Shown: in pieces, positions 1 to 64,000 of the stretch
How the letters are laid out: every line of letters begins with the position of its first letter
Position numbering within the stretch: position 1 is the first letter of the stretch
DNA from: Herpetosiphonaceae bacterium
GTDB lineage: Bacteria; Chloroflexota; Chloroflexia; Chloroflexales; Kallotenuaceae
Assembly: GCA_013821605.1 (NCBI GenBank)
Contig: JACDGP010000008.1
Coordinates: forward strand, 1 to 64,000
Direction of reading: 5' to 3'
DNA length: 64,000 nucleotides
The notes under the pieces: generated by a model
What the model was told of the DNA's origin: nothing
The model's input: only the letters and a program-made list of their open reading frames with translations
Database searches by the model: none
Made by a program: the position numbers and the translations under genes

Positions 1-1100
1 GTCTGTAAGCGCCCGTTGATGGTTGCCTGGAAGAGATTTGCACCTGCGCCGAAGTCAAAATCAGGGCCAGCCGGCAACGGGCAATTGGAGCGCGGTCCGG
101 AAAGGCAGGCCCAGCTCCACGCGTCGGCGGTTACCGTCTTTGCCGCCCACTTGACATCACCGGTCGTCAAGTCTAACGCCAGTATAGAGTCAAAGTAATC
201 GTTGGATGCATTGCAGGATGCTCCCCCAGCCTGCTTGATACAGGTCGACACGCTGGACGGGACACTATAGTTGTCGCCGGTCGTTATATAGAGCGCATTG
301 CGGTCAGCATCAACGACGGGACTACTGCTCCAGACTGCGGCACCACTATAGCCACCTGGTTGCCCACCATTCGGCGGGATGGTATAGCTCTGCCATATGG
401 GACGGCCCGTGGTCGCATCTAGCGCCGCAATGCTCCCGCGAAATGTACAGCAGGTGTAGCCGCCGGTGGTAGAAGCCTGTTCTTCGTCGGAGGAGACACC
501 GACGTACACGACACCGTTATACACAACTGGCGACTGGGTAATCTGCGCATACGGGTGGGTATCGAGCTGTCTGAGCCAGAGGAGGTCACCGGTTGTCGCA
601 TCGACAGCAACCACATCAGCACCCTTGAGGGTGCCAACGAAGACGGTGTTATTTGCAACCGCAGGACTCGTCCGCGAGATCGCACCGGGAACACCGGTGT
701 AGTCCGACATTGCATGAGACCAGATCAGAGCACCGCTGGTCGCGTCGAGCTTTGACAGGTTTCCGGCCCAGCCGGGAACATACACTGCACCACCAACAAC
801 GGCGGGGGTGGCCGTTACATTGCCGCCATGTGTAAATGACCACTTGGGTGCAAGGTTGCCAACCGTATGTACGCCAATGGTCCCTTCAGCAGCTTGATAG
901 CGAGTATTCGAGAGGTTTTGGCCACTAACGGACCAATCGCCCGAGGTGTCGAGCAACGCACTCTTAGACGGTCGCGTGCTACCGGCAACGAACAACACCA
1001 TGATAAGCACGGGCATGGCAACACGCCCGCTGGAAGGGATAAACCAAGGCCTACGGGTCAGACCTTTGCGTGAGCGCAGCAAGCTGGGGGAATGAATCAC
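1..1100 (-). CDS. PQQ-type beta-propeller protein, 3' end cut by window edge
   Basis: The gene runs off the left edge, so only the first 366 codons are visible. I place the start at the GTG at 1100-1098, 8 nt after a GAGGAG ribosome binding site. A hydrophobic segment near residues 20-40 looks like a signal peptide or anchor, so the protein is probably extracytoplasmic. It then shows repeated propeller blades ending in ALDATTGRPIW, ALDLTTGDVKW and similar strings. A vicinal Cys-Cys (TCCTFRGS), TGDNYSVP, NDYFDS and GPDFDFGAG are features of the polyvinyl-alcohol-dehydrogenase / quinoprotein alcohol dehydrogenase group. An oxidoreductase role with PQQ is therefore likely, but the C-terminal part (including any cytochrome c domain) is not visible. 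It is divergent from the VIT1 gene. Confidence 0.8.
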   Translation of the reverse strand, partial: MIHSPSLLRSRKGLTRRPWFIPSSGRVAMPVLIMVLFVAGSTRPSKSALLDTSGDWSVSGQNLSNTRYQAAEGTIGVHTVGNLAPKWSFTHGGNVTATPAVVGGAVYVPGWAGNLSKLDATSGALIWSHAMSDYTGVPGAISRTSPAVANNTVFVGTLKGADVVAVDATTGDLLWLRQLDTHPYAQITQSPVVYNGVVYVGVSSDEEQASTTGGYTCCTFRGSIAALDATTGRPIWQSYTIPPNGGQPGGYSGAAVWSSSPVVDADRNALYITTGDNYSVPSSVSTCIKQAGGASCNASNDYFDSILALDLTTGDVKWAAKTVTADAWSWACLSGPRSNCPLPAGPDFDFGAGANLFQATINGRLQ

Positions 1101-1177
1101 GGGGATCTCCTCGAACTATTGGATTGTTGAAGGACTATTCGGATACAGGCTGGCGCATCCAACTTGGACTCTACGTA

Positions 1178-1202
1178 ACCTCTACCATATTAGTGTAGAG
1201 GT
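1178..1202. promoter_or_regulatory. 8-bp dyad in divergent promoter region
   Basis: Perfect inverted repeat ACCTCTAC, 9-nt spacer, GTAGAGGT, in the 183-bp region between the divergent propeller gene and the VIT1 gene. No T-run follows it, so an operator is more likely than a terminator. The regulator is unknown. Confidence 0.35.
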
Positions 1203-1283
1203 CCTGCCTTACTGGCCTACTTACTGCCTGGAGCAGAAAAGGCTGGTATGATGCCGAAAACTGGGAGGAGGAGTGTACCAACG

Positions 1284-1979
1284 ATGCCTGCAACACCACA
1301 TATCGAACATCATTTCACGGCGACCGAGACCGTGCGTGACATTGTGATTGGGATGTCGGATGGTTTAACAGTGCCGTTCGCCTTGGCTGCCGGGCTTTCC
1401 GGGGCCATTGCGTCATCAGGCATCGTTGTAACGGCGGGATTAGCCGAAATAGCCGCTGGTTCGATTGCGATGGGGTTGGGTGGCTACCTGGCTGCGCGCA
1501 CCGATGCTGAGCATTACGGGTCGGAGATGGAGCGCGAGCGAGAGGAGGTGCGCACTGTACCAGATCGAGAAGCCGAGGAAGTCTCAGAGGTCTTTCGTGG
1601 CTATGGTCTAAGTGATGCGCAGACGGCACCGATTGTCGATGCCATGCGTCGTGATCCGGGCAAATGGGTAGACTTTATGATGCGCTTTGAGTTAGGCCTT
1701 GAGAAACCGGAACCAAGCCGCGCACGCACCAGCGCCATGACCATTGCGGGATCATACATTGTGGGCGGCTTGATTCCCTTAGCCCCCTACATGCTGCTGT
1801 CCCAGGCCCGCACGGCCTTGTATGTGTCGGTGGTCATGACGCTCATCGCACTCTTTATTTTCGGCTACGTGAAAGGGCACTTTACCGGCATCACTCCAGT
1901 CCGTGGGGCGCTGCAAACCATAACCGTGGGCGGGCTGGCTGCAGCAATTGCTTTTGCCATCGCCCGCCTGATTAGCTAA
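1284..1979 (+). CDS. VIT1/CCC1 family iron/manganese transporter
   Basis: The 231-residue product is a membrane protein of the VIT1/CCC1 family, which moves Fe2+ or Mn2+ across membranes. Visible features are the N-terminal DIVIGMSDGLTVPFALAAG segment, a second helix ending SIAMGLGGYLAA, an acidic cytoplasmic insert rich in Glu (about residues 70-95, the metal-binding region in plant VIT1), and three more hydrophobic segments to the C terminus. The ATG at 1284 is chosen over an upstream in-frame ATG at 1248 because GGAGGAG lies 10 nt before it. The gene stands alone, divergent from the beta-propeller gene with a dyad between them. Fe versus Mn cannot be decided from sequence. Confidence 0.85.
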   Translation: MPATPHIEHHFTATETVRDIVIGMSDGLTVPFALAAGLSGAIASSGIVVTAGLAEIAAGSIAMGLGGYLAARTDAEHYGSEMEREREEVRTVPDREAEEVSEVFRGYGLSDAQTAPIVDAMRRDPGKWVDFMMRFELGLEKPEPSRARTSAMTIAGSYIVGGLIPLAPYMLLSQARTALYVSVVMTLIALFIFGYVKGHFTGITPVRGALQTITVGGLAAAIAFAIARLIS

Positions 1980-2020
1980 CTGTCATTCCCACTACCACTT
2001 GGGCGGATCTGATGCCGCCG

Positions 2021-2764
2021 CTACTTCTTGCCGCTGGCAGCACCGCTGGTTTCTAAAGGTGGGCGGTTGCCAAAAATACGCTGCGCTCCGGGCCTGGGAG
2101 CCGCCCATCGCGCGGCATTCGCGATGACCCGCTGAACATCCGGGTGGTGATACGTGGGCAGCGTCTCGTGGCCGGGGCGGAAGTAGAAGATTTTCCCCGC
2201 GCCACGCGTATAACAGCAGCCACTACGGAAGACCTCGCCACCGGTAAACCAGCTGACGAACACCAAGGTCTCAGGTGCCGGGATATCGAAGTGTTCGCCA
2301 TACATTTCTTCTTCATCAAGTTGAATATACTCACCAAGGCCCTCGGCAATGGGATGCCCGGGGGCGACGACCCACAAGCGCTCGCGATCACCACCCTCAC
2401 GCCATTTTAGGTCACAGCTTGTGCCCATCAGACGCTTGAAGATTTTAGAAAAATGACCCGAATGTAGAACGACTAAGCCCATCCCTGCCAAGACCCGAGC
2501 GTAGACTCGGGCAACAATTTCGTCGCTGACGGCGTTATGGGCCATATGTCCCCACCATACTAATACATCGGTGGCATCGAGCACATCCTGCGGCAGGCCA
2601 TGCTCCGGCTCGTCAAGCGTTGCCGTCCGTACGGTCAGGCCGGCACCTTGGAGCCCCTTTGCTATCGTCGCATGGATACCGTCGGGATACACCGAGCGGA
2701 CCTTTTCGTCACTCAGTTCATGGCGGTATTCATTCCAAACCGTTACGCGTACATCCGTTGTCAT
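2021..2764 (-). CDS. ThuA-like domain protein
   Basis: The 247-residue protein has the ThuA (trehalose utilization) fold signature: an N-terminal strand [12 protein letters not shown], then [24 protein letters not shown], and a late HPEVQRV-like segment ([16 protein letters not shown]). ThuA proteins are class I glutamine-amidotransferase-like and take part in oxidation of sugars to keto-sugars. The gene lies 24 bp downstream of a Gfo/Idh/MocA dehydrogenase on the same strand, the usual partnership in carbohydrate catabolism. The exact substrate is not evident. The C-terminal 20 residues are low complexity. Confidence 0.85.
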
Positions 2765-2788
2765 GTTTCGCTCCTTGATCTGTTTTCC

Positions 2789-3886
2789 TTAAGATGATGC
2801 TGTCCCGCTGAGCAGCACCTCACGTCCTTGCTGCGCCGATTGGTAACAAGCATCAATGATGCGGGCGCGTTGCAACCCTTCGGTTCCAATATGGGCGGAC
2901 CAATTGCCGGATTGAATCGTTTGGACGAAATCGCGCACGACGGCTAGGTGACCGTCGACCTTCCGCACCTCCGGTCGAATCTCGGCCGGTACGTCTGCGA
3001 CATCGGTGTAGATGCGTAGGGTATCTTCCCAGCTATAGTTCTTGACCTTGATCTCGCCACCGCCTTCGGTCCCGTAGAGTGTTACGCCATAATCATCGGC
3101 GGCACTGCCATGTGTCGCCCAGCTCGCTTCCAGTAACAGCGTGCCGCCGTCTGCCAGTCGTATAAAGGCCGTCGCTAGATCCTCGACCTCGTAGTTGCTG
3201 CCAACCTGTTGCTTACCCGCGTTATCTGCCCCACGCCCACGGGGGCCAAGTTCAGCATAGGTGGCCGCGCTGACTGCCAGCGCAGTTGGTTCACCCAATA
3301 AATAGAGTGCCATGTCGAGCATATGGACGCCAAGATCGATCAGCGGCCCTCCACCCGCCAGTTCTTTGTTCGTGAACCAGCTTCCCAGGCTCGGGATGCC
3401 ACGGCGCCGCATCCAGCTGGCCTTGGTATGGTAGATGCGCCCGAGGCTCCCCTGGTCCACATAACGCTTCAACACTTCGACATCGCCTCGCCGCCGGTGA
3501 TTGAAAACCGTTTGTAAGACCCGCTTTGCTTGGACTGCTGCCTGGACGATCTGCTCGGCTTCGGGACCGGTACGGGCCAGCGGCTTTTCGCACAAAACGT
3601 GCTTGCCAGCGTTAAGAGCGGCAAGCGAGATCGGGGCATGGAGCGCATTGGGCACGGCAATACTGACGGCATCAATATCATCATGCGCCAGCAACTCGGC
3701 ATAGTCGCGATGGAGATAGGGAATATTGTAATCCTCGCCTAGCTGCACTCGCCGGTCATCTTCGATGCCGGCCAGCCCCATGATCTGCACATCGGGCATT
3801 TTTGCGTAGGCCTTCAAGTGGGCCAGCCCGACCCCTAGCCCGATGACTCCCACGCGTAATGGTTGGTTGGATGGTGCCGTCGTCAT
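2789..3886 (-). CDS. Gfo/Idh/MocA family NAD(P)-dependent oxidoreductase
   Basis: Product of 365 residues. The N-terminal Rossmann domain starts VGVIGLGVGLAHLKAYA, and the diagnostic EKP motif appears in HVLCEKPLARTG. The C-terminal half has GGGPLIDLGVHMLDMALYLLG, with the catalytic-region Asp and His of this family. Such enzymes oxidise or reduce sugars, inositols or their derivatives with NAD(P). The ATG at 3886 is preferred because AAGG precedes it; an in-frame GTG at 3922 lacks a good ribosome binding site. It forms an operon with the downstream ThuA gene, which supports sugar oxidation. Confidence 0.9.
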   Translation of the reverse strand: MTTAPSNQPLRVGVIGLGVGLAHLKAYAKMPDVQIMGLAGIEDDRRVQLGEDYNIPYLHRDYAELLAHDDIDAVSIAVPNALHAPISLAALNAGKHVLCEKPLARTGPEAEQIVQAAVQAKRVLQTVFNHRRRGDVEVLKRYVDQGSLGRIYHTKASWMRRRGIPSLGSWFTNKELAGGGPLIDLGVHMLDMALYLLGEPTALAVSAATYAELGPRGRGADNAGKQQVGSNYEVEDLATAFIRLADGGTLLLEASWATHGSAADDYGVTLYGTEGGGEIKVKNYSWEDTLRIYTDVADVPAEIRPEVRKVDGHLAVVRDFVQTIQSGNWSAHIGTEGLQRARIIDACYQSAQQGREVLLSGTASS

Positions 3887-3981
3887 GTGTTCTACCTTAT
3901 CATACGGACTGCTATGTTGCACACGACCATCGCCGCATACTCCAGGATAAAGATAGGTGATGTGCTGCTTCCTTGCAACTT

Positions 3982-4000
3982 ACCGTACAATAGGTACGGT
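3982..4000. promoter_or_regulatory. dyad over a -10-like hexamer
   Basis: Inverted repeat ACCGTAC, 5-nt spacer, GTACGGT, 15 nt before the start of the PRC/MgtE-N gene. The left arm and spacer contain TACAAT (3986-3991), which resembles a -10 element, but no good -35 lies at 17 bp. It may be an operator or a small 5' UTR hairpin. Confidence 0.3.
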
Positions 4001-4014
4001 TCTGGAGGTAGGGG

Positions 4015-5250
4015 ATGCTATTCCTGGCACAATTGCTTGACCGTCCCGTGCAAGGCAAAACGGGCGAGGCGATCGGTAAGCTTGATGACTTGATCGTGTA
4101 CATTGAGGGTGAGACATATCCGGTCGTCACAGGCCTCGTCGTGCGGGATCGCCGCCGGCGCGTTTTTGTGCCGGCCAGCCATTTAGCATCCTTATCCGGC
4201 GTACTGCGTCTCAATTCGTCGATTGTGGATATGACTCCTTTTCGCCGCCGCAACGATGAGGTGTTGCTCAGCAAAGACGTGTTAGACCATCAAATAATTG
4301 ACATAACGGGGCGTAGGATCGTGCGGGTTAACGACGTCCAGCTTGCGCTGATCGGCACGCGCTACCATGTAGTTGGCGTTGACGTGAGCCCACAAGCCCT
4401 GCTACGCCGGCTTGGTCCGCAGCGTTTCGCGGACCGTGTGATGGGCCGGCAAATCATCGAATGGTCCGAGGTTCAGTACCTAGCGAGTGCAGCGCCAGTA
4501 CAGTTGAAAGTCTCGTACGACCGCCTGAGTGAGCTTAATCCGGTCGATCTGGCGCGCATCGTGGACGGTCTCTCCTTCCGTGAAAGTGCGGAAATCGTCG
4601 CTGCCCTGGACGACGAAACGGCCGCTGAGACTCTAGAGGAGGTGAGCGACGCGCGTGTGGCTGACTTGCTCGAAGGGATGGCCCAGGAGCGAGCGGCGGA
4701 TATTTTGGAAGAAATGGAGCCAGGTGCGGCCGCTGATGCGCTGGAAGATTTGGATGATACGGTTGCAGCGCAGCTCTTGGACAAGATGGAGCCAGAGGAA
4801 GCGGCCGATGTGCAAGCACTCTTGGCGTATGACGAAGATAGCGTTGGCCGGATTATGACCCCCGATTTTGTGCAGGTGCCGGATGGCACAACGGTTGGCG
4901 AGGCAGTTCGCCTGGTCCAATCACTGGCTGAAGTACCAGACCCGTTGCTATCCCTGTATGTCACGGCAACCGATGATCCACAAACCCTGCTGGGGAGTGT
5001 GCGCCTGCGTAGCTTAATCCTTGCCAGCGCCGCAACGCCGATTGCTGAGGTTATGGACCCCGACGTCCCGACGGTGCACCCTGATGATCGGGCAGTGAGT
5101 GCAGCGCGCGTGTTAGCAGAGTATAATTTGCTCGCCGTACCGGTCCTGGACGATGCGGATCACTTAATCGGCATCGTCACTGTGGACGATGCGCTGGCCG
5201 TACTTTTGCCCGATATTTGGCAGCGACGCGGTAGCCGCTCCTTCGGTTAA
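4015..5250 (+). CDS. Soluble PRC-barrel / MgtE-N / CBS protein
   Basis: The 411-residue product has no membrane segment. Residues 1-75 and 80-160 look like two PRC-barrel domains. Residues 165-280 hold an MgtE N-terminal superhelical domain with repeats such as LEEVSDARVADLLEGM and ILEEMEPGAAADALEDL. Residues 285-405 form a CBS pair (GRIMTPDFVQVP, EVMDPDVPTVHPDD). In MgtE, the N and CBS domains sense cytosolic Mg2+ and gate the pore. Here the MgtE channel domain is absent and an Nramp-like transporter follows 23 bp downstream, so I infer a separate sensor subunit for that transporter. A GGAGG site precedes the start. Confidence 0.85.
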   Translation: MLFLAQLLDRPVQGKTGEAIGKLDDLIVYIEGETYPVVTGLVVRDRRRRVFVPASHLASLSGVLRLNSSIVDMTPFRRRNDEVLLSKDVLDHQIIDITGRRIVRVNDVQLALIGTRYHVVGVDVSPQALLRRLGPQRFADRVMGRQIIEWSEVQYLASAAPVQLKVSYDRLSELNPVDLARIVDGLSFRESAEIVAALDDETAAETLEEVSDARVADLLEGMAQERAADILEEMEPGAAADALEDLDDTVAAQLLDKMEPEEAADVQALLAYDEDSVGRIMTPDFVQVPDGTTVGEAVRLVQSLAEVPDPLLSLYVTATDDPQTLLGSVRLRSLILASAATPIAEVMDPDVPTVHPDDRAVSAARVLAEYNLLAVPVLDDADHLIGIVTVDDALAVLLPDIWQRRGSRSFG

Positions 5251-5273
5251 GCGATGTAAAGCGAGGCGTAAGC

Positions 5274-6596
5274 ATGGCAATCAAGGATGAATCGACCGGG
5301 GCACCGGCCGTTGCTGTTGCCCCCCGCCTGCTTCCTCAGAAAAGGCGGGGGCTCGGGCGTCGGCTCTGGCCCTATCTGCTGGCACTTGGACCGGGGATCA
5401 TTGCAGCCAATGCCGGCAATGATGCTGGCGGCATTGCTACCTATGCCTCTGCCGGCGCCAGCTATGGCTACCTGTTCCTGTGGGTTATGGTCGTGATCAC
5501 GGTGTGTCTGATCGTCGTGCAGGAGCTCTGCGCCCGCCTGGGTGCCATAACAGGCAAAGGCTTCTCTGACCTGGTCCGCGAGAACTTCTCACTGCGCATG
5601 ACTGCCTTCATTCTGATGTCGGTGGTGATCGCCAATCTTGGCTTGATCGTGTCGGAATTCCTGGGTATAGCGGCCGCTGCCGAACTCTTCGGCATCAGTC
5701 GCTTCCTGGCAGTACCGGTGGCCGCAATCCTTGTCTGGCTCTTGATTACCCGTGGTTCGTATGGTCGGGTCGAAAAGATTTTTCTGACGCTTACGCTCGT
5801 TTTCTTTGCCTACATCGGCGCAGCCTTTTTGGCACGTCCCAACTGGCATGCAGCGCTCATCGGCACGGTTATTCCTACCGTCCGCTGGACGCCCGGTTAC
5901 ATTGAACTGCTGATCGCACTGATCGGAACAACTATCACGCCCTATATGCAACTCTATATCCAATCGTCGGTGATCGAGCGTGGTGTGACTGCGGATGAGT
6001 TGCGGTATACCCGCTTTGATGTCATAGCCGGAGCGCTCTTCTCGGACCTGATCTCCGGCTTCATTATCATCGCGACCGCTGCCACGCTGTTTCCCCGCGG
6101 TATCGCCATCAAGACCGCAGCCGATGCGGCTCAAGCCCTGCAGCCGATCGCGGGCCAGTATGCTCAACTCTTATTCGGCGTCGGGCTGTTGGGTGCATCT
6201 CTGCTGGCAGCCGGTGTCTTGCCGTTGTCTACGACGTATGTGCTGAGTGAAGCTCTGGGCTTTGAGCGTGGTGTTTCACGCTCGTGGCGTGAGGCCCCGA
6301 TCTTCCTTGGGTTGTTTACGGTTTTCACGGCCTTGGGAGCCGTCGTCGCCTTGCTGCCCAACCTACCGATCATTCCGGTGCTTCTAGGAGTCCAGGTGTT
6401 AAATGGCCTGCTGCTGCCCATCGAACTGTTCGCAATTTTGCGGCTGATCAACAACCGGGAATTGATGGGGCAGTATGTCACCAAAGGGCTTTACAAAGGG
6501 TTTGCCTGGAGCATTGCTATCGTGGTTAGTCTTCTGTCCTTGACGCTGATCGGCGTTACGATCCTCGGTTGGTTTGGTGTTAACTTCGGCAGCTAG
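5274..6596 (+). CDS. Nramp/SLC11-like transporter with altered metal site
   Basis: The 440-residue polytopic protein has about 11 hydrophobic segments and matches the Nramp (SLC11) fold. The TM1 metal motif, normally DPGN, reads D50-A-G-G here. The TM6 motif, normally MPH, reads T222-P-Y. The Asp is kept, but the soft Met ligand and the Asn are lost. Loss of the Met has been described for Mg2+-selective SLC11 relatives, and the gene directly follows a protein with Mg2+-sensing MgtE-N/CBS domains, so Mg2+ transport is a reasonable inference. Transport of Mn2+ or Fe2+ like classical Nramp is less likely. It is the second gene of a three-gene operon. Confidence 0.8.
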   Translation: MAIKDESTGAPAVAVAPRLLPQKRRGLGRRLWPYLLALGPGIIAANAGNDAGGIATYASAGASYGYLFLWVMVVITVCLIVVQELCARLGAITGKGFSDLVRENFSLRMTAFILMSVVIANLGLIVSEFLGIAAAAELFGISRFLAVPVAAILVWLLITRGSYGRVEKIFLTLTLVFFAYIGAAFLARPNWHAALIGTVIPTVRWTPGYIELLIALIGTTITPYMQLYIQSSVIERGVTADELRYTRFDVIAGALFSDLISGFIIIATAATLFPRGIAIKTAADAAQALQPIAGQYAQLLFGVGLLGASLLAAGVLPLSTTYVLSEALGFERGVSRSWREAPIFLGLFTVFTALGAVVALLPNLPIIPVLLGVQVLNGLLLPIELFAILRLINNRELMGQYVTKGLYKGFAWSIAIVVSLLSLTLIGVTILGWFGVNFGS

Positions 6597-6607
6597 TGGA
6601 GTACTTT

Positions 6608-7753
6608 ATGGTTCAACCTATGCAGGTCTACGATAAACCTTCGATCAGTCGTCCTGCTACTATACGGCGAACATGGCTCGTCATCGCCGTGCTCCTTATC
6701 TTGGCCCTCATCGGTGCCTTCGGTAACGCCTGGGATTTATACTGGCATATCATGATTGGTCGTGATACGTTTTGGATTCCCCCGCATACGATGATGTATA
6801 CCTCCATTGCCTTGAGCGGCCTTATAGCAGCGGGCACGGTGCTCCGTGACACGTTGCGTGATCAGGGGGCAGTGGGCCAAGTACGGCTGCTTGGTTTCCA
6901 TGCGCCGCTCGGCTATTTTGTCCTCGGCTTTGGGGTCCTGCAGATGGTGCTGTCTGCACCGTTTGATGACTGGTGGCATCGGATGTACGGTGTTGATGTC
7001 ACGGTATGGAGTCCACCTCACCTCATCGGTTTCTCCGGTGCTACTGTCATGCTGGTAGGGCTCATCATTCTGATCTTAACTGAACAGCACTATTTTGGGG
7101 TCTACTCTGGAATGCGTTTTTGGTGTCTGGCCCTGGTGTTTGCTTTGGTCGTACGTTGGGTCACCTTTCTCAATTCCACAAGCCTCGCGCTCTCTTGGTT
7201 TCTGCGCCCGGATGGCTATGCTATCGTAGGGCCATGGGCAGGCTGGTGGGTGTTGTGGGCCAGCTTGTTTATGGCTTGGATTTTTGTGGCGAGTGCGCGC
7301 TGCATAAAGGATCGTGCTCCCTGGCACTTCCCGGTTGCAGTTTGTGTGTTGGCGCTGGTTCTGCGTGGCTTCGAGTTCCCTGTGAGCGCGGTGGGCTTCC
7401 GTCTGATCTTACCCTGGGGTACACAAACCTTACATCATCCGTTTCGCCCGCTGTTTGATTATGATCTTGGCTTATGGGTGACGACGATCGTGCTGGCGTT
7501 GCCGACCATAGTCCTAGCTCTGCTTAGCCGCTGGGAACAGCCGTGGAGCACGCGACGGTTTGGCCTAACAGGCGGTCTAAGCTGGGGTTTCTTGCTCGCC
7601 CTGCAATTTCTGTGGGCACGACCCGTATTTCATCTCGTTGCCTTTAAGGTTGATGTGCAATTGGAGGTTGTGCTTGTGGCACTGCTGACCGGTGCGGTGG
7701 GGGGTCTCATCGGTGCTTATCAGGGCGAGTGGCTGTGGCATCTTCAATCATAA
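6608..7753 (+). CDS. Unrecognised membrane protein with duplicated WH...PPH motif
   Basis: I do not recognise this family by name. The 381-residue product has about nine hydrophobic segments. Two copies of a motif occur near the first membrane helices: W46-H47-x3-G51-x-D53-x2-W56-x-P-P-H60 and W123-H124-x3-G128-x-D130-x3-W134-x-P-P-H138. The 78-residue offset suggests an internal duplication, and the His/Asp set suggests a bound metal or cofactor. The ATG at 6608 is chosen because GGAG lies 6 nt upstream; an in-frame GTG at 6596 overlaps the Nramp stop. Its place in the operon ties it to divalent metal handling. No function is assigned. Confidence 0.75.
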   Translation: MVQPMQVYDKPSISRPATIRRTWLVIAVLLILALIGAFGNAWDLYWHIMIGRDTFWIPPHTMMYTSIALSGLIAAGTVLRDTLRDQGAVGQVRLLGFHAPLGYFVLGFGVLQMVLSAPFDDWWHRMYGVDVTVWSPPHLIGFSGATVMLVGLIILILTEQHYFGVYSGMRFWCLALVFALVVRWVTFLNSTSLALSWFLRPDGYAIVGPWAGWWVLWASLFMAWIFVASARCIKDRAPWHFPVAVCVLALVLRGFEFPVSAVGFRLILPWGTQTLHHPFRPLFDYDLGLWVTTIVLALPTIVLALLSRWEQPWSTRRFGLTGGLSWGFLLALQFLWARPVFHLVAFKVDVQLEVVLVALLTGAVGGLIGAYQGEWLWHLQS

Positions 7754-7837
7754 GAGGTGGTGGTTCAACCCTTGCAATCAAGCCCATCTGATTGCGGCCG
7801 AACATTGTTGCTAGGCGTGGTACACTAAGTCGTGCAG

Positions 7838-7860
7838 CGAGGGGGCTTCTAGGCCCCTCG
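7838..7860 (+). other. GC-rich hairpin before the first kimA-like gene
   Basis: Inverted repeat CGAGGGG (7838-7844) and CCCCTCG (7854-7860) with a 9-nt loop, 25 nt before the GTG start. No T-tract follows. It could end the upstream metal operon or act in the 5' UTR of the permease gene. It is too small to be a ydaO-type c-di-AMP riboswitch. Confidence 0.35.
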
Positions 7861-7885
7861 TTGTGCTGTTTGTAGGAGAAAATGT

Positions 7886-9835
7886 GTGGGCGTCACACCT
7901 GAGGAACGTCAAGTAGTAGCCGAGCCGGAACGGCATGCTATTCGTGAATTGCTCGTAGGACGACCGCTTGATTCGGCATCAGCGGCCCATCAAACAATTC
8001 GTAAATTTGTTGCATTGCCGGTCTTTGCCTCCGACGCCCTGTCGTCGGTTGCCTACGCTACCGAAGAAATCTTACGTGTCCTGGCCCTGGCCGGCGGGGT
8101 TGGCTTGGCCGCCTTTTCGTTATCAATCCCCATTTCGGTCATTATTGTTGGCTTGCTTATCGTGCTGACGCTGAGTTACCGCCAAACGATCTTTGCCTAC
8201 CCGAGTGGCGGGGGTGCCTATATTGTAGCCCGCGATAATCTCGGTGAAAGCCCCGCCCAGGTCGCGGGTGCGGCGCTGCTGACCGACTATATCTTGACCG
8301 TCTCGGTAAGTATCGCGGCGGGTGTTGCGCAGATTACTTCGGCATTCCCGATGCTTACGCCTTTCCGTGTGGAGATTTGTCTTGCTCTGATCTGGCTGAT
8401 GACTGTCGTTAACCTGCGGGGTGTTAAGGAGTCCGGTGCTGCTTTTGCCGGCCCCACCTATTTTTTCCTCGGTATGACAGCCTTGTTGTTACTGACGGGG
8501 TTCTGGCAGCTCACGCATGGTTCGCTTGGAACCGTCACCGATGTGCGTATGAATGTCATCCCAATCACCAGTACCCTCACGATCCTATTATTGTTACGTG
8601 CTTTTTCAAGTGGCTGTACAGCCTTGACCGGAGTGGAAGCCATTTCGAACGGCATACCGGCCTTTAAAGAGCCTAAGAGCCGTAATGCTGCTACGACTAT
8701 GGCCTTCATGAGTGGTATTTTGGGCGTCACCTTTATTGGCATTACTGTCCTGGCACGCCGCATTCAAGCTGTACCCGCCGACGAGACTGTGATCTCACAG
8801 CTAGCACGTACCATCTTTGGGCGCGGCCCGCTCTACTTTGCCATGGCCGCTGCTACGACCGCAGTGTTGATTATGGCTGCTAATACGTCATTCGCCGATT
8901 TTCCGCGCCTTAGCGCCTTGCAAGCTGGCGATGGCTTCTTGCCTCGGCAGTTGACCAATCGGGGGTCGCGGCTGGTCTTCTCCTGGGGTATTCTGGCCCT
9001 TGCCATCTTGGCTTCGTTGCTGATTCTCTTGTTCAATGGCGATGTATCGCGCTTGATTCCTCTCTATGCGATTGGTGTGTTTCTCAGCTTTACGCTATCA
9101 CAACTCGGTATGGTCATTCGCTGGCGCAAAGTATCGCGCCTTCGGCCAGATGAAGAGATACAGAGCAAGGGAACGGTCTTGCGGCCTGATCGCTGGTGGT
9201 GGGCCAAAGGGACGGTTAATGGTCTGGGTGCGCTTCTTTCATTAGTTGTAACGCTGGTCTTTGCCTTCTCTAAGTTCACTGAAGGAGCCTGGGTCACGGT
9301 GTTGTTGATCCCGTCCCTCGTCTGGCTCTTCTTCCGCATTCATAAGCATTACCGCGATACGGCACGTGCCTTGAGTCTCGAAAAGGTCTGCGATCCTGAC
9401 CTGCGAGGTCACGCTATCGAAACGATTCTGCTCATCGATAACGTCCACCGGGGAACGCTGCAGCAGGTACGGTTCGCCGAGTCGCTGGGACGGCCCTGGA
9501 TCGCCGTTCACATTGGGGCTGACTCGGCCAAAGCTGAACGTACACGTGAGCGCTGGAATCAATTTGTTGGTCATCGGGGCGAACTTACGGTGATCGAGTC
9601 GCCGTATCGTAACCTGGTCGGCCCGGTACAGCAGTTGATCAAGCAATTCCAGGCCGAGAACCCCGGCGTCTTTATTAACGTGGTGTTGGGTCAACTCGTA
9701 ACGACTTCGTGGTGGACGCAGTTGCTGCATCAAAACACTGGGCCGCTCTTTAAGTTCACGCTCCAACGCATGCATAACGTTGTGGTAACCGATGTCCATT
9801 ATCTGCTAGAGCCAGATGGTACGGTAGACGTCTAG
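7886..9835 (+). CDS. kimA: KimA-like potassium permease, copy 1
   Basis: The 649-residue APC-superfamily transporter has about 12 membrane segments (residues 40-475) and a cytoplasmic C-terminal domain starting around IETILLIDNVHRGT, as in the K+/H+ symporter KimA. Residues equivalent to the K+ site of Bacillus subtilis KimA are present with correct spacing: D50 and Y57 in ASDALSSVAY, and D134-Y135-x2-T138 in DYILT. KimA is inhibited by c-di-AMP in known systems. The start is a GTG with AGGAG 7 nt upstream. A DUF4118 kinase and KdpE-like regulator follow 104 bp later. A close paralogue lies at 12292-14235. Confidence 0.85.
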   Translation: MGVTPEERQVVAEPERHAIRELLVGRPLDSASAAHQTIRKFVALPVFASDALSSVAYATEEILRVLALAGGVGLAAFSLSIPISVIIVGLLIVLTLSYRQTIFAYPSGGGAYIVARDNLGESPAQVAGAALLTDYILTVSVSIAAGVAQITSAFPMLTPFRVEICLALIWLMTVVNLRGVKESGAAFAGPTYFFLGMTALLLLTGFWQLTHGSLGTVTDVRMNVIPITSTLTILLLLRAFSSGCTALTGVEAISNGIPAFKEPKSRNAATTMAFMSGILGVTFIGITVLARRIQAVPADETVISQLARTIFGRGPLYFAMAAATTAVLIMAANTSFADFPRLSALQAGDGFLPRQLTNRGSRLVFSWGILALAILASLLILLFNGDVSRLIPLYAIGVFLSFTLSQLGMVIRWRKVSRLRPDEEIQSKGTVLRPDRWWWAKGTVNGLGALLSLVVTLVFAFSKFTEGAWVTVLLIPSLVWLFFRIHKHYRDTARALSLEKVCDPDLRGHAIETILLIDNVHRGTLQQVRFAESLGRPWIAVHIGADSAKAERTRERWNQFVGHRGELTVIESPYRNLVGPVQQLIKQFQAENPGVFINVVLGQLVTTSWWTQLLHQNTGPLFKFTLQRMHNVVVTDVHYLLEPDGTVDV

Positions 9836-9939
9836 TGTGGGTAATGCCTTTGGCTCCGATCAATTGATGCTCAGGGCGCATGTGCGAGTAATGGTGCATG
9901 TGCTCTGCGTGGTCTAGATAGAGGCATCAAGCAGTCTAT

Positions 9940-11397
9940 ATGTTGCGACATGGAGCGTGGCGGTTTGCGGTTGCGGTTGGAAGCGTTGCTGCCTTAACGG
10001 TTGTCTTGCTGCTACTCCAGCCGTATTTAGCTGTTGGTACGCTCGTCTTATGCTATGTTCCACTTGTGCTCGTTGTAGCGATTCAGTTTGGCCGTCGTGC
10101 CGCTATTCTGTGCTCCTTCGCCTCTTTTCTTGCGTATAACTTCTTCTTTGTACCTCCGCTGTATACGCTCTTTGTTGCTCGACAGCAAGACGTTATCGAA
10201 TTATTCATCTTTTTGAGCGTGTCACTGCTTGCCGGTACACTGGCGTCGCGGGAGCGCGCGTTGGCTCTCGCTGCGACACGGCGTGCCGAACAAATGACCG
10301 TCCTCTACCAGCTCAGTCAAGATGTGAGTGCCGCAGTGGACGACAGCGTGATCCTGCCACAAATTGCTGCTGCTGCGCTCCAGATGCTACCAGCCTGCGG
10401 AATCGAAATTGTGCTGGTACCACGCGAGGGACGATCTTCTTCAACGACCCGGGCAGGGCGGACCGATGGAGACACCTTCGCTTCGGTTCCGGTCGTTGCC
10501 GGTGGACTGACGTTAGGTGAACTGCACGTGTGGGGTCTTCAACATGGCAGTGCTGAAGAAATTGACACGCTACTGCGAACGATTGCTAATCATGTTGCTC
10601 TCGTTGTTGAGCGCTCACGTGCAGTCGCGGCAGTCTGGCAAGCCCGCTCGTTACGGGATGCCGATCTCTTGAAAGGTGCTTTGCTATCGTCGGTATCGCA
10701 CGATCTGCGAACTCCACTAGCCGTGATCAAAGGTGCTGCCAGCAATTTGCTAGATACCGAAGTAAGTTGGAATCCTGCGACACAACGTATTTTCGCTGAG
10801 ACGATCAGCAGTGAGGCCGACCGGCTGAACCGCTTTGTTCGTAACCTGCTCGAAATGTCGCGGCTGGAAGGGGGTACGATGCAACGTCCTCGCTCGTTGA
10901 TTGACATAAGTGATGTAATTGGTGCGACGCTGCATCGCCTGCACCCTGTCCTTACCGGTCATCCAGTCGAGGTTGTGATTGCGCTCGACCTGCCACCAGT
11001 CGCCATTGATGCCGTTCAGCTTGATTTGGTACTCAGTAATTTATTAGAAAATGCTGCCAAATTCTCGTCGGATGCGATGCCAATAGAGGTGAATGGCCGC
11101 CGGCATGGTGATGAATTACTTATTAGTGTGCTTGATTGGGGTTCCGGCATACCTGACGCGGCGTTTGAGCACATATTTGAGAAATTCTACCGCTGGGCCG
11201 GCCCAGAGCATGGACCGGGGGGCTCCGGCTTGGGCCTGGCTATCTGCCAGGGCATCGTAACGGCGCATGGTGGACACATCTGGGCAGAAAATAGGCCGGA
11301 CGGGGGTGCGGCTTTCCGCTTTACTTTGCCTATCGCTGCAGAAACGCTAAATCCTCTAGCGCTGCCCCTCGGGCAGTCGGATGGGAAAGCGGTATGA
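9940..11397 (+). CDS. DUF4118 sensor histidine kinase (KdpD C-terminal-like), copy 1
   Basis: The 485-residue kinase matches the C-terminal half of KdpD. It has four hydrophobic segments in a DUF4118 domain (residues 8-105, with the characteristic AYNFFFVPPLYTL), a GAF-like linker (about 115-230), a HisKA domain with the phospho-acceptor His254 in SVSHDLRTPL, and an ATPase domain with N box NLLENAAKFS and G boxes DWGSGIP and GGSGLGLAI. It lacks the N-terminal KdpD ATP-binding and USP domains. The stop overlaps the start of the response regulator by 4 bp, so the two are translationally coupled. The upstream kimA-like gene is the likely target or partner. Confidence 0.9.
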   Translation: MLRHGAWRFAVAVGSVAALTVVLLLLQPYLAVGTLVLCYVPLVLVVAIQFGRRAAILCSFASFLAYNFFFVPPLYTLFVARQQDVIELFIFLSVSLLAGTLASRERALALAATRRAEQMTVLYQLSQDVSAAVDDSVILPQIAAAALQMLPACGIEIVLVPREGRSSSTTRAGRTDGDTFASVPVVAGGLTLGELHVWGLQHGSAEEIDTLLRTIANHVALVVERSRAVAAVWQARSLRDADLLKGALLSSVSHDLRTPLAVIKGAASNLLDTEVSWNPATQRIFAETISSEADRLNRFVRNLLEMSRLEGGTMQRPRSLIDISDVIGATLHRLHPVLTGHPVEVVIALDLPPVAIDAVQLDLVLSNLLENAAKFSSDAMPIEVNGRRHGDELLISVLDWGSGIPDAAFEHIFEKFYRWAGPEHGPGGSGLGLAICQGIVTAHGGHIWAENRPDGGAAFRFTLPIAAETLNPLALPLGQSDGKAV

Positions 11398-12092
11398 GTG
11401 GCCCACGTGTCTTGATCGTCGACGACGAGCGTCAAATGCGGCGCCTCTTGGAAGCGACATTGCTGGGTCATGACTATACCGTCTTGGTCGCGGCCACTGG
11501 TCGCGAAGCCTTGAATCTTGCGGCGACGGCACGTCCAGAAGTCATCGTGCTTGACTTGGGACTCCCTGATCTTGATGGCTTAGAGGTCTGTAGGCGCATT
11601 CGTGCCTGGTCTCAGATACCGATAATCGTGGTTTCCGCCCGTGACGAGGAACAAGCCAAAGTGGAAGCGCTCGATCTAGGGGCGGACGATTACTTGACCA
11701 AGCCTTTTGGTATGAATGAACTCTTGGCTCGCTTAAGAGTTGCGCTCAGACACGTTAGCCCCGTTGCGGCGAACGACCCTGTTGTACGCTTTGATAGTAT
11801 CGAAGTCGATTTTAACCGTCGCATGGTGTTGCGCAACGGTGCTGAGATTCACTTGACACCGATCGAGTATAACTTGTTGCGTTTACTCGTGACCAATCCT
11901 GAGCGGGTCCTCACGCAAAAGTATGTGCTACGCACGGTCTGGGGACCCGGCTATGAGGCTGAGGCTCAAACCCTGCGTGTCCATATCGGGCAGTTACGTC
12001 GTAAAATTGAGCCCGATCCAACTCAGCCTTCGTATATTCAGACCGAAGTCGGGATTGGTTATCGCTTCCGCATGCCCTCCAGCATAGCTTGA
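11394..12092 (+). CDS. KdpE-like OmpR-family response regulator, copy 1
   Basis: The 232-residue product has a receiver domain (about residues 4-118) with acidic pair D10-D11, phospho-acceptor D54 in VIVLDLGLPD, and the conserved Lys in DYLTKPF. A winged-helix DNA-binding domain follows (about 130-228, LTPIEYNLLRLLV and GIGYRF). This is the OmpR/KdpE layout. It starts within the last codons of the DUF4118 kinase gene (ATGA overlap), so it is almost certainly the cognate regulator. By analogy with KdpE, it may control K+ uptake genes, but no target site is proven here. Confidence 0.9.
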   Translation: MSGPRVLIVDDERQMRRLLEATLLGHDYTVLVAATGREALNLAATARPEVIVLDLGLPDLDGLEVCRRIRAWSQIPIIVVSARDEEQAKVEALDLGADDYLTKPFGMNELLARLRVALRHVSPVAANDPVVRFDSIEVDFNRRMVLRNGAEIHLTPIEYNLLRLLVTNPERVLTQKYVLRTVWGPGYEAEAQTLRVHIGQLRRKIEPDPTQPSYIQTEVGIGYRFRMPSSIA

Positions 12093-12174
12093 GTACGCGT
12101 TCCTCGACGTACCTCGTCGGCTGTTCCATAGGCAGGCCTGACGTTGGATGCCTCTTTACACCTTCTTTATTCGT

Positions 12175-12203
12175 TTGAACTACTTCCATAGATCATCTTT
12201 ATA
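12175..12203 (+). promoter_or_regulatory. candidate promoter of the second kimA-like unit
   Basis: TTGAAC (12175-12180), 17-bp spacer, TTTATA (12198-12203), in the 199-bp gap before the second kimA-like gene. The start codon lies about 90 nt downstream. A second TATAGT hexamer follows shortly after, so the exact start is uncertain. Confidence 0.4.
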
Positions 12204-12291
12204 CCGCCAAGAGTATAGTTCCCTGTGGTCCATTGCAGGCCGTTATGTGCGTGCTAGGGACCAAATGCTTTGTACCAGCAGGGAAGGATAT

Positions 12292-14235
12292 ATGCTTCAA
12301 CCGGATACCGAACGTATCGCTCAGCCCGAACACCATCCGCTCCGGGATTTGTTGGTCGGTCGGCCATTAACGACGGCCTCAGCTCCTCATCAAACGATCC
12401 GCAAAATTGTAGCGCTGCCGGTGTTTGCCTCGGATGCCCTCTCGTCTGTGGCCTACGCCACCGAAGAAATCCTGCGGGTGTTGGCCCTCGCGGGGGCAGT
12501 GGGGATAGCTGCCTTCCATCTCTCGATCCCGATCTCGATCATTATCGTTGCCCTGCTCGTCGTCTTAACACTCTCGTATCGCCAGACAATTTTCGCCTAT
12601 CCTGGTGGGGGCGGTGCGTACATTGTCGCTCGCGATAATCTGGGCGAAGGACCGGCCCAGATGGCAGGGGCAGCATTACTCACCGACTATATCCTTACGG
12701 TATCGGTCAGTATTGCTTCGGGCGTTGCACAGATTACATCGGCATTTCCAGCGTTGATTCCATGGCGGGTTGAAATCTGCCTGCTGCTCATTGGGTTCAT
12801 GACGATCGTGAACCTGCGTGGGGTCAAAGAATCAGGTGCGGCCTTCGCCGGACCGACCTATTTCTTCCTCGGTATCACCAGCTTGTTGCTGGCTACAGGT
12901 GGTTGGCAGTTGTTGCATGGTACGCTCGCTACAGTGACCGGCGTCACCACCAATGTTACCCCCGTTGTCGGAGCCCTGACCCTGTTGCTGCTGCTCCGGG
13001 CTTTTTCGTCCGGCTGTACGGCCCTGACGGGTGTGGAGGCGATCTCCAACGGTATCACGGCCTTTAAAGAGCCGAAAAGCCGTAATGCCTCGGCCACGAT
13101 GGTAGCGATGAGCGTGATCCTGGGCATCACATTTATTGGTATTACCATCCTGGCCAATCAGATTCATGCGCTGCCGGCCGAAGAGACCGTGATCTCGCAA
13201 CTCAGCCGCACCGTCTTTGGCCGTGGTCCGCTGTATTACGCTATGACAGCCGGCACGACGCTGGTTTTGATTATGGCAGCGAATACGTCGTTTGCAGATT
13301 TTCCCCGGCTGTGTGCTCTGCATGCCGGCGACGGCTTTCTGCCGCGTCAACTGACGATGCGTGGTTCGCGCCTGGTTTTCTCGTGGGGTATTGTGGCGCT
13401 GGCGCTCTTCGCGTCGAGCTTAATTCTGTTATTTAATGGCGATGTATCGCGCTTAATCCCGCTGTATGCGATCGGCGTGTTTCTCAGCTTTACGCTTTCC
13501 CAGACCGGGATGGTCGTGCGCTGGCGGAAAATCTCCAAACTTAGTCCGGGCGAAGAAGTGCACGGTGAGGGGACCGTGCTACGACCTGACCGCTACTGGT
13601 GGGCGAAGCAAGGCATTAATGGCCTAGGTGCTGTGCTGTCCTTCGTTGTGATGCTAGTTTTCGCTGCATCGAAGTTTACGGAGGGCGCGTGGGTGACGGT
13701 GATTCTGATTCCCTGCCTCGTGTGGGGCTTTTTCCGCATTCACCACCATTACCGCACCACAGCCAAGGCACTCAGCTTGGAGAAGGTGGGGAATCCTGAC
13801 TTACGCGGTCATGCGATCGAGACGCTGCTGCTGGTCGACAACGTCCATCGCGGCACGCTCCAGCAGGTCCGTTTTGCCGAGTCGCTTGGCCGGCCGTGGA
13901 TAGCGCTGCATGTGTCGGCTGACTCGTCTAAGGCGGAACGCACCCGTCAGCGGTGGGAGCAATTTATTGGCAATCGTGGCGAACTGTATATGATCGAGTC
14001 GCCCTACCGTAACTTGGTCGGTCCCGTGCAACAAGTCATTAAAGAGATCCAGGAGAGCAACCCTGGCATCTTTGTCAACGTGGTGTTGGGTCAGTTGGTG
14101 ACGACGTCGTGGTGGACGCAGTTGCTCCACCAAAACACCGGCCCACTGTTTAAGTTCTCGCTCCAACGCATGCATAATGTGGTCGTTACCGATGTGCATT
14201 ACCTGCTAGAGCCGGATGGAACGATCGAGGTATGA
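12292..14235 (+). CDS. kimA: KimA-like potassium permease, copy 2
   Basis: The 647-residue paralogue of the 7886-9835 product differs by scattered substitutions and keeps the same layout: about 12 membrane segments and a C-terminal cytoplasmic domain. The K+-site residues are D48 and Y55 in ASDALSSVAY and D132-Y133-x2-T136 in DYILT. The C-terminal 130 residues are nearly identical to copy 1, which points to duplication. The ATG at 12292 has GGGAAGG just upstream and gives a length matching copy 1; a longer in-frame extension to 12148 has no homologous residues. It overlaps the next small gene by 4 bp. Confidence 0.85.
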   Translation: MLQPDTERIAQPEHHPLRDLLVGRPLTTASAPHQTIRKIVALPVFASDALSSVAYATEEILRVLALAGAVGIAAFHLSIPISIIIVALLVVLTLSYRQTIFAYPGGGGAYIVARDNLGEGPAQMAGAALLTDYILTVSVSIASGVAQITSAFPALIPWRVEICLLLIGFMTIVNLRGVKESGAAFAGPTYFFLGITSLLLATGGWQLLHGTLATVTGVTTNVTPVVGALTLLLLLRAFSSGCTALTGVEAISNGITAFKEPKSRNASATMVAMSVILGITFIGITILANQIHALPAEETVISQLSRTVFGRGPLYYAMTAGTTLVLIMAANTSFADFPRLCALHAGDGFLPRQLTMRGSRLVFSWGIVALALFASSLILLFNGDVSRLIPLYAIGVFLSFTLSQTGMVVRWRKISKLSPGEEVHGEGTVLRPDRYWWAKQGINGLGAVLSFVVMLVFAASKFTEGAWVTVILIPCLVWGFFRIHHHYRTTAKALSLEKVGNPDLRGHAIETLLLVDNVHRGTLQQVRFAESLGRPWIALHVSADSSKAERTRQRWEQFIGNRGELYMIESPYRNLVGPVQQVIKEIQESNPGIFVNVVLGQLVTTSWWTQLLHQNTGPLFKFSLQRMHNVVVTDVHYLLEPDGTIEV

Positions 14236-14594
14236 AAGGCAAGCGACAACCGGCTTGGTGGACACTCTACCTATGGTGTGCGGTGGGTATGGTGCTGTTG
14301 TTCGGCGAGCATTTCATGCCTGTGTCGGCGGGCTGGCACAAGCTACTAGAAGTGCTGGTCGTGCTGTGTCTCTTCGGCGTCACCGCCATCTGGCTTCGCT
14401 GCAATGCTGCAGCACTGGAAGCCGAAGCGCGCGACCGCGAGCGTCGTGCTGCAGCGGCCGGTGTTCGTCGCAATGTGCCGTTGACGCCGATCCAAAGCTA
14501 TTATTTAGACGTCATGGATCAACAGCAAGGCCGCGAGGATGCCACGTGGGTGTACACCCCACATGAACGAGCTCGATTTTCCGAACACAAGTAG
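14232..14594 (+). CDS. Small two-helix membrane protein of unknown function
   Basis: The 120-residue product is not recognised. It has two hydrophobic segments (about residues 9-28 and 38-56), then a charged, Ala/Arg-rich stretch that may be a coiled coil (AAALEAEARDRERRAAA), and a polar C terminus. It starts inside the stop region of the second kimA-like gene (ATGA overlap), so it is translationally coupled to the permease. An accessory or regulatory subunit is possible. The first kimA-like unit has no equivalent gene. Confidence 0.65.
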   Translation: MKGKRQPAWWTLYLWCAVGMVLLFGEHFMPVSAGWHKLLEVLVVLCLFGVTAIWLRCNAAALEAEARDRERRAAAAGVRRNVPLTPIQSYYLDVMDQQQGREDATWVYTPHERARFSEHK

Positions 14595-14671
14595 CCGTGG
14601 GTTTGGCAGCACTGGTCGCACGGCTACGTACGGGTAGTTGGACTGGGTGTGGATGATGAAATGGACCCCAC

Positions 14672-16120
14672 ATGCATCTAGCATGGCAGATGGTAGCTCG
14701 AATAGAGCGGTATGTGGCCCTCCGATATGGCCTAAGTATTGCCATTGTCGTCCTGGCAACTGCGCTGCTGCTCCTGATTCGAGTTGGCATCGGGCTGGAA
14801 GTCGCGAATATTTCGCTCGGCTATATCGTCGCCGTATTGCTGGCAGCCATTACCTATGGTCTTGGCGCGGGAGTGGTCGCCTCGGTCGCGGCCTTCCTGG
14901 CCTATAACTTCTTCTTTGTCGAGCCCTTATACGAGTTCACCGTTGCCAACCGGCAGGATGTGACTCGCCTTGTCCTATTTCTCGTGGTTGCCATCATTAC
15001 TTCTTCCATCGCCGCCCGGGCGCGGAGCCAAGCACAGCAAGCTCGCCATCGCGCCGAAGTGCAAGAAGCGCTGTATGAACTCAGCCAGATGATCAGTATC
15101 GAGGTTGAGGCGGCCGCGATTCTGCCCATCATTGCCCAACAGATCGTCCGCTTACTCGGCGTCGATGGTTGCATGATCGTCTTATTTGAAGGTGGCGTCC
15201 CAGGAACGACAACTGCCGGCAATGCTGGGAGCGAAGGCACTGCTGTGGTGACACCACTGCGAATCGGTGACCGTACGCTGGGTATGGTGCGCGTCTGGGA
15301 ACGACCAGCACAGATCGCAGGCCCAGAGGCGCGACGGCTCTTGGATACGCTGGCGCGCCAAGCCGCATTGGCCGTGGAACGCACGCGGCTGGCCGATGAA
15401 GCAACGCGCCTGCAGATCGTCGCCGAGTCTGATCGCACCAAGTCGGCGCTGCTCCATTCAGTGTCTCACGACCTTCGTACGCCAATCACAGCGATCAAAG
15501 GGGCCGTATCAAACCTGTTGGACGAAAGCGTCGTATGGAATGATGCTGCCGAGCAAACGTTGTTGACAACTATTGATGGTGAAGTGGACCGGCTCAACCT
15601 GCTTGTGCGCAACCTGTTGGATATGTCACGCATTGAAGCCGGCGTTTTTGTACCGCCGACCGAGTTGGCGATGCTGGAAGATGTGATCGGGCCGGTGCTC
15701 TACCGCCTTCGACGCATCACTGCCGACCGTCCACTCACGGTTGATATTCCTACCGACCTACCATTTATTCCTATGGCCGTGCCGCACGTCGATCAAATTT
15801 TCACGAACCTCCTCGAAAATGCCGTAAAATATACTCCGCCGGATACACCATTAACGATCAGTGCACGAGTCGTCAATGATACCGTCCAGGTTGACGTCGC
15901 GGATGCGGGCCCGGGCGTTCCGGCTGCAGAGCGTGAACGTATCTTTGACAAGTTTTACCGCCTCGGAGCGCCCGAAACGTCTTCCGGCGGCACGGGTTTG
16001 GGGCTCGCCATTTGCAAGTACCTAGTCGAGGTACATGGTGGTACTATTTGGACGCATCCGCGGGTGGGTGGTGGCGCAATCTTTAGCTTTACCTTGCCGC
16101 TCAGGCGGCCGCTTCCCTAA
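14672..16120 (+). CDS. DUF4118 sensor histidine kinase (KdpD C-terminal-like), copy 2
   Basis: The 482-residue kinase is a paralogue of the 9940-11397 product. It has a four-segment DUF4118 domain (residues 16-115, with AYNFFFVEPLYEF), a GAF-like region (about 130-240), His266 in SVSHDLRTPI, N box NLLENAVKYT and G boxes DAGPGVP and GGTGLGLAI. KdpD N-terminal ATP-binding and USP domains are absent. The start is an ATG without a strong ribosome binding site, so a nearby start is possible. It belongs to the second kimA-like unit, and its regulator follows 39 bp downstream. Confidence 0.88.
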   Translation: MHLAWQMVARIERYVALRYGLSIAIVVLATALLLLIRVGIGLEVANISLGYIVAVLLAAITYGLGAGVVASVAAFLAYNFFFVEPLYEFTVANRQDVTRLVLFLVVAIITSSIAARARSQAQQARHRAEVQEALYELSQMISIEVEAAAILPIIAQQIVRLLGVDGCMIVLFEGGVPGTTTAGNAGSEGTAVVTPLRIGDRTLGMVRVWERPAQIAGPEARRLLDTLARQAALAVERTRLADEATRLQIVAESDRTKSALLHSVSHDLRTPITAIKGAVSNLLDESVVWNDAAEQTLLTTIDGEVDRLNLLVRNLLDMSRIEAGVFVPPTELAMLEDVIGPVLYRLRRITADRPLTVDIPTDLPFIPMAVPHVDQIFTNLLENAVKYTPPDTPLTISARVVNDTVQVDVADAGPGVPAAERERIFDKFYRLGAPETSSGGTGLGLAICKYLVEVHGGTIWTHPRVGGGAIFSFTLPLRRPLP

Positions 16121-16159
16121 GAGACGACGGATGCAGCTTGCTCTATCGAGGAACATGTC

Positions 16160-16855
16160 ATGCCGGCACCCCAGATATTGGTCGTCGACGACGAACCGCA
16201 GATTCGGCGCTTTATCGAAGCAGGATTAAGTGCGCACGGTTATACCATTCTCACGGCTCCTAACGGCCTTAAAGCGCTCGACCTGATTGTTACAGCAGAA
16301 CCAGACCTCGTGGTTTTAGATTTGGCGATGCCTCTACTGGACGGCCTCGGTGTGATCGCTCGCGTGCGCGAATGGTCATCCGTGCCAATCATTGTGCTGA
16401 GTGTACGCGACGATGATCGTGGTAAGGTCGAAGCTCTCGACCTTGGGGCGGACGACTATCTAACGAAGCCCTTTAGTATGAATGAACTGTTGGCGCGCAT
16501 TCGTGTGGCATTGCGCCACGCCGGACAGCGGAATGCGCCCGCGCAAGCCGTGCTCAGGGCCGGTGGACTGGAGATGGATGTGCCCCGGCACATCGTTACA
16601 GTAGATGGCACCGAAGTACATCTTACTCCTACCGAATTCGATCTGCTGCGCATGCTCTTAAGCAACGCTGATCGGGTCATTACCCAACGACAATTACTCA
16701 CCGAGGTCTGGGGGGCCGGCTATGAAGATGATATCCAGACGCTGCGCATCTTCGTCGCGCAATTGCGGCGCAAGCTCAAGGAAAACACCGCTCAGCCGCA
16801 CTACATCATGACGGAGCCCGGCGTGGGCTATCGACTTCGCACCGAACCCATATAA
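16160..16855 (+). CDS. KdpE-like OmpR-family response regulator, copy 2
   Basis: The 231-residue regulator has a receiver domain with D10-D11, phospho-acceptor D54 in VVLDLAMP, and Lys in DYLTKPF, followed by a winged-helix domain (LTPTEFDLLRMLL, GVGYRLR). GAGGA lies 7 nt before the ATG. It is the expected partner of the DUF4118 kinase just upstream and a paralogue of the 11394-12092 product. Unlike copy 1, the kinase and regulator genes do not overlap. Confidence 0.9.
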   Translation: MPAPQILVVDDEPQIRRFIEAGLSAHGYTILTAPNGLKALDLIVTAEPDLVVLDLAMPLLDGLGVIARVREWSSVPIIVLSVRDDDRGKVEALDLGADDYLTKPFSMNELLARIRVALRHAGQRNAPAQAVLRAGGLEMDVPRHIVTVDGTEVHLTPTEFDLLRMLLSNADRVITQRQLLTEVWGAGYEDDIQTLRIFVAQLRRKLKENTAQPHYIMTEPGVGYRLRTEPI

Positions 16856-16863
16856 CTTCCATA

Positions 16864-16892
16864 TTGACTGGTGGGCATTCCCAATATTTTAT
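16864..16892 (+). promoter_or_regulatory. candidate promoter before the small acidic gene
   Basis: TTGACT (16864-16869), 17-bp spacer, TTTTAT (16887-16892). The spacer holds a small dyad TGGG-catt-CCCA. It lies 56 nt before the start of the 72-residue acidic protein gene and just after the second response regulator. Confidence 0.4.
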
Positions 16893-16947
16893 GTATGTGG
16901 CCTTGCTACACTCCCTATAGCTACGCCAGATATGCAGGGGAGGTCGC

Positions 16948-17166
16948 ATGACGAATGACAGAGCCGGTGTGACAAAGGAAAGCGGTTTATCAGCAACACC
17001 TGAACTCGATGCCCTTGATGCCCAGGAGGATGCGGAGGCGAACGCTGCATCTTGGCAAGCAGGTGGCCCCAGCGCCCAGGTTGAGGTGATTGTTGATGAA
17101 CTTATCGCCGGAGCAACGCAAAGCTACCACGAGCTGTCGACCAAGAGTCCGCTGTTCGGCACCTAA
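16948..17166 (+). CDS. Small acidic protein of unknown function
   Basis: The 72-residue product is not recognised. It is acidic and Ala-rich with no membrane segment or cysteine, and the end reads SPLFGT. A strong GGGGAGG site lies 5 nt before the ATG, and a plausible promoter is present, so translation is likely. It sits 43 bp before the P-type ATPase gene on the same strand and may be co-transcribed with it. Confidence 0.55.
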   Translation: MTNDRAGVTKESGLSATPELDALDAQEDAEANAASWQAGGPSAQVEVIVDELIAGATQSYHELSTKSPLFGT

Positions 17167-17167
17167 A

Positions 17168-17195
17168 GTGATGAATGCTATAATGTAGCCATCAC
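17168..17195 (+). promoter_or_regulatory. dyad flanking a TATAAT hexamer before the ATPase gene
   Basis: GTGATG (17168-17173) and CATCAC (17190-17195) flank a perfect -10 hexamer TATAAT (17179-17184). The start of the ATPase gene is 15 nt after the dyad. No clear -35 is seen. The symmetry suggests an operator over a promoter, or a leader hairpin. Confidence 0.35.
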
Positions 17196-17209
17196 CACTG
17201 GGGGAACCC

Positions 17210-19993
17210 ATGATACGAGCTGAGCTGGTCGAGCTAGCGACACAGAACACCGAAGTGGTGCTGACGCGGCTCGGGACGACCGCGGCGGGGCTCTCGTCGC
17301 GGGAAGCTACCACGCGGCTCCGGCGCTCGGGCCCAAATACGCTGATCATCAAACGGCCTATAGTGCTCCGCACGTTACTGTATCCGCTCATTAACCCCAT
17401 GGCATTATTGATTTGGACCGCCGGGCTCATCGCCTTCTTCGGTGAGTCCCTGCTGGCTGCATTCGGCATTTGGTCAGTCAATCTGATCAATGCGCTGTTC
17501 GTGTTATGGCAAGAACGACAAACGATGGGCAGACTCCGCCAGCCCATGTTGCCCATCCAGACGCGGCTGTTACGTGACGGCCTACCAGCGACACTTCCAA
17601 CCCGCGATGTTGTTGCAGGCGACGTATTACTGCTCGAGCCGGGTCCCATTGCTGCAGATGCGTATCTGCTAGCTGCCAACGATCTCCATGTTAATCAAGT
17701 ACTGATCACCGGGACGTCTGTACCAGCTATGAAACGCGTGATGATCGCGGCGGACCTCGGCCAACCGCTGACCGCGTTTCCGAACCTTTTACTGGCTGGC
17801 ACTGTGGTAGAAAGTGGGTCCGGTCAAGCTGTGGTGCTCCGAACCGGCGGGCAGATGTTGCTGGGCCAGTTACTCGCGAGCGTCTTTGCGCCGAAGCAGC
17901 GGCAGAGCCCGCTTCAGCATAGCTTCAGACAGGTTGCACGTACCGTGGCTGTGCTGGCCCTCGGTGCCGGCCTCCTCACGTTTGTCATGCTTGCAGCTAC
18001 CGGGGATTTAAGTCTCCGCAACAGCGTAGTCGTTGGATTGGGCACTATTGTCGCCTTCGTGCCCGAAGGCTTACTGCCGACGATTGCTGGAGCTCTCGCA
18101 TTGGCTCGACGCCGGCTAGCTCGTCATGCCGTACAGGTACGCCGGTCGGCAGGCCTTGACGCACTTGGTGCCATTGATTTCCTGTGTATGGACAAGACCG
18201 GCACGTTGACCCAAAACACAATTACTGCCACGACGATTTGGCTCGAAGGCGAGGAACTTTCTGTTTCAGGTACTGGCTATGGCGTCGACGGTGCATTTTT
18301 GCGCGGGCGAGCTCTCGTGGAGCCCCGAAGCCACCGCACGCTCCAGCAACTTTTGCGGGCCGGCACGTTTGCCGCAACTGCCCGACTCCTTCCTCCCCCG
18401 GTCGGCACGACTCAATGGCTGCCACTGGGCGATCGGACCGAAGCAGCAATCCTTGTAGCGGCGCAGAAAGCCGGCATCGATCCCGGAGCGTTAGTGCAGG
18501 CTGTTCCCGAAACATTGGCGTTAGCCTTCGACTCTGCCCGCGGTTATTCAGCATCGTTGCGACCTGACGGACCACTGTTGATGGCCTACGTCGAAGGAGC
18601 ACCGGCGATCATCCTCGACGGCTGCTCCCACTACATGCTGGATGGCTTGCGACAGCCCCTGACCCCACGTACCATCGGAGCCGTCGACCGGGCCTATCAA
18701 GCGCTGTCGGCACGCGGACTGCGTGTCGTCGCAGTGGCGCAACGCGCGGTTCCGAACCCACAGATCGCCAGTTTGCCTGAGGAGTTTCTCCAGGGCCTGA
18801 CCTTATTGGGACTGGTGGGCTTGACCGATCCACCCCGCCCCGAAGTCACCACGTTGATTGAACGCTGCCGCGCGGCTGGCCTCCGGTTACTCCTCGTCAC
18901 CGGTGATGATCCCGCCGTATCGTTGGATGTGGCTCACAAAGCGGGGTTGATTCACTCTGCGACCACTCAGGTGGTGACGGGCCAGATGATCGCTGCCATG
19001 GATGTCTTGGCGTTACGGCGTATTCTTGCGGCCGGAGAGGTGATCATCGCGCAGGTCAATCCTGGCAACAAGGCTCGCTTAATCGAACTCCTACAGAGCG
19101 ATGGAGCCACTGTTGGCATGCTGGGCGATGGTACGAACGATGCCCCTGCCTTACAGCAAGCCGATGTAGGCATCTTACTTACCGACACAACACCGGGCAT
19201 CGCGCTTGACGCAGCGGACGTAACACTTCCCGCTGGTCGCCCCGATAAACTGATCCTGGCACTGGAAGAAGGCCGCGCAATCTTCGCAAACCTCCGGAAA
19301 CTGCTGACCTATCTGTTCGCACACAACATGGCCGAAGCGTTGATCGTGATTGTCGCGGCACTCCTCCGAGTGCCTCCGCCGCTCCTTGTCCGACAGGTAT
19401 TGGCGATCGATCTCGGCTCCGAAATTCTGCCCGCAGTCGCGCTGGCTGGTGAGCCGCCCGAACCCGCCATTTTGAAACGCCCGCCCCGTGGTCGTAACGT
19501 CGTTGACCGCCGGATGCTTGTTCGCTCGCTGCTCTGGATCGGCGTGATTGAAGGGGCGTTTGCGATGGTGTTGTTCTGTACGGTGCCCTGGCTGCATGGC
19601 TGGCGCCTTGGCCAGCTGTTTCCGGCTGGCCTGGTGTACCGCCAATCAACAACCTTCGCGTTCCTCGGGATCCTCGCCGCGCAGCTAGGGAATGTCTTTG
19701 CCAGTCGCTCTGAACGGGCCTCGATCCGCGAAATCGGCTGGCTCAGTAACCTCAATTTGATCTGGTCAGTGCTGGCAGACCTGGTACTCCTTGCGCTGCT
19801 GCTCTTCGTACCCATCCTGCGCGACTTTTTTGGCTTCGCGCTGCCACCCTTGAACCTGCTCCCCCTATTGCTTGTGCCGCCCTGCGTGGTCTTGCTCGCT
19901 GAAGAAGTGCGCAAGCTCGTTATGCGTCGGTGGGAGGCCCGCGCTGTGCGGCCCAGCACTGTTACTGATCAAATGACTGCCGCGTCCCAGTAG
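17210..19993 (+). CDS. Divergent P2-type (Na,K-ATPase-like) cation ATPase
   Basis: The 927-residue protein has the full P-type ATPase layout: PEGLLP in M4 (285-290), phosphorylation site D328-[15 protein letters not shown] hinge, and about ten membrane segments. M4 PEGLL and the M6 segment IDLGSEILPA resemble P2C (Na,K-ATPase) enzymes. Two key residues differ: the actuator TGES reads TGTS (T169 replaces Glu), and the nucleotide-site KGAP reads E462-GAP. The N-domain FSxxRK motif is also altered to FDSARG. Autophosphorylation residues remain, but dephosphorylation would be expected to be impaired. GGGGGAA precedes the ATG. Neighbours suggest a monovalent cation role. Confidence 0.85.
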   Translation: MIRAELVELATQNTEVVLTRLGTTAAGLSSREATTRLRRSGPNTLIIKRPIVLRTLLYPLINPMALLIWTAGLIAFFGESLLAAFGIWSVNLINALFVLWQERQTMGRLRQPMLPIQTRLLRDGLPATLPTRDVVAGDVLLLEPGPIAADAYLLAANDLHVNQVLITGTSVPAMKRVMIAADLGQPLTAFPNLLLAGTVVESGSGQAVVLRTGGQMLLGQLLASVFAPKQRQSPLQHSFRQVARTVAVLALGAGLLTFVMLAATGDLSLRNSVVVGLGTIVAFVPEGLLPTIAGALALARRRLARHAVQVRRSAGLDALGAIDFLCMDKTGTLTQNTITATTIWLEGEELSVSGTGYGVDGAFLRGRALVEPRSHRTLQQLLRAGTFAATARLLPPPVGTTQWLPLGDRTEAAILVAAQKAGIDPGALVQAVPETLALAFDSARGYSASLRPDGPLLMAYVEGAPAIILDGCSHYMLDGLRQPLTPRTIGAVDRAYQALSARGLRVVAVAQRAVPNPQIASLPEEFLQGLTLLGLVGLTDPPRPEVTTLIERCRAAGLRLLLVTGDDPAVSLDVAHKAGLIHSATTQVVTGQMIAAMDVLALRRILAAGEVIIAQVNPGNKARLIELLQSDGATVGMLGDGTNDAPALQQADVGILLTDTTPGIALDAADVTLPAGRPDKLILALEEGRAIFANLRKLLTYLFAHNMAEALIVIVAALLRVPPPLLVRQVLAIDLGSEILPAVALAGEPPEPAILKRPPRGRNVVDRRMLVRSLLWIGVIEGAFAMVLFCTVPWLHGWRLGQLFPAGLVYRQSTTFAFLGILAAQLGNVFASRSERASIREIGWLSNLNLIWSVLADLVLLALLLFVPILRDFFGFALPPLNLLPLLLVPPCVVLLAEEVRKLVMRRWEARAVRPSTVTDQMTAASQ

Positions 19994-20110
19994 TGTGCGG
20001 TGGTCGGCGCCTCCGTACACTTTCCATATACCGACTCCTGCCACCCATAGCTCTTCCATACATCGCATACGATAAACTGAAGCGGCGAAAGCTTATGCTA
20101 TCGAGGATAC

Positions 20111-20434
20111 ATGGGCATGGGAACAATTGCGCCAACTGAACAGATACCGCCGGGCATAGCCAAAGTTGCGTCGCTGACCTATCATATATTCGCACTGCTA
20201 GGCGAACTTGGTGTCGTGTGGACGGCGATCACGAGCGTGAGCCAGTGGACAGAGTATGCCGCCTTGCTGTTATTTCTCGCCGGGCTGCTCACCTTGGTCT
20301 ATCCGCACGTCGGCACGGATCCGCGCTATACCCGCTGGGTGTGGGGCTGGCCCCGACGCTCCTTGGTACCCTGGCTTGCCCTACTCGTCCTCCTTATTAT
20401 TGTGCTCCTCCGGGTGATTCACCAGCCGCACTAG
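20111..20434 (+). CDS. Small three-helix membrane protein of unknown function
   Basis: The 107-residue product has three hydrophobic segments (about residues 25-45, 50-66 and 85-103) and a loop VGTDPRYTRWVWGWPRRS. I do not recognise the family. The same loop and last helix recur in a broken copy at 23221-23352, beyond the GC-rich cassette. It lies between the P-type ATPase and the truncated third kimA-like gene, all on one strand, so it may belong with K+ transport. Confidence 0.6.
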   Translation: MGMGTIAPTEQIPPGIAKVASLTYHIFALLGELGVVWTAITSVSQWTEYAALLLFLAGLLTLVYPHVGTDPRYTRWVWGWPRRSLVPWLALLVLLIIVLLRVIHQPH

Positions 20435-20554
20435 GGCGTGCGACCCGATTGTGGAGCTGGTATAGTTTATGCACTATAGAAGTCTGCTGCTGGTCAGCGT
20501 TATTATCAGGGTGGGTAGACGCGGTCGACCGGGTTGGCTACGCAAAGGTAACAT

Positions 20555-20887
20555 ATGCCCCTCGCAGACTCATTGTTTGGTCGCCGGCTAGCCACTCACG
20601 AAGAAGAAGAACAACGCGTCGGGGTCCTGGCAGGGATTCCTATGCTCGGCCTAGACGCTCTCTCGTCCTCTGCCTACGGTCCTGAAGCTGCACTGACATT
20701 ACTGCTGCCACTCGGCACGCTTGGCATCGCCTATATCGGACCGATCAGCTTGTTGATCATCGTGCTGTTATGTATTGTGTACCTGTCGTATCGCCAAACA
20801 ATTGCGGCCTATCCTAATGGCGGGGGCTCCTATCAAAGGCGCTATCCTGACAGTTTTAAGGCTATTTGTGCCCGGGTAGCGGCGTAG
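20555..20887 (+). pseudogene. Truncated KimA-like permease (N-terminal fragment)
   Basis: The first 92 codons encode the start of a third KimA/APC-like permease, with D34 and Y41 in LDALSSSAY, then YLSYRQTIAAYPNGGGSY. The homologous protein would continue with about 500 more residues, including the second K+-site motif. After Gln94 the reading continues into 16 unrelated codons and a stop. A GC-rich cassette carrying an integrase begins at about that point. No matching C-terminal part was found on the other side of the cassette. An AAGG site precedes the ATG. The fragment is unlikely to function. Confidence 0.8.
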
Positions 20888-20932
20888 TGTATCAGTAAGG
20901 AAGCGTATGCATTGGCAGTTCAACGGGCTGCC

Positions 20933-21899
20933 TCATGGCTCGGGTCGTGGAAAATGCGGAAGATGCAGCAAGCCGACAGCCTTGCGCTTCGCCACCTCAC
21001 CCCGCCGGTCATACCGCGCCGTCGTCTGCACATTCGCATGGCCCGCCAGTTTTTGCACCGTCGCGATGTCGGCCCCCGCGTCGAGCAGTTCCGAGATGAA
21101 GGTCTGGCGGAGGTCGTGCGGCGAGAACGGCGCCAGGCTGGCCTGCTGCCCACGCTTGGCTAAGGCTTCCATCAGCGATTGCGCCGTCATGGTCCGGATC
21201 GTCACCGTGCCCGCTTTATCCACCGGGCAGAACAGCGCTCCCGGAGGACTCCTGCGGACGGTGATCCAGTCCTGAACGACCGCTGCGGCACCGTCTCCCA
21301 GATACGTCATGCGGTCCTTGCGGCCCTTGCCACTGCGAATCATCAGCATACCCTGCTCACCCACATCGTCACCAAGCTGGAGTGCTGCGACTTCCGCGCG
21401 ACGGAGCCCCGCGCCAGCAAACACGGCGACGAGCGCTCCATCCCGCACACCGGCTGGCGACGCATCGTCGGCACAGACGCGCAACAGGGCCCCGATCTCG
21501 CCCGGCGTCAGCGCCCGCCCTTTGGGCAGCGTCTCGGCCTTGACTCCGGTGAGGTCGACGGCGCGATAATACTCCTCAGCCGGGATCTGGCCCCAGGCGC
21601 CAGGCCTCCCGGAGGACGCCCCGCAGTGCAGCCAAGAGCTTGTTGGCCATCGCCGGCGCATAGCATTCGGCGAGTGCAGCCCGCACGGCCTGCGTGTGCT
21701 GACAGCGGAGCTGCGCCCAGGGCAGTGAGAAGGCATCGTGCTGGCCTGCAGTCAGCAGCGCGGCGATGGTCAGCAGACCACTCTGCATCGTACGGCGGCT
21801 GCCGGGAGCCAATCGTGCCAGATACACGGCAGCGGGATTCTGATCAGTCGGCGCGGTGGTCGGCGCGAGCGTGAAGCGAGGTGATGCCAGTTCAGTCAT
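20933..21899 (-). pseudogene. Tyrosine recombinase (integrase), frameshifted
   Basis: Two frames together encode one tyrosine recombinase. The N-terminal SAM-like part (from ATG at 21899, MTELASP) reads to [17 protein letters not shown], and the catalytic part resumes in another frame at [14 protein letters not shown] single extra base near 21586 explains the shift. The catalytic domain is otherwise complete: Arg in GAGLRRAEV, HDLRQTF, and GHANVQTTARY with the nucleophilic Tyr. The start overlaps the stop of the LLM oxidoreductase gene by 8 bp. A sequencing error at a C/G run is the alternative to a true pseudogene. Confidence 0.8.
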
Positions 21900-22896
21900 T
21901 GTTCTTCTCTTGTGGATATGCAACCGGATGGGCATCACGCTGGCTCGCGTGGATCCGCGGGAGGACGCTCTCGGCGAACAGCTCGATGCCCTCGACGTCG
22001 TCAGCCTCAAACAGCAGCATGAGCTCCTGCACGCCGGCGCGGGCGAGCGCAGCGATCTGGTCGGCAACCTCATGCGGCAACCCCGCGAGGCTCGCCTCCT
22101 CGTCGCGCTGTGCGCGGAGCACCTCCGCGAGTGGTTTGCCAGCATAGTCGGGATGGGTATGGCGCCAGCCCATTCTGCGGTCGAGCTCCTGCGGGTCGCG
22201 TCCGAACTCGACCCGGGTCATCAACGTCCGGCGGACGTCGGCCGGCTGTCGCCCCGCCGCCTGGATGAGGTCGTCGAGCGCAGCGGAATGTGCGCGAAAC
22301 TGCGCCGGCGTCAGATCAAGGGCGTTCCAGCTGTCGGCGTACCGGGCAACGAGGGGTAGGGTCCGCGTGCGGCCGTTGCCGCCGACCAAGATCAGTGGCC
22401 CCGGCGGGCGCGCGGCGCGCGGCAGCACCGCAGCGTCATGGAGTTGGAAGAAGCGGCCGTGATAGGTCACGGGTCCATCCGTGCGCAGCAGGCGCGTCGC
22501 GACCTCGATCCCTTCCTGCAAGCGTGCCCAGCGGACCGGCGCGGCGTCAAAGGGATAGCCCCAGACGTGGTGCTCGTCCGCATTCCAGCCCGCGCCGAGG
22601 CCAAGCACCATCCGGCCACCGCTCAGGTCGTTGATCGCGACTGCCTGCCGGGTGTACAGCACGGGATCGCGCAATGAAATGGGCGAGACGCACGAGCCGA
22701 AGCGAAGACGCTGCGTCTGGGCCGCCACGTAGGTCAGGGCCACCACCAGATCGAGGTGATGTTGGTCAGGCGCGGCGGCGGTGGCGAGGTGGTCGCCGCA
22801 ATATAGGCCGGCATAGCCCAGCTCCTCAGCCAGCCGTGTCACCCGCTGCCACTGTGGCCAGGTGGCACTATCGATCATGATCGAAATGTCAAGCAT
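21892..22896 (-). CDS. LLM-class flavin (F420 or FMN)-dependent oxidoreductase
   Basis: The 334-residue product is a luciferase-like monooxygenase with the family strings [46 protein letters not shown], and [23 protein letters not shown]. Many members use reduced F420 or FMN. The start is set at the ATG at 22896 with GGAGGA just upstream; in-frame extension to 22947 has no family match. GC-rich codon use sets it apart from the island. It overlaps the downstream integrase gene, so both probably arrived together. The substrate is unknown. Confidence 0.85.
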
Positions 22897-23009
22897 CGCT
22901 CCTCCAGCGCGAACCGCGCGTGTCAGCATCCGTTGGATCGATCCCAAGGGGTGACACTGCGTCGCTCATCCTGGTATCATGAATCAGCATCGCTGCGCTG
23001 TCAAGCCAT

Positions 23010-23352
23010 ATGATCCGCCGAAGCCGAAAATGTACCGAGCAGAGGCACCTGAACGGTTACGTCATCGCACTATTACGTCAGGTGGGGATCGAGCCTCGTT
23101 CGCCGCTCGGCCTTGTCCTCGTGGGAGCGAGTATCATCGTGCTTGCGGTGGTCATGCGCTACGACAATGGTAACAGCCTAACAGCCCTGGAACGTATGCC
23201 TGGACCATCTTAATAGTGACCAGCCCAAGCTATTTGTTGGCACTGACCCGCGTTACGCGCGCTGGGTGTGGGGCAAGCCGCGCCGTTCTCTGGTGCCATG
23301 GCTGGCGCTGCTTGTCCTCCTCCTCGTTATGCAGTTGCACTCCAGCCGCTAG
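23010..23352 (+). pseudogene. Degenerate copy of the small membrane protein gene
   Basis: Codons 23221-23352 encode LFVGTDPRYARWVWGKPRRS and a final hydrophobic segment, closely matching the C-terminal half of the 20111-20434 product. This frame has no good start and a stop upstream. A second frame (23010-23213) encodes YVIALLRQVGIEP and a hydrophobic helix that may be the shifted N-terminal half, but that match is weak. The copy lies just right of the GC-rich cassette and is probably broken. Confidence 0.55.
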
Positions 23353-23455
23353 CAGCTACGCACCACCGAAGGCATGACTGTCTAAGGTACCGTCCGGTTA
23401 GGAGGTGGTGAGCGGACGCCAGACCCATATAGTTTTCATATATGTCACGCGGCTT

Positions 23456-23490
23456 AACCATATGGTTTGCCAATACCCACGTCCTATACT
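23456..23490 (+). promoter_or_regulatory. candidate kdp promoter with palindromic operator
   Basis: A perfect 12-bp palindrome AACCATATGGTT (23456-23467) covers the -35 position, 17 bp before TATACT (23485-23490). The -35 hexamer itself is poor (ATGGTT), as expected for an activator-dependent promoter. It lies about 100 nt before the small gene that leads the kdp operon. A KdpE-like regulator is the obvious candidate, by inference. Confidence 0.4.
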
Positions 23491-23503
23491 TGGAACCAGA
23501 TCA

Positions 23504-23558
23504 AGCGTTACGGAACGCTGGCGAAGGTGCCCACAGGCTGTTGATGGTCTGGGGGCAC
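23504..23558 (+). promoter_or_regulatory. two hairpins in the kdp leader
   Basis: Hairpin 1 is AGCGTT (23504-23509), ACGG loop, AACGCT (23514-23519). Hairpin 2 pairs 23527-23536 with 23549-23558: GTGCCC-a-CAG against CTG-g-GGGCAC, with one A/G mismatch and a 12-nt loop. Both lie between the candidate promoter and the AAGGAG site of the first kdp gene. They may regulate leader stability or translation; no known riboswitch class was recognised. Confidence 0.35.
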
Positions 23559-23589
23559 GTTTGTGTGATCTTCGTAAAGGAGACTTCTT

Positions 23590-23691
23590 ATGGTCGACCT
23601 GTTGTGGATCGGACTGTTGCTGCTTTTTTTCATCGCCTCATTTGCTTATGTTTGGGGTTGCACAAAGCTGATATCAGGCAAGGAAACATAG
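23590..23691 (+). CDS. 33-residue one-helix protein upstream of kdpF
   Basis: Tiny gene with AAGGAG 6 nt before the ATG. The product is MVDLLWIG, a hydrophobic stretch of about 20 residues with an internal Tyr-Val-Trp-Gly-Cys, then a polar tail KLISGKET. Similar small hydrophobic proteins are often seen just before kdpF in other bacteria, and their role is unknown. The stop is 4 bp before kdpF, so co-translation is likely. Confidence 0.65.
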   Translation: MVDLLWIGLLLLFFIASFAYVWGCTKLISGKET

Positions 23692-23695
23692 CTCT

Positions 23696-23785
23696 ATGAA
23701 TGTACTCTACATTATCATGGCCGTCGTGTCGGTGCTTTTGTTCGTCTATCTCGGCTATGCACTGCTCAAACCCGAAAAGTTTTGA
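23696..23785 (+). CDS. kdpF: KdpF, small stabilising subunit of the Kdp K+ ATPase
   Basis: The 29-residue single-helix protein ends in GYALLKPEKF, the conserved KdpF tail. KdpF stabilises the KdpABC complex in the membrane. It is the second gene in the operon, 85 bp before kdpA. Its short length is normal for the family. Confidence 0.88.
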   Translation: MNVLYIIMAVVSVLLFVYLGYALLKPEKF

Positions 23786-23870
23786 TTATGTTATGGTCAA
23801 GGGTCAGCCGTTGGACACTGAACACTTTGGTGAGCAACGACTAACCCTTGATACATGACCTGGAGTTGAT

Positions 23871-25619
23871 ATGACTACTCTCGGCTGGCTCCAAATTGCC
23901 ATCTATTTTGCGCTACTTCTCCTGCTGACGAAGCCGCTGGGTGTGTATATGTACCGCGTCTTTACCGGCGAACGCACGTTTATGCATCCGGTCATACGTC
24001 CGCTTGAACGCTTGACGTACCGCTTGATGGCCGTCCGTGAGGATGAGGAACAAGACTGGGTTGGCTACACCGTGGCGGTGTTGCTGTTCAGTTTTGTGGG
24101 TGTGGTCGCTACCTACCTCCAGATGCGCATACAGGCCGGACTGCCGCTCAACTACGGCATGGCCCCTGACGGCAAGACGCCGTTTGCCAACGTGCCTGCT
24201 GGGCCGGCCTTTAATACAGCAGTCAGTTTCTTGACCAATACGAACTGGCAGTCGTACTCTGGCGAGTCGACGATGAGCTATCTAACACAGATGATGCAGC
24301 TCACCTTCCATAACTTCGTATCGGCGGGTGCCGGTGCCGCCGTCGTATTGGCTCTAATCCGTGGCTTGACGCGACGTCAAACAAACAAGCTAGGCAATTT
24401 CTACGTCGATCTCACGCGCTGCATATTATATCTCCTGCTGCCGATTTGCATCGTCTATGCCTTGTTCCTGGTGTCACAAGGCACGATTCAAAATCTGAAG
24501 CCGTACGTTGCTGCCGCGACCATTCAAGGCACGCCCCAGATCGTTCCGATGGGACCAAATGCATCGCAAGAAGCGATCAAGATGCTGGGTATTAATGGTG
24601 GTGGTTTCTTCAACGCGAACTCGGCTCACCCGTTAACCAACCCGAGTCCGCTGACGAACTTTATCGAGATGCTATCGATCTTCAGTCTTCCCGCCGGATT
24701 GACCTATATGTTTGGCCGGATGGTGGGGCGTCAGCGCCAGGGCTGGGCCATTTTTGCCGTCTTCTCAGCCTTGTTCCTAACTGGCGTGGCCGTGACCTAT
24801 CCTGCCGAGGCCGCCGGGAATCCGAACCTGCGCAATGTGGGCGTGGATGACCGGGTGAGCGCTGGGCAAGCCGGTGGCAACATGGAGGGCAAAGAAACCC
24901 GCTTCGGTATCACCCACTCGGCGCTATTCGCGGTTATTACGACGGATGCTTCATGCGGCGCAGTCATCGCGGGCCACGATAGCTTTACCCCACTCGGCGG
25001 CGCGGTCCCGCTGTTCAATATGATGTCGGGTGAGGTGATCTTCGGCGGCGTGGGCTCGGGGCTCTACGGAATGCTGGTCTTTGTGATTGTCGCCGTCTTC
25101 GTCGCTGGATTGATGGTCGGGCGCACACCGGAGTATCTCGGCAAGAAAATCGAAGCTTTCGATATAAAGATGGCGACTCTGGCGATCCTCGTCCCTTCTT
25201 TTGTGATTTTGCTTCTGAGTGCTGTCGCAAGCGTCCTGCCGGCCGGTACATCCAGCATTTTTAACGGTGGTCCGCATGGCTTGAGCGAAATATTGTACGC
25301 CTATTCCTCGGGCGTGGCCAACAATGGCTCTGCCTTCGCCGGCCTAGGCGCGAACACCGACTACTACAACAGCACGATCGGCGTGGCGATGTTCCTGGGA
25401 CGCTTCTTTATTATCATCCCGGTGCTCGCGCTCGCGGGGTCGTTGGCCAGCAAAAAGTTGGTACCTGCATCGTCCGGCACCTTCCCGACCGACGGTCCAT
25501 TGTTTGTGGGTCTGGTCATCGGCGTGGTCGTGATCGTCGGCGGGCTCACCTTCTTCCCGGCACTGGCACTCGGTCCGCTCGTGGATCATCTGCTGATGAA
25601 TGCGGGGCAGCTGTTTTAG
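23871..25619 (+). CDS. kdpA: KdpA, K+-binding channel-like subunit
   Basis: The 582-residue polytopic subunit carries the K+ selectivity filter of the Kdp ATPase. The four P-loop motifs are visible: [28 protein letters not shown] with the following [10 protein letters not shown], and NNGSAFAGL. Length is close to the family norm (about 560-580). GGAG precedes the ATG. It takes up K+ at high affinity together with KdpB, KdpC and KdpF. Confidence 0.97.
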
Positions 25620-25664
25620 GCAAAGAGCCATGCGACCTCGTTTTGTTACAACAGGAGAAAACCA

Positions 25665-27752
25665 GTGGCAATAAATCAACGTGCCTCACGACGAGCGTTA
25701 TTCGAACCCAAGATTGTGCGTCGAGCGATTGTCGACTCGTTTGTGAAGCTGAATCCTTTTACGTTGTGGCGCAATCCCGTGATGTTTGTGGTTGAGGTGG
25801 TGAGTGTCATCGTCACCGGCTTATGGCTGCGTGACCTCATTACCGGTGCCGAACCGGCAGGCTTTAGCGCAGCAATAGCCGCCTGGCTCTGGTTCACAGT
25901 ATTGTTTGCTAACTTTGCGGAAGCGATGGCGGAGGGCCGCGGCAAGGCCCAGGCCGACGCGCTGCGACGGACGAAAACCGATGCGGTTGCCAAGCGACTG
26001 CGGGGCTATTCACCGAATGACGGGGCAGGGGCACAGATTGAAGAAGTCCCCGCAACGGCTCTGCGCGCAGGTGATTATGTGGTCTGTACGCCCAATGATC
26101 TTATTCCTGGTGACGGCGACATCGTTGAAGGTGTCGCATCGGTCGACGAGTCGGCAATCACCGGCGAGTCTGCCCCGGTCATCCGTGAGTCAGGCGGCGA
26201 CCGTTCGGCCGTGACCGGTGGGACTAAGGTCTTGTCGGACCGCATCGTGATCCGCATTACCTCTAATCCTGGCGAAACGTTTTTGGACCGCATGATCGCG
26301 TTGGTCGAAGGCGCGGAACGGCAAAAAACGCCGAATGAGATCGCGCTGAACATTTTGCTGGCGGGCTTGACCATTATCTTCTTGATCGCGGTCGCCACGA
26401 TGCTACCGTTCTCGATCTATAGTGTCAATGCGGTCAAAGCCGGCTCTGCCGTCTCGGTTACGATCTTGATCGCACTTCTTGTGTGCTTGATCCCTACGAC
26501 CATCGGTGGTCTGCTGTCGGCCATCGGTATCGCGGGGATGGACCGGCTGATTCAATACAATGTGTTGGCAATGTCAGGTCGTGCGGTCGAAGCTGCGGGC
26601 GACGTCGACACGCTGCTCTTGGACAAAACCGGGACGATCACTCTGGGCAACCGCCAGGCGGCCGAGTTCATTCCATTGGCCGGCGTCACAGACTACGATC
26701 TGGCCGACGCTGCACAATTATCATCGCTGGCCGATGAAACGCCCGAAGGGCGCTCGATCGTTGTGCTGGCTAAGGACAAATACGGTATCCGCGGACGAGA
26801 AATGCAGGACATTGGCGCTGAGTTCGTCCCATTCACGGCGCTTACACGAATGAGCGGCGTGAACTTGAACGGGTCGCAGATCCGCAAAGGTGCCGCAGAA
26901 TCGGTCGTCACCTATGTGCGTGAACAAGGCGGAGCCGCACCTGCTGCCCTGAACGATATTGTCGAGCGGATTGCGCGGGCCGGTGGTACGCCATTGGTCG
27001 TCGCGCGCAATCATGAGCCGCTCGGTGTGATCTATCTGAAAGATATTGTGAAGGGCGGTATGCGCGAGCGCTTCGATCAACTGCGCGCGATTGGCATCCG
27101 TACCGTCATGATTACCGGAGACAATCCGCTTACGGCGGCAGCGATCGCCAAAGAGGCTGGTGTCGACGATTTCTTAGCCCAGGCAACGCCCGAGGCCAAA
27201 ATGAGCTTGATCAAAGAAGAGCAGGCCAAGGGTAAGCTCGTTGCCATGACCGGCGATGGTACGAACGATGCCCCAGCTCTGGCGCAGGCCGACGTCGGCG
27301 TGGCCATGAACACGGGCACGATGGCGGCCAAGGAAGCCGGCAACATGGTCGACCTTGACTCGAATCCGACGAAGCTGATCGAAATCGTCGAGATCGGCAA
27401 GCAATTGCTCATCACCCGTGGTGCACTGACCACCTTCTCGATTGCCAACGATGTGGCCAAGTATTTCGCGATTATCCCGGCCGCTTTTGCGGCAACCTAT
27501 CCGGCGCTTAACGCACTCAACATAATGCAATTGCATTCGCCCGAGTCGGCGATCCTGTCGGCGGTCATTTTCAATGCCTTGATTATTATCGCGCTGATCC
27601 CGTTGGCGCTGCGCGGCATCAAATATCGGGCGATCGGCGCAGCGGCGCTGTTGCGTCGCAATTTGTTCATCTATGGGTTGGGTGGTGTGATCGCGCCGTT
27701 CGTCGGCATCAAAATCATTGACCTTCTCTTGACCGTGTTTGGACTGGCATAA
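25665..27752 (+). CDS. kdpB: KdpB, ATP-hydrolysing subunit
   Basis: The 695-residue P-type ATPase subunit has an intact TGESAPV actuator motif, [10 protein letters not shown] phosphorylation site, and [10 protein letters not shown] hinge. The membrane motif [15 protein letters not shown] is typical of P1A ATPases. It couples ATP hydrolysis to K+ transfer from KdpA. The start is GTG with AGGAG 7 nt upstream. In contrast to the P-type ATPase at 17210-19993, all catalytic motifs are canonical. Confidence 0.97.
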
Positions 27753-27788
27753 ACACGCACCTGTGTACGTATCACTAGGAATAAAGTA

Positions 27789-28460
27789 ATGGCTGTATAC
27801 GAAAATAAAGAAGCAGCGCCGCGTTCGACGTTTGGACGACAACTCTTGACGGCGGTGCTGGCGACGATTGTGTTGACGGTCTTGACCGGCGTGCTCTACC
27901 CACTCCTAATCACAGGCATCGCGCAGGTCCTGTTTCCCGGCCGAGCTAACGGCTCGCTGATCCAGCGTGATGGTAAGGTGATAGGCTCGGAGTTGGTCGG
28001 CCAGAACTTTAGCGTCGACCAATTCCTACTCAAAAATACGGTGCCACCGACTCAAACGCAGGCTCTCCAGCAATATCCATACTTTTTCAGTCGGCCATCA
28101 GCGGCGGGGGCAGGCTATGATGGTACTGCTTCCTCATTCTCCAATTTGGGGCCGACCAGTCAGACGTTGATTGACCTAGTCAAGGGACGGGTCGCTGCGA
28201 TCAAGCAAGTGACTGGCCAGGGTGCCGCAAACGTGCCAGTTGATCTGGTGACGGCATCTGCCAGTGGTCTTGACCCCGAGATTAGCCCGGCAGCCGCAAC
28301 ATATCAGGTGCCCCGGATTGCCCGAATACGTGGGCTGCCCGTTGATCAAGTCCAGCAACTGGTGAACCAGAATACACGCGGCCGGTCATTAGGTTTCTTA
28401 GGTGAGCCGGGCGTCAATGTGCTGAAGCTGAATCTGGCACTCGACGCCGCTAAACACTAA
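27789..28460 (+). CDS. kdpC: KdpC, accessory subunit
   Basis: The 223-residue protein has one N-terminal membrane helix (about residues 14-38) and an external domain with family strings [33 protein letters not shown], and [18 protein letters not shown]. KdpC stabilises the KdpA-KdpB complex and affects ATP affinity. It follows kdpB by 36 bp. It is somewhat longer than the E. coli protein (190). Confidence 0.96.
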
Positions 28461-28563
28461 CTATCAGTTATAATATAATAAGCAGAAATCATGTGTTTGA
28501 TCAGTGCGCGATCATGTGGATGCCTCGCAGCCCACGTGGTCGCGTCGTTCGTGTATTGAAGCT

Positions 28564-29763
28564 ATGCCCTGGAATGAAACAACTCGGAAAACGCCAGAAG
28601 AGCTGCTGGCTCAGGTTCAACACGAGGCGCGGGGCAAATTCAAGCTCTTTTTAGGGGCCGCTGCCGGTGTCGGTAAAACTTATCGCATGCTCGATGAGGC
28701 GCGCATCCGCAAGCGCGAAGGGCTCGACGTCGTCATCGGTTGGATCGAAACGCACGGTCGTGCCGAGACTGAGTCGTCGCTCGCGCAAAGCGTGGAACAA
28801 ATGCCGATGATTCCTCCTCGGGCGCTCCCCTACAAAGGGACGATCCTCCAGGAGATGGACCTCAATGCGATCATTGCCCGGCAGCCACAGTTGGTCGTCG
28901 TCGACGAACTAGCGCATACCAACGCCGCAGGCTCTCGCAACACTAAGCGCTACCAAGATGTGTTCGAGTTGCTGGACGCGGGCATTAACGTCTACTCGGC
29001 GATGAACGTGCAACACCTCGAAAGTTTGAACAATGTTGTCCAGCAGATTACCGGCGTACAAGTGCGCGAGACGGTGCCGGATCGGGTATTGGAGCGGGCC
29101 GACGAGATCGAGCTGATCGATGTATCGCCTGCGGAGTTGATCGAGCGTCTGAAGGCGGGCAAGATTTATAAGCCTGACCGGGCAAACGCGGCTCTGCAAA
29201 ACTTCTTTCGTTCAGGCAATCTAACGGCGCTGCGCGAACTGGCACTACGTCGGGCGGCCGGTCATGTCGAACAACAGTTAGATGCCCATCGCGCGACTGA
29301 GCATATCACTGCCTCATGGCCGGCTGCCGAAAGGGTGATGGTCTGTGTGACGGCGGACCCATTTTCTCAGAAGCTGATCCGCAGCGCGGCCCGCTTAGCA
29401 TTGAGCATGCACGGCGAATTATGGGCTGTGTATGTCGAGCAGCCGGGCGAAGCGACACGACGCTCGACCGCTGCTGCCCACCAATTGGAAACCAACCTTT
29501 CTCTCGCCCGAACGCTAGGGGCCGAGGTGGTGGCCTTGCAGGAACGCGCTCTTGCGCCAGCGCTGCTCGTCTGGGCGCGCGAACATAATGTTGCTCACAT
29601 TGTTGTTGGCAAAGGAGTGCGCCCGCGCTGGCAACGCATCTTTCGCGCCTCCGTAGCGGACGACATCGTAGACGGCTCGGGGGATATTGACGTAATGGTT
29701 GTTACGCATAAGCGTCATGGTACGTCCCTTATGGATCGGGTTGGCGAGTCGAGTGCCGAGTAG
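28564..29763 (+). CDS. kdpD: Truncated KdpD: N-terminal sensor and USP domains only
   Basis: The 399-residue product matches only the N-terminal half of KdpD. Residues 20-235 are the KdpD sensor domain with Walker A GAAAGVGKT (31-39) and Walker B-like VVVDELAHTN (111-120). Residues 255-390 are a universal-stress-protein domain with IVVGKGVRPRWQR; in Staphylococcus aureus KdpD this domain binds c-di-AMP. DUF4118, HisKA and ATPase domains are absent, and no kdpE follows. The ATG at 28564 fits KdpD starts; a GTG at 28504 would add 20 residues. Truncated KdpD proteins are known in some bacteria. The missing part resembles the two DUF4118 kinases upstream. Confidence 0.9.
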   Translation: MPWNETTRKTPEELLAQVQHEARGKFKLFLGAAAGVGKTYRMLDEARIRKREGLDVVIGWIETHGRAETESSLAQSVEQMPMIPPRALPYKGTILQEMDLNAIIARQPQLVVVDELAHTNAAGSRNTKRYQDVFELLDAGINVYSAMNVQHLESLNNVVQQITGVQVRETVPDRVLERADEIELIDVSPAELIERLKAGKIYKPDRANAALQNFFRSGNLTALRELALRRAAGHVEQQLDAHRATEHITASWPAAERVMVCVTADPFSQKLIRSAARLALSMHGELWAVYVEQPGEATRRSTAAAHQLETNLSLARTLGAEVVALQERALAPALLVWAREHNVAHIVVGKGVRPRWQRIFRASVADDIVDGSGDIDVMVVTHKRHGTSLMDRVGESSAE

Positions 29764-29879
29764 CATTAGTGAGCCACAGGACATACCAGCAGCATCACGA
29801 CTATTACTCGATCCTGTAATACCGATAATCGTTGATTTTCTACAACAAACAATAGACCAGCAACCTAGTGCGCCTTGAT

Positions 29880-29925
29880 TCACGGCAGACAGGCGGGACG
29901 TGCACGTCCCGCCTGTCTGCCGTGA
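29880..29925. terminator. 46-bp perfect palindrome between convergent genes
   Basis: Every base from 29880 to 29902 pairs with its complement from 29925 back to 29903, a 23-bp arm with no spacer. The centre is ACGTGCACGT. It lies between the convergent kdpD-type gene and a MocA gene whose stop is 3 nt away. A bidirectional terminator is the simplest reading, but there is no T-tract. It could also be a dispersed repeat. Confidence 0.5.
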
Positions 29926-29927
29926 CG

Positions 29928-30980
29928 TCAGCTCTGGTCGATGTTGACGGCCGCGCCGCATTCAGAACTAGCGTAGATGGCGTCGACGATCTGGCTCACG
30001 CGCTGCGCTTCTTCTGGCTTGACCGTAGGCTCATGTCCTTTGATCACGGCGTCGACAAAGTCAGCAGCCTGCAAGTCCCAGTCCTTCTGGTCTTTGCCAG
30101 GAAACCAGATTGGCTCCCAGTTCCCCAGCATGCCGTGCTTGGCATTGTAGACCTTGAGCGGAAAGACATCGAGGCCGCCCTCGGTGCCGGAGAACGAGAT
30201 GCTCTCACTACTGTCAGCGATGTTGAGTGCCCATGACACTTCGAGCTGCATCGCTGTACCACCCGCGAAGCGAATAAACGCAGCTGCATGATCCTCGACC
30301 TGAAAGTTTTCGTAATCCCATTGGCCCCAGGGGTTGACGTTGGGCCGGGTGCCTAGCCGCCGCGACGTGATCCCACTGACTTCAAGTGGACGTGGATTAC
30401 CGGCCAGCCATAGTGCAAGATCAAGCAGATGGACACCATAGTCGACTAGAGCACCGCCGCCCTGCATCTCCTTGTTGGTAAACACTCCCCACGAAGGGAT
30501 GCCACGGCGACGTAGGCCGTTGACGCGGATCATATAGATCTCACCCAGTTCACCGCTTGCGATGATTGTCTTCGCAGCACGGGCCACCGCTTGCTGGCGA
30601 TACCGGTAGGCGATCATCAGGATCTTGCCGCTCGCGCGCGCTGCGCGGGTCATAGCGGCGGCCTCGGTCGCATTCAGTGCCATCGGTTTCTCGCACAGGA
30701 CGTGCAAGCCTTGGTCAAGCGCCGCGATCGAGATCGGTGCGTGAAACTTGTTCGGTGTACAGACGACGACGGCGTTCAACTCTTCTTTGGTAAACATCTC
30801 GCGGTAGTCGGTATAACCATGGGGAATCCCGAAATCGACTACCGCAGCGTCCACCGCTTGTTGCACGACGTCGGCAATTGCCACGACCTGGACCTTGTCA
30901 TTTTTCTGAAAGGTCGGGATCTGCATCGCTCGTGCGATGCCGCCGGCTCCGACAAAACCAATCCGTAAGCTAGCAGTCAT
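29928..30980 (-). CDS. Gfo/Idh/MocA family oxidoreductase
   Basis: The 350-residue enzyme has a Rossmann start IGFVGAGGIARAMQI, the EKP motif in HVLCEKPMALNA, and the C-terminal strings QGGGALVDYGVHLLDLALWLAG. These mark an NAD(P)-dependent sugar or cyclitol dehydrogenase. It is the second gene of a minus-strand pair, 23 bp after another MocA-family gene. Its loop RRRGIPSWG resembles that of the 2789-3886 enzyme (RRRGIPSLG), so the two may act on related substrates. Confidence 0.9.
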   Translation of the reverse strand: MTASLRIGFVGAGGIARAMQIPTFQKNDKVQVVAIADVVQQAVDAAVVDFGIPHGYTDYREMFTKEELNAVVVCTPNKFHAPISIAALDQGLHVLCEKPMALNATEAAAMTRAARASGKILMIAYRYRQQAVARAAKTIIASGELGEIYMIRVNGLRRRGIPSWGVFTNKEMQGGGALVDYGVHLLDLALWLAGNPRPLEVSGITSRRLGTRPNVNPWGQWDYENFQVEDHAAAFIRFAGGTAMQLEVSWALNIADSSESISFSGTEGGLDVFPLKVYNAKHGMLGNWEPIWFPGKDQKDWDLQAADFVDAVIKGHEPTVKPEEAQRVSQIVDAIYASSECGAAVNIDQS

Positions 30981-31003
30981 AATATGCTCCTCGTTGCCTG
31001 GGG

Positions 31004-32011
31004 TTAGCCGTTGAGATCAGCGAGGCGGATGGGTGTATGGGCCGCCGCCGAGCGGTTGGCTGCTTCCATAAGCCGTGTCAGGTCCACCGCCTGCGCAATG
31101 TTTTCCGTGGCCGTGGTGCCATTCTGAATATGTGTGACCCACGTTTCGAAGGCACTTGGACCCTTGGCCGGTATGTCACGTGCCACCCACTCACTGCTCG
31201 TCTCGGTGCTCCTCAAGGTCAGTTGACCATCTCTCGCGTTGCAGTGCAGGCTGCCTTTGGTCCCGCTGATCTCAATGCTAAACGGCGAGAACTTGCTCAC
31301 GAAGGCGGTCTCGACAATGCCGAGCGCGCCATTGGCGTATCCAAGGATCGCGACCGCGTTGTCATCCACCGCATGACCAGTGACGTGACCATAGTGGGCG
31401 GTCACGCTGTCGGGCAGGCCGCCAAAGAACCGCGAGAGATACATGGGATGGCACCCAAGGTCGATTAACGCACCACCCGCCGTTTCTGCCACATTAAAGA
31501 AGTGGGCCGGCAGCCAGCCATCCGGTCGATCAGGGAGAGGAACGGCACCATCATGTGCATCGCGGACGCGGATCATGGTGACGGTGCCAAGCAGACCATC
31601 ATCAATGATCTGTTTGATAGCACCGGGGTAGGCGTTGAAGAGTTCACGTAACGAGACGACGAGCTTGACGCCACTTTCCTCGACCGCTTTGACGATGGCA
31701 TTGCAATCGGCAAGCGTTGCGGCGAGTACCTTCTCGGTGAAGATATGCTTGCCGGCTTGTGCAGCTTTGACCAACACCTCACGATGCATGGTCGTGGGCG
31801 CGTCCGCGATGACGGCGTCGATATCGGACTGGGCCAGAAAGTCATCAAGGCTTTCATGGAAGCGCGCACCGTAGACCTTCGCCTGCTCCCGTCCACGCTC
31901 GGGATTCTCGTCCCACGCGGCGACGATCTCCGTATCCGGGTGCTCCACCGCTTGGCGTGCGTAATCACGAGCATGAACGTGCCAAAAACTCAATAACCCG
32001 ATCCGAATCAT
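31004..32011 (-). CDS. Gfo/Idh/MocA family oxidoreductase, divergent motifs
   Basis: The 335-residue product belongs to the same family, with TAGGALIDLGCHPMYLSRFFGG in the C-terminal domain. The nucleotide-binding start reads IGLLSFWHVHARDYA without the usual Gly-x-Gly, and the EKP motif reads EKV. The SF-x-HVHA start is seen in one subgroup of this family. The ATG at 32011 is chosen because GGAGGA lies just upstream; extension to 32056 has no homology. It heads an operon with the next MocA gene. Confidence 0.85.
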   Translation of the reverse strand: MIRIGLLSFWHVHARDYARQAVEHPDTEIVAAWDENPERGREQAKVYGARFHESLDDFLAQSDIDAVIADAPTTMHREVLVKAAQAGKHIFTEKVLAATLADCNAIVKAVEESGVKLVVSLRELFNAYPGAIKQIIDDGLLGTVTMIRVRDAHDGAVPLPDRPDGWLPAHFFNVAETAGGALIDLGCHPMYLSRFFGGLPDSVTAHYGHVTGHAVDDNAVAILGYANGALGIVETAFVSKFSPFSIEISGTKGSLHCNARDGQLTLRSTETSSEWVARDIPAKGPSAFETWVTHIQNGTTATENIAQAVDLTRLMEAANRSAAAHTPIRLADLNG

Positions 32012-32213
32012 GGGTGCTCCTCCATTAACGTCCATGGCTTGCCGTTGCCATGTCACGATGCAATCCTAACACTTAACCGGTCTCGGCTCGTCGGCACCAG
32101 CATCAAAAACGAGTTGAACGCGGCAAGGAGCCAAGACATCAGCACATGGTCATCATAAGGTATACTGTACCGCTATCCCATCAATCCATTTGTTCTCAGT
32201 CAAGGAATAAACG

Positions 32214-33458
32214 ATGATTGACTTCGCGGCTGATCTCGAAGCACGTTTCGTGCGCTATGTTCAGATCGACACCCAAAGTGACGAGAATTCATCCAGCGTG
32301 CCCAGTACCAGCAAGCAGTTTGATCTCCTCAATCTTTTACGGGAGGAGCTTGAGGAGCTAGGAGCAGCCGACGTTCGGGTGACGGAAAAGGCCATTGCGA
32401 TTGCGACGATCCCGGCAACAACCGAGGTGGGCGTTCCACGAGTGGCCTTCCTGGCACATGTCGACTCGACGCAGCAGTTCAATGCCACCGGCGTGAAACC
32501 GATCTTCCACCGCAACTACGACGGTTCGCCGATCACTTTGCCAGATGACGACTCACAGGTGTTATTACCGGAGGCCAACCCTTACCTCCGGCTTAAGCTT
32601 GGCGAGGATATCATTACCGCCAGCGGCACGACCTTGCTCAGCGCTGACGACAAAGCCGGCGTGGCGATCATCATGACGCTTGCCAAACATCTGCTGGCAC
32701 ATCCCGAGGTCCCGCATGGCGAGCTCCGCGTCTGCTTCACGCCGGACGAAGAGATCGGCCGAGGCACCGATTACCTTGAGCTCGAAGAGCTTGCCGTGGA
32801 CTACGCCTATACCCTCGACGGTGGCGCGCTCGGTGAGATAACGTACGAAAGCTTCTCAGCCGATAAGGCGGTTATTAATATTACCGGCGTTTCAATTCAC
32901 CCAGGCTATGCCTTCGGCCAACTCGTCAATGCTCAACAGCTAGCCGCCAAGATTATAATGCTCCTGCCACAGCATACGCGGACGCCCGAGACTACCAGCG
33001 GTCGTGAGGGTTTCATCCACCTGACACATATGGCAGGCTCTGCAGCTCACATCCAGCTCACGTTCATCCTGCGCGACTTCGAACTGGGCGGTCTTGCGGC
33101 CTATGGTCAGCTCATACATCAGGTCTGCGCCGCAGTACAGGCTAGTGAGCCGCGTGCGAAGGTCGAATGTGTAATTACACCGCAGTATCGCAATATGCGC
33201 TACTGGCTGGAAAAGGATATGCGTCCGGTTGAGGTGGCCATGCGTGCGATGCGCGAGCTAGGCATTGAGCCGATCTCTGAGCCGATCCGTGGGGGCACTG
33301 ATGGGTCGAAGCTGACGGAGCGTGGTCTGCTTACGCCCAATATCTTCACCGGCATGCAGAATCTGCATGGTCCACTCGAATGGATCAGCGTGCAGGATAT
33401 GGCTAAGGGTGTCGCAGTCTGTGTCGAGCTTGTGCAGGAGTGGGGGCGCGCCAGCTGA
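32214..33458 (+). CDS. pepT: Peptidase T (tripeptide aminopeptidase, M20B)
   Basis: The 414-residue zinc peptidase has the PepT metal and catalytic motifs: HVDSTQQF (first zinc His and catalytic Asp), SADDKAGVA (bridging Asp), TPDEEIGRG (catalytic Glu pair), and YTLDGGALGE. Length matches E. coli PepT (408). It removes the N-terminal residue from tripeptides in the cytoplasm. AAGGAA precedes the ATG. It is divergent from the MocA pair. Confidence 0.93.
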   Translation: MIDFAADLEARFVRYVQIDTQSDENSSSVPSTSKQFDLLNLLREELEELGAADVRVTEKAIAIATIPATTEVGVPRVAFLAHVDSTQQFNATGVKPIFHRNYDGSPITLPDDDSQVLLPEANPYLRLKLGEDIITASGTTLLSADDKAGVAIIMTLAKHLLAHPEVPHGELRVCFTPDEEIGRGTDYLELEELAVDYAYTLDGGALGEITYESFSADKAVINITGVSIHPGYAFGQLVNAQQLAAKIIMLLPQHTRTPETTSGREGFIHLTHMAGSAAHIQLTFILRDFELGGLAAYGQLIHQVCAAVQASEPRAKVECVITPQYRNMRYWLEKDMRPVEVAMRAMRELGIEPISEPIRGGTDGSKLTERGLLTPNIFTGMQNLHGPLEWISVQDMAKGVAVCVELVQEWGRAS

Positions 33459-33550
33459 CGAGTAGGTCACACGGGCGGACTTGCAGCAGCGTGTAGACTA
33501 CGTATCGTGATAGTAGGAGACGACCATAGCCGCTCCCTGCTAGGAGTAAC

Positions 33551-33709
33551 TTGCCCCAGATTCAAGCAGATTTTCAGCAACTCCGCCCATTGACCGGCTG
33601 GTCGCGCGAGTTCGGTGATCCACGTGCAATGCCGGATGTGCTCAACAAGTTCGTGTCATTTCGGTCTGCAGGCCAGCCTCCGACGCCGTCTGACGGTAGC
33701 CGTGCTTAA
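33551..33709 (+). CDS. Possible 52-residue protein, TTG start
   Basis: A short open frame begins with TTG 4 nt after AGGAG and ends 16 nt before the sugar kinase start. The product starts MPQIQADFQQLRPLTG and ends with a polar, Pro/Ser-rich tail. No family is recognised. It may be a leader peptide, the start of an eroded gene, or chance. Otherwise the 267-bp gap between pepT and the kinase gene holds nothing I can support. Confidence 0.3.
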   Translation: MPQIQADFQQLRPLTGWSREFGDPRAMPDVLNKFVSFRSAGQPPTPSDGSRA

Positions 33710-33725
33710 GGACGGGTGCTAAGCA

Positions 33726-34658
33726 GTGATTCTGTGTATTAATGCGAACGCTGCGGTCGATAAGACGGTGGTTGTGAACGGGTTTCGGCTCAATGAGATC
33801 CACCGCCCCCAGCATGTGTTGGCCGTCGCGGGTGGTAAAGGTGTTAATGTAGCACGGGGGTTGCAACGCTTAGGCGAAGTAGCGGTCGTTGCCGGTTGGG
33901 TTGGGGGTTTTAACGGACAGTTTATCGCGGCTGGTCTCCAGCACGAGGGCATCGCAACCGCCTTCATCCATACTGATGTCGAGTCACGTACCTGCCTCTC
34001 GATCCTCGATCCCGAGCATAACACGCTCACCGAAATCTACGAAAAGGGCGAGCCAGTATCTGCAGGCAAGGTTGCAGAATTCAAGCAACTTTTCCAGGCG
34101 ATCATTCCAGAATACACCGCAGTGACATTTTCTGGGAGCTTGCCTCCGCACGTTCCCACTGCTTTCTACGGAGAACTACTTGAACTTGCACATGCTGCGG
34201 GTATTCCTGGCTTCCTGGACAGCAGTGGTGATGCATTAAGACAAGGCTTGGAGATCGGATATCCTGTATTAATCAAGCCAAATGCCGAGGAGTTTGCTGA
34301 GTTGGTCAATCGTAAGCTTGAACGGGTGGAGGATATTGCCGAGGCAGCGGTGGATGTTGCTAAACACCATGGGACGAGCGTCGCGGTTTCTTTGGGTTCG
34401 AGAGGCGTCATCGCGGCTAATGGCAACGAACTTCTGCACATACGTCCTCCGCAACTCATCGTCAAAAGCGCCGTCGGCTCTGGTGACTGTATGCTTGCCG
34501 GCATCACCTATGGCCTGATGCATGGCTTTTCATTTCAAGAAGCAATGATCTATGGGGTGGCGGCCGGGAGCGCGAATGCTTTAACGATTGGTGCAGGTAG
34601 GTTTACGATGGATGATTTCGAGTTTGTGCGTTCGCAGGTGACGGTCGTGCGCCAGTAG
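33726..34658 (+). CDS. PfkB-family sugar kinase (1-phosphofructokinase-like)
   Basis: The 310-residue enzyme starts MILCINANAAVDKTVVV and has GGKGVNVARGL (signature 1 region) and SAVGSGDCMLAG, the PfkB anion-hole and catalytic Asp motif. The overall pattern is closest to the FruK/LacC group, which phosphorylates fructose-1-phosphate or tagatose-6-phosphate. GTG start with AAGGACGG upstream. No PTS genes lie nearby to decide the substrate. Confidence 0.88.
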   Translation: MILCINANAAVDKTVVVNGFRLNEIHRPQHVLAVAGGKGVNVARGLQRLGEVAVVAGWVGGFNGQFIAAGLQHEGIATAFIHTDVESRTCLSILDPEHNTLTEIYEKGEPVSAGKVAEFKQLFQAIIPEYTAVTFSGSLPPHVPTAFYGELLELAHAAGIPGFLDSSGDALRQGLEIGYPVLIKPNAEEFAELVNRKLERVEDIAEAAVDVAKHHGTSVAVSLGSRGVIAANGNELLHIRPPQLIVKSAVGSGDCMLAGITYGLMHGFSFQEAMIYGVAAGSANALTIGAGRFTMDDFEFVRSQVTVVRQ

Positions 34659-34700
34659 GAAAGCACAAAAAGCTGGGGAAGCGCGCGTTGCTGTGCCCGC

Positions 34701-35525
34701 CTAATCGAGATCGCGGTGAGCGAAAAGACCAATTGTCACAGCACTTGCAGCAATGATCCAACCAACTAATAGTGCTATGCTTGTGCTACTGAGCAGCCCC
34801 GTCGAAACGATCGCGGGTGGATCATAGTGGTGCCACGGATTAAAAAGCGCGACCGGCGGTTCAGATGTAGCCGGTAGTATATCGGCTACGAAGGCGAGCA
34901 ATATGCAGGTTGTACCGAGTCCGGCAACCTGCGCTGTACGATGACTTACGCTTGACATAACAAAAACACCACAGCCTAATGCGCCAAAGAGTGCCCAGGC
35001 ATTTAAGGCAATCAGGAAGTATGGTGTCAGTGGTATACGGTGCGGCAAGCTATCTGTCCATACGCCAGTAGCCGTGCCAAACCAACTGAGGAGTGCAATG
35101 ATCCCTGCCCCTCCCAGCATTTCGAGCAGCTTGCCTACAACCAGGACCCAACGCCGTATTGGCCGGCTAAGCACGAGGTAGATCGCACCGTGCTCGATCT
35201 CGCCTGCTAGTGCATCGGCAGCACGTGCAACCACGAAGGCTGAACCCAGACCGAGAAAGACTGGGTGGAAGAACCCTAGCGCAATGTAGTCACGGATGTC
35301 GAAGCTTGCCTGCAGATTCGGTGCAATCTTCAGCAGCCGTCGCAGCGCAGGCGGAATTGTTCGTACAACACTATTGACAGCAGCCGCCCCACCAATGGCC
35401 GGATAGGTGGTGATCAGGAGATATTGAAATAAACAAGCGCCGACAGCAAACGTCACAAGCGAGATCCATTTTCGACGTAGTGTTGCACAAGCGATGGTCA
35501 ACACCATCGGGATCTCATTGATCAT
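34701..35525 (-). CDS. ABC-2 type transporter permease
   Basis: The 274-residue membrane protein has six hydrophobic segments, at about 17-38, 80-105, 120-145, 155-180, 195-215 and 240-262. A cytoplasmic loop reads EIEHGAIYLVLSRPIRRW, typical of ABC-2 permeases. It starts 11 bp inside the end of the ATPase gene, so the two form one exporter. The substrate is unknown; drug, antibiotic or polysaccharide export are options. Confidence 0.88.
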   Translation of the reverse strand: MINEIPMVLTIACATLRRKWISLVTFAVGACLFQYLLITTYPAIGGAAAVNSVVRTIPPALRRLLKIAPNLQASFDIRDYIALGFFHPVFLGLGSAFVVARAADALAGEIEHGAIYLVLSRPIRRWVLVVGKLLEMLGGAGIIALLSWFGTATGVWTDSLPHRIPLTPYFLIALNAWALFGALGCGVFVMSSVSHRTAQVAGLGTTCILLAFVADILPATSEPPVALFNPWHHYDPPAIVSTGLLSSTSIALLVGWIIAASAVTIGLFAHRDLD

Positions 35526-36462
35526 GCGGAGCTTCCCCCGAGCGGTAATACTGCAAGAAGATATCGGCCAGCGACGAAGGTTCGATCGTTACATCGCGCA
35601 CCGGCAGCGCTGCGATCAAACGTAGGAGTGGCTGAAGTTCCCCAACACGAAAGTGCCAAACATCATTTTCATGATGTAGATCGACAAGTGAGGGCAATCC
35701 AGCTAGCCGGCTGGAGACCGTGCTAGGTTCGGGAGCGGTGAGGCGGAGGACGACCTGCTTGTACAGTTGGTCGCGCAGTTCGGCCAAGTGATGCATGGCG
35801 ACTAGACATCCCTTGCGTAGTAGCGCTACGTGATCACATAGTTCCTCAACCTCGCTCAGAACATGAGATGAGAAGAAGATCGTAGTTCCACGATCACGAG
35901 CAGCCCGCAGCAACTCAAAGAGTGCTTGCTTGCCGAGCGGATCAAGGCCTTCGGTTGGTTCATCTAAGATCAGTAGTGCAGGTCGATGCTGCAGCCCTTG
36001 CACAATGTTGATCTTTTGCCGGGTACCGCGCGACAACGCGCCTATCGGCCGCTTGAGGTCGGCTGGATCAAGCTCCAGGGCCGGGCACACGAATTCACGA
36101 TCGATGGGTGAGCGAGCTTGCAGACGTGCTAGCTCATCCAGCAAGCGTAATCCACGAGCAGCGGGATCGAGTCCCGCGACATCTGGGACGAAGCCAAGTT
36201 GCCCCCGTGCTAGTAATGCTTCTTTAGGCAACTGTACATCATAGCCGAGCAGCTTGATATGGCCGACAGTGGGTCGTAAAAAGCCCATCATCAGGCGAAT
36301 GGTCGTCGTCTTTCCTGCTCCATTTGGTCCCAGGAAGCCGAGCACTTTCCCAGGCGCTACGGTCATGTTTAGATTATCAACGGTCAGCCGATTACCATAA
36401 CGCTTGGATAGATTGTGTACCGCAATCGCGGGGACCTCCTGTACCTGACCGATCATTGCCAT
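35515..36462 (-). CDS. ABC transporter ATP-binding protein
   Basis: The 315-residue ATPase has Walker A GPNGAGKTTT, Walker B LLILDEPTEGLDP, and H-loop FSSHVLSEVEEL. The signature reads LSRGTRQK instead of LSGGQ, a variant common in this DrrA/CcmA-like group. TAGGG precedes the ATG. It pairs with the ABC-2 permease gene that overlaps its 3' end. Confidence 0.92.
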   Translation of the reverse strand: MAMIGQVQEVPAIAVHNLSKRYGNRLTVDNLNMTVAPGKVLGFLGPNGAGKTTTIRLMMGFLRPTVGHIKLLGYDVQLPKEALLARGQLGFVPDVAGLDPAARGLRLLDELARLQARSPIDREFVCPALELDPADLKRPIGALSRGTRQKINIVQGLQHRPALLILDEPTEGLDPLGKQALFELLRAARDRGTTIFFSSHVLSEVEELCDHVALLRKGCLVAMHHLAELRDQLYKQVVLRLTAPEPSTVSSRLAGLPSLVDLHHENDVWHFRVGELQPLLRLIAALPVRDVTIEPSSLADIFLQYYRSGEAPHDQ

Positions 36463-36575
36463 TGAGTTGCCCTACCTAGTCATATGGGGCGTAATAGCGA
36501 GCAATGGACGTACCATGAGGGGGAGTCGTAGTATTACCGATAATTTATAACTAACACACACCCAACCAGATATAT

Positions 36576-36641
36576 TTGACAAAGAGCGTGTAAGTAGATA
36601 CATTACTTGTATACAGCAAATAGTGTACAATACATTACTTG
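36576..36641 (+). promoter_or_regulatory. promoter and repeated operator of the marR / ABC exporter operon
   Basis: TTGACA (36576-36581), 17-bp spacer, TACATT (36599-36604) form a strong promoter. The 12-mer ATACATTACTTG occurs at 36598-36609 and again at 36630-36641, 32 bp apart. AAGTA-N7-TACTT is an inverted repeat over the -10. A second pair, TTACTT (36603-36608) with TACAAT (36626-36631), may be another promoter. The repeats are good candidates for autoregulatory MarR binding. Confidence 0.55.
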
Positions 36642-36674
36642 CTAGATACATTGGAAAGATATTGAGGATGCAAG

Positions 36675-37157
36675 ATGGTAAACGCACGTGACTGTGCCAG
36701 GCTCTTGCTCGAAACGCTCCCCATTGTGAGGCGCGGGGTGCGTGAAGCGATGCGTCTACAAAAGGTGCCAGTTCACGAGCCACTAACAATGGACCAGGTG
36801 CGGCTCTTGAAGATCCTCCGGCACGAGTCTCACTCGCTGGGCGAGTTGGCGACGCGTCACGGTGTGACGGCGTCGACCATGTCGCGCTCGGTCGACATAC
36901 TCGTCCGGCGAGGCTGGGTTTCGCGCACCAGCGATCCTGCGGATCGCCGGCAGGTCATCCTGCAGTTGACGGATGGTGGACGTGGGGCTCACGCCGAGAT
37001 GGACCAACACGCCGAAGAGGCGATCACACTGCTGATCGAGGAGCTTGACGACCTTGAGCGCGAAAAGCTCTTCTCAGGCCTGGAGGTGCTGCATGCTCTA
37101 CTTGAGCGCAAGCAAGCCGAGGATGCCGGCCTTGCTCTGGCCGGCGGTGGAAGCTAG
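36675..37157 (+). CDS. MarR-family transcriptional regulator
   Basis: The 160-residue winged-helix protein has the MarR pattern: LTMDQVRLLKIL, helix-turn-helix SLGELATRHGVTASTMSRSVDIL, and the wing with DPADRRQVILQLTDGG. It heads an operon with two ABC exporter genes, 35 bp apart, and has repeated sites in its own promoter. This arrangement suggests drug-responsive repression of the exporter. The ligand is unknown. Confidence 0.92.
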   Translation: MVNARDCARLLLETLPIVRRGVREAMRLQKVPVHEPLTMDQVRLLKILRHESHSLGELATRHGVTASTMSRSVDILVRRGWVSRTSDPADRRQVILQLTDGGRGAHAEMDQHAEEAITLLIEELDDLEREKLFSGLEVLHALLERKQAEDAGLALAGGGS

Positions 37158-37192
37158 CGCGTCTACGCTGGCACTCGCATCATGAGGAGGAT

Positions 37193-38962
37193 ATGAAGGT
37201 ACTTTTGCGAGCATTGGCCTACATACAGCCTTACAAGTTTCTGACACTCGGTGCTTTGCTGAGCTTGATCCTGGTAAGCGTCGCCAACCTGGCGAGTCCC
37301 CAGGTGCTACGAATCGTGATCGACCGGGGCATTCATGGCAAGGATAGTAGCATCCTGGTGTGGGCGACCCTCGCCTTCGTCGCCGTCGCCGCTATACGTG
37401 GCGTCTTCAACTTCACGCAAGGCTACTGGTCGGAAAAAGGTGCCCAGCATGTCGCCTACGACATCCGCAATGTCTTGTTCGACAAACTGCAGAATCTGAG
37501 CTTCTCGTATCATGACCAGGCGCAGACCGGCCAGTTGATGACGCGGCTTACGAACGACGTGGATCAGCTGCGTAACTTCATCAGCAATGGACTGCTCCAG
37601 ATGGTCAGCATGCTGGTTCTTCTGATCGGGAGCCTCGTCGCCCTCTTTAGCATGGACTGGCACCTCGCCCTGGTCGTCTTCGTAACGATTCCGAGCATGA
37701 CAGCGGTGATCATCCGCTTCATTCGCGTCGTCCGACCGATGTTTCGCCAAGTCCAAGCTAGACTCGGCGCGCTCAATGGTGTGCTCCAAGAGAACTTAGT
37801 TGGCGTACGAGTAGTTCAAGCCTTCGCGCGTGAGCCCTACGAGGCCGCGCGCTATACACAGATGAACGAGGAGCTACTTGAGGCCAACATCAATACGATC
37901 CAGGGCCAAGCGGCGAGCTTTCCGACCATCTTTATGATCGCCAACCTTGGCACCTTAGCAGTGATCTGGTTCGGGGGCTACCAGGTGATCGGTGGCTCGC
38001 TAAGTGTCGGTCAGTTAGTAGCCTTTAACAGCTATCTGGCGCTTCTGACTATGCCGATCATGATGATCGGCATGATCGTGGGTCAACTCTCGCGGGCCAT
38101 CGTTAGTGCCGAGCGGCTCTTCGAGATCCTTGATACGCAGCGGGAGATCGCTGACCGCCCGGATGCCATCACACTGCCACCGGTTGGCGGCAGGATCACG
38201 TTTGCGGATGTATCGTTCCGTTATGCGGGCAGTGAGCGACCAGTACTCGATCACGTCTCTTTCAGTGCAGAGCCGGGACAGACGGTAGCCATTATGGGCC
38301 AGACCGGCAGCGGCAAGAGCACCATCATTAACCTCATTCCGCGCTTCTATGATGTGACTGGTGGAGGTGTGCTAATCGACGGTCATGACGTGCGTGCAGT
38401 GACGGTCGAGAGCCTGCGTGAGCAGATCGGTATCGTCCTGCAGGATACAACCCTCTTCAGCGGGACCATTCGTGACAACATCGCTTACGGTCGTCCAGAC
38501 GCATCCTTCAAGGACGTCGAAGCTGTGGGACAGGCGGCCCAGGCTCATGACTTCATAGCTGGCTTTCCCGATGGCTATGAGACAATCGTCGGCGAGCGGG
38601 GTGTAACCTTGTCGGGTGGCCAAAAGCAGCGCATCGCGATCGCTCGCGCGTTGCTGCGCGATCCGCATATCCTGATCCTTGATGATAGCACCTCGTCCGT
38701 GGATGCCGAGACCGAATACCAAATCCAGCAGGCTTTGAATATTCTGCGCCGAGGGCGCACCGCGTTTGTGATTGCTCAGCGTATTAGCACTGTTCGTAGC
38801 GCCGACCTGATCCTGCTGCTTGACGACGGTAAGCTTGTCGCTCAGGGTACGCATGACACCTTGCTACGTGAGAGCGAACTGTACGGCAAGATTATCGACT
38901 CCCAGTTCGAAGGCGAGCGCGTCGCCGAGCCTGAGCAGGTTGTCGACAACGTGCTGGCATAG
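37193..38962 (+). CDS. ABC exporter subunit with degenerate ATP site
   Basis: The 589-residue half-transporter has six membrane helices (about residues 15-300) and a nucleotide-binding domain with Walker A GQTGSGKST and a consensus LSGGQ signature. The catalytic Glu after Walker B is Asp (D498, ILDDSTS) and the H-loop His is Gln (Q529, IAQRIS). These changes match the non-catalytic subunit of heterodimeric exporters such as TM287/288. The next gene encodes the intact partner. Multidrug or lipid export is likely from family and MarR context. Confidence 0.93.
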   Translation: MKVLLRALAYIQPYKFLTLGALLSLILVSVANLASPQVLRIVIDRGIHGKDSSILVWATLAFVAVAAIRGVFNFTQGYWSEKGAQHVAYDIRNVLFDKLQNLSFSYHDQAQTGQLMTRLTNDVDQLRNFISNGLLQMVSMLVLLIGSLVALFSMDWHLALVVFVTIPSMTAVIIRFIRVVRPMFRQVQARLGALNGVLQENLVGVRVVQAFAREPYEAARYTQMNEELLEANINTIQGQAASFPTIFMIANLGTLAVIWFGGYQVIGGSLSVGQLVAFNSYLALLTMPIMMIGMIVGQLSRAIVSAERLFEILDTQREIADRPDAITLPPVGGRITFADVSFRYAGSERPVLDHVSFSAEPGQTVAIMGQTGSGKSTIINLIPRFYDVTGGGVLIDGHDVRAVTVESLREQIGIVLQDTTLFSGTIRDNIAYGRPDASFKDVEAVGQAAQAHDFIAGFPDGYETIVGERGVTLSGGQKQRIAIARALLRDPHILILDDSTSSVDAETEYQIQQALNILRRGRTAFVIAQRISTVRSADLILLLDDGKLVAQGTHDTLLRESELYGKIIDSQFEGERVAEPEQVVDNVLA

Positions 38963-39014
38963 CGAGCGCGAATATGAGAACGAGCATGATAGTAGTGAGC
39001 TTGAGGTACCAAAT

Positions 39015-40871
39015 ATGATGATGCGCGGTATACAGGCGGCCGCACAACTTGAGGAGACGGGCGCGTCGCAGAGCGGTCCGGTCCTACGCCGCCTGATGGG
39101 TTACCTCCAGCCATTCTGGAAGGAGTTGCTGGTCGTCTTGGGCCTGGTACTGCTTGGAGCCTTCACTCAGGCCGCCGGACCATACCTGATTGGGCGTGCC
39201 ATTGATGGTGCGATCGCGAAATCTGATCGCGCCGGCCTGAACCGCACGATGGTGCTATTGCTGGTCGTGTATCTGGCCGGATGGGTAGCATCGCGCTTCC
39301 AGCTCATTCTCATGGGCACCATCGGACAGCGTACACTAGCACGGCTGCGCATCGACATCTTCGCCACACTCCAGCGCCTCAGCCTGCGTTTTTTCGATCA
39401 GCAGCCAGCGGGCGACCTAATGTCACGCTTGGTCAACGATACGGACGTCCTGAACCAGCTCCTCAGCCAAGGACTAGCCCAGGTACTCGGTAGTTTGTTC
39501 GGGCTCGTCGGCATTGTAATCGCAATGCTGGCACTCGAGCCGCGCCTTGCGTTGACGAGCTTTGTGGTGATTCCGGTGATGCTGGTCGCCACCCGCGTCT
39601 TCTCCAACATGTCGCGGCGCGCTTTCCGGGATACGCGCGAGGCTATCGGCGATGTATCCGCCGAGCTACAGGAAGAAATCGCAGGTGTCAAGGTCGCGCA
39701 GGCCTTCAACCGCACCGGCGTCAACCAGGTCCGCTTCGCGCAGCGTAATGCAGCCAACCGGGATGCCAACGTGCGTGCGACGATGGTTACTTCTGCCTTT
39801 CCGCCTGTCATTGATGTTTTGTCGACGGCGGCTACGGCGATCGTCGCCGGCTACGGCGGCTACCTGGCGATCCATAATCTGGTGACTGTTGGCGTTGTCG
39901 TCGCCTTTCTGACCTACGTCCAGCAGTTCTTCCGCCCAATCCAGCAGCTATCAACTTTCTATACCACAGCGCAGGCTTCGCTAGCTGCTGCCGAGCGTAT
40001 CTTCGACTTAGTCGATACTGCACCTGATATCATCGATCCTGTCGATGCGCAGTTGTTGCCACCGGTCGAAGGGCGCGTCGTCTTCGATCACGTCTCGTTT
40101 AACTACGGGCGGCGGGCGGCGGCAAACATCCCAAGTTCGACCACGGCGTCTTCAGCCTCCACCTTGGTCCTAGACGACATCTCACTTGACGCACAGCCGG
40201 GCCAGACGATTGCGATCGTGGGTCCGACCGGTGCTGGCAAGACCACGCTCGTTAATCTGATCGGGCGCTTCTACGACGTAGTCGATGGTGCCGTCAGGAT
40301 TGACGGCTGGGATGTGCGTGACGTCACCCGCGCGAGCCTACGCTCGCAGATGGGCATCGTACTACAGGACAGCTTTCTCTTCGCCGGCACGATCATCGAA
40401 AACATTCGCTATGGTCGGCTAGACGCGACGGACGCCGAGGTCGAAGCTGCGGCTCGAGCAGCTAATGCACACGACTTTATCATGCGCATGCCCCATACAT
40501 ACAAGACCCGCCTCGGTGAGGGAGGCCGGACGCTCAGCCAAGGCCAGCGCCAGTTGCTCGGCATCGCGCGTGCGATCCTAGCCAATCCTCGCATCCTCAT
40601 TCTAGACGAGGCGACCAGCAGCGTTGACACTCGGACTGAGCTGCTGATCCAGAGCGCCCTGAGAACACTGCTCAAGAGCCGTACCAGCTTCGTGATTGCT
40701 CATCGCCTCTCCACAATTCGTGCTGCCGATCAGGTCCTGGTGTTGCGGGCGGGTCGCATCGTTGAGCGTGGCACGCACCAGGAGTTGCTGACCCGGGGCG
40801 GCATGTACGCCGAACTCTACCGGCGCCAATTCCGAGACGAGGAGCCCTTCGAGCTCGTCAGGACCGCCTGA
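39015..40871 (+). CDS. ABC exporter subunit with intact catalytic residues
   Basis: The 618-residue half-transporter has six membrane helices, Walker A GPTGAGKTT, catalytic E532 in ILDEATS, and H563 in IAHRLS. Its signature reads LSQGQ, a variant that would complete the degenerate ATP site with the preceding subunit's Walker motifs. The ATG at 39015 follows GAGG by 8 nt; a longer frame from 38820 would overlap the previous gene and has no homology. Residues around 370-390 include a Ser/Ala-rich insertion before the nucleotide domain. Confidence 0.93.
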   Translation: MMMRGIQAAAQLEETGASQSGPVLRRLMGYLQPFWKELLVVLGLVLLGAFTQAAGPYLIGRAIDGAIAKSDRAGLNRTMVLLLVVYLAGWVASRFQLILMGTIGQRTLARLRIDIFATLQRLSLRFFDQQPAGDLMSRLVNDTDVLNQLLSQGLAQVLGSLFGLVGIVIAMLALEPRLALTSFVVIPVMLVATRVFSNMSRRAFRDTREAIGDVSAELQEEIAGVKVAQAFNRTGVNQVRFAQRNAANRDANVRATMVTSAFPPVIDVLSTAATAIVAGYGGYLAIHNLVTVGVVVAFLTYVQQFFRPIQQLSTFYTTAQASLAAAERIFDLVDTAPDIIDPVDAQLLPPVEGRVVFDHVSFNYGRRAAANIPSSTTASSASTLVLDDISLDAQPGQTIAIVGPTGAGKTTLVNLIGRFYDVVDGAVRIDGWDVRDVTRASLRSQMGIVLQDSFLFAGTIIENIRYGRLDATDAEVEAAARAANAHDFIMRMPHTYKTRLGEGGRTLSQGQRQLLGIARAILANPRILILDEATSSVDTRTELLIQSALRTLLKSRTSFVIAHRLSTIRAADQVLVLRAGRIVERGTHQELLTRGGMYAELYRRQFRDEEPFELVRTA

Positions 40872-40985
40872 TGTAAGTCAGTTCACAGGCCATGTGGTGA
40901 TGTTGCGACACCACAATCACAGCATGCTATTGCGTGCCAGCGACCTCTATCTGAGCTAGGATAAGTCTGTCTGATCTAGCCATCT

Positions 40986-41028
40986 GTATACTGCTTCTAA
41001 CCTTCATTAGAAGAAGTATACTATTTTA
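40986..41028 (+). terminator. Hairpin terminator after the ABC exporter operon
   Basis: Arms 40986-41000 and 41007-41021 (15 bp, one mismatch, loop CCTTCA) are followed by TATTTTA and more AT-rich sequence. It lies 115 nt after the second exporter gene. The rest of the 308-bp gap before the molybdoenzyme gene is AT-rich with no gene. Confidence 0.55.
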
Positions 41029-41179
41029 GATAATTTTGCAATTGCCGTAAGATTTCCGTAAGAATTTGGTCATACCTGCCTAATCTCTGAACACTATCCT
41101 TGACTCCAGGATCGGGCAACTGTCTACAAGGTGCTAAACGTTCTCGTAAGGCACCCATGCCCCCTCGAAGGAGCAGGTA

Positions 41180-42775
41180 ATGATTCGTCGGCTTTTACGC
41201 GCAGGTTTTGGTATTGGTCTGCTTGTCACAGTGGCTGTAACCGGCTTGGCCTATTTAGGCAGCCGGACAATGGGCCTATCCTTTCTGCCCTTCGATCTCG
41301 CCGATCTCGTTATCGCTGCCACCCCCGGTAAGATCGCAACGCAAGGCATCGAGAACCTCGGGCACCTAGCCAAGTATGGGCTCGAATTCGGCAATATCAT
41401 CGCCTTCATCGCCCTGGGAGCACTCTTAGGGTTCGCAGCCCATAGCTTTCAGCGCCGCTTCAAGCTACGTTGGTCAATCCTAGCTACTGTGGCGGGACTC
41501 GTCGTCGCCGCACTCTTGCTTAGCCTCCATCTCGTCTGGTCCGCCTCCTTTGCACCGGGCGACACGCACGTCTATAGCCCGCTGGTCTTAGCAATTCTGG
41601 TCGGGTTGGGATTGGTCTGGGGCGCTGCCTTCGCCTTCATCCAGCGCCGAGCAAGCCAAGCTGACGTATTCCCTCCTGCAGAGACGACTGTATCCTCAGC
41701 AACGGCTCGACCAAATGTATCACTCGACCGGCGGGCGTTTTTGCAGCGCTCGACTGCAACCATGATAGTTGTAGCAGTGGGTAGTACCGGCATCGCCGAG
41801 TTACTTCGGCGGACTGAAACTGCAGGGGCTTCCCTCCTTAACCCGTCAACTGGTGCTACGCCCAGCGCGACGAACGTAGGGCCCACTTTTATGAGCGCTC
41901 CCGGGATGCGCCCCCATCATACGACCGCTAATACGTTGTATACCGTCGCAAGTCGCACGCGTGACCCAGTTGTCGATCCCGCTAGTTACCGTTTGGTGGT
42001 TGATGGAGCAGTTAAACATCCGCTGATGTTAATGCTGAGTGATCTCCAGCGACGCCTGCGGATCGATCAGACCAGTACGCTCCAATGCGTCTCAAATGAC
42101 ATCGGTGGGGACCTCATCGGCAATGTAAACTGGAATGGGACCTCATTAAAAGCTTTGCTTGAAGAAGCTGGTCTGCAGGCGGGCGCGACCCACTTGGTAT
42201 TCCATGGTGCCGAAGGATATGTTGACTCCATCCCGCTTGACATTGCACGCCTCCCCACGACCTTGCTGGTGTATGGCATTGACGGCCAACCGTTACCGCG
42301 CCCACATGGCTTTCCCGTGCGGGTTATTATCCCGACGATCTACGGCATGAAGAACGTGAAATGGCTGCAACGCATCGAAGTAATCACCAGCGATTTCTCG
42401 GGTTACTGGCAAGACCGAGGTTGGAGTAATACTGCGGTCGTCAAGACGACGTCGGCGATCGATACGCGTGACCACTTCCAGCGCGAGAATGGCAAGGTCC
42501 CGCTCGGCGGTATCGCCTTCGCTGGTGACCGGGGAGTCACAGGGGTGGAGGTTCAGATCGATGACGGTACTTGGCAACCAGCTGTCCTGGAAGCGGCTCA
42601 GACCAAACCACAGTGGCGCTTCTGGCGCTACGATTGGGCGGCTACGCCAGGAGCGCACACCGTCAAGGTGCGTGCCGTTGATGGGAAGGGACAACCGCAA
42701 CCATCACAGGTGACAGCACCTCATCCCGATGGTGCCAGTGGCTACCATACAATCAAAGTTCAGATTGCGGCTTAG
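41180..42775 (+). CDS. Membrane-anchored molybdopterin oxidoreductase (sulfite oxidase family)
   Basis: The 531-residue protein begins with four hydrophobic segments (about 8-28, 70-88, 98-120, 132-154). A twin-Arg string DRRAFLQRS (183-191) then precedes a fifth hydrophobic segment (192-208). The molybdopterin domain (about 255-400) has C303 in LQCVSND, the expected Mo ligand, and strings such as HGFPVRVIIPTIYGMKNVKW. A C-terminal Mo-co dimerisation-like domain ends in PDGASGYHTIKV. The catalytic part is expected outside the membrane. It resembles sulfite oxidase and YedY/MsrP relatives; the substrate is unknown. A thioredoxin-like lipoprotein and two-component genes follow. Confidence 0.88.
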   Translation: MIRRLLRAGFGIGLLVTVAVTGLAYLGSRTMGLSFLPFDLADLVIAATPGKIATQGIENLGHLAKYGLEFGNIIAFIALGALLGFAAHSFQRRFKLRWSILATVAGLVVAALLLSLHLVWSASFAPGDTHVYSPLVLAILVGLGLVWGAAFAFIQRRASQADVFPPAETTVSSATARPNVSLDRRAFLQRSTATMIVVAVGSTGIAELLRRTETAGASLLNPSTGATPSATNVGPTFMSAPGMRPHHTTANTLYTVASRTRDPVVDPASYRLVVDGAVKHPLMLMLSDLQRRLRIDQTSTLQCVSNDIGGDLIGNVNWNGTSLKALLEEAGLQAGATHLVFHGAEGYVDSIPLDIARLPTTLLVYGIDGQPLPRPHGFPVRVIIPTIYGMKNVKWLQRIEVITSDFSGYWQDRGWSNTAVVKTTSAIDTRDHFQRENGKVPLGGIAFAGDRGVTGVEVQIDDGTWQPAVLEAAQTKPQWRFWRYDWAATPGAHTVKVRAVDGKGQPQPSQVTAPHPDGASGYHTIKVQIAA

Positions 42776-42796
42776 ATTAGACTGAAGGAGATGACC

Positions 42797-43498
42797 ATGT
42801 CACGTATAGCTCTACCTACCCTACTGCTGACCCTCATGGTGCTGGCAGCTTGTGGAACGCCCGCCAACACAGCCAGCAGTGCGGCTACCCAAACCCGAGA
42901 GCCAGTGGTTGCTCTTGCTCCTATTACTACGACAGTGCCTACAACCAACACCGTAGCAGTTCCGGTGACCGCTACAACTCCGCCATCAACTCCCGTACCG
43001 GTCGCTCCCACTAAGCAGGTGGTGGCCGGACCACCACCTGATGGCATTGCCCGTCCACGACCTGCGCCGGAGATAACCGACGAAGTCTGGCTGAATGGCG
43101 AACGCACCTCGCTCGCAGCATTACGACAACAAGGCAAGGTGGTGCTGGTCGAGTTTTGGACCTTCGAATGCTACAACTGCCGCAACGTACTACCTGCATT
43201 GCGCCAATGGCACTCCAAGTATGCCTCACAAGGCCTCACCATTGTCGGTGTGCACTACCCAGAGTTCAGTACCGAACGTCAGATTCCAAACGTGCGCCAA
43301 GCGTTGAAGGACCTCGACATTAAGTATCTTGTGACCATCGATAATGATGGCCGAACCTGGCAGGCCTATAACCAGAATGCGTGGCCGAGCTTATATCTGG
43401 TCGATAAGCAGGGTAACATTCGCTTTCAGCACGTTGGCGAAGGTGCCTATGATCGCACCGAGCAATGGATTCAGTATCTACTCCACGAGCAAAGCTGA
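42797..43498 (+). CDS. Thioredoxin-like (TlpA/DipZ-type) lipoprotein
   Basis: The 233-residue product starts with a lipoprotein signal (VLAACG lipobox), a Thr/Pro/Val-rich linker (about 25-80), and a thioredoxin-fold domain with redox motif ECYNC and cis-Pro in NAWPSLYLVD. It should sit on the outer face of the cytoplasmic membrane. The ATG at 42797 has AAGGAG 6 nt upstream; the ATG at 42791 is too close to it. It follows the molybdoenzyme gene by 21 bp, which suggests redox support or repair of that enzyme. Confidence 0.9.
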   Translation: MSRIALPTLLLTLMVLAACGTPANTASSAATQTREPVVALAPITTTVPTTNTVAVPVTATTPPSTPVPVAPTKQVVAGPPPDGIARPRPAPEITDEVWLNGERTSLAALRQQGKVVLVEFWTFECYNCRNVLPALRQWHSKYASQGLTIVGVHYPEFSTERQIPNVRQALKDLDIKYLVTIDNDGRTWQAYNQNAWPSLYLVDKQGNIRFQHVGEGAYDRTEQWIQYLLHEQS

Positions 43499-43508
43499 GG
43501 ATACGTTC

Positions 43509-44240
43509 ATGCTACAATCGCAACTCAGCCCAGTACACACGGATATGGCAATGGCGACGATTCTGGTGGTGGACGATGAGCCGAACATTCGCGAGGTCGT
43601 AGAACTATATCTGCGGCGCGATGGTCACACTGTCCTGTCGGCAGCAGATGGCGAAGAGGCGCTTCGGCTGCACCGCCAGCAGCAGCCTGATTTAGTTGTG
43701 CTTGACTTGATGTTGCCGAAGATCAGCGGCCTTGAGGTATGTCGTCGCATCCAAGCCGAGCGGCGCGTGCCGGTCATCATGCTGACGGCAAAGAGCGAAG
43801 AAGAAGATCGCATTATCGGCTTGGGCGTCGGTGCCGATGATTATGTCACTAAGCCCTTCAGCGCTCGTGAGCTTGCGGCTCGGGTTCAGGCGGTATTGCG
43901 GCGCGCCAGTGAGACAGCACAAACCCAAGCACCAAAACAAATCCTACAGGCTGGAGAGTTGCGGATCGACCCCAACACCCGAACAGTTCTCGTTGCTGGA
44001 GTGCCTGCCACGCTAACCGTCCGGGAGTTCGATCTTTTACATTATTTGGCGACGCATCCGCATCGTGTCTTTTCCCGCGATGAATTGATGAATGCGATCT
44101 GGGGCTATGATTTTGCTGCTGATATGAGCACAGTCACCGTCCATGTGCGCCGACTACGCGAAAAAATCGAACGCGATCCGGCGAACCCGCACTATCTTGT
44201 CACCGTTTGGGGTGTCGGATACCGCTGGGGTATTCCATGA
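43509..44240 (+). CDS. OmpR-family response regulator
   Basis: The 243-residue regulator has a receiver domain (VVDDEPNIREVV, VVLDLMLPK, DYVTKPF) and a winged-helix domain (LTVREFDLLHYLA, GVGYRWG). The start at 43509 follows GAGG; a start at 43554 (MATILVVDD) is also possible. Its last codons overlap the histidine kinase start by 4 bp. It lies 10 bp after the thioredoxin-like gene, so it may respond to envelope redox state. Confidence 0.92.
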   Translation: MLQSQLSPVHTDMAMATILVVDDEPNIREVVELYLRRDGHTVLSAADGEEALRLHRQQQPDLVVLDLMLPKISGLEVCRRIQAERRVPVIMLTAKSEEEDRIIGLGVGADDYVTKPFSARELAARVQAVLRRASETAQTQAPKQILQAGELRIDPNTRTVLVAGVPATLTVREFDLLHYLATHPHRVFSRDELMNAIWGYDFAADMSTVTVHVRRLREKIERDPANPHYLVTVWGVGYRWGIP

Positions 44241-45481
44241 CAGGTCGGCTACGGCGCCTCATGCTCGTCCTGCTCTTTGTAGCAGCAGCACTCAGCATAA
44301 CCCTAGCCCTCGGCATGACTTTATTACCACTGCCACCCGCTGATGCACCAGCTATAGCGATATTATTTGCTGAGGTCGGCGGCGGTGTGGCACTGCTAGC
44401 CCTGCTCCTTATGCAGCCGCTCGTGCTTGGTCGTTGGGGGGGCGTACGTGCTCAACTGCTCGCGACGGGCTTGGTAGGCAACCTATTAGTCTTGGGTATG
44501 ATGCTGGCGGCGGCGCGCGCCATGTTTATTTCAACTCATGATCTGACCCTCCTACTGCTGATCGTATTATTTGCAGCGCTCCTAGCCGTAGGCTGGAGCC
44601 TCCTCTATGCTGTCCCATTGGCACGCCGTATTGAGCGGGTTCGGAGTGCTACTGCCGACTTTGCCGTCGGCAAGCTTGATACGACGCTGCCCGTACAGGG
44701 CCATGATGAAATTGCGCTCTTGGCCAGCGATTTTAATCGTATGGCCGGCACGCTGCGTGAAATAGCCGACCAAGAGCATGCGCTAGAACAGTCACGCCGC
44801 GATCTAATAGCTGCTGTGTCGCATGATCTGCGCACACCACTTGCCGCTACGCAGGCGTTGATCGAGGCGCTGGCCGATGGTATGGTCGATGATCCCGCCA
44901 CTGAAGAACGTTACTTACGGTCGGCTCAGCGTCAAATTGGCCACTTGAGCCAGTTGGTCGACGATTTGTTCGAACTGGCACAGATCGACGCTGGTGTATT
45001 ACGTGTGACGCTTGAGCAGGCCTCGCTCCATGATCTGCTTTCAGACACACTCCAGAGCTTTCAACCTCAGGCCCAGGAGCGCGGTGTGCGGCTCGTGGGT
45101 GAGGTTGCAGGTGATATCGATCCGGTACTGATGAGTCCACCGAAGCTGCAGCGCGTGCTCCACAATCTGATTGGTAACGCTTTGCGTCACACACCCAGTG
45201 ACGGGACCATCTTTTTGCGCGCCGCTGCCCAAGGGCGAATGGTGGAAGTCGAGGTGCAAGATACGGGCGAAGGCATCTCACCTGACGATCTACCGCATGT
45301 TTTTGAACGCGCCTTTCGCGGTGAGCGTTCACGCACTCGCGCTATCGCTGAGCCAACATCTAGTGCCGGTCTCGGTCTAACGATTGCCAAAGGGCTGGTT
45401 GAGGCTCAGGGTGGCACGATCGCTGTATGGAGCGAGCCAGGTGCTGGAACACGGTTTGCGTTTACCCTACACCGAGGGTAA
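44237..45481 (+). CDS. HAMP-containing sensor histidine kinase
   Basis: The 414-residue kinase has an N-terminal membrane region with about four hydrophobic segments (residues 6-130), a HAMP-like linker (about 130-185), HisKA with SHDLRTPLAAT, and ATPase motifs NLIGNALRHTP, DTGEGIS and GLGLTIAKG. The start overlaps the regulator stop (ATGA). Unlike the kinases in the K+ island, it lacks DUF4118. No extracellular sensor domain of any size is visible. Confidence 0.9.
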   Translation: MTGRLRRLMLVLLFVAAALSITLALGMTLLPLPPADAPAIAILFAEVGGGVALLALLLMQPLVLGRWGGVRAQLLATGLVGNLLVLGMMLAAARAMFISTHDLTLLLLIVLFAALLAVGWSLLYAVPLARRIERVRSATADFAVGKLDTTLPVQGHDEIALLASDFNRMAGTLREIADQEHALEQSRRDLIAAVSHDLRTPLAATQALIEALADGMVDDPATEERYLRSAQRQIGHLSQLVDDLFELAQIDAGVLRVTLEQASLHDLLSDTLQSFQPQAQERGVRLVGEVAGDIDPVLMSPPKLQRVLHNLIGNALRHTPSDGTIFLRAAAQGRMVEVEVQDTGEGISPDDLPHVFERAFRGERSRTRAIAEPTSSAGLGLTIAKGLVEAQGGTIAVWSEPGAGTRFAFTLHRG

Positions 45482-45542
45482 AGTCGAGCTTAGGCCATAC
45501 ATATATGGTAGGATCTGTCGCTGATGTATTATCAAGGAAGCT

Positions 45543-46346
45543 ATGGATCTCTACGATGCCATTCATGCGCGCCATACAACGAATGGCGCGTTTGACAGTC
45601 GACCGGTAAGCCAAGAGGATAAGCAGCGCCTGTTGGAGATGGCGGCGCGCGCACCCTCGCACTTTAATTCGCAGCCGTGGCGCTTTATCTTGGTTGAGAA
45701 TGCTGCTCGGCGCAAGCAGATCGGACACATTGCGGGTGAGTCGATGCGCCAACTGATCGAGAATGGTGAGTTCTGGCAGCAATATCGGCGCTATTTCCGC
45801 TTCAACCAACATGAGGTGGATACCACCCATGATGGTATTCACTTCGATACGATGCCCAACGTGCTCAAGCCCTTCGTCAAGTATCTCTTTACGGACCAGG
45901 GCAACAAGGTGGTCAATGCCATGCAGGTACCGCGTGTGCTGGGCAACGATGCTCGCAAGCTCGTGGAGAGTTCACCCTTGTTGCTTGGTCTTGCGCTTAA
46001 CCGCACTGAGTACAAGCCGGATCAGCTCAGTAGTTTGTACTCAGTGATTTCGCTGGGCGCTGTGGTACAGACGATCTGGTTATCCGCTACTGCTCTCGGA
46101 ATGGGGCTCCAATTCGTTAGTACACCACAAGAGATCCCTACGCAATGGGCGCGCGTAAGCCAGTTGCTCCAGATACCCGATAACTTTGAACTGCTCCTCA
46201 TGCTCCGCCTGGGTTACGTTAACCCCGATATCAAACGACCGACGATCGATTGGACCTCGCCTCAACGTAAAGGTATACATGAGCTAGCGTTCCAGGAGCA
46301 ATGGGGTGAGCCGCTCACGAATGAGCATGACGCCGCTCTTCAGTAA
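45543..46346 (+). CDS. Nitroreductase-family FMN oxidoreductase
   Basis: The 267-residue protein has the nitroreductase N-terminal FMN-binding pattern (AIHARHTTNGAFDSRPV and ARAPSHFNSQPWRFILVEN) and the dimer helix SLGAVVQTIWLSATALGMGLQ. A roughly 60-residue insert between residues 70 and 130 makes it longer than typical members (about 200). Such enzymes reduce nitro compounds, quinones or flavins. AAGGAA precedes the ATG. Confidence 0.88.
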   Translation: MDLYDAIHARHTTNGAFDSRPVSQEDKQRLLEMAARAPSHFNSQPWRFILVENAARRKQIGHIAGESMRQLIENGEFWQQYRRYFRFNQHEVDTTHDGIHFDTMPNVLKPFVKYLFTDQGNKVVNAMQVPRVLGNDARKLVESSPLLLGLALNRTEYKPDQLSSLYSVISLGAVVQTIWLSATALGMGLQFVSTPQEIPTQWARVSQLLQIPDNFELLLMLRLGYVNPDIKRPTIDWTSPQRKGIHELAFQEQWGEPLTNEHDAALQ

Positions 46347-46365
46347 GCAACTCGGAGCCGTATCA

Positions 46366-47040
46366 TCAGCTATCAAGTGGCATGATACATTGTGGGTCAT
46401 CGTTGCGCGGGTTGTTGACTAGTGGTGTGACTGGATAGGTGAGCATGGCGTCTGCATCGAAAGGATGCAGGAGCGGCTGGATTGCGCTTGGCTCTTGATT
46501 GTTAGGGTCGAGCCAGTGATCATATATGTCGGGCGTTAGCATCACAGGCATCCGATCATGGATAGGACGAACCATAGCATTCGGGGTCGTTGTGAGTAGT
46601 GTGCAAGAGGCCAATTGCTTACCATCCGCCGCCTGCCACTGTTCCCACAACCCGGCGAAGGCAAATGGCTCCCCGTCTTTCAGTTGAAAATAAAAGGGCT
46701 GCTTGTTCTTACCTGCACGCTGCCATTCATAGAAACCGTCTGCGAGAATGAGGCAGCGGCGATGACGGAAGGCTTGGCGAAATGCGGGGCTAGTCGCGGC
46801 TGTTTCCGCCCGGGCATTAATCATGCGATTGCCAACTACGGGATCTTTGGCCCAGGCTGGCACAAAGCCCCAGTGGAGGAGCGCAAAGCTCCGTTCAGTA
46901 CTTTCTTCGGTCGTCCGTACGACGGCTATGTCATCGGTGGGAGCAATGTTATAGCGTGGGGCAACCGATGGGATATCCGTTAGTTTGAACTGTCTAGCGA
47001 GCTGCTCTGGCGGTGTCTTAAGCGTGAAGCGTCCACACAT
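46366..47040 (-). CDS. SRAP-family DNA-crosslink protein (YedK/HMCES-like)
   Basis: The 224-residue protein begins MCGRFT, leaving the catalytic Cys2 at the mature N terminus. The other family motifs are present: NARAET, LADGFYEWQ and IHDRMPVML (active-site His). SRAP proteins bind single-stranded DNA and form a thiazolidine crosslink with abasic sites to protect them at replication forks. It is convergent with the nitroreductase gene, 19 bp apart. Confidence 0.95.
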   Translation of the reverse strand: MCGRFTLKTPPEQLARQFKLTDIPSVAPRYNIAPTDDIAVVRTTEESTERSFALLHWGFVPAWAKDPVVGNRMINARAETAATSPAFRQAFRHRRCLILADGFYEWQRAGKNKQPFYFQLKDGEPFAFAGLWEQWQAADGKQLASCTLLTTTPNAMVRPIHDRMPVMLTPDIYDHWLDPNNQEPSAIQPLLHPFDADAMLTYPVTPLVNNPRNDDPQCIMPLDS

Positions 47041-47107
47041 ATGATCTCCGGCCTTTGAGCAGTATCATAGCATACACCGTACCATTTGCTCCACCTTTAT
47101 GCCAACG

Positions 47108-48028
47108 CTAGTCGACACCATCAACGATAACCTGATTGTTGCTATGGTTTGCTTCGGAGGTGACCGGCACACTGCTTACTGGATTAACCTCAACCACTAG
47201 CTTGCCTGAGGGACGAAAAGCAGCGAGTGAGGCAATCCCACCACATGGGAGCACGCGGGCAACATGGTAAGCGTGATCGGCATATGGTATATCATCGAGT
47301 GAATGTACTATGAGTTGCACGTTATACAGCGTCTCTGGTCCGTTGTTATGTATAGTAATATCCATGACCTGCCCGTGTAGAAGCACATCCTTCTGACCAA
47401 GTGCTAGATCAGCTGTGCCCGAGCAATGGTGGAGTGGAGGAGCCAAAGCGAACATACCGACCGGCGCAGCATTATTGCGAAGATTGCGATCAGCGGGACC
47501 ATGTATGATGCTAACACTAGCATGGTAGTGGTACTCACCCGGTACCAGCGCTACTACCGGTGCGATGACTACAGCCACCGGGAGGAGTGCGCGTGCTGTG
47601 ATCGGACCGCTGGTTGCACTGCCCACGACAATGTTTTGCTCACCAGTGGTAGCCGTGCGCACAACGCTAAGCAAGACCTGCACCCGCTCGGCGGCTACGT
47701 CCCCCAGATTTCGCACCATTACGGTCGCCGTGAATGGAACGCCCTCCGCTAAGGGCTGGCTGAGAACAACATCTTGCTCACGAATATTCAAATCAGGGGC
47801 CGGTAGTGGTGTAGCTGTTGGTAGTGGTGTTGGCTGCGGAAGCAGTGCCGGAAGTTCATCCGGAACGATACCAACCAAGATTGTGCCTAACAAAAGGAGT
47901 GTTGCTATGACAACAATTGTCCGCGTGACAAACGCACGAAATGTAGCGCCACGGCGTGCATATATCGCTGGCGTAACGCCCAGACATAGGTGCCGTACCA
48001 TGTGCTGATGTTCATCAAAAAAGCTCAT
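47108..48028 (-). CDS. Single-helix protein with CARDB-like extracellular domains
   Basis: The 306-residue product has a short cytoplasmic start, one membrane helix (about 34-52), a Pro/Thr-rich linker, and two domains with adhesion-type patterns (DLNIREQDVVLSQPL, VMVRNLGDVAAERVQV, and DITIHNNGPETLYNV). These resemble CARDB-type beta-sandwich domains. The ATG at 48028 overlaps the HerA-like gene stop by 14 bp. No enzyme motif is visible. A surface role is likely. Confidence 0.7.
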   Translation of the reverse strand: MSFFDEHQHMVRHLCLGVTPAIYARRGATFRAFVTRTIVVIATLLLLGTILVGIVPDELPALLPQPTPLPTATPLPAPDLNIREQDVVLSQPLAEGVPFTATVMVRNLGDVAAERVQVLLSVVRTATTGEQNIVVGSATSGPITARALLPVAVVIAPVVALVPGEYHYHASVSIIHGPADRNLRNNAAPVGMFALAPPLHHCSGTADLALGQKDVLLHGQVMDITIHNNGPETLYNVQLIVHSLDDIPYADHAYHVARVLPCGGIASLAAFRPSGKLVVEVNPVSSVPVTSEANHSNNQVIVDGVD

Positions 48029-49622
48029 CGACCTCGGCCAGCACGCGTTCGGATGATCGACGAACTGTGGTAGGTGCAATCGCCTTATAGAAGGCTTCAT
48101 CATAGGGCCGGGTGCGAATAACGACCGGCATCGGCACCGCATGCCCGAGAATCAAGGCTTGCTGCTTGCTGTCGAGTGAGGCTAAAACGGCCCGCAGTTT
48201 AGCGGCACCTCCTACCCCGGTAAAGACAGCGTCAATATCTCGCTCGTCATTGAGGAGTGCGGTCACGCGTGAGCCAAGCTGCGACATGACCTCGCTATCG
48301 ATCGCCGACGGTCGCTGATCGACAACTAATAATGTGACACTGTACTTGCGGAGCTCCCGCGCAATCGTGCCGAAGATCGTTTGACGAGCCGCCTGGGGAT
48401 TTAAGAACTTATGCGCTTCTTCGATCGTCAACATGAGCGGACGCGGTTTATCGCTTGCTTGACGGCTGGCCCAGTATTTCTCGGTCTGCTCGACCCAGCG
48501 TGCATGAATTCGGCGGGTCAAGATGTTTGCGACCAACATATAGGACAAGGCGTCCTTATATTGACCGAACTCTAGAACTACATGCTTGCCCAGAGATAAG
48601 GCCTGAATCAATCCATCGATAATGCCGTCGGGCGCGCTTTCTCGTACAAAGCCAAGCCTAGCTACCTTTTCAAGCTTGCGTTTCAGTGCTCCTAGCGCTC
48701 CGGCATGCCCACCAACCTCGTCCGCAAAGGTATTCAAGCCTGCTGCATCCATCTTGAGCAATTCGCGTAGCCAACTACCCCGGAAGCGATCAACCAGCAA
48801 ATAGGACGACTCGGCAGCCGTCGGGGTGAGATTTAGCTCTTCCTGGAGCAAAATCACATCCTCAACATCGATCTGATCCAGGCTGACGGCCACCTCCGAG
48901 TCGATTTTGACATTCCGCCGCCGCGACGACTGGGGATCAAGTGAGTACACAAGTACTTCACTGCCAAAGAGCTGGCGCAAGCCTCGGACATACGTGCCAT
49001 CCTCGGCTTCCGAGTCGCCACCATACTCGGAGTGCATATCGAAGATCAACGACGAGGCTACATTGCCGCGAATGACACCGCACAAAAGCAGGCGGGTGAG
49101 GAAGGATTTTCCGGTGCCCGACTTGCCAAAGACGCCGTTAGAGCGCTCGACGAAACGTGGCAAGTCCAGGCAGATCGGAATATCCATGTCAAGTGGCATA
49201 CCGAGTTGAAACTTCGTCGTGCTTTCCTCACCGAAAACCTGACCAAACGTCTCGGCGTCGGCAGCAAAGACCGGGGCAAAGTGGCGCGGCACGGTGCGCA
49301 CCGGTCGCAGCCCTTCTGTCACATCGCTTGATAGCATCAGCATCGGCGCAATGGCACAGCTACCGTAGGTGGTGGTACCACCGAACACCCGCCGTGAAAA
49401 ATCGTCACCTTGGGCCGGCGGCTGGGCTAGCACATCCTGGTTCGACGCGCCAAGCTCGACATCGTTGATCATGGAGAAAAATTGATGTTGGTCGCCCTGG
49501 ATCACCACAAACTGTCCAACGCGCAGATCTTCGACTGACACGTCCCCGGCTAGCCGTACCTCTAACCCTTCGGTTAGGGAACCGGCTACGACGACACCAA
49601 GTTGCTCGCGCTGGGTTTGCAT
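48015..49622 (-). CDS. HerA-like ATPase (HAS barrel plus FtsK/HerA motor)
   Basis: The 535-residue ATPase has an N-terminal beta-barrel (about 1-75, EGLEVRLAGDVSVEDLRVGQ), Walker A GKSGTGKSF, the following SLIFDMHSEYG, and Walker B-type LMLTIEEAHKF with RELRKYSVTLLVVDQRPS. This is the HerA/DUF87 layout, a hexameric DNA-translocating motor used with NurA nuclease in end resection or in defence systems. No NurA gene is adjacent. GGAAGGAG lies just before the ATG at 49622; a longer frame to 49685 is less likely. Confidence 0.9.
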   Translation of the reverse strand: MQTQREQLGVVVAGSLTEGLEVRLAGDVSVEDLRVGQFVVIQGDQHQFFSMINDVELGASNQDVLAQPPAQGDDFSRRVFGGTTTYGSCAIAPMLMLSSDVTEGLRPVRTVPRHFAPVFAADAETFGQVFGEESTTKFQLGMPLDMDIPICLDLPRFVERSNGVFGKSGTGKSFLTRLLLCGVIRGNVASSLIFDMHSEYGGDSEAEDGTYVRGLRQLFGSEVLVYSLDPQSSRRRNVKIDSEVAVSLDQIDVEDVILLQEELNLTPTAAESSYLLVDRFRGSWLRELLKMDAAGLNTFADEVGGHAGALGALKRKLEKVARLGFVRESAPDGIIDGLIQALSLGKHVVLEFGQYKDALSYMLVANILTRRIHARWVEQTEKYWASRQASDKPRPLMLTIEEAHKFLNPQAARQTIFGTIARELRKYSVTLLVVDQRPSAIDSEVMSQLGSRVTALLNDERDIDAVFTGVGGAAKLRAVLASLDSKQQALILGHAVPMPVVIRTRPYDEAFYKAIAPTTVRRSSERVLAEVDELF

Positions 49623-49653
49623 AGCTCTCCTTCCGGTGGATGGCAGAGTTGGG

Positions 49654-49682
49654 ACTATACCAGATCGAAGCGCCTGACACAA
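49654..49682 (-). promoter_or_regulatory. promoter of the HerA-like gene
   Basis: On the minus strand, TTGTGT (49682-49677), 17-bp spacer, TATAGT (49659-49654). It lies 32 nt before the HerA-like start codon. Confidence 0.55.
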
Positions 49683-49693
49683 CACCTGAGTGC

Positions 49694-49722
49694 TTGCCTC
49701 AAGAGAACGATAAGCGTATAGT
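49694..49722 (+). promoter_or_regulatory. promoter of the FAD-dependent oxidoreductase gene
   Basis: TTGCCT (49694-49699), 17-bp spacer, TATAGT (49717-49722), 33 nt before the start codon. It is divergent from the HerA-like promoter. Confidence 0.55.
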
Positions 49723-49755
49723 GAAGTTTGTACGTTTTATCACAAAGAGGATCAC

Positions 49756-51021
49756 ATGGCTCCTTACAATGCAATTGTAGTCGGTGGGCGGATCGCCGGC
49801 AGTGCTACGGCGTCCTTCTTGAGCCAGGCAGGAGCCCGCGTTTTACTACTTGAACGCGCGACCTTCCCGTCTGCCCCCGTCTCGGTCCCGGTTCTCTTCT
49901 CGAACTCGCTTGCTTTACTCGATAAGCTGGGTATCCGGGAGCGTGTGGAAGCGGCAGGCGGGACTCGCATGTATCACGGAGGTGCCTGGCTCGACGACCT
50001 GCACCTATTCGCGCCGGTGCTCCCGTATCATGGCATCAATTATAACCTGGGCTTACGGCGTGAGGTATTAGACGAGATTTTGATCGACCATGCGCGACAG
50101 CAGCCGGGCGTTACTCTGCGAACTGGCTTCACAGTTACTGGTCTAGTATGGCAGGATAGTCGAGTCATCGGTGTACGTGGACGGCAGGGCGGTGGCGCGG
50201 AAGAAACGCTGTATGCCGATGTTGTCGTGGGTGCTGATGGTATGCGTTCAATCGTCGCTCGTAATACCAAGCCACGTGAATACAGGCGACGTAAAGGGCA
50301 GAATGCACCCTATTATGCTTATTATCGTGGCTTCGTCCAGCATATGCCGGCTCAGTCGATTTCATACCGTGGCAGCGGCTTTGGGGTGCTCGTCTTCCCG
50401 GCAGACAATGGTTTGACTGCGATCTCGGTCGGCGTACATAAACAGCTTTGGCCCCGTGTGAAGGCCGATGTGGAGACTGAATTCGAGCGACTTTGGCGCT
50501 CAATCCCAGATCTTGCAGAACGGGGCCGTGGTGCCGAGCGCGTTGGTCCAGTTAAAGGGCAGGAGCCACGCCCAGCATATTACCGGCTTCCATTTGGTCC
50601 AGGATGGGCACTCGTCGGCGATGCGGGCTATATGAAAGACCCCGTAACGGGTCAGGGTATTCATGATGCCTTGCGTTCAGCCGAGCTTTTTGCAGACAGC
50701 TGGCAGCAATGGCGTGCCGGTTCTGCCTGGAACGATGCGATGCGATCATACCAACAGACCCGAGACCGTGAGACGAAGGCCTTGTACAACTTGACTTATC
50801 AATCGAGCAAAGTTCCCAAGCGGCAACAGCTATCGTGGTTTGAGCACGTATTACTGCGGCCGCTGGCTGACGACTCCGACTATGCAGCGCGATTTACTGG
50901 TGTTTATAACGGGGCAACCGATGCTGACCAAGTGATTGGACCATTTGCAGCAATTGAACTTATGGTACGCTCGCTCTTCCGTCCATTAGCTTTACGTTGG
51001 GCAGTTCGGCGTCCTTTTTAG
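49756..51021 (+). CDS. FAD-dependent oxidoreductase (geranylgeranyl-reductase / monooxygenase type)
   Basis: The 421-residue flavoprotein has an N-terminal FAD motif VVGGRIAGSATASFLSQAG, a mid-region VVGADGMRSIVA (the DG motif), and GDAGYMKDPVTGQGIHDALRSAEL (second FAD motif). These are features of the group that includes geranylgeranyl reductases and aromatic hydroxylases. AGAGGA precedes the ATG. The substrate is not clear. The gene is monocistronic, with its own promoter. Confidence 0.88.
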   Translation: MAPYNAIVVGGRIAGSATASFLSQAGARVLLLERATFPSAPVSVPVLFSNSLALLDKLGIRERVEAAGGTRMYHGGAWLDDLHLFAPVLPYHGINYNLGLRREVLDEILIDHARQQPGVTLRTGFTVTGLVWQDSRVIGVRGRQGGGAEETLYADVVVGADGMRSIVARNTKPREYRRRKGQNAPYYAYYRGFVQHMPAQSISYRGSGFGVLVFPADNGLTAISVGVHKQLWPRVKADVETEFERLWRSIPDLAERGRGAERVGPVKGQEPRPAYYRLPFGPGWALVGDAGYMKDPVTGQGIHDALRSAELFADSWQQWRAGSAWNDAMRSYQQTRDRETKALYNLTYQSSKVPKRQQLSWFEHVLLRPLADDSDYAARFTGVYNGATDADQVIGPFAAIELMVRSLFRPLALRWAVRRPF

Positions 51022-51041
51022 ATGGTCACTTGATGTGTGTT

Positions 51042-51920
51042 TTATCGCTCAAGTGGCAAATCATCGCGATTGCCCCACTCGTTCCATGATCCGTCATACA
51101 GGGCTGCCTGCGGTCCACCGGCTAGCTCCATGCCGAGTGCAGTAACCAGTGCTGATACACCACCATTACAGTACACGACGACATCTTGTGTGCGTGCCTC
51201 TTCGATGTCTACACCGGCGTTCAGAAAACGCTCGCGCAGTTGCTCCGGTGGAGCAAATGTATCATGCGGACCGGTAACGAGATCACGATATGGCACATTA
51301 CGTGCACCTGGTATATGGCCACCCCGCGCAGCCCGCGATTGCTCTCCGTGAAATTCTTCCACACTGCGACCATCGATCAATACGCCCGAACCATCCAATG
51401 CCGCAAGTACTTCCTCGACCGTACGTCGTAAAGCAGGTTGAGGTCGGGGTATAAAGTGCGACGCGGTATAGCGCGGAATCATTGTTTCTAAGGGCCGGCC
51501 TTCGGCCTGCCATTTTTTGATCCCTCCATCCAACACCCGTACATTCGCATGTCCATAATAGCGTAACGTCCACAGCAGGCGCGCCGCGAAGAACGGCAGT
51601 GTCGTATCATAGGCAATCACGGATGTATCATCACCTATGCCGAGGCGCCCCATAAGTTCGGCATACTGCGTGGGTGGGGCGACTTGAACGGGGACTGGAT
51701 CGGAGAGGTCCACAATATCGCTGGTCCAATCCACAAAAACCGCTCCGGGAATGTGACCTTGCGCATACAGGTCGGGACTAGCAAAGTAATGCGGCTTTGG
51801 GTCGGTTGGCGGTTTGACGACGCCGCGCACATCGACAATCCGCAAGGCTGGGTTCTCAAGGTGAGCAGCTAGCCAGTCGGTCGAAATGAGTGGCCCTGGT
51901 GGTAATATGAGTTCGGACAT
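51042..51920 (-). CDS. Thiosulfate/mercaptopyruvate sulfurtransferase (rhodanese)
   Basis: The 292-residue protein has two rhodanese domains: an N-terminal domain (VSTDWLAAHL-like start ISTDWLAAHLENPALRIVDVR, GHIPGAVFVDW) and a C-terminal domain (LIDGRSVEEFHGE, GHIPGARNVPY) with the active Cys in VVYCNGGVSA. The loop CNGGVSA differs slightly from the CGSGVTA of mercaptopyruvate sulfurtransferases. The reaction is transfer of sulfane sulfur to cyanide or thiols. The gene is convergent with the FAD oxidoreductase gene. Confidence 0.93.
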   Translation of the reverse strand: MSELILPPGPLISTDWLAAHLENPALRIVDVRGVVKPPTDPKPHYFASPDLYAQGHIPGAVFVDWTSDIVDLSDPVPVQVAPPTQYAELMGRLGIGDDTSVIAYDTTLPFFAARLLWTLRYYGHANVRVLDGGIKKWQAEGRPLETMIPRYTASHFIPRPQPALRRTVEEVLAALDGSGVLIDGRSVEEFHGEQSRAARGGHIPGARNVPYRDLVTGPHDTFAPPEQLRERFLNAGVDIEEARTQDVVVYCNGGVSALVTALGMELAGGPQAALYDGSWNEWGNRDDLPLER

Positions 51921-52032
51921 ACTGATCAGTTTCCCTTTCCTGTGTATGATATAGTTAGAGGCGAGTGGGATAGAATAATGATTATCGGTATCTCTGCCTT
52001 TGAAAAACTATGATGGGCTAGGAACTCTGTTT

Positions 52033-53430
52033 CTACTCCTCCCCTTCGAAGATTTTGCCTGGATTCAGGATATTGTGGGGATCAAGGCCTCGCTTTAGTT
52101 GCATCATCAGGGCTATCGCTCCAGGACCGATCGCATCTTCCAGATAGGCTCGCTTCATCAAGCCCACGCCGTGCTCGCCCGAAACCATTCCGCCAAGGGT
52201 AATCGTCGCCCGTACAATAGCGGCCTCAGCATGCTCCACGGCAAGCCGTTGCTCCGGATCACTCCCATCGAACAAGATGCCGGGATGGAGGTTGCCGTCG
52301 CCCGCATGTCCAAATGCCGCGATCTGCAGGCCGGTCTCGACTCCGATTGCCTTGATCCGCTCCACCATCTCCGGAATAACCGAGCGCGGGACGACGATGT
52401 CTTCATTCCGCAGGTTTGGAGCAAGTGCTTTAAGCGCAAAATAAATGCTCCGCCGTCCCATCCACAACCGGTCACGCTCGTGCTGTTCCGTAGCAATCTC
52501 CACTCCAAAAGCCCCGTGTGCTTCACACACAGCTTGCACGACCGCCAGTTCATCAGCTAGGGCGGGTAGGTGCAGTCCATCCTGCTCGATCAGCAGCATT
52601 GCCTGTGCTTGAGGAGCTAATCCCAGATGAAGATGTGCTTCAATCGCCGTTAGCACGGTGTGATCGAGGAGTTCGATTGTGCATGGTAAGCTGCCATGGT
52701 GGAGCACGCTGGTGACGGCTGTGCTGGCGGCAAGCAGCGTTGGAAAGAGTGCCATCAGGGTCGCACGTGCCGGTGGCTTGGGCAGCAAGCGCAAGGTTAC
52801 CTCGGTAATAACGCCGAGCGTCCCTTCCGAGCCAACGAACAGATGGAGCAAGCCATAGCCAGATGCTTGCTTATGTGTCTTTGATCCTAGCTTAAGGATC
52901 TCGCCACTTGGAAGAACTACCGTTAAGCCCAACACATAGTTACGCGTCACACCGTACTTAACGGCACGTGGACCGCCGGCATTACAGGCAACGTTCCCAC
53001 CGATACTGCAAATGCTGAGGCTTGCGGGGTCGGGCGGATAAAACAAGCCTTGTGCCTCCACCGCCGCTTGCAGGTCACCGGTGATGACGCCCGCTTCAGC
53101 ACAGACCGTCATGGCCGGTGCGTCGATTTCGAGAATACGATTCATGCGTGCCATACTGAGGACAATCCCGCCACGTTGTGGCACAGCACCACCCGCAAGT
53201 CCGGAACCGGCCCCACGGGTGACCAACGGCACTTTGTTGACAACTGCAAGCCGGACGACCTCCGCTACTTCTGCTGTCGAACCTGGCTCAACAACCACAT
53301 CAGGTAATGTGGAGAGCTCAGTACCATCGTGACTCCACGGTTCCAGGTCGTGGAGATGCACGTGTGAACTACCTAGGCACAGTTCTAAAGCATCGACCAA
53401 TTCTGTAAATGTCGAATGGCTCAACAACAT
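52033..53430 (-). CDS. FAD-linked oxidase (GlcD / D-lactate dehydrogenase type)
   Basis: The 465-residue enzyme has an FAD-binding domain (VVEPGSTAEVAEVVRLAV, RGAGSGLAGGAVP, GGNVACNAGGPRAVKYG) and a C-terminal FAD-oxidase domain (AFGHAGDGNLHPGI, SGEHGVGLMKRAYL). It oxidises glycolate, D-lactate or another 2-hydroxy acid. Glycolate oxidase needs GlcE and GlcF, which are not adjacent, so a D-lactate-type or single-subunit enzyme is likely. GGAG lies 6 nt before the ATG at 53430; a TTG at 53442 is an alternative start. Confidence 0.9.
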   Translation of the reverse strand: MLLSHSTFTELVDALELCLGSSHVHLHDLEPWSHDGTELSTLPDVVVEPGSTAEVAEVVRLAVVNKVPLVTRGAGSGLAGGAVPQRGGIVLSMARMNRILEIDAPAMTVCAEAGVITGDLQAAVEAQGLFYPPDPASLSICSIGGNVACNAGGPRAVKYGVTRNYVLGLTVVLPSGEILKLGSKTHKQASGYGLLHLFVGSEGTLGVITEVTLRLLPKPPARATLMALFPTLLAASTAVTSVLHHGSLPCTIELLDHTVLTAIEAHLHLGLAPQAQAMLLIEQDGLHLPALADELAVVQAVCEAHGAFGVEIATEQHERDRLWMGRRSIYFALKALAPNLRNEDIVVPRSVIPEMVERIKAIGVETGLQIAAFGHAGDGNLHPGILFDGSDPEQRLAVEHAEAAIVRATITLGGMVSGEHGVGLMKRAYLEDAIGPGAIALMMQLKRGLDPHNILNPGKIFEGEE

Positions 53431-53594
53431 GCTTATCTCCAATTGGACCGCTCCTCCCGTACCCGCACGCCCTTAGACAACATGTGCCAGTATAGCACTG
53501 CGCTCCTGCTGCACCAGTCTTGGCAAACTATGTGGCCTTGTTCTTGCTTACTGTTCTCTAGGCTTAAGAAGAAGGAGTTATTCCGTGAGAGCTT

Positions 53595-55031
53595 ATGCCT
53601 GAAGGTCCAACAATCCGTGTAACAGGCGATACATTACGTAGAGTCCTGCAAGACCAACGTATTGAGCACTTTGAAAGTCAGTTCAAAAAGGCTAAGGCCG
53701 AGGACTGGGCAGGGAAAGTGCAAGGACAACTTGTTCGTTGCGTTCGTGTCCACGGCAAAAACCTTTTCTTTGATCTAGAGAATGATTGGACGCTTTATAC
53801 CCATATGTTGATGTGGGGCAGTTGGCATGTCTACGGGAAGACGGAGCCATGGTTGAAGGAAAAACGCAAAGCTCGCATTGTCATCGAGACAGCTACGCAC
53901 GTTGTGGTCTTGTTCTCTGCACCCAAGGCCGATTTGATTCATGCCTCGGCACTAGCTCAACATCAAACGAGTGAACTAGGGCCAGATTTGTTGAAGGACG
54001 ATTGGCAGGAGCGCGACATGCACGAAGCATGGCAACGACTCCATGTGGCCAGCGAAACTCCACTAGGCACGGCGATTATGGATCAGACCATTGTAGCCGG
54101 TATCGGTAACATTCTGAAATCCGAGATTCTCTTCAAAACGCGCTTGCATCCGCTGCGTCACTCTGGTAGCCTAAGTCACGATGAGTTCTTACAACTGATC
54201 GATGTCAGCCGTCGGCTGATGCAGCTCGCCTATACGACCCAGGGTTTCAAAGAAGTCTTCTTGCCCCCTTCATTACAGCAGGCGACCGGCAAGCTTGGTT
54301 ATGTCTATGGGAGGAGTGGGCAGCCTTGTTTCAACTGTGGAACGAGCATTCAAATGGTGCGCCAGGGTCCATTGGAACGCATGACCTTTTTTTGTCCCCA
54401 TTGCCAACCATTTGATCCGGCTAACCCACCACCCTTGAAGGAACTGACTATGCAACCGCTCTATGCAAACAGCGTACATACGCTTGAGGAAGCCCGCGAT
54501 TTCGTTTTAGCAATGGGCATGATTGGCATACTGCAGGACACGAAAGGCAAGTTGCCAACCCTCTGGGATGCAGTGGATTTCCTAGACAAGCAACCGGGCG
54601 AAGGTGGGTGGGGAGAGAAGATGGGTAAGGTGTGGAGTTGGAAGAATGCGCTTCCGGCCACGTATCCCGACGAAATCTTTTATGGCAAGATCAAAGGGGG
54701 ACGAGCCGTCCTAATGAGCATGGAAAAGCTCCGAGCGCTCTACCAGCAATACCATAAGCCCGTAGAACAATGCGGCGCGGTGGCACAGCAGCTTTGGAAA
54801 ATCATTCAGCAAGGCTCCATCATGACTGTTCCATTACGCCAAGTCATAGGTATGACGGATCGCAAAGAGCGAGGGCTCTTTGACCGGGCCTTGCAAGAAC
54901 TCCAGGTTACCTTCAACATTGCCCGCTCCAACCAACCCGACGTCGAAGGTGACATCTGGGTACCGTTTACGAAGCAGTATCCTCAATTTGCGGAACATCT
55001 CGTACATGCCGACCAAACGCCTGCACGTTAA
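53595..55031 (+). CDS. Fpg/Nei DNA glycosylase fused to an AlkZ-related domain
   Basis: The 478-residue product begins MPEGPTI with the catalytic Pro and Glu of the Fpg/Nei family. The H2TH region reads VAGIGNILKSEILF, and a zinc finger C-x2-C...C-x2-C closes the glycosylase (PCFNCG, FFCPHC, about residues 240-270). A second domain of about 180 residues follows (residues 290-470), with LPTLWDAVDFL, GWGEKMGKVWSWKNALPA and GMTDRKERGLFDRALQELQ. This matches AlkZ-related winged-helix proteins. Fusion suggests one enzyme for oxidised bases and bulky or crosslinked lesions. Its 3' end overlaps the convergent ATL gene by 65 bp. Confidence 0.85.
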   Translation: MPEGPTIRVTGDTLRRVLQDQRIEHFESQFKKAKAEDWAGKVQGQLVRCVRVHGKNLFFDLENDWTLYTHMLMWGSWHVYGKTEPWLKEKRKARIVIETATHVVVLFSAPKADLIHASALAQHQTSELGPDLLKDDWQERDMHEAWQRLHVASETPLGTAIMDQTIVAGIGNILKSEILFKTRLHPLRHSGSLSHDEFLQLIDVSRRLMQLAYTTQGFKEVFLPPSLQQATGKLGYVYGRSGQPCFNCGTSIQMVRQGPLERMTFFCPHCQPFDPANPPPLKELTMQPLYANSVHTLEEARDFVLAMGMIGILQDTKGKLPTLWDAVDFLDKQPGEGGWGEKMGKVWSWKNALPATYPDEIFYGKIKGGRAVLMSMEKLRALYQQYHKPVEQCGAVAQQLWKIIQQGSIMTVPLRQVIGMTDRKERGLFDRALQELQVTFNIARSNQPDVEGDIWVPFTKQYPQFAEHLVHADQTPAR

Positions 55032-55305
55032 CTGTCCCGTCAGCATTAAAATGCACACCCTCACCTTGAAGCATGGCTTGCTGTACCATAGCTGCTCCGG
55101 GTATCGGTTGTCCATTATTGGCTACCACACGCCACCAAGGACAGCGGCGCTGCTGATCATTTACTAATGCCACGACCGCAGTCCGAACATCTTTTGCGTG
55201 CCGGGCTGCGCGAAATCCAAGCTTCTCTGCAATATCTGTATAGCTCCAAACTTGCCCAGACGGAATATCCTCAATGATGGCTTGGACTGCATCGATCAAC
55301 TTCAT
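54967..55305 (-). CDS. Alkyltransferase-like (MGMT-fold) protein, second of pair
   Basis: The 112-residue protein has the MGMT DNA-binding pattern (IIEDIPSGQVWSYTDIAEKLGF, CPWWRVVANNGQPIPG). Trp replaces the alkyl-acceptor Cys of true methyltransferases, so it should bind but not repair O6-alkylguanine. The ATG overlaps the stop of the preceding ATL gene by 4 bp. Its last 65 bp lie antisense to the end of the Nei fusion gene. Confidence 0.85.
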   Translation of the reverse strand: MKLIDAVQAIIEDIPSGQVWSYTDIAEKLGFRAARHAKDVRTAVVALVNDQQRRCPWWRVVANNGQPIPGAAMVQQAMLQGEGVHFNADGTVNVQAFGRHVRDVPQIEDTAS

Positions 55306-55625
55306 ATCACTGCTTGAGCCCCGCGACCATCCCATCCAAAACGCTGAAGATCCACGCGACCTTCAGCATTGAAGACAACACCTTCCTCCTCAAGCAATTG
55401 CCGTTGCTCCGGTCCAGCAGTCGAGATACCACCTTTATAGTTGATGACCCGTTGCCATGGTACCGGCTCTTCAGCTGACGTCCGGAGGTAATGTAGTGCA
55501 TACCCGACAACTCGTGCTGGACAGCCGACCAACTGTCCAATCATCCCATAAGTCGCAACTTCGCCGGCAGGAATACAGCGAATCACGGCATAGATGCGAC
55601 TATACAGCAAAGATGGAGCAGCCAT
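55302..55625 (-). CDS. Alkyltransferase-like (MGMT-fold) protein, first of pair
   Basis: The 107-residue ATL protein has YAVIRCIPAGEVATYGMIGQLVG (helix-turn-helix region) and VPWQRVINYKGGIS, where Trp takes the place of the acceptor Cys. ATL proteins flag O6-alkylguanine for nucleotide excision repair. It is translationally coupled to the second ATL gene (ATGA overlap). It lies near the DUF507 and sigma factor genes, and the repair genes face each other. Confidence 0.9.
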   Translation of the reverse strand: MAAPSLLYSRIYAVIRCIPAGEVATYGMIGQLVGCPARVVGYALHYLRTSAEEPVPWQRVINYKGGISTAGPEQRQLLEEEGVVFNAEGRVDLQRFGWDGRGAQAVI

Positions 55626-55642
55626 ATGGAGCTAGGCAAGGC

Positions 55643-55930
55643 CTAAAGCTCAAAGCCTCGCCGCTTCGCGACCTCGTCTTTATGCTTCCGGCGTAAAATA
55701 TCTTGTTCGGTTGCTTTCAGTGTGCGGCTATAGGTACCAATGATACGATCAACTTCGGTATCAATCTCAGCCTCAACCTGCATATCCCTGGCGATCACGT
55801 CATAGACCACCTTGACCCGCTCGGCGCGGGCAGCCGAACCCACCGTCGTATACTTGACCAGTCCTCGCTCTTGCAGATCATCGATCACCTGCTCAGCGAT
55901 TCGCCGAATTTTATCTTCACTCAAGCGCAT
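55643..55930 (-). CDS. DUF507 family protein
   Basis: The 95-residue protein is helical and charged: MRLSEDKIRRIAEQVIDDLQERG, an acidic middle (VEAEIDTEVDRIIGTY), and a basic end (LRRKHKDEVAKRRGFEL). This is the DUF507 pattern, whose function is not established. GGAGAGGAG lies 6 nt before the ATG. It follows the sigma factor gene by 20 bp and is likely co-transcribed with it. Confidence 0.8.
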   Translation of the reverse strand: MRLSEDKIRRIAEQVIDDLQERGLVKYTTVGSAARAERVKVVYDVIARDMQVEAEIDTEVDRIIGTYSRTLKATEQDILRRKHKDEVAKRRGFEL

Positions 55931-55950
55931 GCTGATCTCCTCTCCGATCT

Positions 55951-57024
55951 TTATTCGAGGTAGCCACGCAGTCCTGACCCGGACTCGGAGGTACGCAGAC
56001 GCCGTAGTGCCTCGCCTTCAATCTGGCGTGCCCGCTCGCGAGTAATACCCAGGATTCGACCAACTTCTTCGAGTGTACGACGTTGTCCATCGTGCAAGCC
56101 ATAGCGCAATTCGAGTACCGTGCGTTCGCGATCCGGAAGTTCACTCATCGCCTGAACCAAATCCCGTTCCATCAACGAACGGTTGGCCTGTTCTTCGGGC
56201 GGAGCTATACGATCGTCCTCGATAAAGTCACCGAACTGTGACTCGCCGGACTCACCGACTGGCAGCGACAAGGAGATTGGCTGACGCACAGCTTCAAGCA
56301 TACGCTTGACCTGTTCTTCGGGTAGACCCAGCGCCGTACCGAGTTCAGCATGCGTTGGCTCACGTTGGAGGGCAATTGCCAAGCGCTCGGCCGTACGTCG
56401 CATCTGGCCAAGCGATTCACCAAGATGCACCGGAAGTCGAATCAAACGGCTTTGCTCAGCCAGCGCACGCGTTACTGCTTGCCGGATCCACCAAGTCGCA
56501 TACGTAGAAAAGCGATTACCTTTGCGCCAATCAAACTTTTCGACGGCTCGCATCAGGCCAATGTTACCTTCCTGAATCAAGTCCAGCAAAGGCATACCAC
56601 GACCCATATACTTTTTCGCAACACTAACAACGAGTCGCAGATTTGATTGAATGAGCTTTTGGCGTGCATCATTACCGCGCTCAACTGCCTGCTTTAGCTG
56701 CAGCCGATCGGTAGGCGACAGATCGACCTGAGCATCGGCCAGAGCAGCCCGACCTGCTTTGCCTGCCTCGATCGTTTGGGCAAGGTCAACCTCTTGGGTA
56801 GCGTTAAGGAGCGGCGTTCGCCCGATCTCACGCAAGTACCGGGTAATAGCGTCGGTCGCAGGCACAAGCTCCTGCAACTCATCCAGGTCAATATCTTCAT
56901 CGACTTCGGCTGCCACCCGTTGCAAATCAGCAGGTGATGGTTCGCCCACAGGTTGATCACCCACAAGCGTCTGCTGCGGAACCGGTTGTTCGCCTAAAGG
57001 CGGCGGATTAAGCGTATCTGTCAT
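55951..57024 (-). CDS. RNA polymerase sigma factor, RpoD/SigA type
   Basis: The 357-residue sigma-70 factor has region 1.2 (DAITRYLREIGRTPLLNATQE), region 2 (LVVSVAKKYMGRGMPLLDLIQEG, FSTYATWWIRQAVTRAL), region 3, and region 4 (ELRYGLHDGQRRTLEEVGRILGITRERARQIE). It is shorter than proteobacterial RpoD because region 1.1 and the non-conserved insert are absent, as in many Gram-positive and Chloroflexota-type proteins. It is either the main or a group 2 sigma factor; only one copy is visible. A near-consensus promoter lies upstream. Confidence 0.93.
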   Translation of the reverse strand: MTDTLNPPPLGEQPVPQQTLVGDQPVGEPSPADLQRVAAEVDEDIDLDELQELVPATDAITRYLREIGRTPLLNATQEVDLAQTIEAGKAGRAALADAQVDLSPTDRLQLKQAVERGNDARQKLIQSNLRLVVSVAKKYMGRGMPLLDLIQEGNIGLMRAVEKFDWRKGNRFSTYATWWIRQAVTRALAEQSRLIRLPVHLGESLGQMRRTAERLAIALQREPTHAELGTALGLPEEQVKRMLEAVRQPISLSLPVGESGESQFGDFIEDDRIAPPEEQANRSLMERDLVQAMSELPDRERTVLELRYGLHDGQRRTLEEVGRILGITRERARQIEGEALRRLRTSESGSGLRGYLE

Positions 57025-57134
57025 AATTTCTATATGCTAGTGTCGGTCCGGCTTTGCCGAACACGACCATCATCAGGTATTTTGGTGATGCTGCAAGATA
57101 CAGACCGCCACCCCATACCCCAAAGGGGGAAGCC

Positions 57135-57163
57135 ACTATAAGAGCGGCGGCGACACGTGTCAA
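57135..57163 (-). promoter_or_regulatory. promoter of the sigma factor gene
   Basis: On the minus strand, TTGACA (57163-57158), 17-bp spacer, TATAGT (57140-57135), one mismatch from consensus overall. The 5' UTR would be about 100 nt. The rest of the 302-bp intergenic region holds no gene that I can support. Confidence 0.7.
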
Positions 57164-57326
57164 GCTTGCAGCGGGCTTGTAAAAAGTACTCGTTCTTAAG
57201 TACGTATGGAATGCCGAATCGTATGCACCAATCGAGAGATGATAGGCTGCCGATTCTTGATAGCTGCGCATGAACATGTACAGCCATGGTAGACTCTTCC
57301 TAGCTTATAGCTAAAGGATATATGGC

Positions 57327-58577
57327 ATGCGCCGTTTATTACGTTTATTAATTGCAGTAGTGGCCTTGCTAGCATGGCTGCCGACCTTGGCAAGTGCTCA
57401 AACCCCTCAAGTCCATTGGACCAACTACGACTATCAGATTAACGTCGCGAAGAATGGTGACCTCGAATTCACCGAATCTCAGCGCCTCGTCGTCGATAGC
57501 GGATCAGTTCATAAGGGTAGCTTACACTTCGACACCGGCAACTATGGACGTGTACGCCAGATTCAGGTCGCTGAAGATGGACAGCCGTACCAGCGCGATA
57601 CCACAGGAGCAACTGGCACCTTTAGCGGTGACGATAATGGAACTCGCCTCCAAGTAGATTATTATTTTCGTGATCCGCTTGCTACACAGCACACGATGAC
57701 GATCTCATATATTGTCGGCCAGGCCATTCGGCTGGACCAAGGCCAACCCCTGCTCCAGTTAAAACTATTCTGCCAAGGGAGCAGTTGCCCGGCCACGAAT
57801 GCTGCAAGCGCACAGATTAACTTTGTAGCCCCGATCCAGCCTTCTGAACTACAGACTCAGACATCCGGTTTTAACGTAGAGCAAACATCATCTGGACAAG
57901 GTATTAAACTGGTGCCGACGAGTTCACTCAGCGGTCAGTCATTAGCCGTGAGTATGCGCTTCCCATCGAGTGCCATTCCCGATGCCAATCTGACTAATCA
58001 ACCAGCGTCATCTCAAAGTAATCCCAACATACAACCAGCTGCTCTCCCAAACAGTCCTAACGTCCTTCCAAGCAGCAGAGTTACTAATCTAGCCTTTTCA
58101 CCGGTACTGTGCGTCCTCGTGATCTTTTTCTTGTTCGTTGTGATAAGCATCATGCGTTCGTCAGCACGGACGCGGCGCAGTATGCCGTACAACGGTCCAA
58201 TGATGGAGGGACCGATGATGGGAGGATATCCTCGACGCCGGCGCCGGTGGGGAGGTGGGTTTTTTCCATGGGGTGGGTATGGTGGCTGGGGGGGTGGCTG
58301 GGGTGGCGGTTACGGTACTCCTCCGCCGTTTGGCAATCCACCAAACGATTCTACTCAACCAGTCCAGCCTGACCTTTCAGGTGGAGGTCAAAGCTGGAGC
58401 GATAGTGGTGGTGGCGGGCAGAGTTGGAGCGATAGCAGTAGCGGTGGTGGCTCCAGCTGGAGTGATAGTGGCGGAGGCGGGAGCTTCAATGTTGGCGATA
58501 GTGGTGGCGGTGGCAACTCTGGTGGCGATAGCGGTGGGGGCAGTTTTGGGGGCGACAACGGGAGTAGCTTCAGCTAA
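57327..58577 (+). CDS. DUF2207-like secreted/membrane protein with Gly/Ser-rich tail
   Basis: The 416-residue protein has a signal peptide (residues 1-23, LASAQ), a beta-rich external domain with VHWTNYDYQINVAKNGDLEFTE typical of DUF2207 starts, one membrane helix near 255-273, an Arg-rich stretch (YPRRRRRWGGG), and a Gly/Ser/Asp tail with repeats of GGGxSWSDS. The function of the family is unknown. AAAGGA precedes the ATG. It is divergent from the sigma factor. Confidence 0.75.
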   Translation: MRRLLRLLIAVVALLAWLPTLASAQTPQVHWTNYDYQINVAKNGDLEFTESQRLVVDSGSVHKGSLHFDTGNYGRVRQIQVAEDGQPYQRDTTGATGTFSGDDNGTRLQVDYYFRDPLATQHTMTISYIVGQAIRLDQGQPLLQLKLFCQGSSCPATNAASAQINFVAPIQPSELQTQTSGFNVEQTSSGQGIKLVPTSSLSGQSLAVSMRFPSSAIPDANLTNQPASSQSNPNIQPAALPNSPNVLPSSRVTNLAFSPVLCVLVIFFLFVVISIMRSSARTRRSMPYNGPMMEGPMMGGYPRRRRRWGGGFFPWGGYGGWGGGWGGGYGTPPPFGNPPNDSTQPVQPDLSGGGQSWSDSGGGGQSWSDSSSGGGSSWSDSGGGGSFNVGDSGGGGNSGGDSGGGSFGGDNGSSFS

Positions 58578-58627
58578 AAACTTCTGCTATATTGGCGAAC
58601 CTCACGCCCAACAAAGAGGAGTTGGCC

Positions 58628-58879
58628 ATGAACATCAAGTGCGAAGTGCTGGCGACGGCCAACACGTGCGAGGAACTGCTCGATCCACAAAAACGTAAGG
58701 CCGAAGAGCTTCATTTACTACCACCACAACAAGACCTGCACAACGATTGGGGACCTATTTTTTCCGATAATACCTACGATTTACGGATCGACAAAAAAAT
58801 AGGTATGGAACAATATGAGCTTCATTTGCTCCATAAATTGCAGCCGAGAGGTTTGATCGACCGTCTGCGCCAACGTTAA
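58628..58879 (+). CDS. Small protein of unknown function
   Basis: The 83-residue product is not recognised. It is hydrophilic, contains Cys at residues 5 and 14, and ends in LIDRLRQR. An AGAGGAG site lies 7 nt before the ATG at 58628, so an in-frame upstream start at 58592 is less likely. It is convergent with the HD-domain gene. Confidence 0.5.
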   Translation: MNIKCEVLATANTCEELLDPQKRKAEELHLLPPQQDLHNDWGPIFSDNTYDLRIDKKIGMEQYELHLLHKLQPRGLIDRLRQR

Positions 58880-58919
58880 CCGAAGCAGAAAGCAGGACAG
58901 AGGAACCGTGAGTGAACCG

Positions 58920-59417
58920 CTAGTGTTTGATACGTTTGAGGTGGAGACGCCGTCGCGCAGGAATAAAGAATGGATCACTTGCTCGAAGGTCGCGACGACG
59001 TTGCCAGGTTTGCCCGGTCAACGCTCCCGTAAAGGTAATCGTGAGGTCGGTCAGCGATGCAGCTTTATCGGCCAGCGATACAACCCACGCTTCGCGGGTA
59101 CGGGGTCGGGGGCTAAAAGGATACATGTGCGTTTCGATTGCATGGCACACTGCATATGATTCGCCGTGAGCGGCAGCCCAACGAGCTGCGATTCCCCCGT
59201 GCGTCGTCAGTGTTCCTAAACGCGAGTCGATATCGTGGATCATTGCGGCCCGTACACAGGTCGCAATATCGGCCTTCATCACACGGGCAAGTTTGTACGA
59301 AATTCGAGCCGACCGGAGCAAATGATCGTGCTTGGAGATCGAATGGTGCATGTGGGTTTGCGTTTCTTGTACTTTCGGATCTTCGAGCAGGTCATTGATC
59401 AGTGAACGATCCATCAT
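58920..59417 (-). CDS. HD-domain phosphohydrolase
   Basis: The 165-residue protein has HD-domain metal ligands in HMHHSISKHDHLLRSAR, MIHDIDSRLG and the later HAIETHMYPF and SLADKAASL. The layout resembles small HDIG-type hydrolases acting on nucleotides or phospho-compounds. GGGAGGA is directly upstream of two in-frame ATGs (59417 and 59414). The C-terminal residues are basic (RRRLHLKRIKH). The substrate is unknown. Confidence 0.82.
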   Translation of the reverse strand: MMDRSLINDLLEDPKVQETQTHMHHSISKHDHLLRSARISYKLARVMKADIATCVRAAMIHDIDSRLGTLTTHGGIAARWAAAHGESYAVCHAIETHMYPFSPRPRTREAWVVSLADKAASLTDLTITFTGALTGQTWQRRRDLRASDPFFIPARRRLHLKRIKH

Positions 59418-59617
59418 TCCTCCCGCTGCCACAACGCATAGTGGGCAGTATACCATGGCGACCGTAAAGCATTAGAAGACGAAAGTCCTACATAATTGTC
59501 TGATCCGACCTATGGGCAGTAGCTACGAATAAATGCTTCGCCCACTATCAACGTCCTGGAACCTTTACACCGGTTTAACAATCTAAATACATAGCTCTCA
59601 CAGGGGGCTAGTCAATC

Positions 59618-61360
59618 GTGTACAATTCTCAGTATGAGGCCTTAATGCAAGCTCATCAGTCTGCACTATACTCGCGCTTGCGCCCTTTCGCGCGGCGACT
59701 GCGGCTCCGTGACACCTTTGGCTATGCACAACGCACAGCATGGTTTCCTGGGCTCGGGCTCGTCGCACTCCAAATTACTGGTCATTTGTTACCGATTCCC
59801 CATCTTGACTTGTGGTCTTGGGTGCCGGTAATTGTATGGCTTGGTGGACTCTGCCTGCTGCTGATCACGTGGCACCAACCGCCGCTGGTCACGGCACGAC
59901 GAGTCGACCAGCTGCTTGGCCTTCATGAACGGCTGTCTACAGCTTGGGAGCGTGTTGCCTACCCGTCTACTGATCCGATTGAAGCGCTGCAACGAGCTGA
60001 TGCCGTTACCTTTGCCAGCCGCGCCCGTCCTAGGGATCTTGGCTGGGCCTTTCAGCGTCGCACCAGCGCATGGCTGATCCTGCCACTACTGCTTGGTAGC
60101 ACATTACTTGTGTTACCAAATCCACAACAGCGCGTCCTAGCTCAACAAGCAGCCATTGCTCAAAGCATTGATCAGACAACGAAGGCGATCGAGACACAGC
60201 AACAAGCTCTCCGTGACAACAAAGACCTATCCGCAGCCGAGCGCCAACAGCTGTTAAACGAACTGCAGGCATTACAAAAAGCGTTACAGGCGAACCCAAC
60301 ATCACGCGAAGAAGCGCTTGCGCGGCTTTCCGCAACCGAAGCGTCAGTGCGTTCCCGGCTAGACCCGCAAGCGGATGCACGCCAAGCTGGTATTGAGCAG
60401 CTTGCACACCAGTTGGAGCAAGCCCAGCATCTAACCCAGCCGCAAGCCTCGCAAGCACCTCGGGCAGACCAAGTCTTAGCCCAAGCTGCACAAAATCTTG
60501 ACAAGCTGACACGTTCTCAGCAGCAGGAACTCCGCCAAGCGCTTGAGCAGCAATCAAACGCGAATGCCAACAGCAATCAGCCGTTAGTTCAGCAACTCCA
60601 ACAAGCTGCAGATGCCTTAGCGAAAGGTGACAAGGCGGCAGCCAGTAAGAGTCTACAGCAAGCTAGCCAGACCGCTCAACAGACCAGCCAAGGGCTGGCT
60701 AATAATCAGGCGCAGCAGCAGACACTCAGCAAGTTACAAGAAGGTCGCCAAGCAGTGGCACAAGCGGGGCAGGGTCAACAAGCAGTCCAACAGGGCCAAG
60801 GACAACAAGCGCAACAAGCGCAAAGTCCACAAGGCCAGCAAAGCCAAGCACAAAGCCAACAAGACCAGGGGCAGAACCAGCAAGGGCAAGGGCAACAAGC
60901 GCAACAAGCGCAAAGTCCGCAGGGCCAGGGCCAGCAGAGCCAAGCACAAAGCCAGCAAACGCAGAGCCAAAGTGGTCAGCAAGCCGGACAGGGCGGTGGT
61001 TCGAATGCCAACAGTCTTGGGAACCGGACCAGCAACGCTCGTGGCAACGTCCAGTCGACTGGTGGACCAGGCCAGGGTGCGGGAACCGGTAAAAACAATA
61101 CGATCTACCAGCCCTTTACACCGGGTAAGCAACCAGGAAAACAGGAACAAGCCACAGGCCAACAGGGTAGCAGCGGTCAAACGCAAGTGTCGCCCGGACA
61201 GTATGCGCCCGGACAGAGTAATCAAGTGCTCGTACCATACCAGCAGGTTTATAACGATTACCATAATGCCGCTGAGCAGGCACTTGATAGTTCAGCTATT
61301 CCGCCACACCTCAAAGGCTATGTGCGCGACTACTTTACCCAACTAAACCCAGCGCCATAA
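59618..61360 (+). CDS. Gln-rich membrane protein in a MoxR/DUF58 operon
   Basis: The 580-residue product is not recognised by name. It has three hydrophobic segments (about 45-62, 67-84, 150-168), then a long Gln/Ala-rich, partly coiled-coil stretch (about 180-380) and a low-complexity Gln/Gly/Ser region (380-500). The C terminus has a folded-looking motif QVYNDYHNAAEQALDSSAIPPHLKGYV. GTG start with AGGGGG upstream. It sits 19 bp before the MoxR ATPase gene, so it probably acts in that complex, as BatA/BatB-like or DUF4175-like membrane partners do elsewhere. Confidence 0.65.
   Translation: MYNSQYEALMQAHQSALYSRLRPFARRLRLRDTFGYAQRTAWFPGLGLVALQITGHLLPIPHLDLWSWVPVIVWLGGLCLLLITWHQPPLVTARRVDQLLGLHERLSTAWERVAYPSTDPIEALQRADAVTFASRARPRDLGWAFQRRTSAWLILPLLLGSTLLVLPNPQQRVLAQQAAIAQSIDQTTKAIETQQQALRDNKDLSAAERQQLLNELQALQKALQANPTSREEALARLSATEASVRSRLDPQADARQAGIEQLAHQLEQAQHLTQPQASQAPRADQVLAQAAQNLDKLTRSQQQELRQALEQQSNANANSNQPLVQQLQQAADALAKGDKAAASKSLQQASQTAQQTSQGLANNQAQQQTLSKLQEGRQAVAQAGQGQQAVQQGQGQQAQQAQSPQGQQSQAQSQQDQGQNQQGQGQQAQQAQSPQGQGQQSQAQSQQTQSQSGQQAGQGGGSNANSLGNRTSNARGNVQSTGGPGQGAGTGKNNTIYQPFTPGKQPGKQEQATGQQGSSGQTQVSPGQYAPGQSNQVLVPYQQVYNDYHNAAEQALDSSAIPPHLKGYVRDYFTQLNPAP
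60794..60960 (+). repeat. Imperfect 90-bp tandem repeat coding Gln-rich units
   Basis: Two copies of a unit beginning GQGQQAQQAQSPQGQ start at 60794 and 60884, 90 nt (30 codons) apart. They lie inside the Gln-rich membrane protein gene and mark recent expansion. Confidence 0.6.
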
Positions 61361-61379
61361 CGATTAAGGATCATGATCG

Positions 61380-62381
61380 ATGACTACCGCCTCTCCCACC
61401 ATAACCATCTCACCGGAGCAATTTCGCGCAGCGGCGACCGCAGTGGAAGCCGAAGTTGGCAAAGTGATCGTCGGGCAGCGCGCCCTGATTCGACAAACGC
61501 TGATAACCCTCTTGGCCGGCGGCAACGTCTTATTAGAGGGTGTGCCCGGGCTTGCCAAAACGACCTTGGTGCGCACGCTCGCCGATGTGCTTGATTGCCG
61601 CTTTTCGCGTATCCAGTTTACCCCGGATTTAATGCCGGCCGATGTCGTTGGCACGACGATCATCGCTGAAGACGAGACTGGGCGCAGACAATTCCGTTTC
61701 GAGCCCGGTCCGATCTTCTCGAATCTTGTGCTGGCCGACGAGATTAACCGGGCTACGCCCAAAACACAGTCTGCCCTGCTGGAGGCGATGCAAGAGCGAA
61801 CGGTTTCCGTCGCGAAAACGATCCACCAACTCGATAAACCCTTCTTTGTATTAGCAACCCAAAACCCATTGGAGATGGAAGGTACCTATCCATTACCCGA
61901 GGCACAACTTGACCGCTTCTTTTTTAAGGTCGATGTGCCCTTTCCGCCAGTAGACGACCTGATCGAAATTGCGTTGCGCACAACCGGTATGGAGAATGCC
62001 CGCCCGAACAAAGTGCTTAGCGGCGTTCACTTAGTCGCTATGCAGAGCTTGGCTCGCGAAGTCCCAGTAGCATCACATGTCCTGCGCTTTGCGGCGCGCT
62101 TAATTGCTGCAACTCACCCCGGTACAAAAGAGGCCGCACCGATTACGAAACAGTATGTGCGCTATGGTGCTTCACCCCGCGGCATGCAAGCATTAATCTT
62201 GGCAGGCAAGATCATGGCGCTGCTCGACGGTCGCTATAATGTGGCCTTTACAGATCTGCGGGCCGCTGCCCTGCCAGCTCTGCGCCATCGGGTCATTTTG
62301 AATTTCGAAGCGCAAGCTGAAGGCATTACCGGCGACGACACGATTCGTGGCATCCTGGAAACAGTTCGGGACGAGGCGTGA
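61380..62381 (+). CDS. MoxR-family AAA+ ATPase
   Basis: The 333-residue ATPase has Walker A-like EGVPGLAKTT, Walker B LVLADEINRATPKTQSALLEAMQE, sensor strand FVLATQNPLEMEGTYPLPEAQLDRF, and QYVRYGASPRGMQALI. These are diagnostic of MoxR proteins, chaperone-like ATPases that act with von Willebrand or DUF58 proteins. It lies between the Gln-rich membrane protein and the DUF58 gene, the usual MoxR operon. Confidence 0.95.
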   Translation: MTTASPTITISPEQFRAAATAVEAEVGKVIVGQRALIRQTLITLLAGGNVLLEGVPGLAKTTLVRTLADVLDCRFSRIQFTPDLMPADVVGTTIIAEDETGRRQFRFEPGPIFSNLVLADEINRATPKTQSALLEAMQERTVSVAKTIHQLDKPFFVLATQNPLEMEGTYPLPEAQLDRFFFKVDVPFPPVDDLIEIALRTTGMENARPNKVLSGVHLVAMQSLAREVPVASHVLRFAARLIAATHPGTKEAAPITKQYVRYGASPRGMQALILAGKIMALLDGRYNVAFTDLRAAALPALRHRVILNFEAQAEGITGDDTIRGILETVRDEA

Positions 62382-62424
62382 GAATACCTGTGGGCACTGG
62401 CTCACCCGAAACCGGTATGCGTGC

Positions 62425-63318
62425 ATGACGGGATCCGTCGTTGACCCCGAACTATTTGATGCCTCGTTTCTCGCTCAGCTTGACCGGCTAGCACTCGCCA
62501 CCAAGCGCGCACTTGCCGGTGACTTACAAGGCGAACGACGTTCACCACGCCGTGGAGCATCGGTTGAGTTCGCTGATTTCAAAGCTTATGTACCCGGCGA
62601 TGATTTTCGGCAGATCGATTGGAACCTTTATGCGCGTTTGGACCGCTTCTTTCTCAAGCTTTTTATGGCCGAGGAGGAGTTGACGATCCACTTTCTGCTT
62701 GATACGAGTCGCTCCATGGATTGGGGTCAGCCGAATAAACTACGGTATGCGAAACGTGTCACCGGTGCGGTCGGCTACATTGCGCTATCAAACCTTGACC
62801 GGGTCACCTTGACAGCATTCGGGCAGAGCGGTGTTATCGAAATGCCGCTCCAACGCACAAAGCAAGGAGCCGTTCCACTCTTTCGCTTTCTGCAAGGTCT
62901 CCAACCTGGATCGCAAACTGACTTCGCCGAGGTCGGTCGCCGCTATGCACGCACAGCTCGTAATCCAGGACCACTTCTTTTATGTACAGATCTGCTTGAT
63001 GCTGAATGGCAAGCTGGCCTTCAAGCACTCCTCAGGCGGCGCTTCGAAATCACGCTCTTGCATCTGCTCGCGCCAGAAGAGATCGAACCATCAATTGACG
63101 GTGATCTCCGGCTCATGGATGCTGAGGGCGGCCTACCGGTTGACCTAACGGCTGATCCCGATCTCCTCACGCGCTATTACACGAGCTTAACGAACTGGCG
63201 CGACGAGATCAGCACCTTTTGTAGCAGCCGAAGTATCGCCTATGTCCCAGTCACCACCAGTCTGCCAATCGAAACACTACTTCTACACCTCATGCGCCAG
63301 CGGGGCATCCTGCACTAG
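62425..63318 (+). CDS. DUF58 domain protein (MoxR partner)
   Basis: The 297-residue protein has the DUF58 core EFADFKAYVPGDDFRQIDWNLYARL and a von Willebrand A-like start FLLDTSRSMDWG (MIDAS-like DxSxS). It is expected to work with the MoxR ATPase 43 bp upstream in assembly or maturation of membrane or envelope complexes. The ATG at 62425 is the best start; no strong ribosome binding site is seen. Confidence 0.88.
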   Translation: MTGSVVDPELFDASFLAQLDRLALATKRALAGDLQGERRSPRRGASVEFADFKAYVPGDDFRQIDWNLYARLDRFFLKLFMAEEELTIHFLLDTSRSMDWGQPNKLRYAKRVTGAVGYIALSNLDRVTLTAFGQSGVIEMPLQRTKQGAVPLFRFLQGLQPGSQTDFAEVGRRYARTARNPGPLLLCTDLLDAEWQAGLQALLRRRFEITLLHLLAPEEIEPSIDGDLRLMDAEGGLPVDLTADPDLLTRYYTSLTNWRDEISTFCSSRSIAYVPVTTSLPIETLLLHLMRQRGILH

Positions 63319-63385
63319 CTTCCATGATGCACAACTTCGGCGTTGATCTGGTATGCTATGCCGCCGGATTTAAAGGACAACAGGC

Positions 63386-64000
63386 ATGATTTTACAACTT
63401 GATCTCCTGAAGCAACTGTTGGCAACTCCGAGTCCATCGGGGGACGAAGCCGCGACCGCCACGCTATGGCGTGAGTATGCGACCACCTTTGCCGACGAGG
63501 TTCACGCCGACGTTCGTGGAAATTCGGTAGCCATCCTGAACGGCGGATCACTCCGTATCCTCCTGGATGGACATATCGACGAAATCGGACTTATGGTGAC
63601 CTACATCAGCGAGGGTGGCTTTTTGTATATTGCGCCGATTGGCGGCTGGGATAATCAAGTCCTGGTGGGCCAGCGTGTCGTCGTCCAAGGTCGCAATGGG
63701 GTCGTACGCGGTGTGATCGGGAAAACACCGATCCATTTGTTAAAAGGCGAAGCGCGTGATCACGTGACCAAAGTCGAAGAGCTGTGGATTGATATCGGGG
63801 CATCTGATAAAGCCGAAGCGCAGTCGCTCGTCCGCGTCGGTGCAACTGCGGTGATCGACACCCCCGTCCTTGAGTTGCCACATGGACGTTTGGCCGCTCG
63901 AGGCCTTGATAACCGGATTGGTGCTTTTGTCGTCATCGAAGCATTACGGGCTCTGGCTCAAGAGCGCCCGCATGCCACCGTGGCTGCCAGTGCCTCGGTT
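63386..64000 (+). CDS. M42-family metallopeptidase, 3' end cut by window edge
   Basis: The first 205 codons are visible. The product shows TPSPSGDE at the start, the first zinc His and catalytic Asp in LLDGHIDEIGLMV, and RGLDNRIGAFVV (bridging Asp). These mark M42 aminopeptidases (glutamyl aminopeptidase / cellulase M group). An AAGGA site lies 7 nt upstream. The second half with the remaining ligands is outside the window. Confidence 0.9.
   Translation, partial: MILQLDLLKQLLATPSPSGDEAATATLWREYATTFADEVHADVRGNSVAILNGGSLRILLDGHIDEIGLMVTYISEGGFLYIAPIGGWDNQVLVGQRVVVQGRNGVVRGVIGKTPIHLLKGEARDHVTKVEELWIDIGASDKAEAQSLVRVGATAVIDTPVLELPHGRLAARGLDNRIGAFVVIEALRALAQERPHATVAASASV

What the first reader, a model, noticed from the sequence alone, without database searches (positions are those of the whole stretch)
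7886..16855. Tandem duplication of a KimA-like permease, DUF4118 kinase and KdpE-like regulator unit
Two consecutive units carry the same three genes in the same order. The permeases keep the residues of the KimA K+ site and share nearly identical C-terminal domains. KimA genes elsewhere are usually controlled by c-di-AMP riboswitches, and here each is instead next to its own Kdp-type two-component system. Copy 2 has an extra coupled small membrane protein. The two units may have diverged in sensing range or ion specificity.
Basis: partly seen in the sequence, partly recalled or inferred. Interest (0 to 1): 0.75.

Follow-up and report, generated by a model that had tools for sequence, protein, structure and literature searches.

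The report
Paired KimA potassium importers beside KdpDE-like switches
This Chloroflexota genome carries two KimA potassium importers interleaved with two potassium-type two-component switches (the back half of a split KdpD plus a KdpE-like regulator) near the Kdp pump; the parts are known, but the wiring is a variant and a small unnamed membrane protein recurs at such potassium loci.

Summary
In detail: kimA1-HK1-RR1, then kimA2-SMP-HK2-RR2, at 7886-16855. Both permeases are KimA homologues with every tested B. subtilis K+-site residue intact. "Tandem duplication of the unit" is not the best reading. The permeases are sisters (81% identity), but kinases (44%) and regulators (56%) are far more diverged, HK1's sister is a third kinase on contig C173, and kinases and permeases fall in different phylogenetic neighbourhoods. 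The array looks like a mosaic: older own-order TCSs plus a later-duplicated Anaerolineae/Armatimonadota-type permease. Synonymous sites are saturated, so the likeness reflects selection, not recency. c-di-AMP riboswitches are rare in this order, so their absence is ordinary. HK1 and HK2 are the C-terminal half of KdpD; the N-terminal half (KdpD+Usp) follows kdpFABC at 28504-29763, a split known from Deinococcus and cyanobacteria. DUF4118-kinase/regulator pairs recur beside kimA, usually as HK-RR-kimA. The newest element is the small two-TM protein: homologues lie between kdpB and kdpC, or before DUF4118 kinases, in other Chloroflexota, outside any Pfam or NCBIfam family. Likely function: K+-limitation-induced K+/H+ uptake; regulation and the SMP role are inferred.

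The parts
7886..9835 (+). kimA1, KimA-family K+/H+ symporter, 649 aa, GTG start
   Evidence: Only PDB hit is KimA 6s3k, E 6.5e-129 over residues 17-637; K+ and H+ site residues conserved
9940..11397 (+). HK1, DUF4118-HisKA-HATPase kinase equal to the C-terminal half of KdpD, 485 aa
   Evidence: Pfam; best NCBIfam kinase match is KdpD C-terminal region; H, N, G boxes intact
11394..12092 (+). RR1, KdpE-like OmpR-type response regulator
   Evidence: Best PDB hit E. coli KdpE 4kny, 237 bits against 162 for the next family
12093..12291 (+). RR1-kimA2 intergenic region, candidate regulatory region; no motif shown
   Evidence: Short imperfect direct repeats only, nothing shared with the other leaders
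12292..14235 (+). kimA2, KimA-family K+/H+ symporter, 647 aa from the probable ATG start (ORF opens at 12148)
   Evidence: PDB KimA E 1.6e-131; 81% identical to KimA1; K+ site conserved
14232..14594 (+). SMP, small protein with two predicted TM stretches, translationally coupled to kimA2, 120 aa
   Evidence: Homologue before HK3 on C173; homologues between kdpB and kdpC in other genomes; no Pfam/NCBIfam family
14672..16120 (+). HK2, DUF4118-GAF-HisKA-HATPase kinase, 482 aa
   Evidence: Pfam; best NCBIfam kinase match KdpD
16160..16855 (+). RR2, KdpE-like response regulator
   Evidence: Best PDB hit KdpE, 196 bits
23696..23785 (+). kdpF, 29 aa
   Evidence: Pfam Potass_KdpF E 3.2e-9
23871..28460 (+). 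kdpA, kdpB, kdpC
   Evidence: Pfam KdpA and KdpC; KdpB as P-type ATPase with the TGES motif
28504..29763 (+). Short KdpD: KdpD domain plus Usp, no kinase; the N-terminal half of a split KdpD
   Evidence: Pfam PF02702 E 1.5e-95 and Usp E 1.2e-8, no HisKA; only PF02702 protein above cut-off in the genome

Best explanation
The array is a potassium-acquisition island. KimA1 and KimA2 are proton-coupled K+ importers. HK1/RR1 and HK2/RR2 are KdpDE-type two-component systems whose kinase is only the C-terminal half of KdpD. Each kinase most likely senses low K+ through its membrane and GAF-like region and phosphorylates its KdpE-like regulator, which activates the adjacent kimA and plausibly kdpFABC 7 kb downstream. 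The other KdpD half (KdpD+Usp, 28504-29763) would shut the Kdp pump off post-translationally, as the short Deinococcus KdpD does in response to c-di-AMP; KimA would itself be inhibited by c-di-AMP. The array was probably assembled as a mosaic: TCS paralogues of the genome's own order, joined by an Anaerolineae/Armatimonadota-type kimA that duplicated after the two TCSs had diverged. SMP is probably a small membrane partner of transporter or kinase. Shown: gene content, domains, residue conservation, phylogenies, recurrent linkage. Inferred: transport, sensing, regulation, transfer, SMP role.
For: KimA homology and intact K+ site. KdpD C-terminal-half and KdpE likeness. Both KdpD halves present and no full-length KdpD in the genome. 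Split KdpD with separate TCS known in D. radiodurans and the short KdpD shown to act as a c-di-AMP-stimulated serine kinase in D. geothermalis. Diadenylate cyclase present. 26 of 67 nearest KimA loci with at least 3 kb upstream have a DUF4118 kinase or full KdpD within 4 kb. KimA distance 0.33 against HK 1.90 and RR 1.42; HK1/2/3 group with own-order kinases while KimA1/2 group with Armatimonadota/Anaerolineae.
Against: No regulator binding motif shared among the kimA and kdp leaders was found and no expression data exist. The linkage is found in only 1 of 19 loci of the genome's own order. Several c-di-AMP pocket residues differ (NQS to QNT, A481D, W592R), so c-di-AMP control of these KimAs is uncertain. 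The RR tree does not resolve.
Confidence: 0.6

Rival explanations
1. An ancient block duplication of a kimA-HK-RR unit. HK1 was later copied to C173, and the permeases stayed similar through strong selection or past gene conversion.
For: Same gene order in both halves; HK1, HK2 and HK3 form one group in the first tree, 79/91; synonymous sites saturated in all three pairs; RR1+RR2 as sisters not rejected, p=0.44.
Against: KimA/HK distance ratio 0.17 against 0.31-2.72 in co-inherited trios; no conversion tracts; in the wider tree own-order kinases from other genomes sit in the same unresolved group as HK1, HK2 and HK3, while the permeases' nearest kin are Armatimonadota; no SMP remnant in the 105-bp kimA1-HK1 gap.
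Confidence: 0.22
2. The two TCSs regulate kdpFABC or other genes, and the kimA genes are only neighbours.
For: No full-length KdpD in the genome, so kdpFABC needs an outside TCS; in G327 a DUF4118 kinase-regulator pair lies divergent from kdpA; own-order kinases L231-L234 have no kimA or kdp nearby.
Against: Repeated HK-RR-kimA linkage across Chloroflexota, Armatimonadota and others.
Confidence: 0.25
3. The permeases are amino-acid transporters rather than K+ importers.
For: The only Pfam match is AA_permease_2.
Against: The only PDB hit at E<=1e-3 is KimA, over its full length including the cytosolic domain, with all K+-site residues identical.
Confidence: 0.02

Closest known systems
KimA (YdaO) of Bacillus subtilis, K+/H+ symporter (PMC6994465, PMC10284832)
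   Same: Fold, full length, K+ site, proton-coupling E233, gate residues, R337 and H579
   Different: No ydaO riboswitch; adjacent KdpDE-type TCSs; two copies; part of the c-di-AMP pocket changed
KdpD/KdpE of E. coli
   Same: Kinase domains match the C-terminal half of KdpD, regulators match KdpE best
   Different: Kinases lack the KdpD and Usp domains, and lie beside kimA instead of kdpFABC
Split KdpD systems of Deinococcus radiodurans, Anabaena and Alicyclobacillus (PMC5716572, PMC11018627)
   Same: KdpD N-half after the kdp genes, separate kinase C-half with regulator
   Different: Here the kinase halves lie with kimA genes 7-14 kb from kdp, and there are two of them plus a third elsewhere
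KdpF small membrane peptide
   Same: Small, membrane-embedded, encoded with K+ transport genes
   Different: SMP is about 100-120 aa with two predicted TM stretches and a tail, lies after kimA2 or between kdpB and kdpC, and the window has a genuine kdpF as well

Membership tests
KimA K+/H+ symporters | Full-length similarity to KimA including the cytosolic domain | tested here: met
   Residues 17-637 and 62-683 aligned, E 1e-129 and 1e-131
KimA K+/H+ symporters | K+-site and proton-coupling residues | tested here: met
   D36, Y43, T121, S125, T230, Y377, D117, E233 identical in both copies
KimA K+/H+ symporters | K+ transport activity | not testable with these tools
   Needs uptake assay
KimA K+/H+ symporters | c-di-AMP binding pocket | tested here: inconclusive
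   R337, L461, H579 kept; P479L, A481D, N580Q, Q581N, S582T changed
c-di-AMP riboswitch-controlled kimA | RF00379 upstream | tested here: not met
   No match in the window or genome
Full-length KdpD | KdpD and Usp domains fused to DUF4118, GAF and kinase | tested here: not met
   HK1/HK2 lack KdpD and Usp; these form a separate protein
Split KdpD system | Separate KdpD+Usp protein after kdp genes plus separate DUF4118 kinase and regulator | tested here: met
   serine-kinase activity not tested
KdpE response regulators | NCBIfam KdpE equivalog cut-off (325 bits) | tested here: not met
   KdpE is the best match but at 262 and 218 bits, so KdpE-like rather than certified KdpE
Tandem block duplication | Same sister relation and comparable divergence for all three genes | tested here: not met
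   KimA sisters; HK not sisters, AU p=0.0003; distances 0.33/1.90/1.42

The most novel reading that the evidence does not exclude
SMP is an unrecognised small membrane component of bacterial K+ homeostasis that binds K+ importers (KimA, KdpB/KdpC) or their DUF4118 kinase and reports transporter state or K+ flux to a KdpD C-terminal half lacking the usual N-terminal sensor.
Probability: 0.15. Interest if true: 0.65.

Novelty: new variant of a known kind. Interest (0 to 1): 0.45.

Why it matters
KimA is known mainly from Gram-positive bacteria, where a c-di-AMP riboswitch controls it. In parts of the Chloroflexota and some other phyla it instead sits beside KdpDE-type switches, often the detached kinase half of KdpD. 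That gives a testable case of how split KdpD systems divide work between transcriptional and post-translational control, and it points to an uncharacterised small membrane protein at K+ loci. I found no paper describing the kimA/DUF4118-kinase linkage in the library searched, which lacks most subscription journals.

Tried and rejected
Dating the duplication by dS: saturated, not informative. Gene conversion: third-position identity is even along kimA, longest identical run 20 nt. Known RNA in the window: none at gathering threshold. Sigma-70 promoters and intrinsic terminators: no more than in shuffles. Shared 12-mer motif among the kimA, HK and kdp leaders: none. SMP as a known Pfam/NCBIfam family: only sub-threshold hits. 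SMP20 (20111-20434) as a homologue of SMP: no. Single-sequence scan of genome contigs with KimA1: nothing, solved with an alignment. Later weak SMP hits (E 0.002-0.01) in other genomes were set aside: no K+ genes recognised beside them. Structure prediction was not used: KimA is covered by a solved homologue, and a two-helix protein folded alone would say little.

Full report
What is there. The window (contig C10 of a 5.88 Mb, 99.6% complete genome) carries at 7886-16855 two KimA genes interleaved with two two-component systems, all on the + strand: kimA1, HK1, RR1, kimA2, SMP, HK2, RR2. HK1/RR1 and kimA2/SMP overlap by 4 nt, so they are probably translationally coupled. kimA2 most likely starts at 12292. 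Named relatives are mainly Chloroflexota.

Permeases. Each protein matches only KimA of B. subtilis among solved structures, over its full length. Mapping the residues from the KimA papers shows D36, Y43, T121, S125, T230, Y377, D117 and E233 unchanged in both copies, as are R337, Y118, N237 and H579 of the c-di-AMP/inhibition network; several pocket residues differ. This gives no basis for different ion specificity. K+ transport is inferred from homology.

Kinases and regulators. HK1 and HK2 contain DUF4118, HisKA and HATPase; HK2 has a recognisable GAF, HK1's is too diverged for Pfam. Signature motifs are intact. Among NCBIfam kinases their best match is the KdpD C-terminal region. RR1 and RR2 hit KdpE best, RR1 more strongly, but both stay under the KdpE equivalog cut-off. 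The other half of KdpD, KdpD+Usp without kinase, lies at 28504-29763 after kdpF-kdpA-kdpB-kdpC. The genome holds three DUF4118 proteins in all and one PF02702 protein above cut-off, so no full-length KdpD was found. The same split is described in D. radiodurans. In D. geothermalis the short KdpD phosphorylates KdpB and is stimulated by c-di-AMP. This genome encodes a diadenylate cyclase.

Is it a tandem duplication? The permeases are sisters with full support, but four-fold sites are saturated (0.32 observed, 0.31 shuffled) and there are no conversion tracts, so their likeness reflects constraint and not a recent event. HK1 is sister to a kinase on contig C173 (100/99), and joining HK1 with HK2 is rejected (p=0.0003); this topology is still compatible with an old block duplication followed by copying of HK1. 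The stronger argument is rate: window distances are KimA 0.33, HK 1.90, RR 1.42 (KimA/HK 0.17). Pairs among L021, L032, L034, L038, L042, L043 and L046, whose three genes appear co-inherited, have ratios 0.31-2.72. Ratios as low as the window's otherwise appear only in pairs with L037, whose TCS is of another lineage. With more rows, HK1, HK2 and HK3 fall with kinases of the genome's own order (SH-aLRT 96), while KimA1/2 fall next to two Armatimonadota proteins inside a mainly Anaerolineae clade, away from the genome's other KimA on C150. I read this as a mosaic; horizontal transfer of the permease is inferred. The RR tree does not resolve.

Conserved neighbourhood. Among the 80 nearest KimA loci in named genomes, 26 of 67 with at least 3 kb upstream have a DUF4118 kinase or full KdpD within 4 kb; in 20 of 24 DUF4118 cases the kinase is upstream on the same strand, as in HK-RR-kimA. 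The order kimA-HK-RR is rarer (L097, L157; with full KdpD in L185, L197, L208). In the genome's own order the linkage was seen in 1 of 19 loci. Related loci are not independent events, so these counts are descriptive. Tandem kimA pairs also recur in other lineages. Because HK-RR-kimA is the common order, HK1-RR1 may serve kimA2 rather than kimA1. RF00379 has no hit in this genome and hits in only 3 of 60 genomes searched, on contigs other than those carrying kimA, so its absence here is not special.

Small membrane protein. SMP (120 aa) is 34% identical over 101 residues to a protein directly before HK3 on C173. A profile search over 400 phylum genomes found four further loci at K+ genes: between kdpB and kdpC in G327, G395 and G188, and a partial match at the same place in G227; one other hit (G383) is probably false. 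Another copy lies directly before a DUF4118 kinase in an Anaerolineae MAG, L175. The five scanned examples have no match above a Pfam or NCBIfam cut-off. The position evidence is good, the sequence evidence moderate, the function unknown; a membrane partner of transporter or kinase is my guess.

Mechanism. Low K+ is sensed by the DUF4118 kinases; KdpE-like regulators switch on kimA and perhaps kdpFABC; when K+ is restored, c-di-AMP inhibits KimA directly and the short KdpD inactivates the Kdp pump. Only the parts list is shown; each regulatory step is inferred from named homologues.

Noticed in passing
20555-20884 with 20933-21736 (-): A KimA N-terminal fragment (about 90 aa, up to 51% identical to other KimAs) stops being KimA-like shortly before a phage-integrase-family recombinase; it looks like a third kimA truncated by a mobile element. 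No matching remainder was found in the genome search.
   Followed up: partly
17210-19993: A P-type ATPase follows RR2; in L238 a DUF4118 kinase-regulator pair is likewise followed by an APC-like permease and a P-type ATPase.
   Followed up: partly
7815-7900: The kimA1 leader holds a strong GC-rich hairpin just upstream of the Shine-Dalgarno (MFE -32.9 kcal/mol, z -1.8); attenuator or the terminator of the upstream gene.
   Followed up: partly
4015-6596: A PRC/MgtE_N/CBS protein and an Nramp transporter precede kimA1 by two genes; MgtE_N-like genes also lie near kimA in L031, L047, L154 and L181.
   Followed up: no
L175:4681-4872 and 7085-7642: Two SMP-like ORFs flank a kimA; the second ends in residues resembling a regulator C-terminus, as if an SMP-HK-RR set had been partly deleted.
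   Followed up: no
L022, L029, L159, L179 and others: Many Anaerolineae kimA genes lie directly after a kinase of about 1100 aa, a different type without DUF4118 (dCache, HAMP, GAF, PAS in the one scanned, L029).
   Followed up: partly
L077 (contig C173): The contig ends inside RR3, so whether a kimA follows SMP7-HK3-RR3 is unknown.
   Followed up: no
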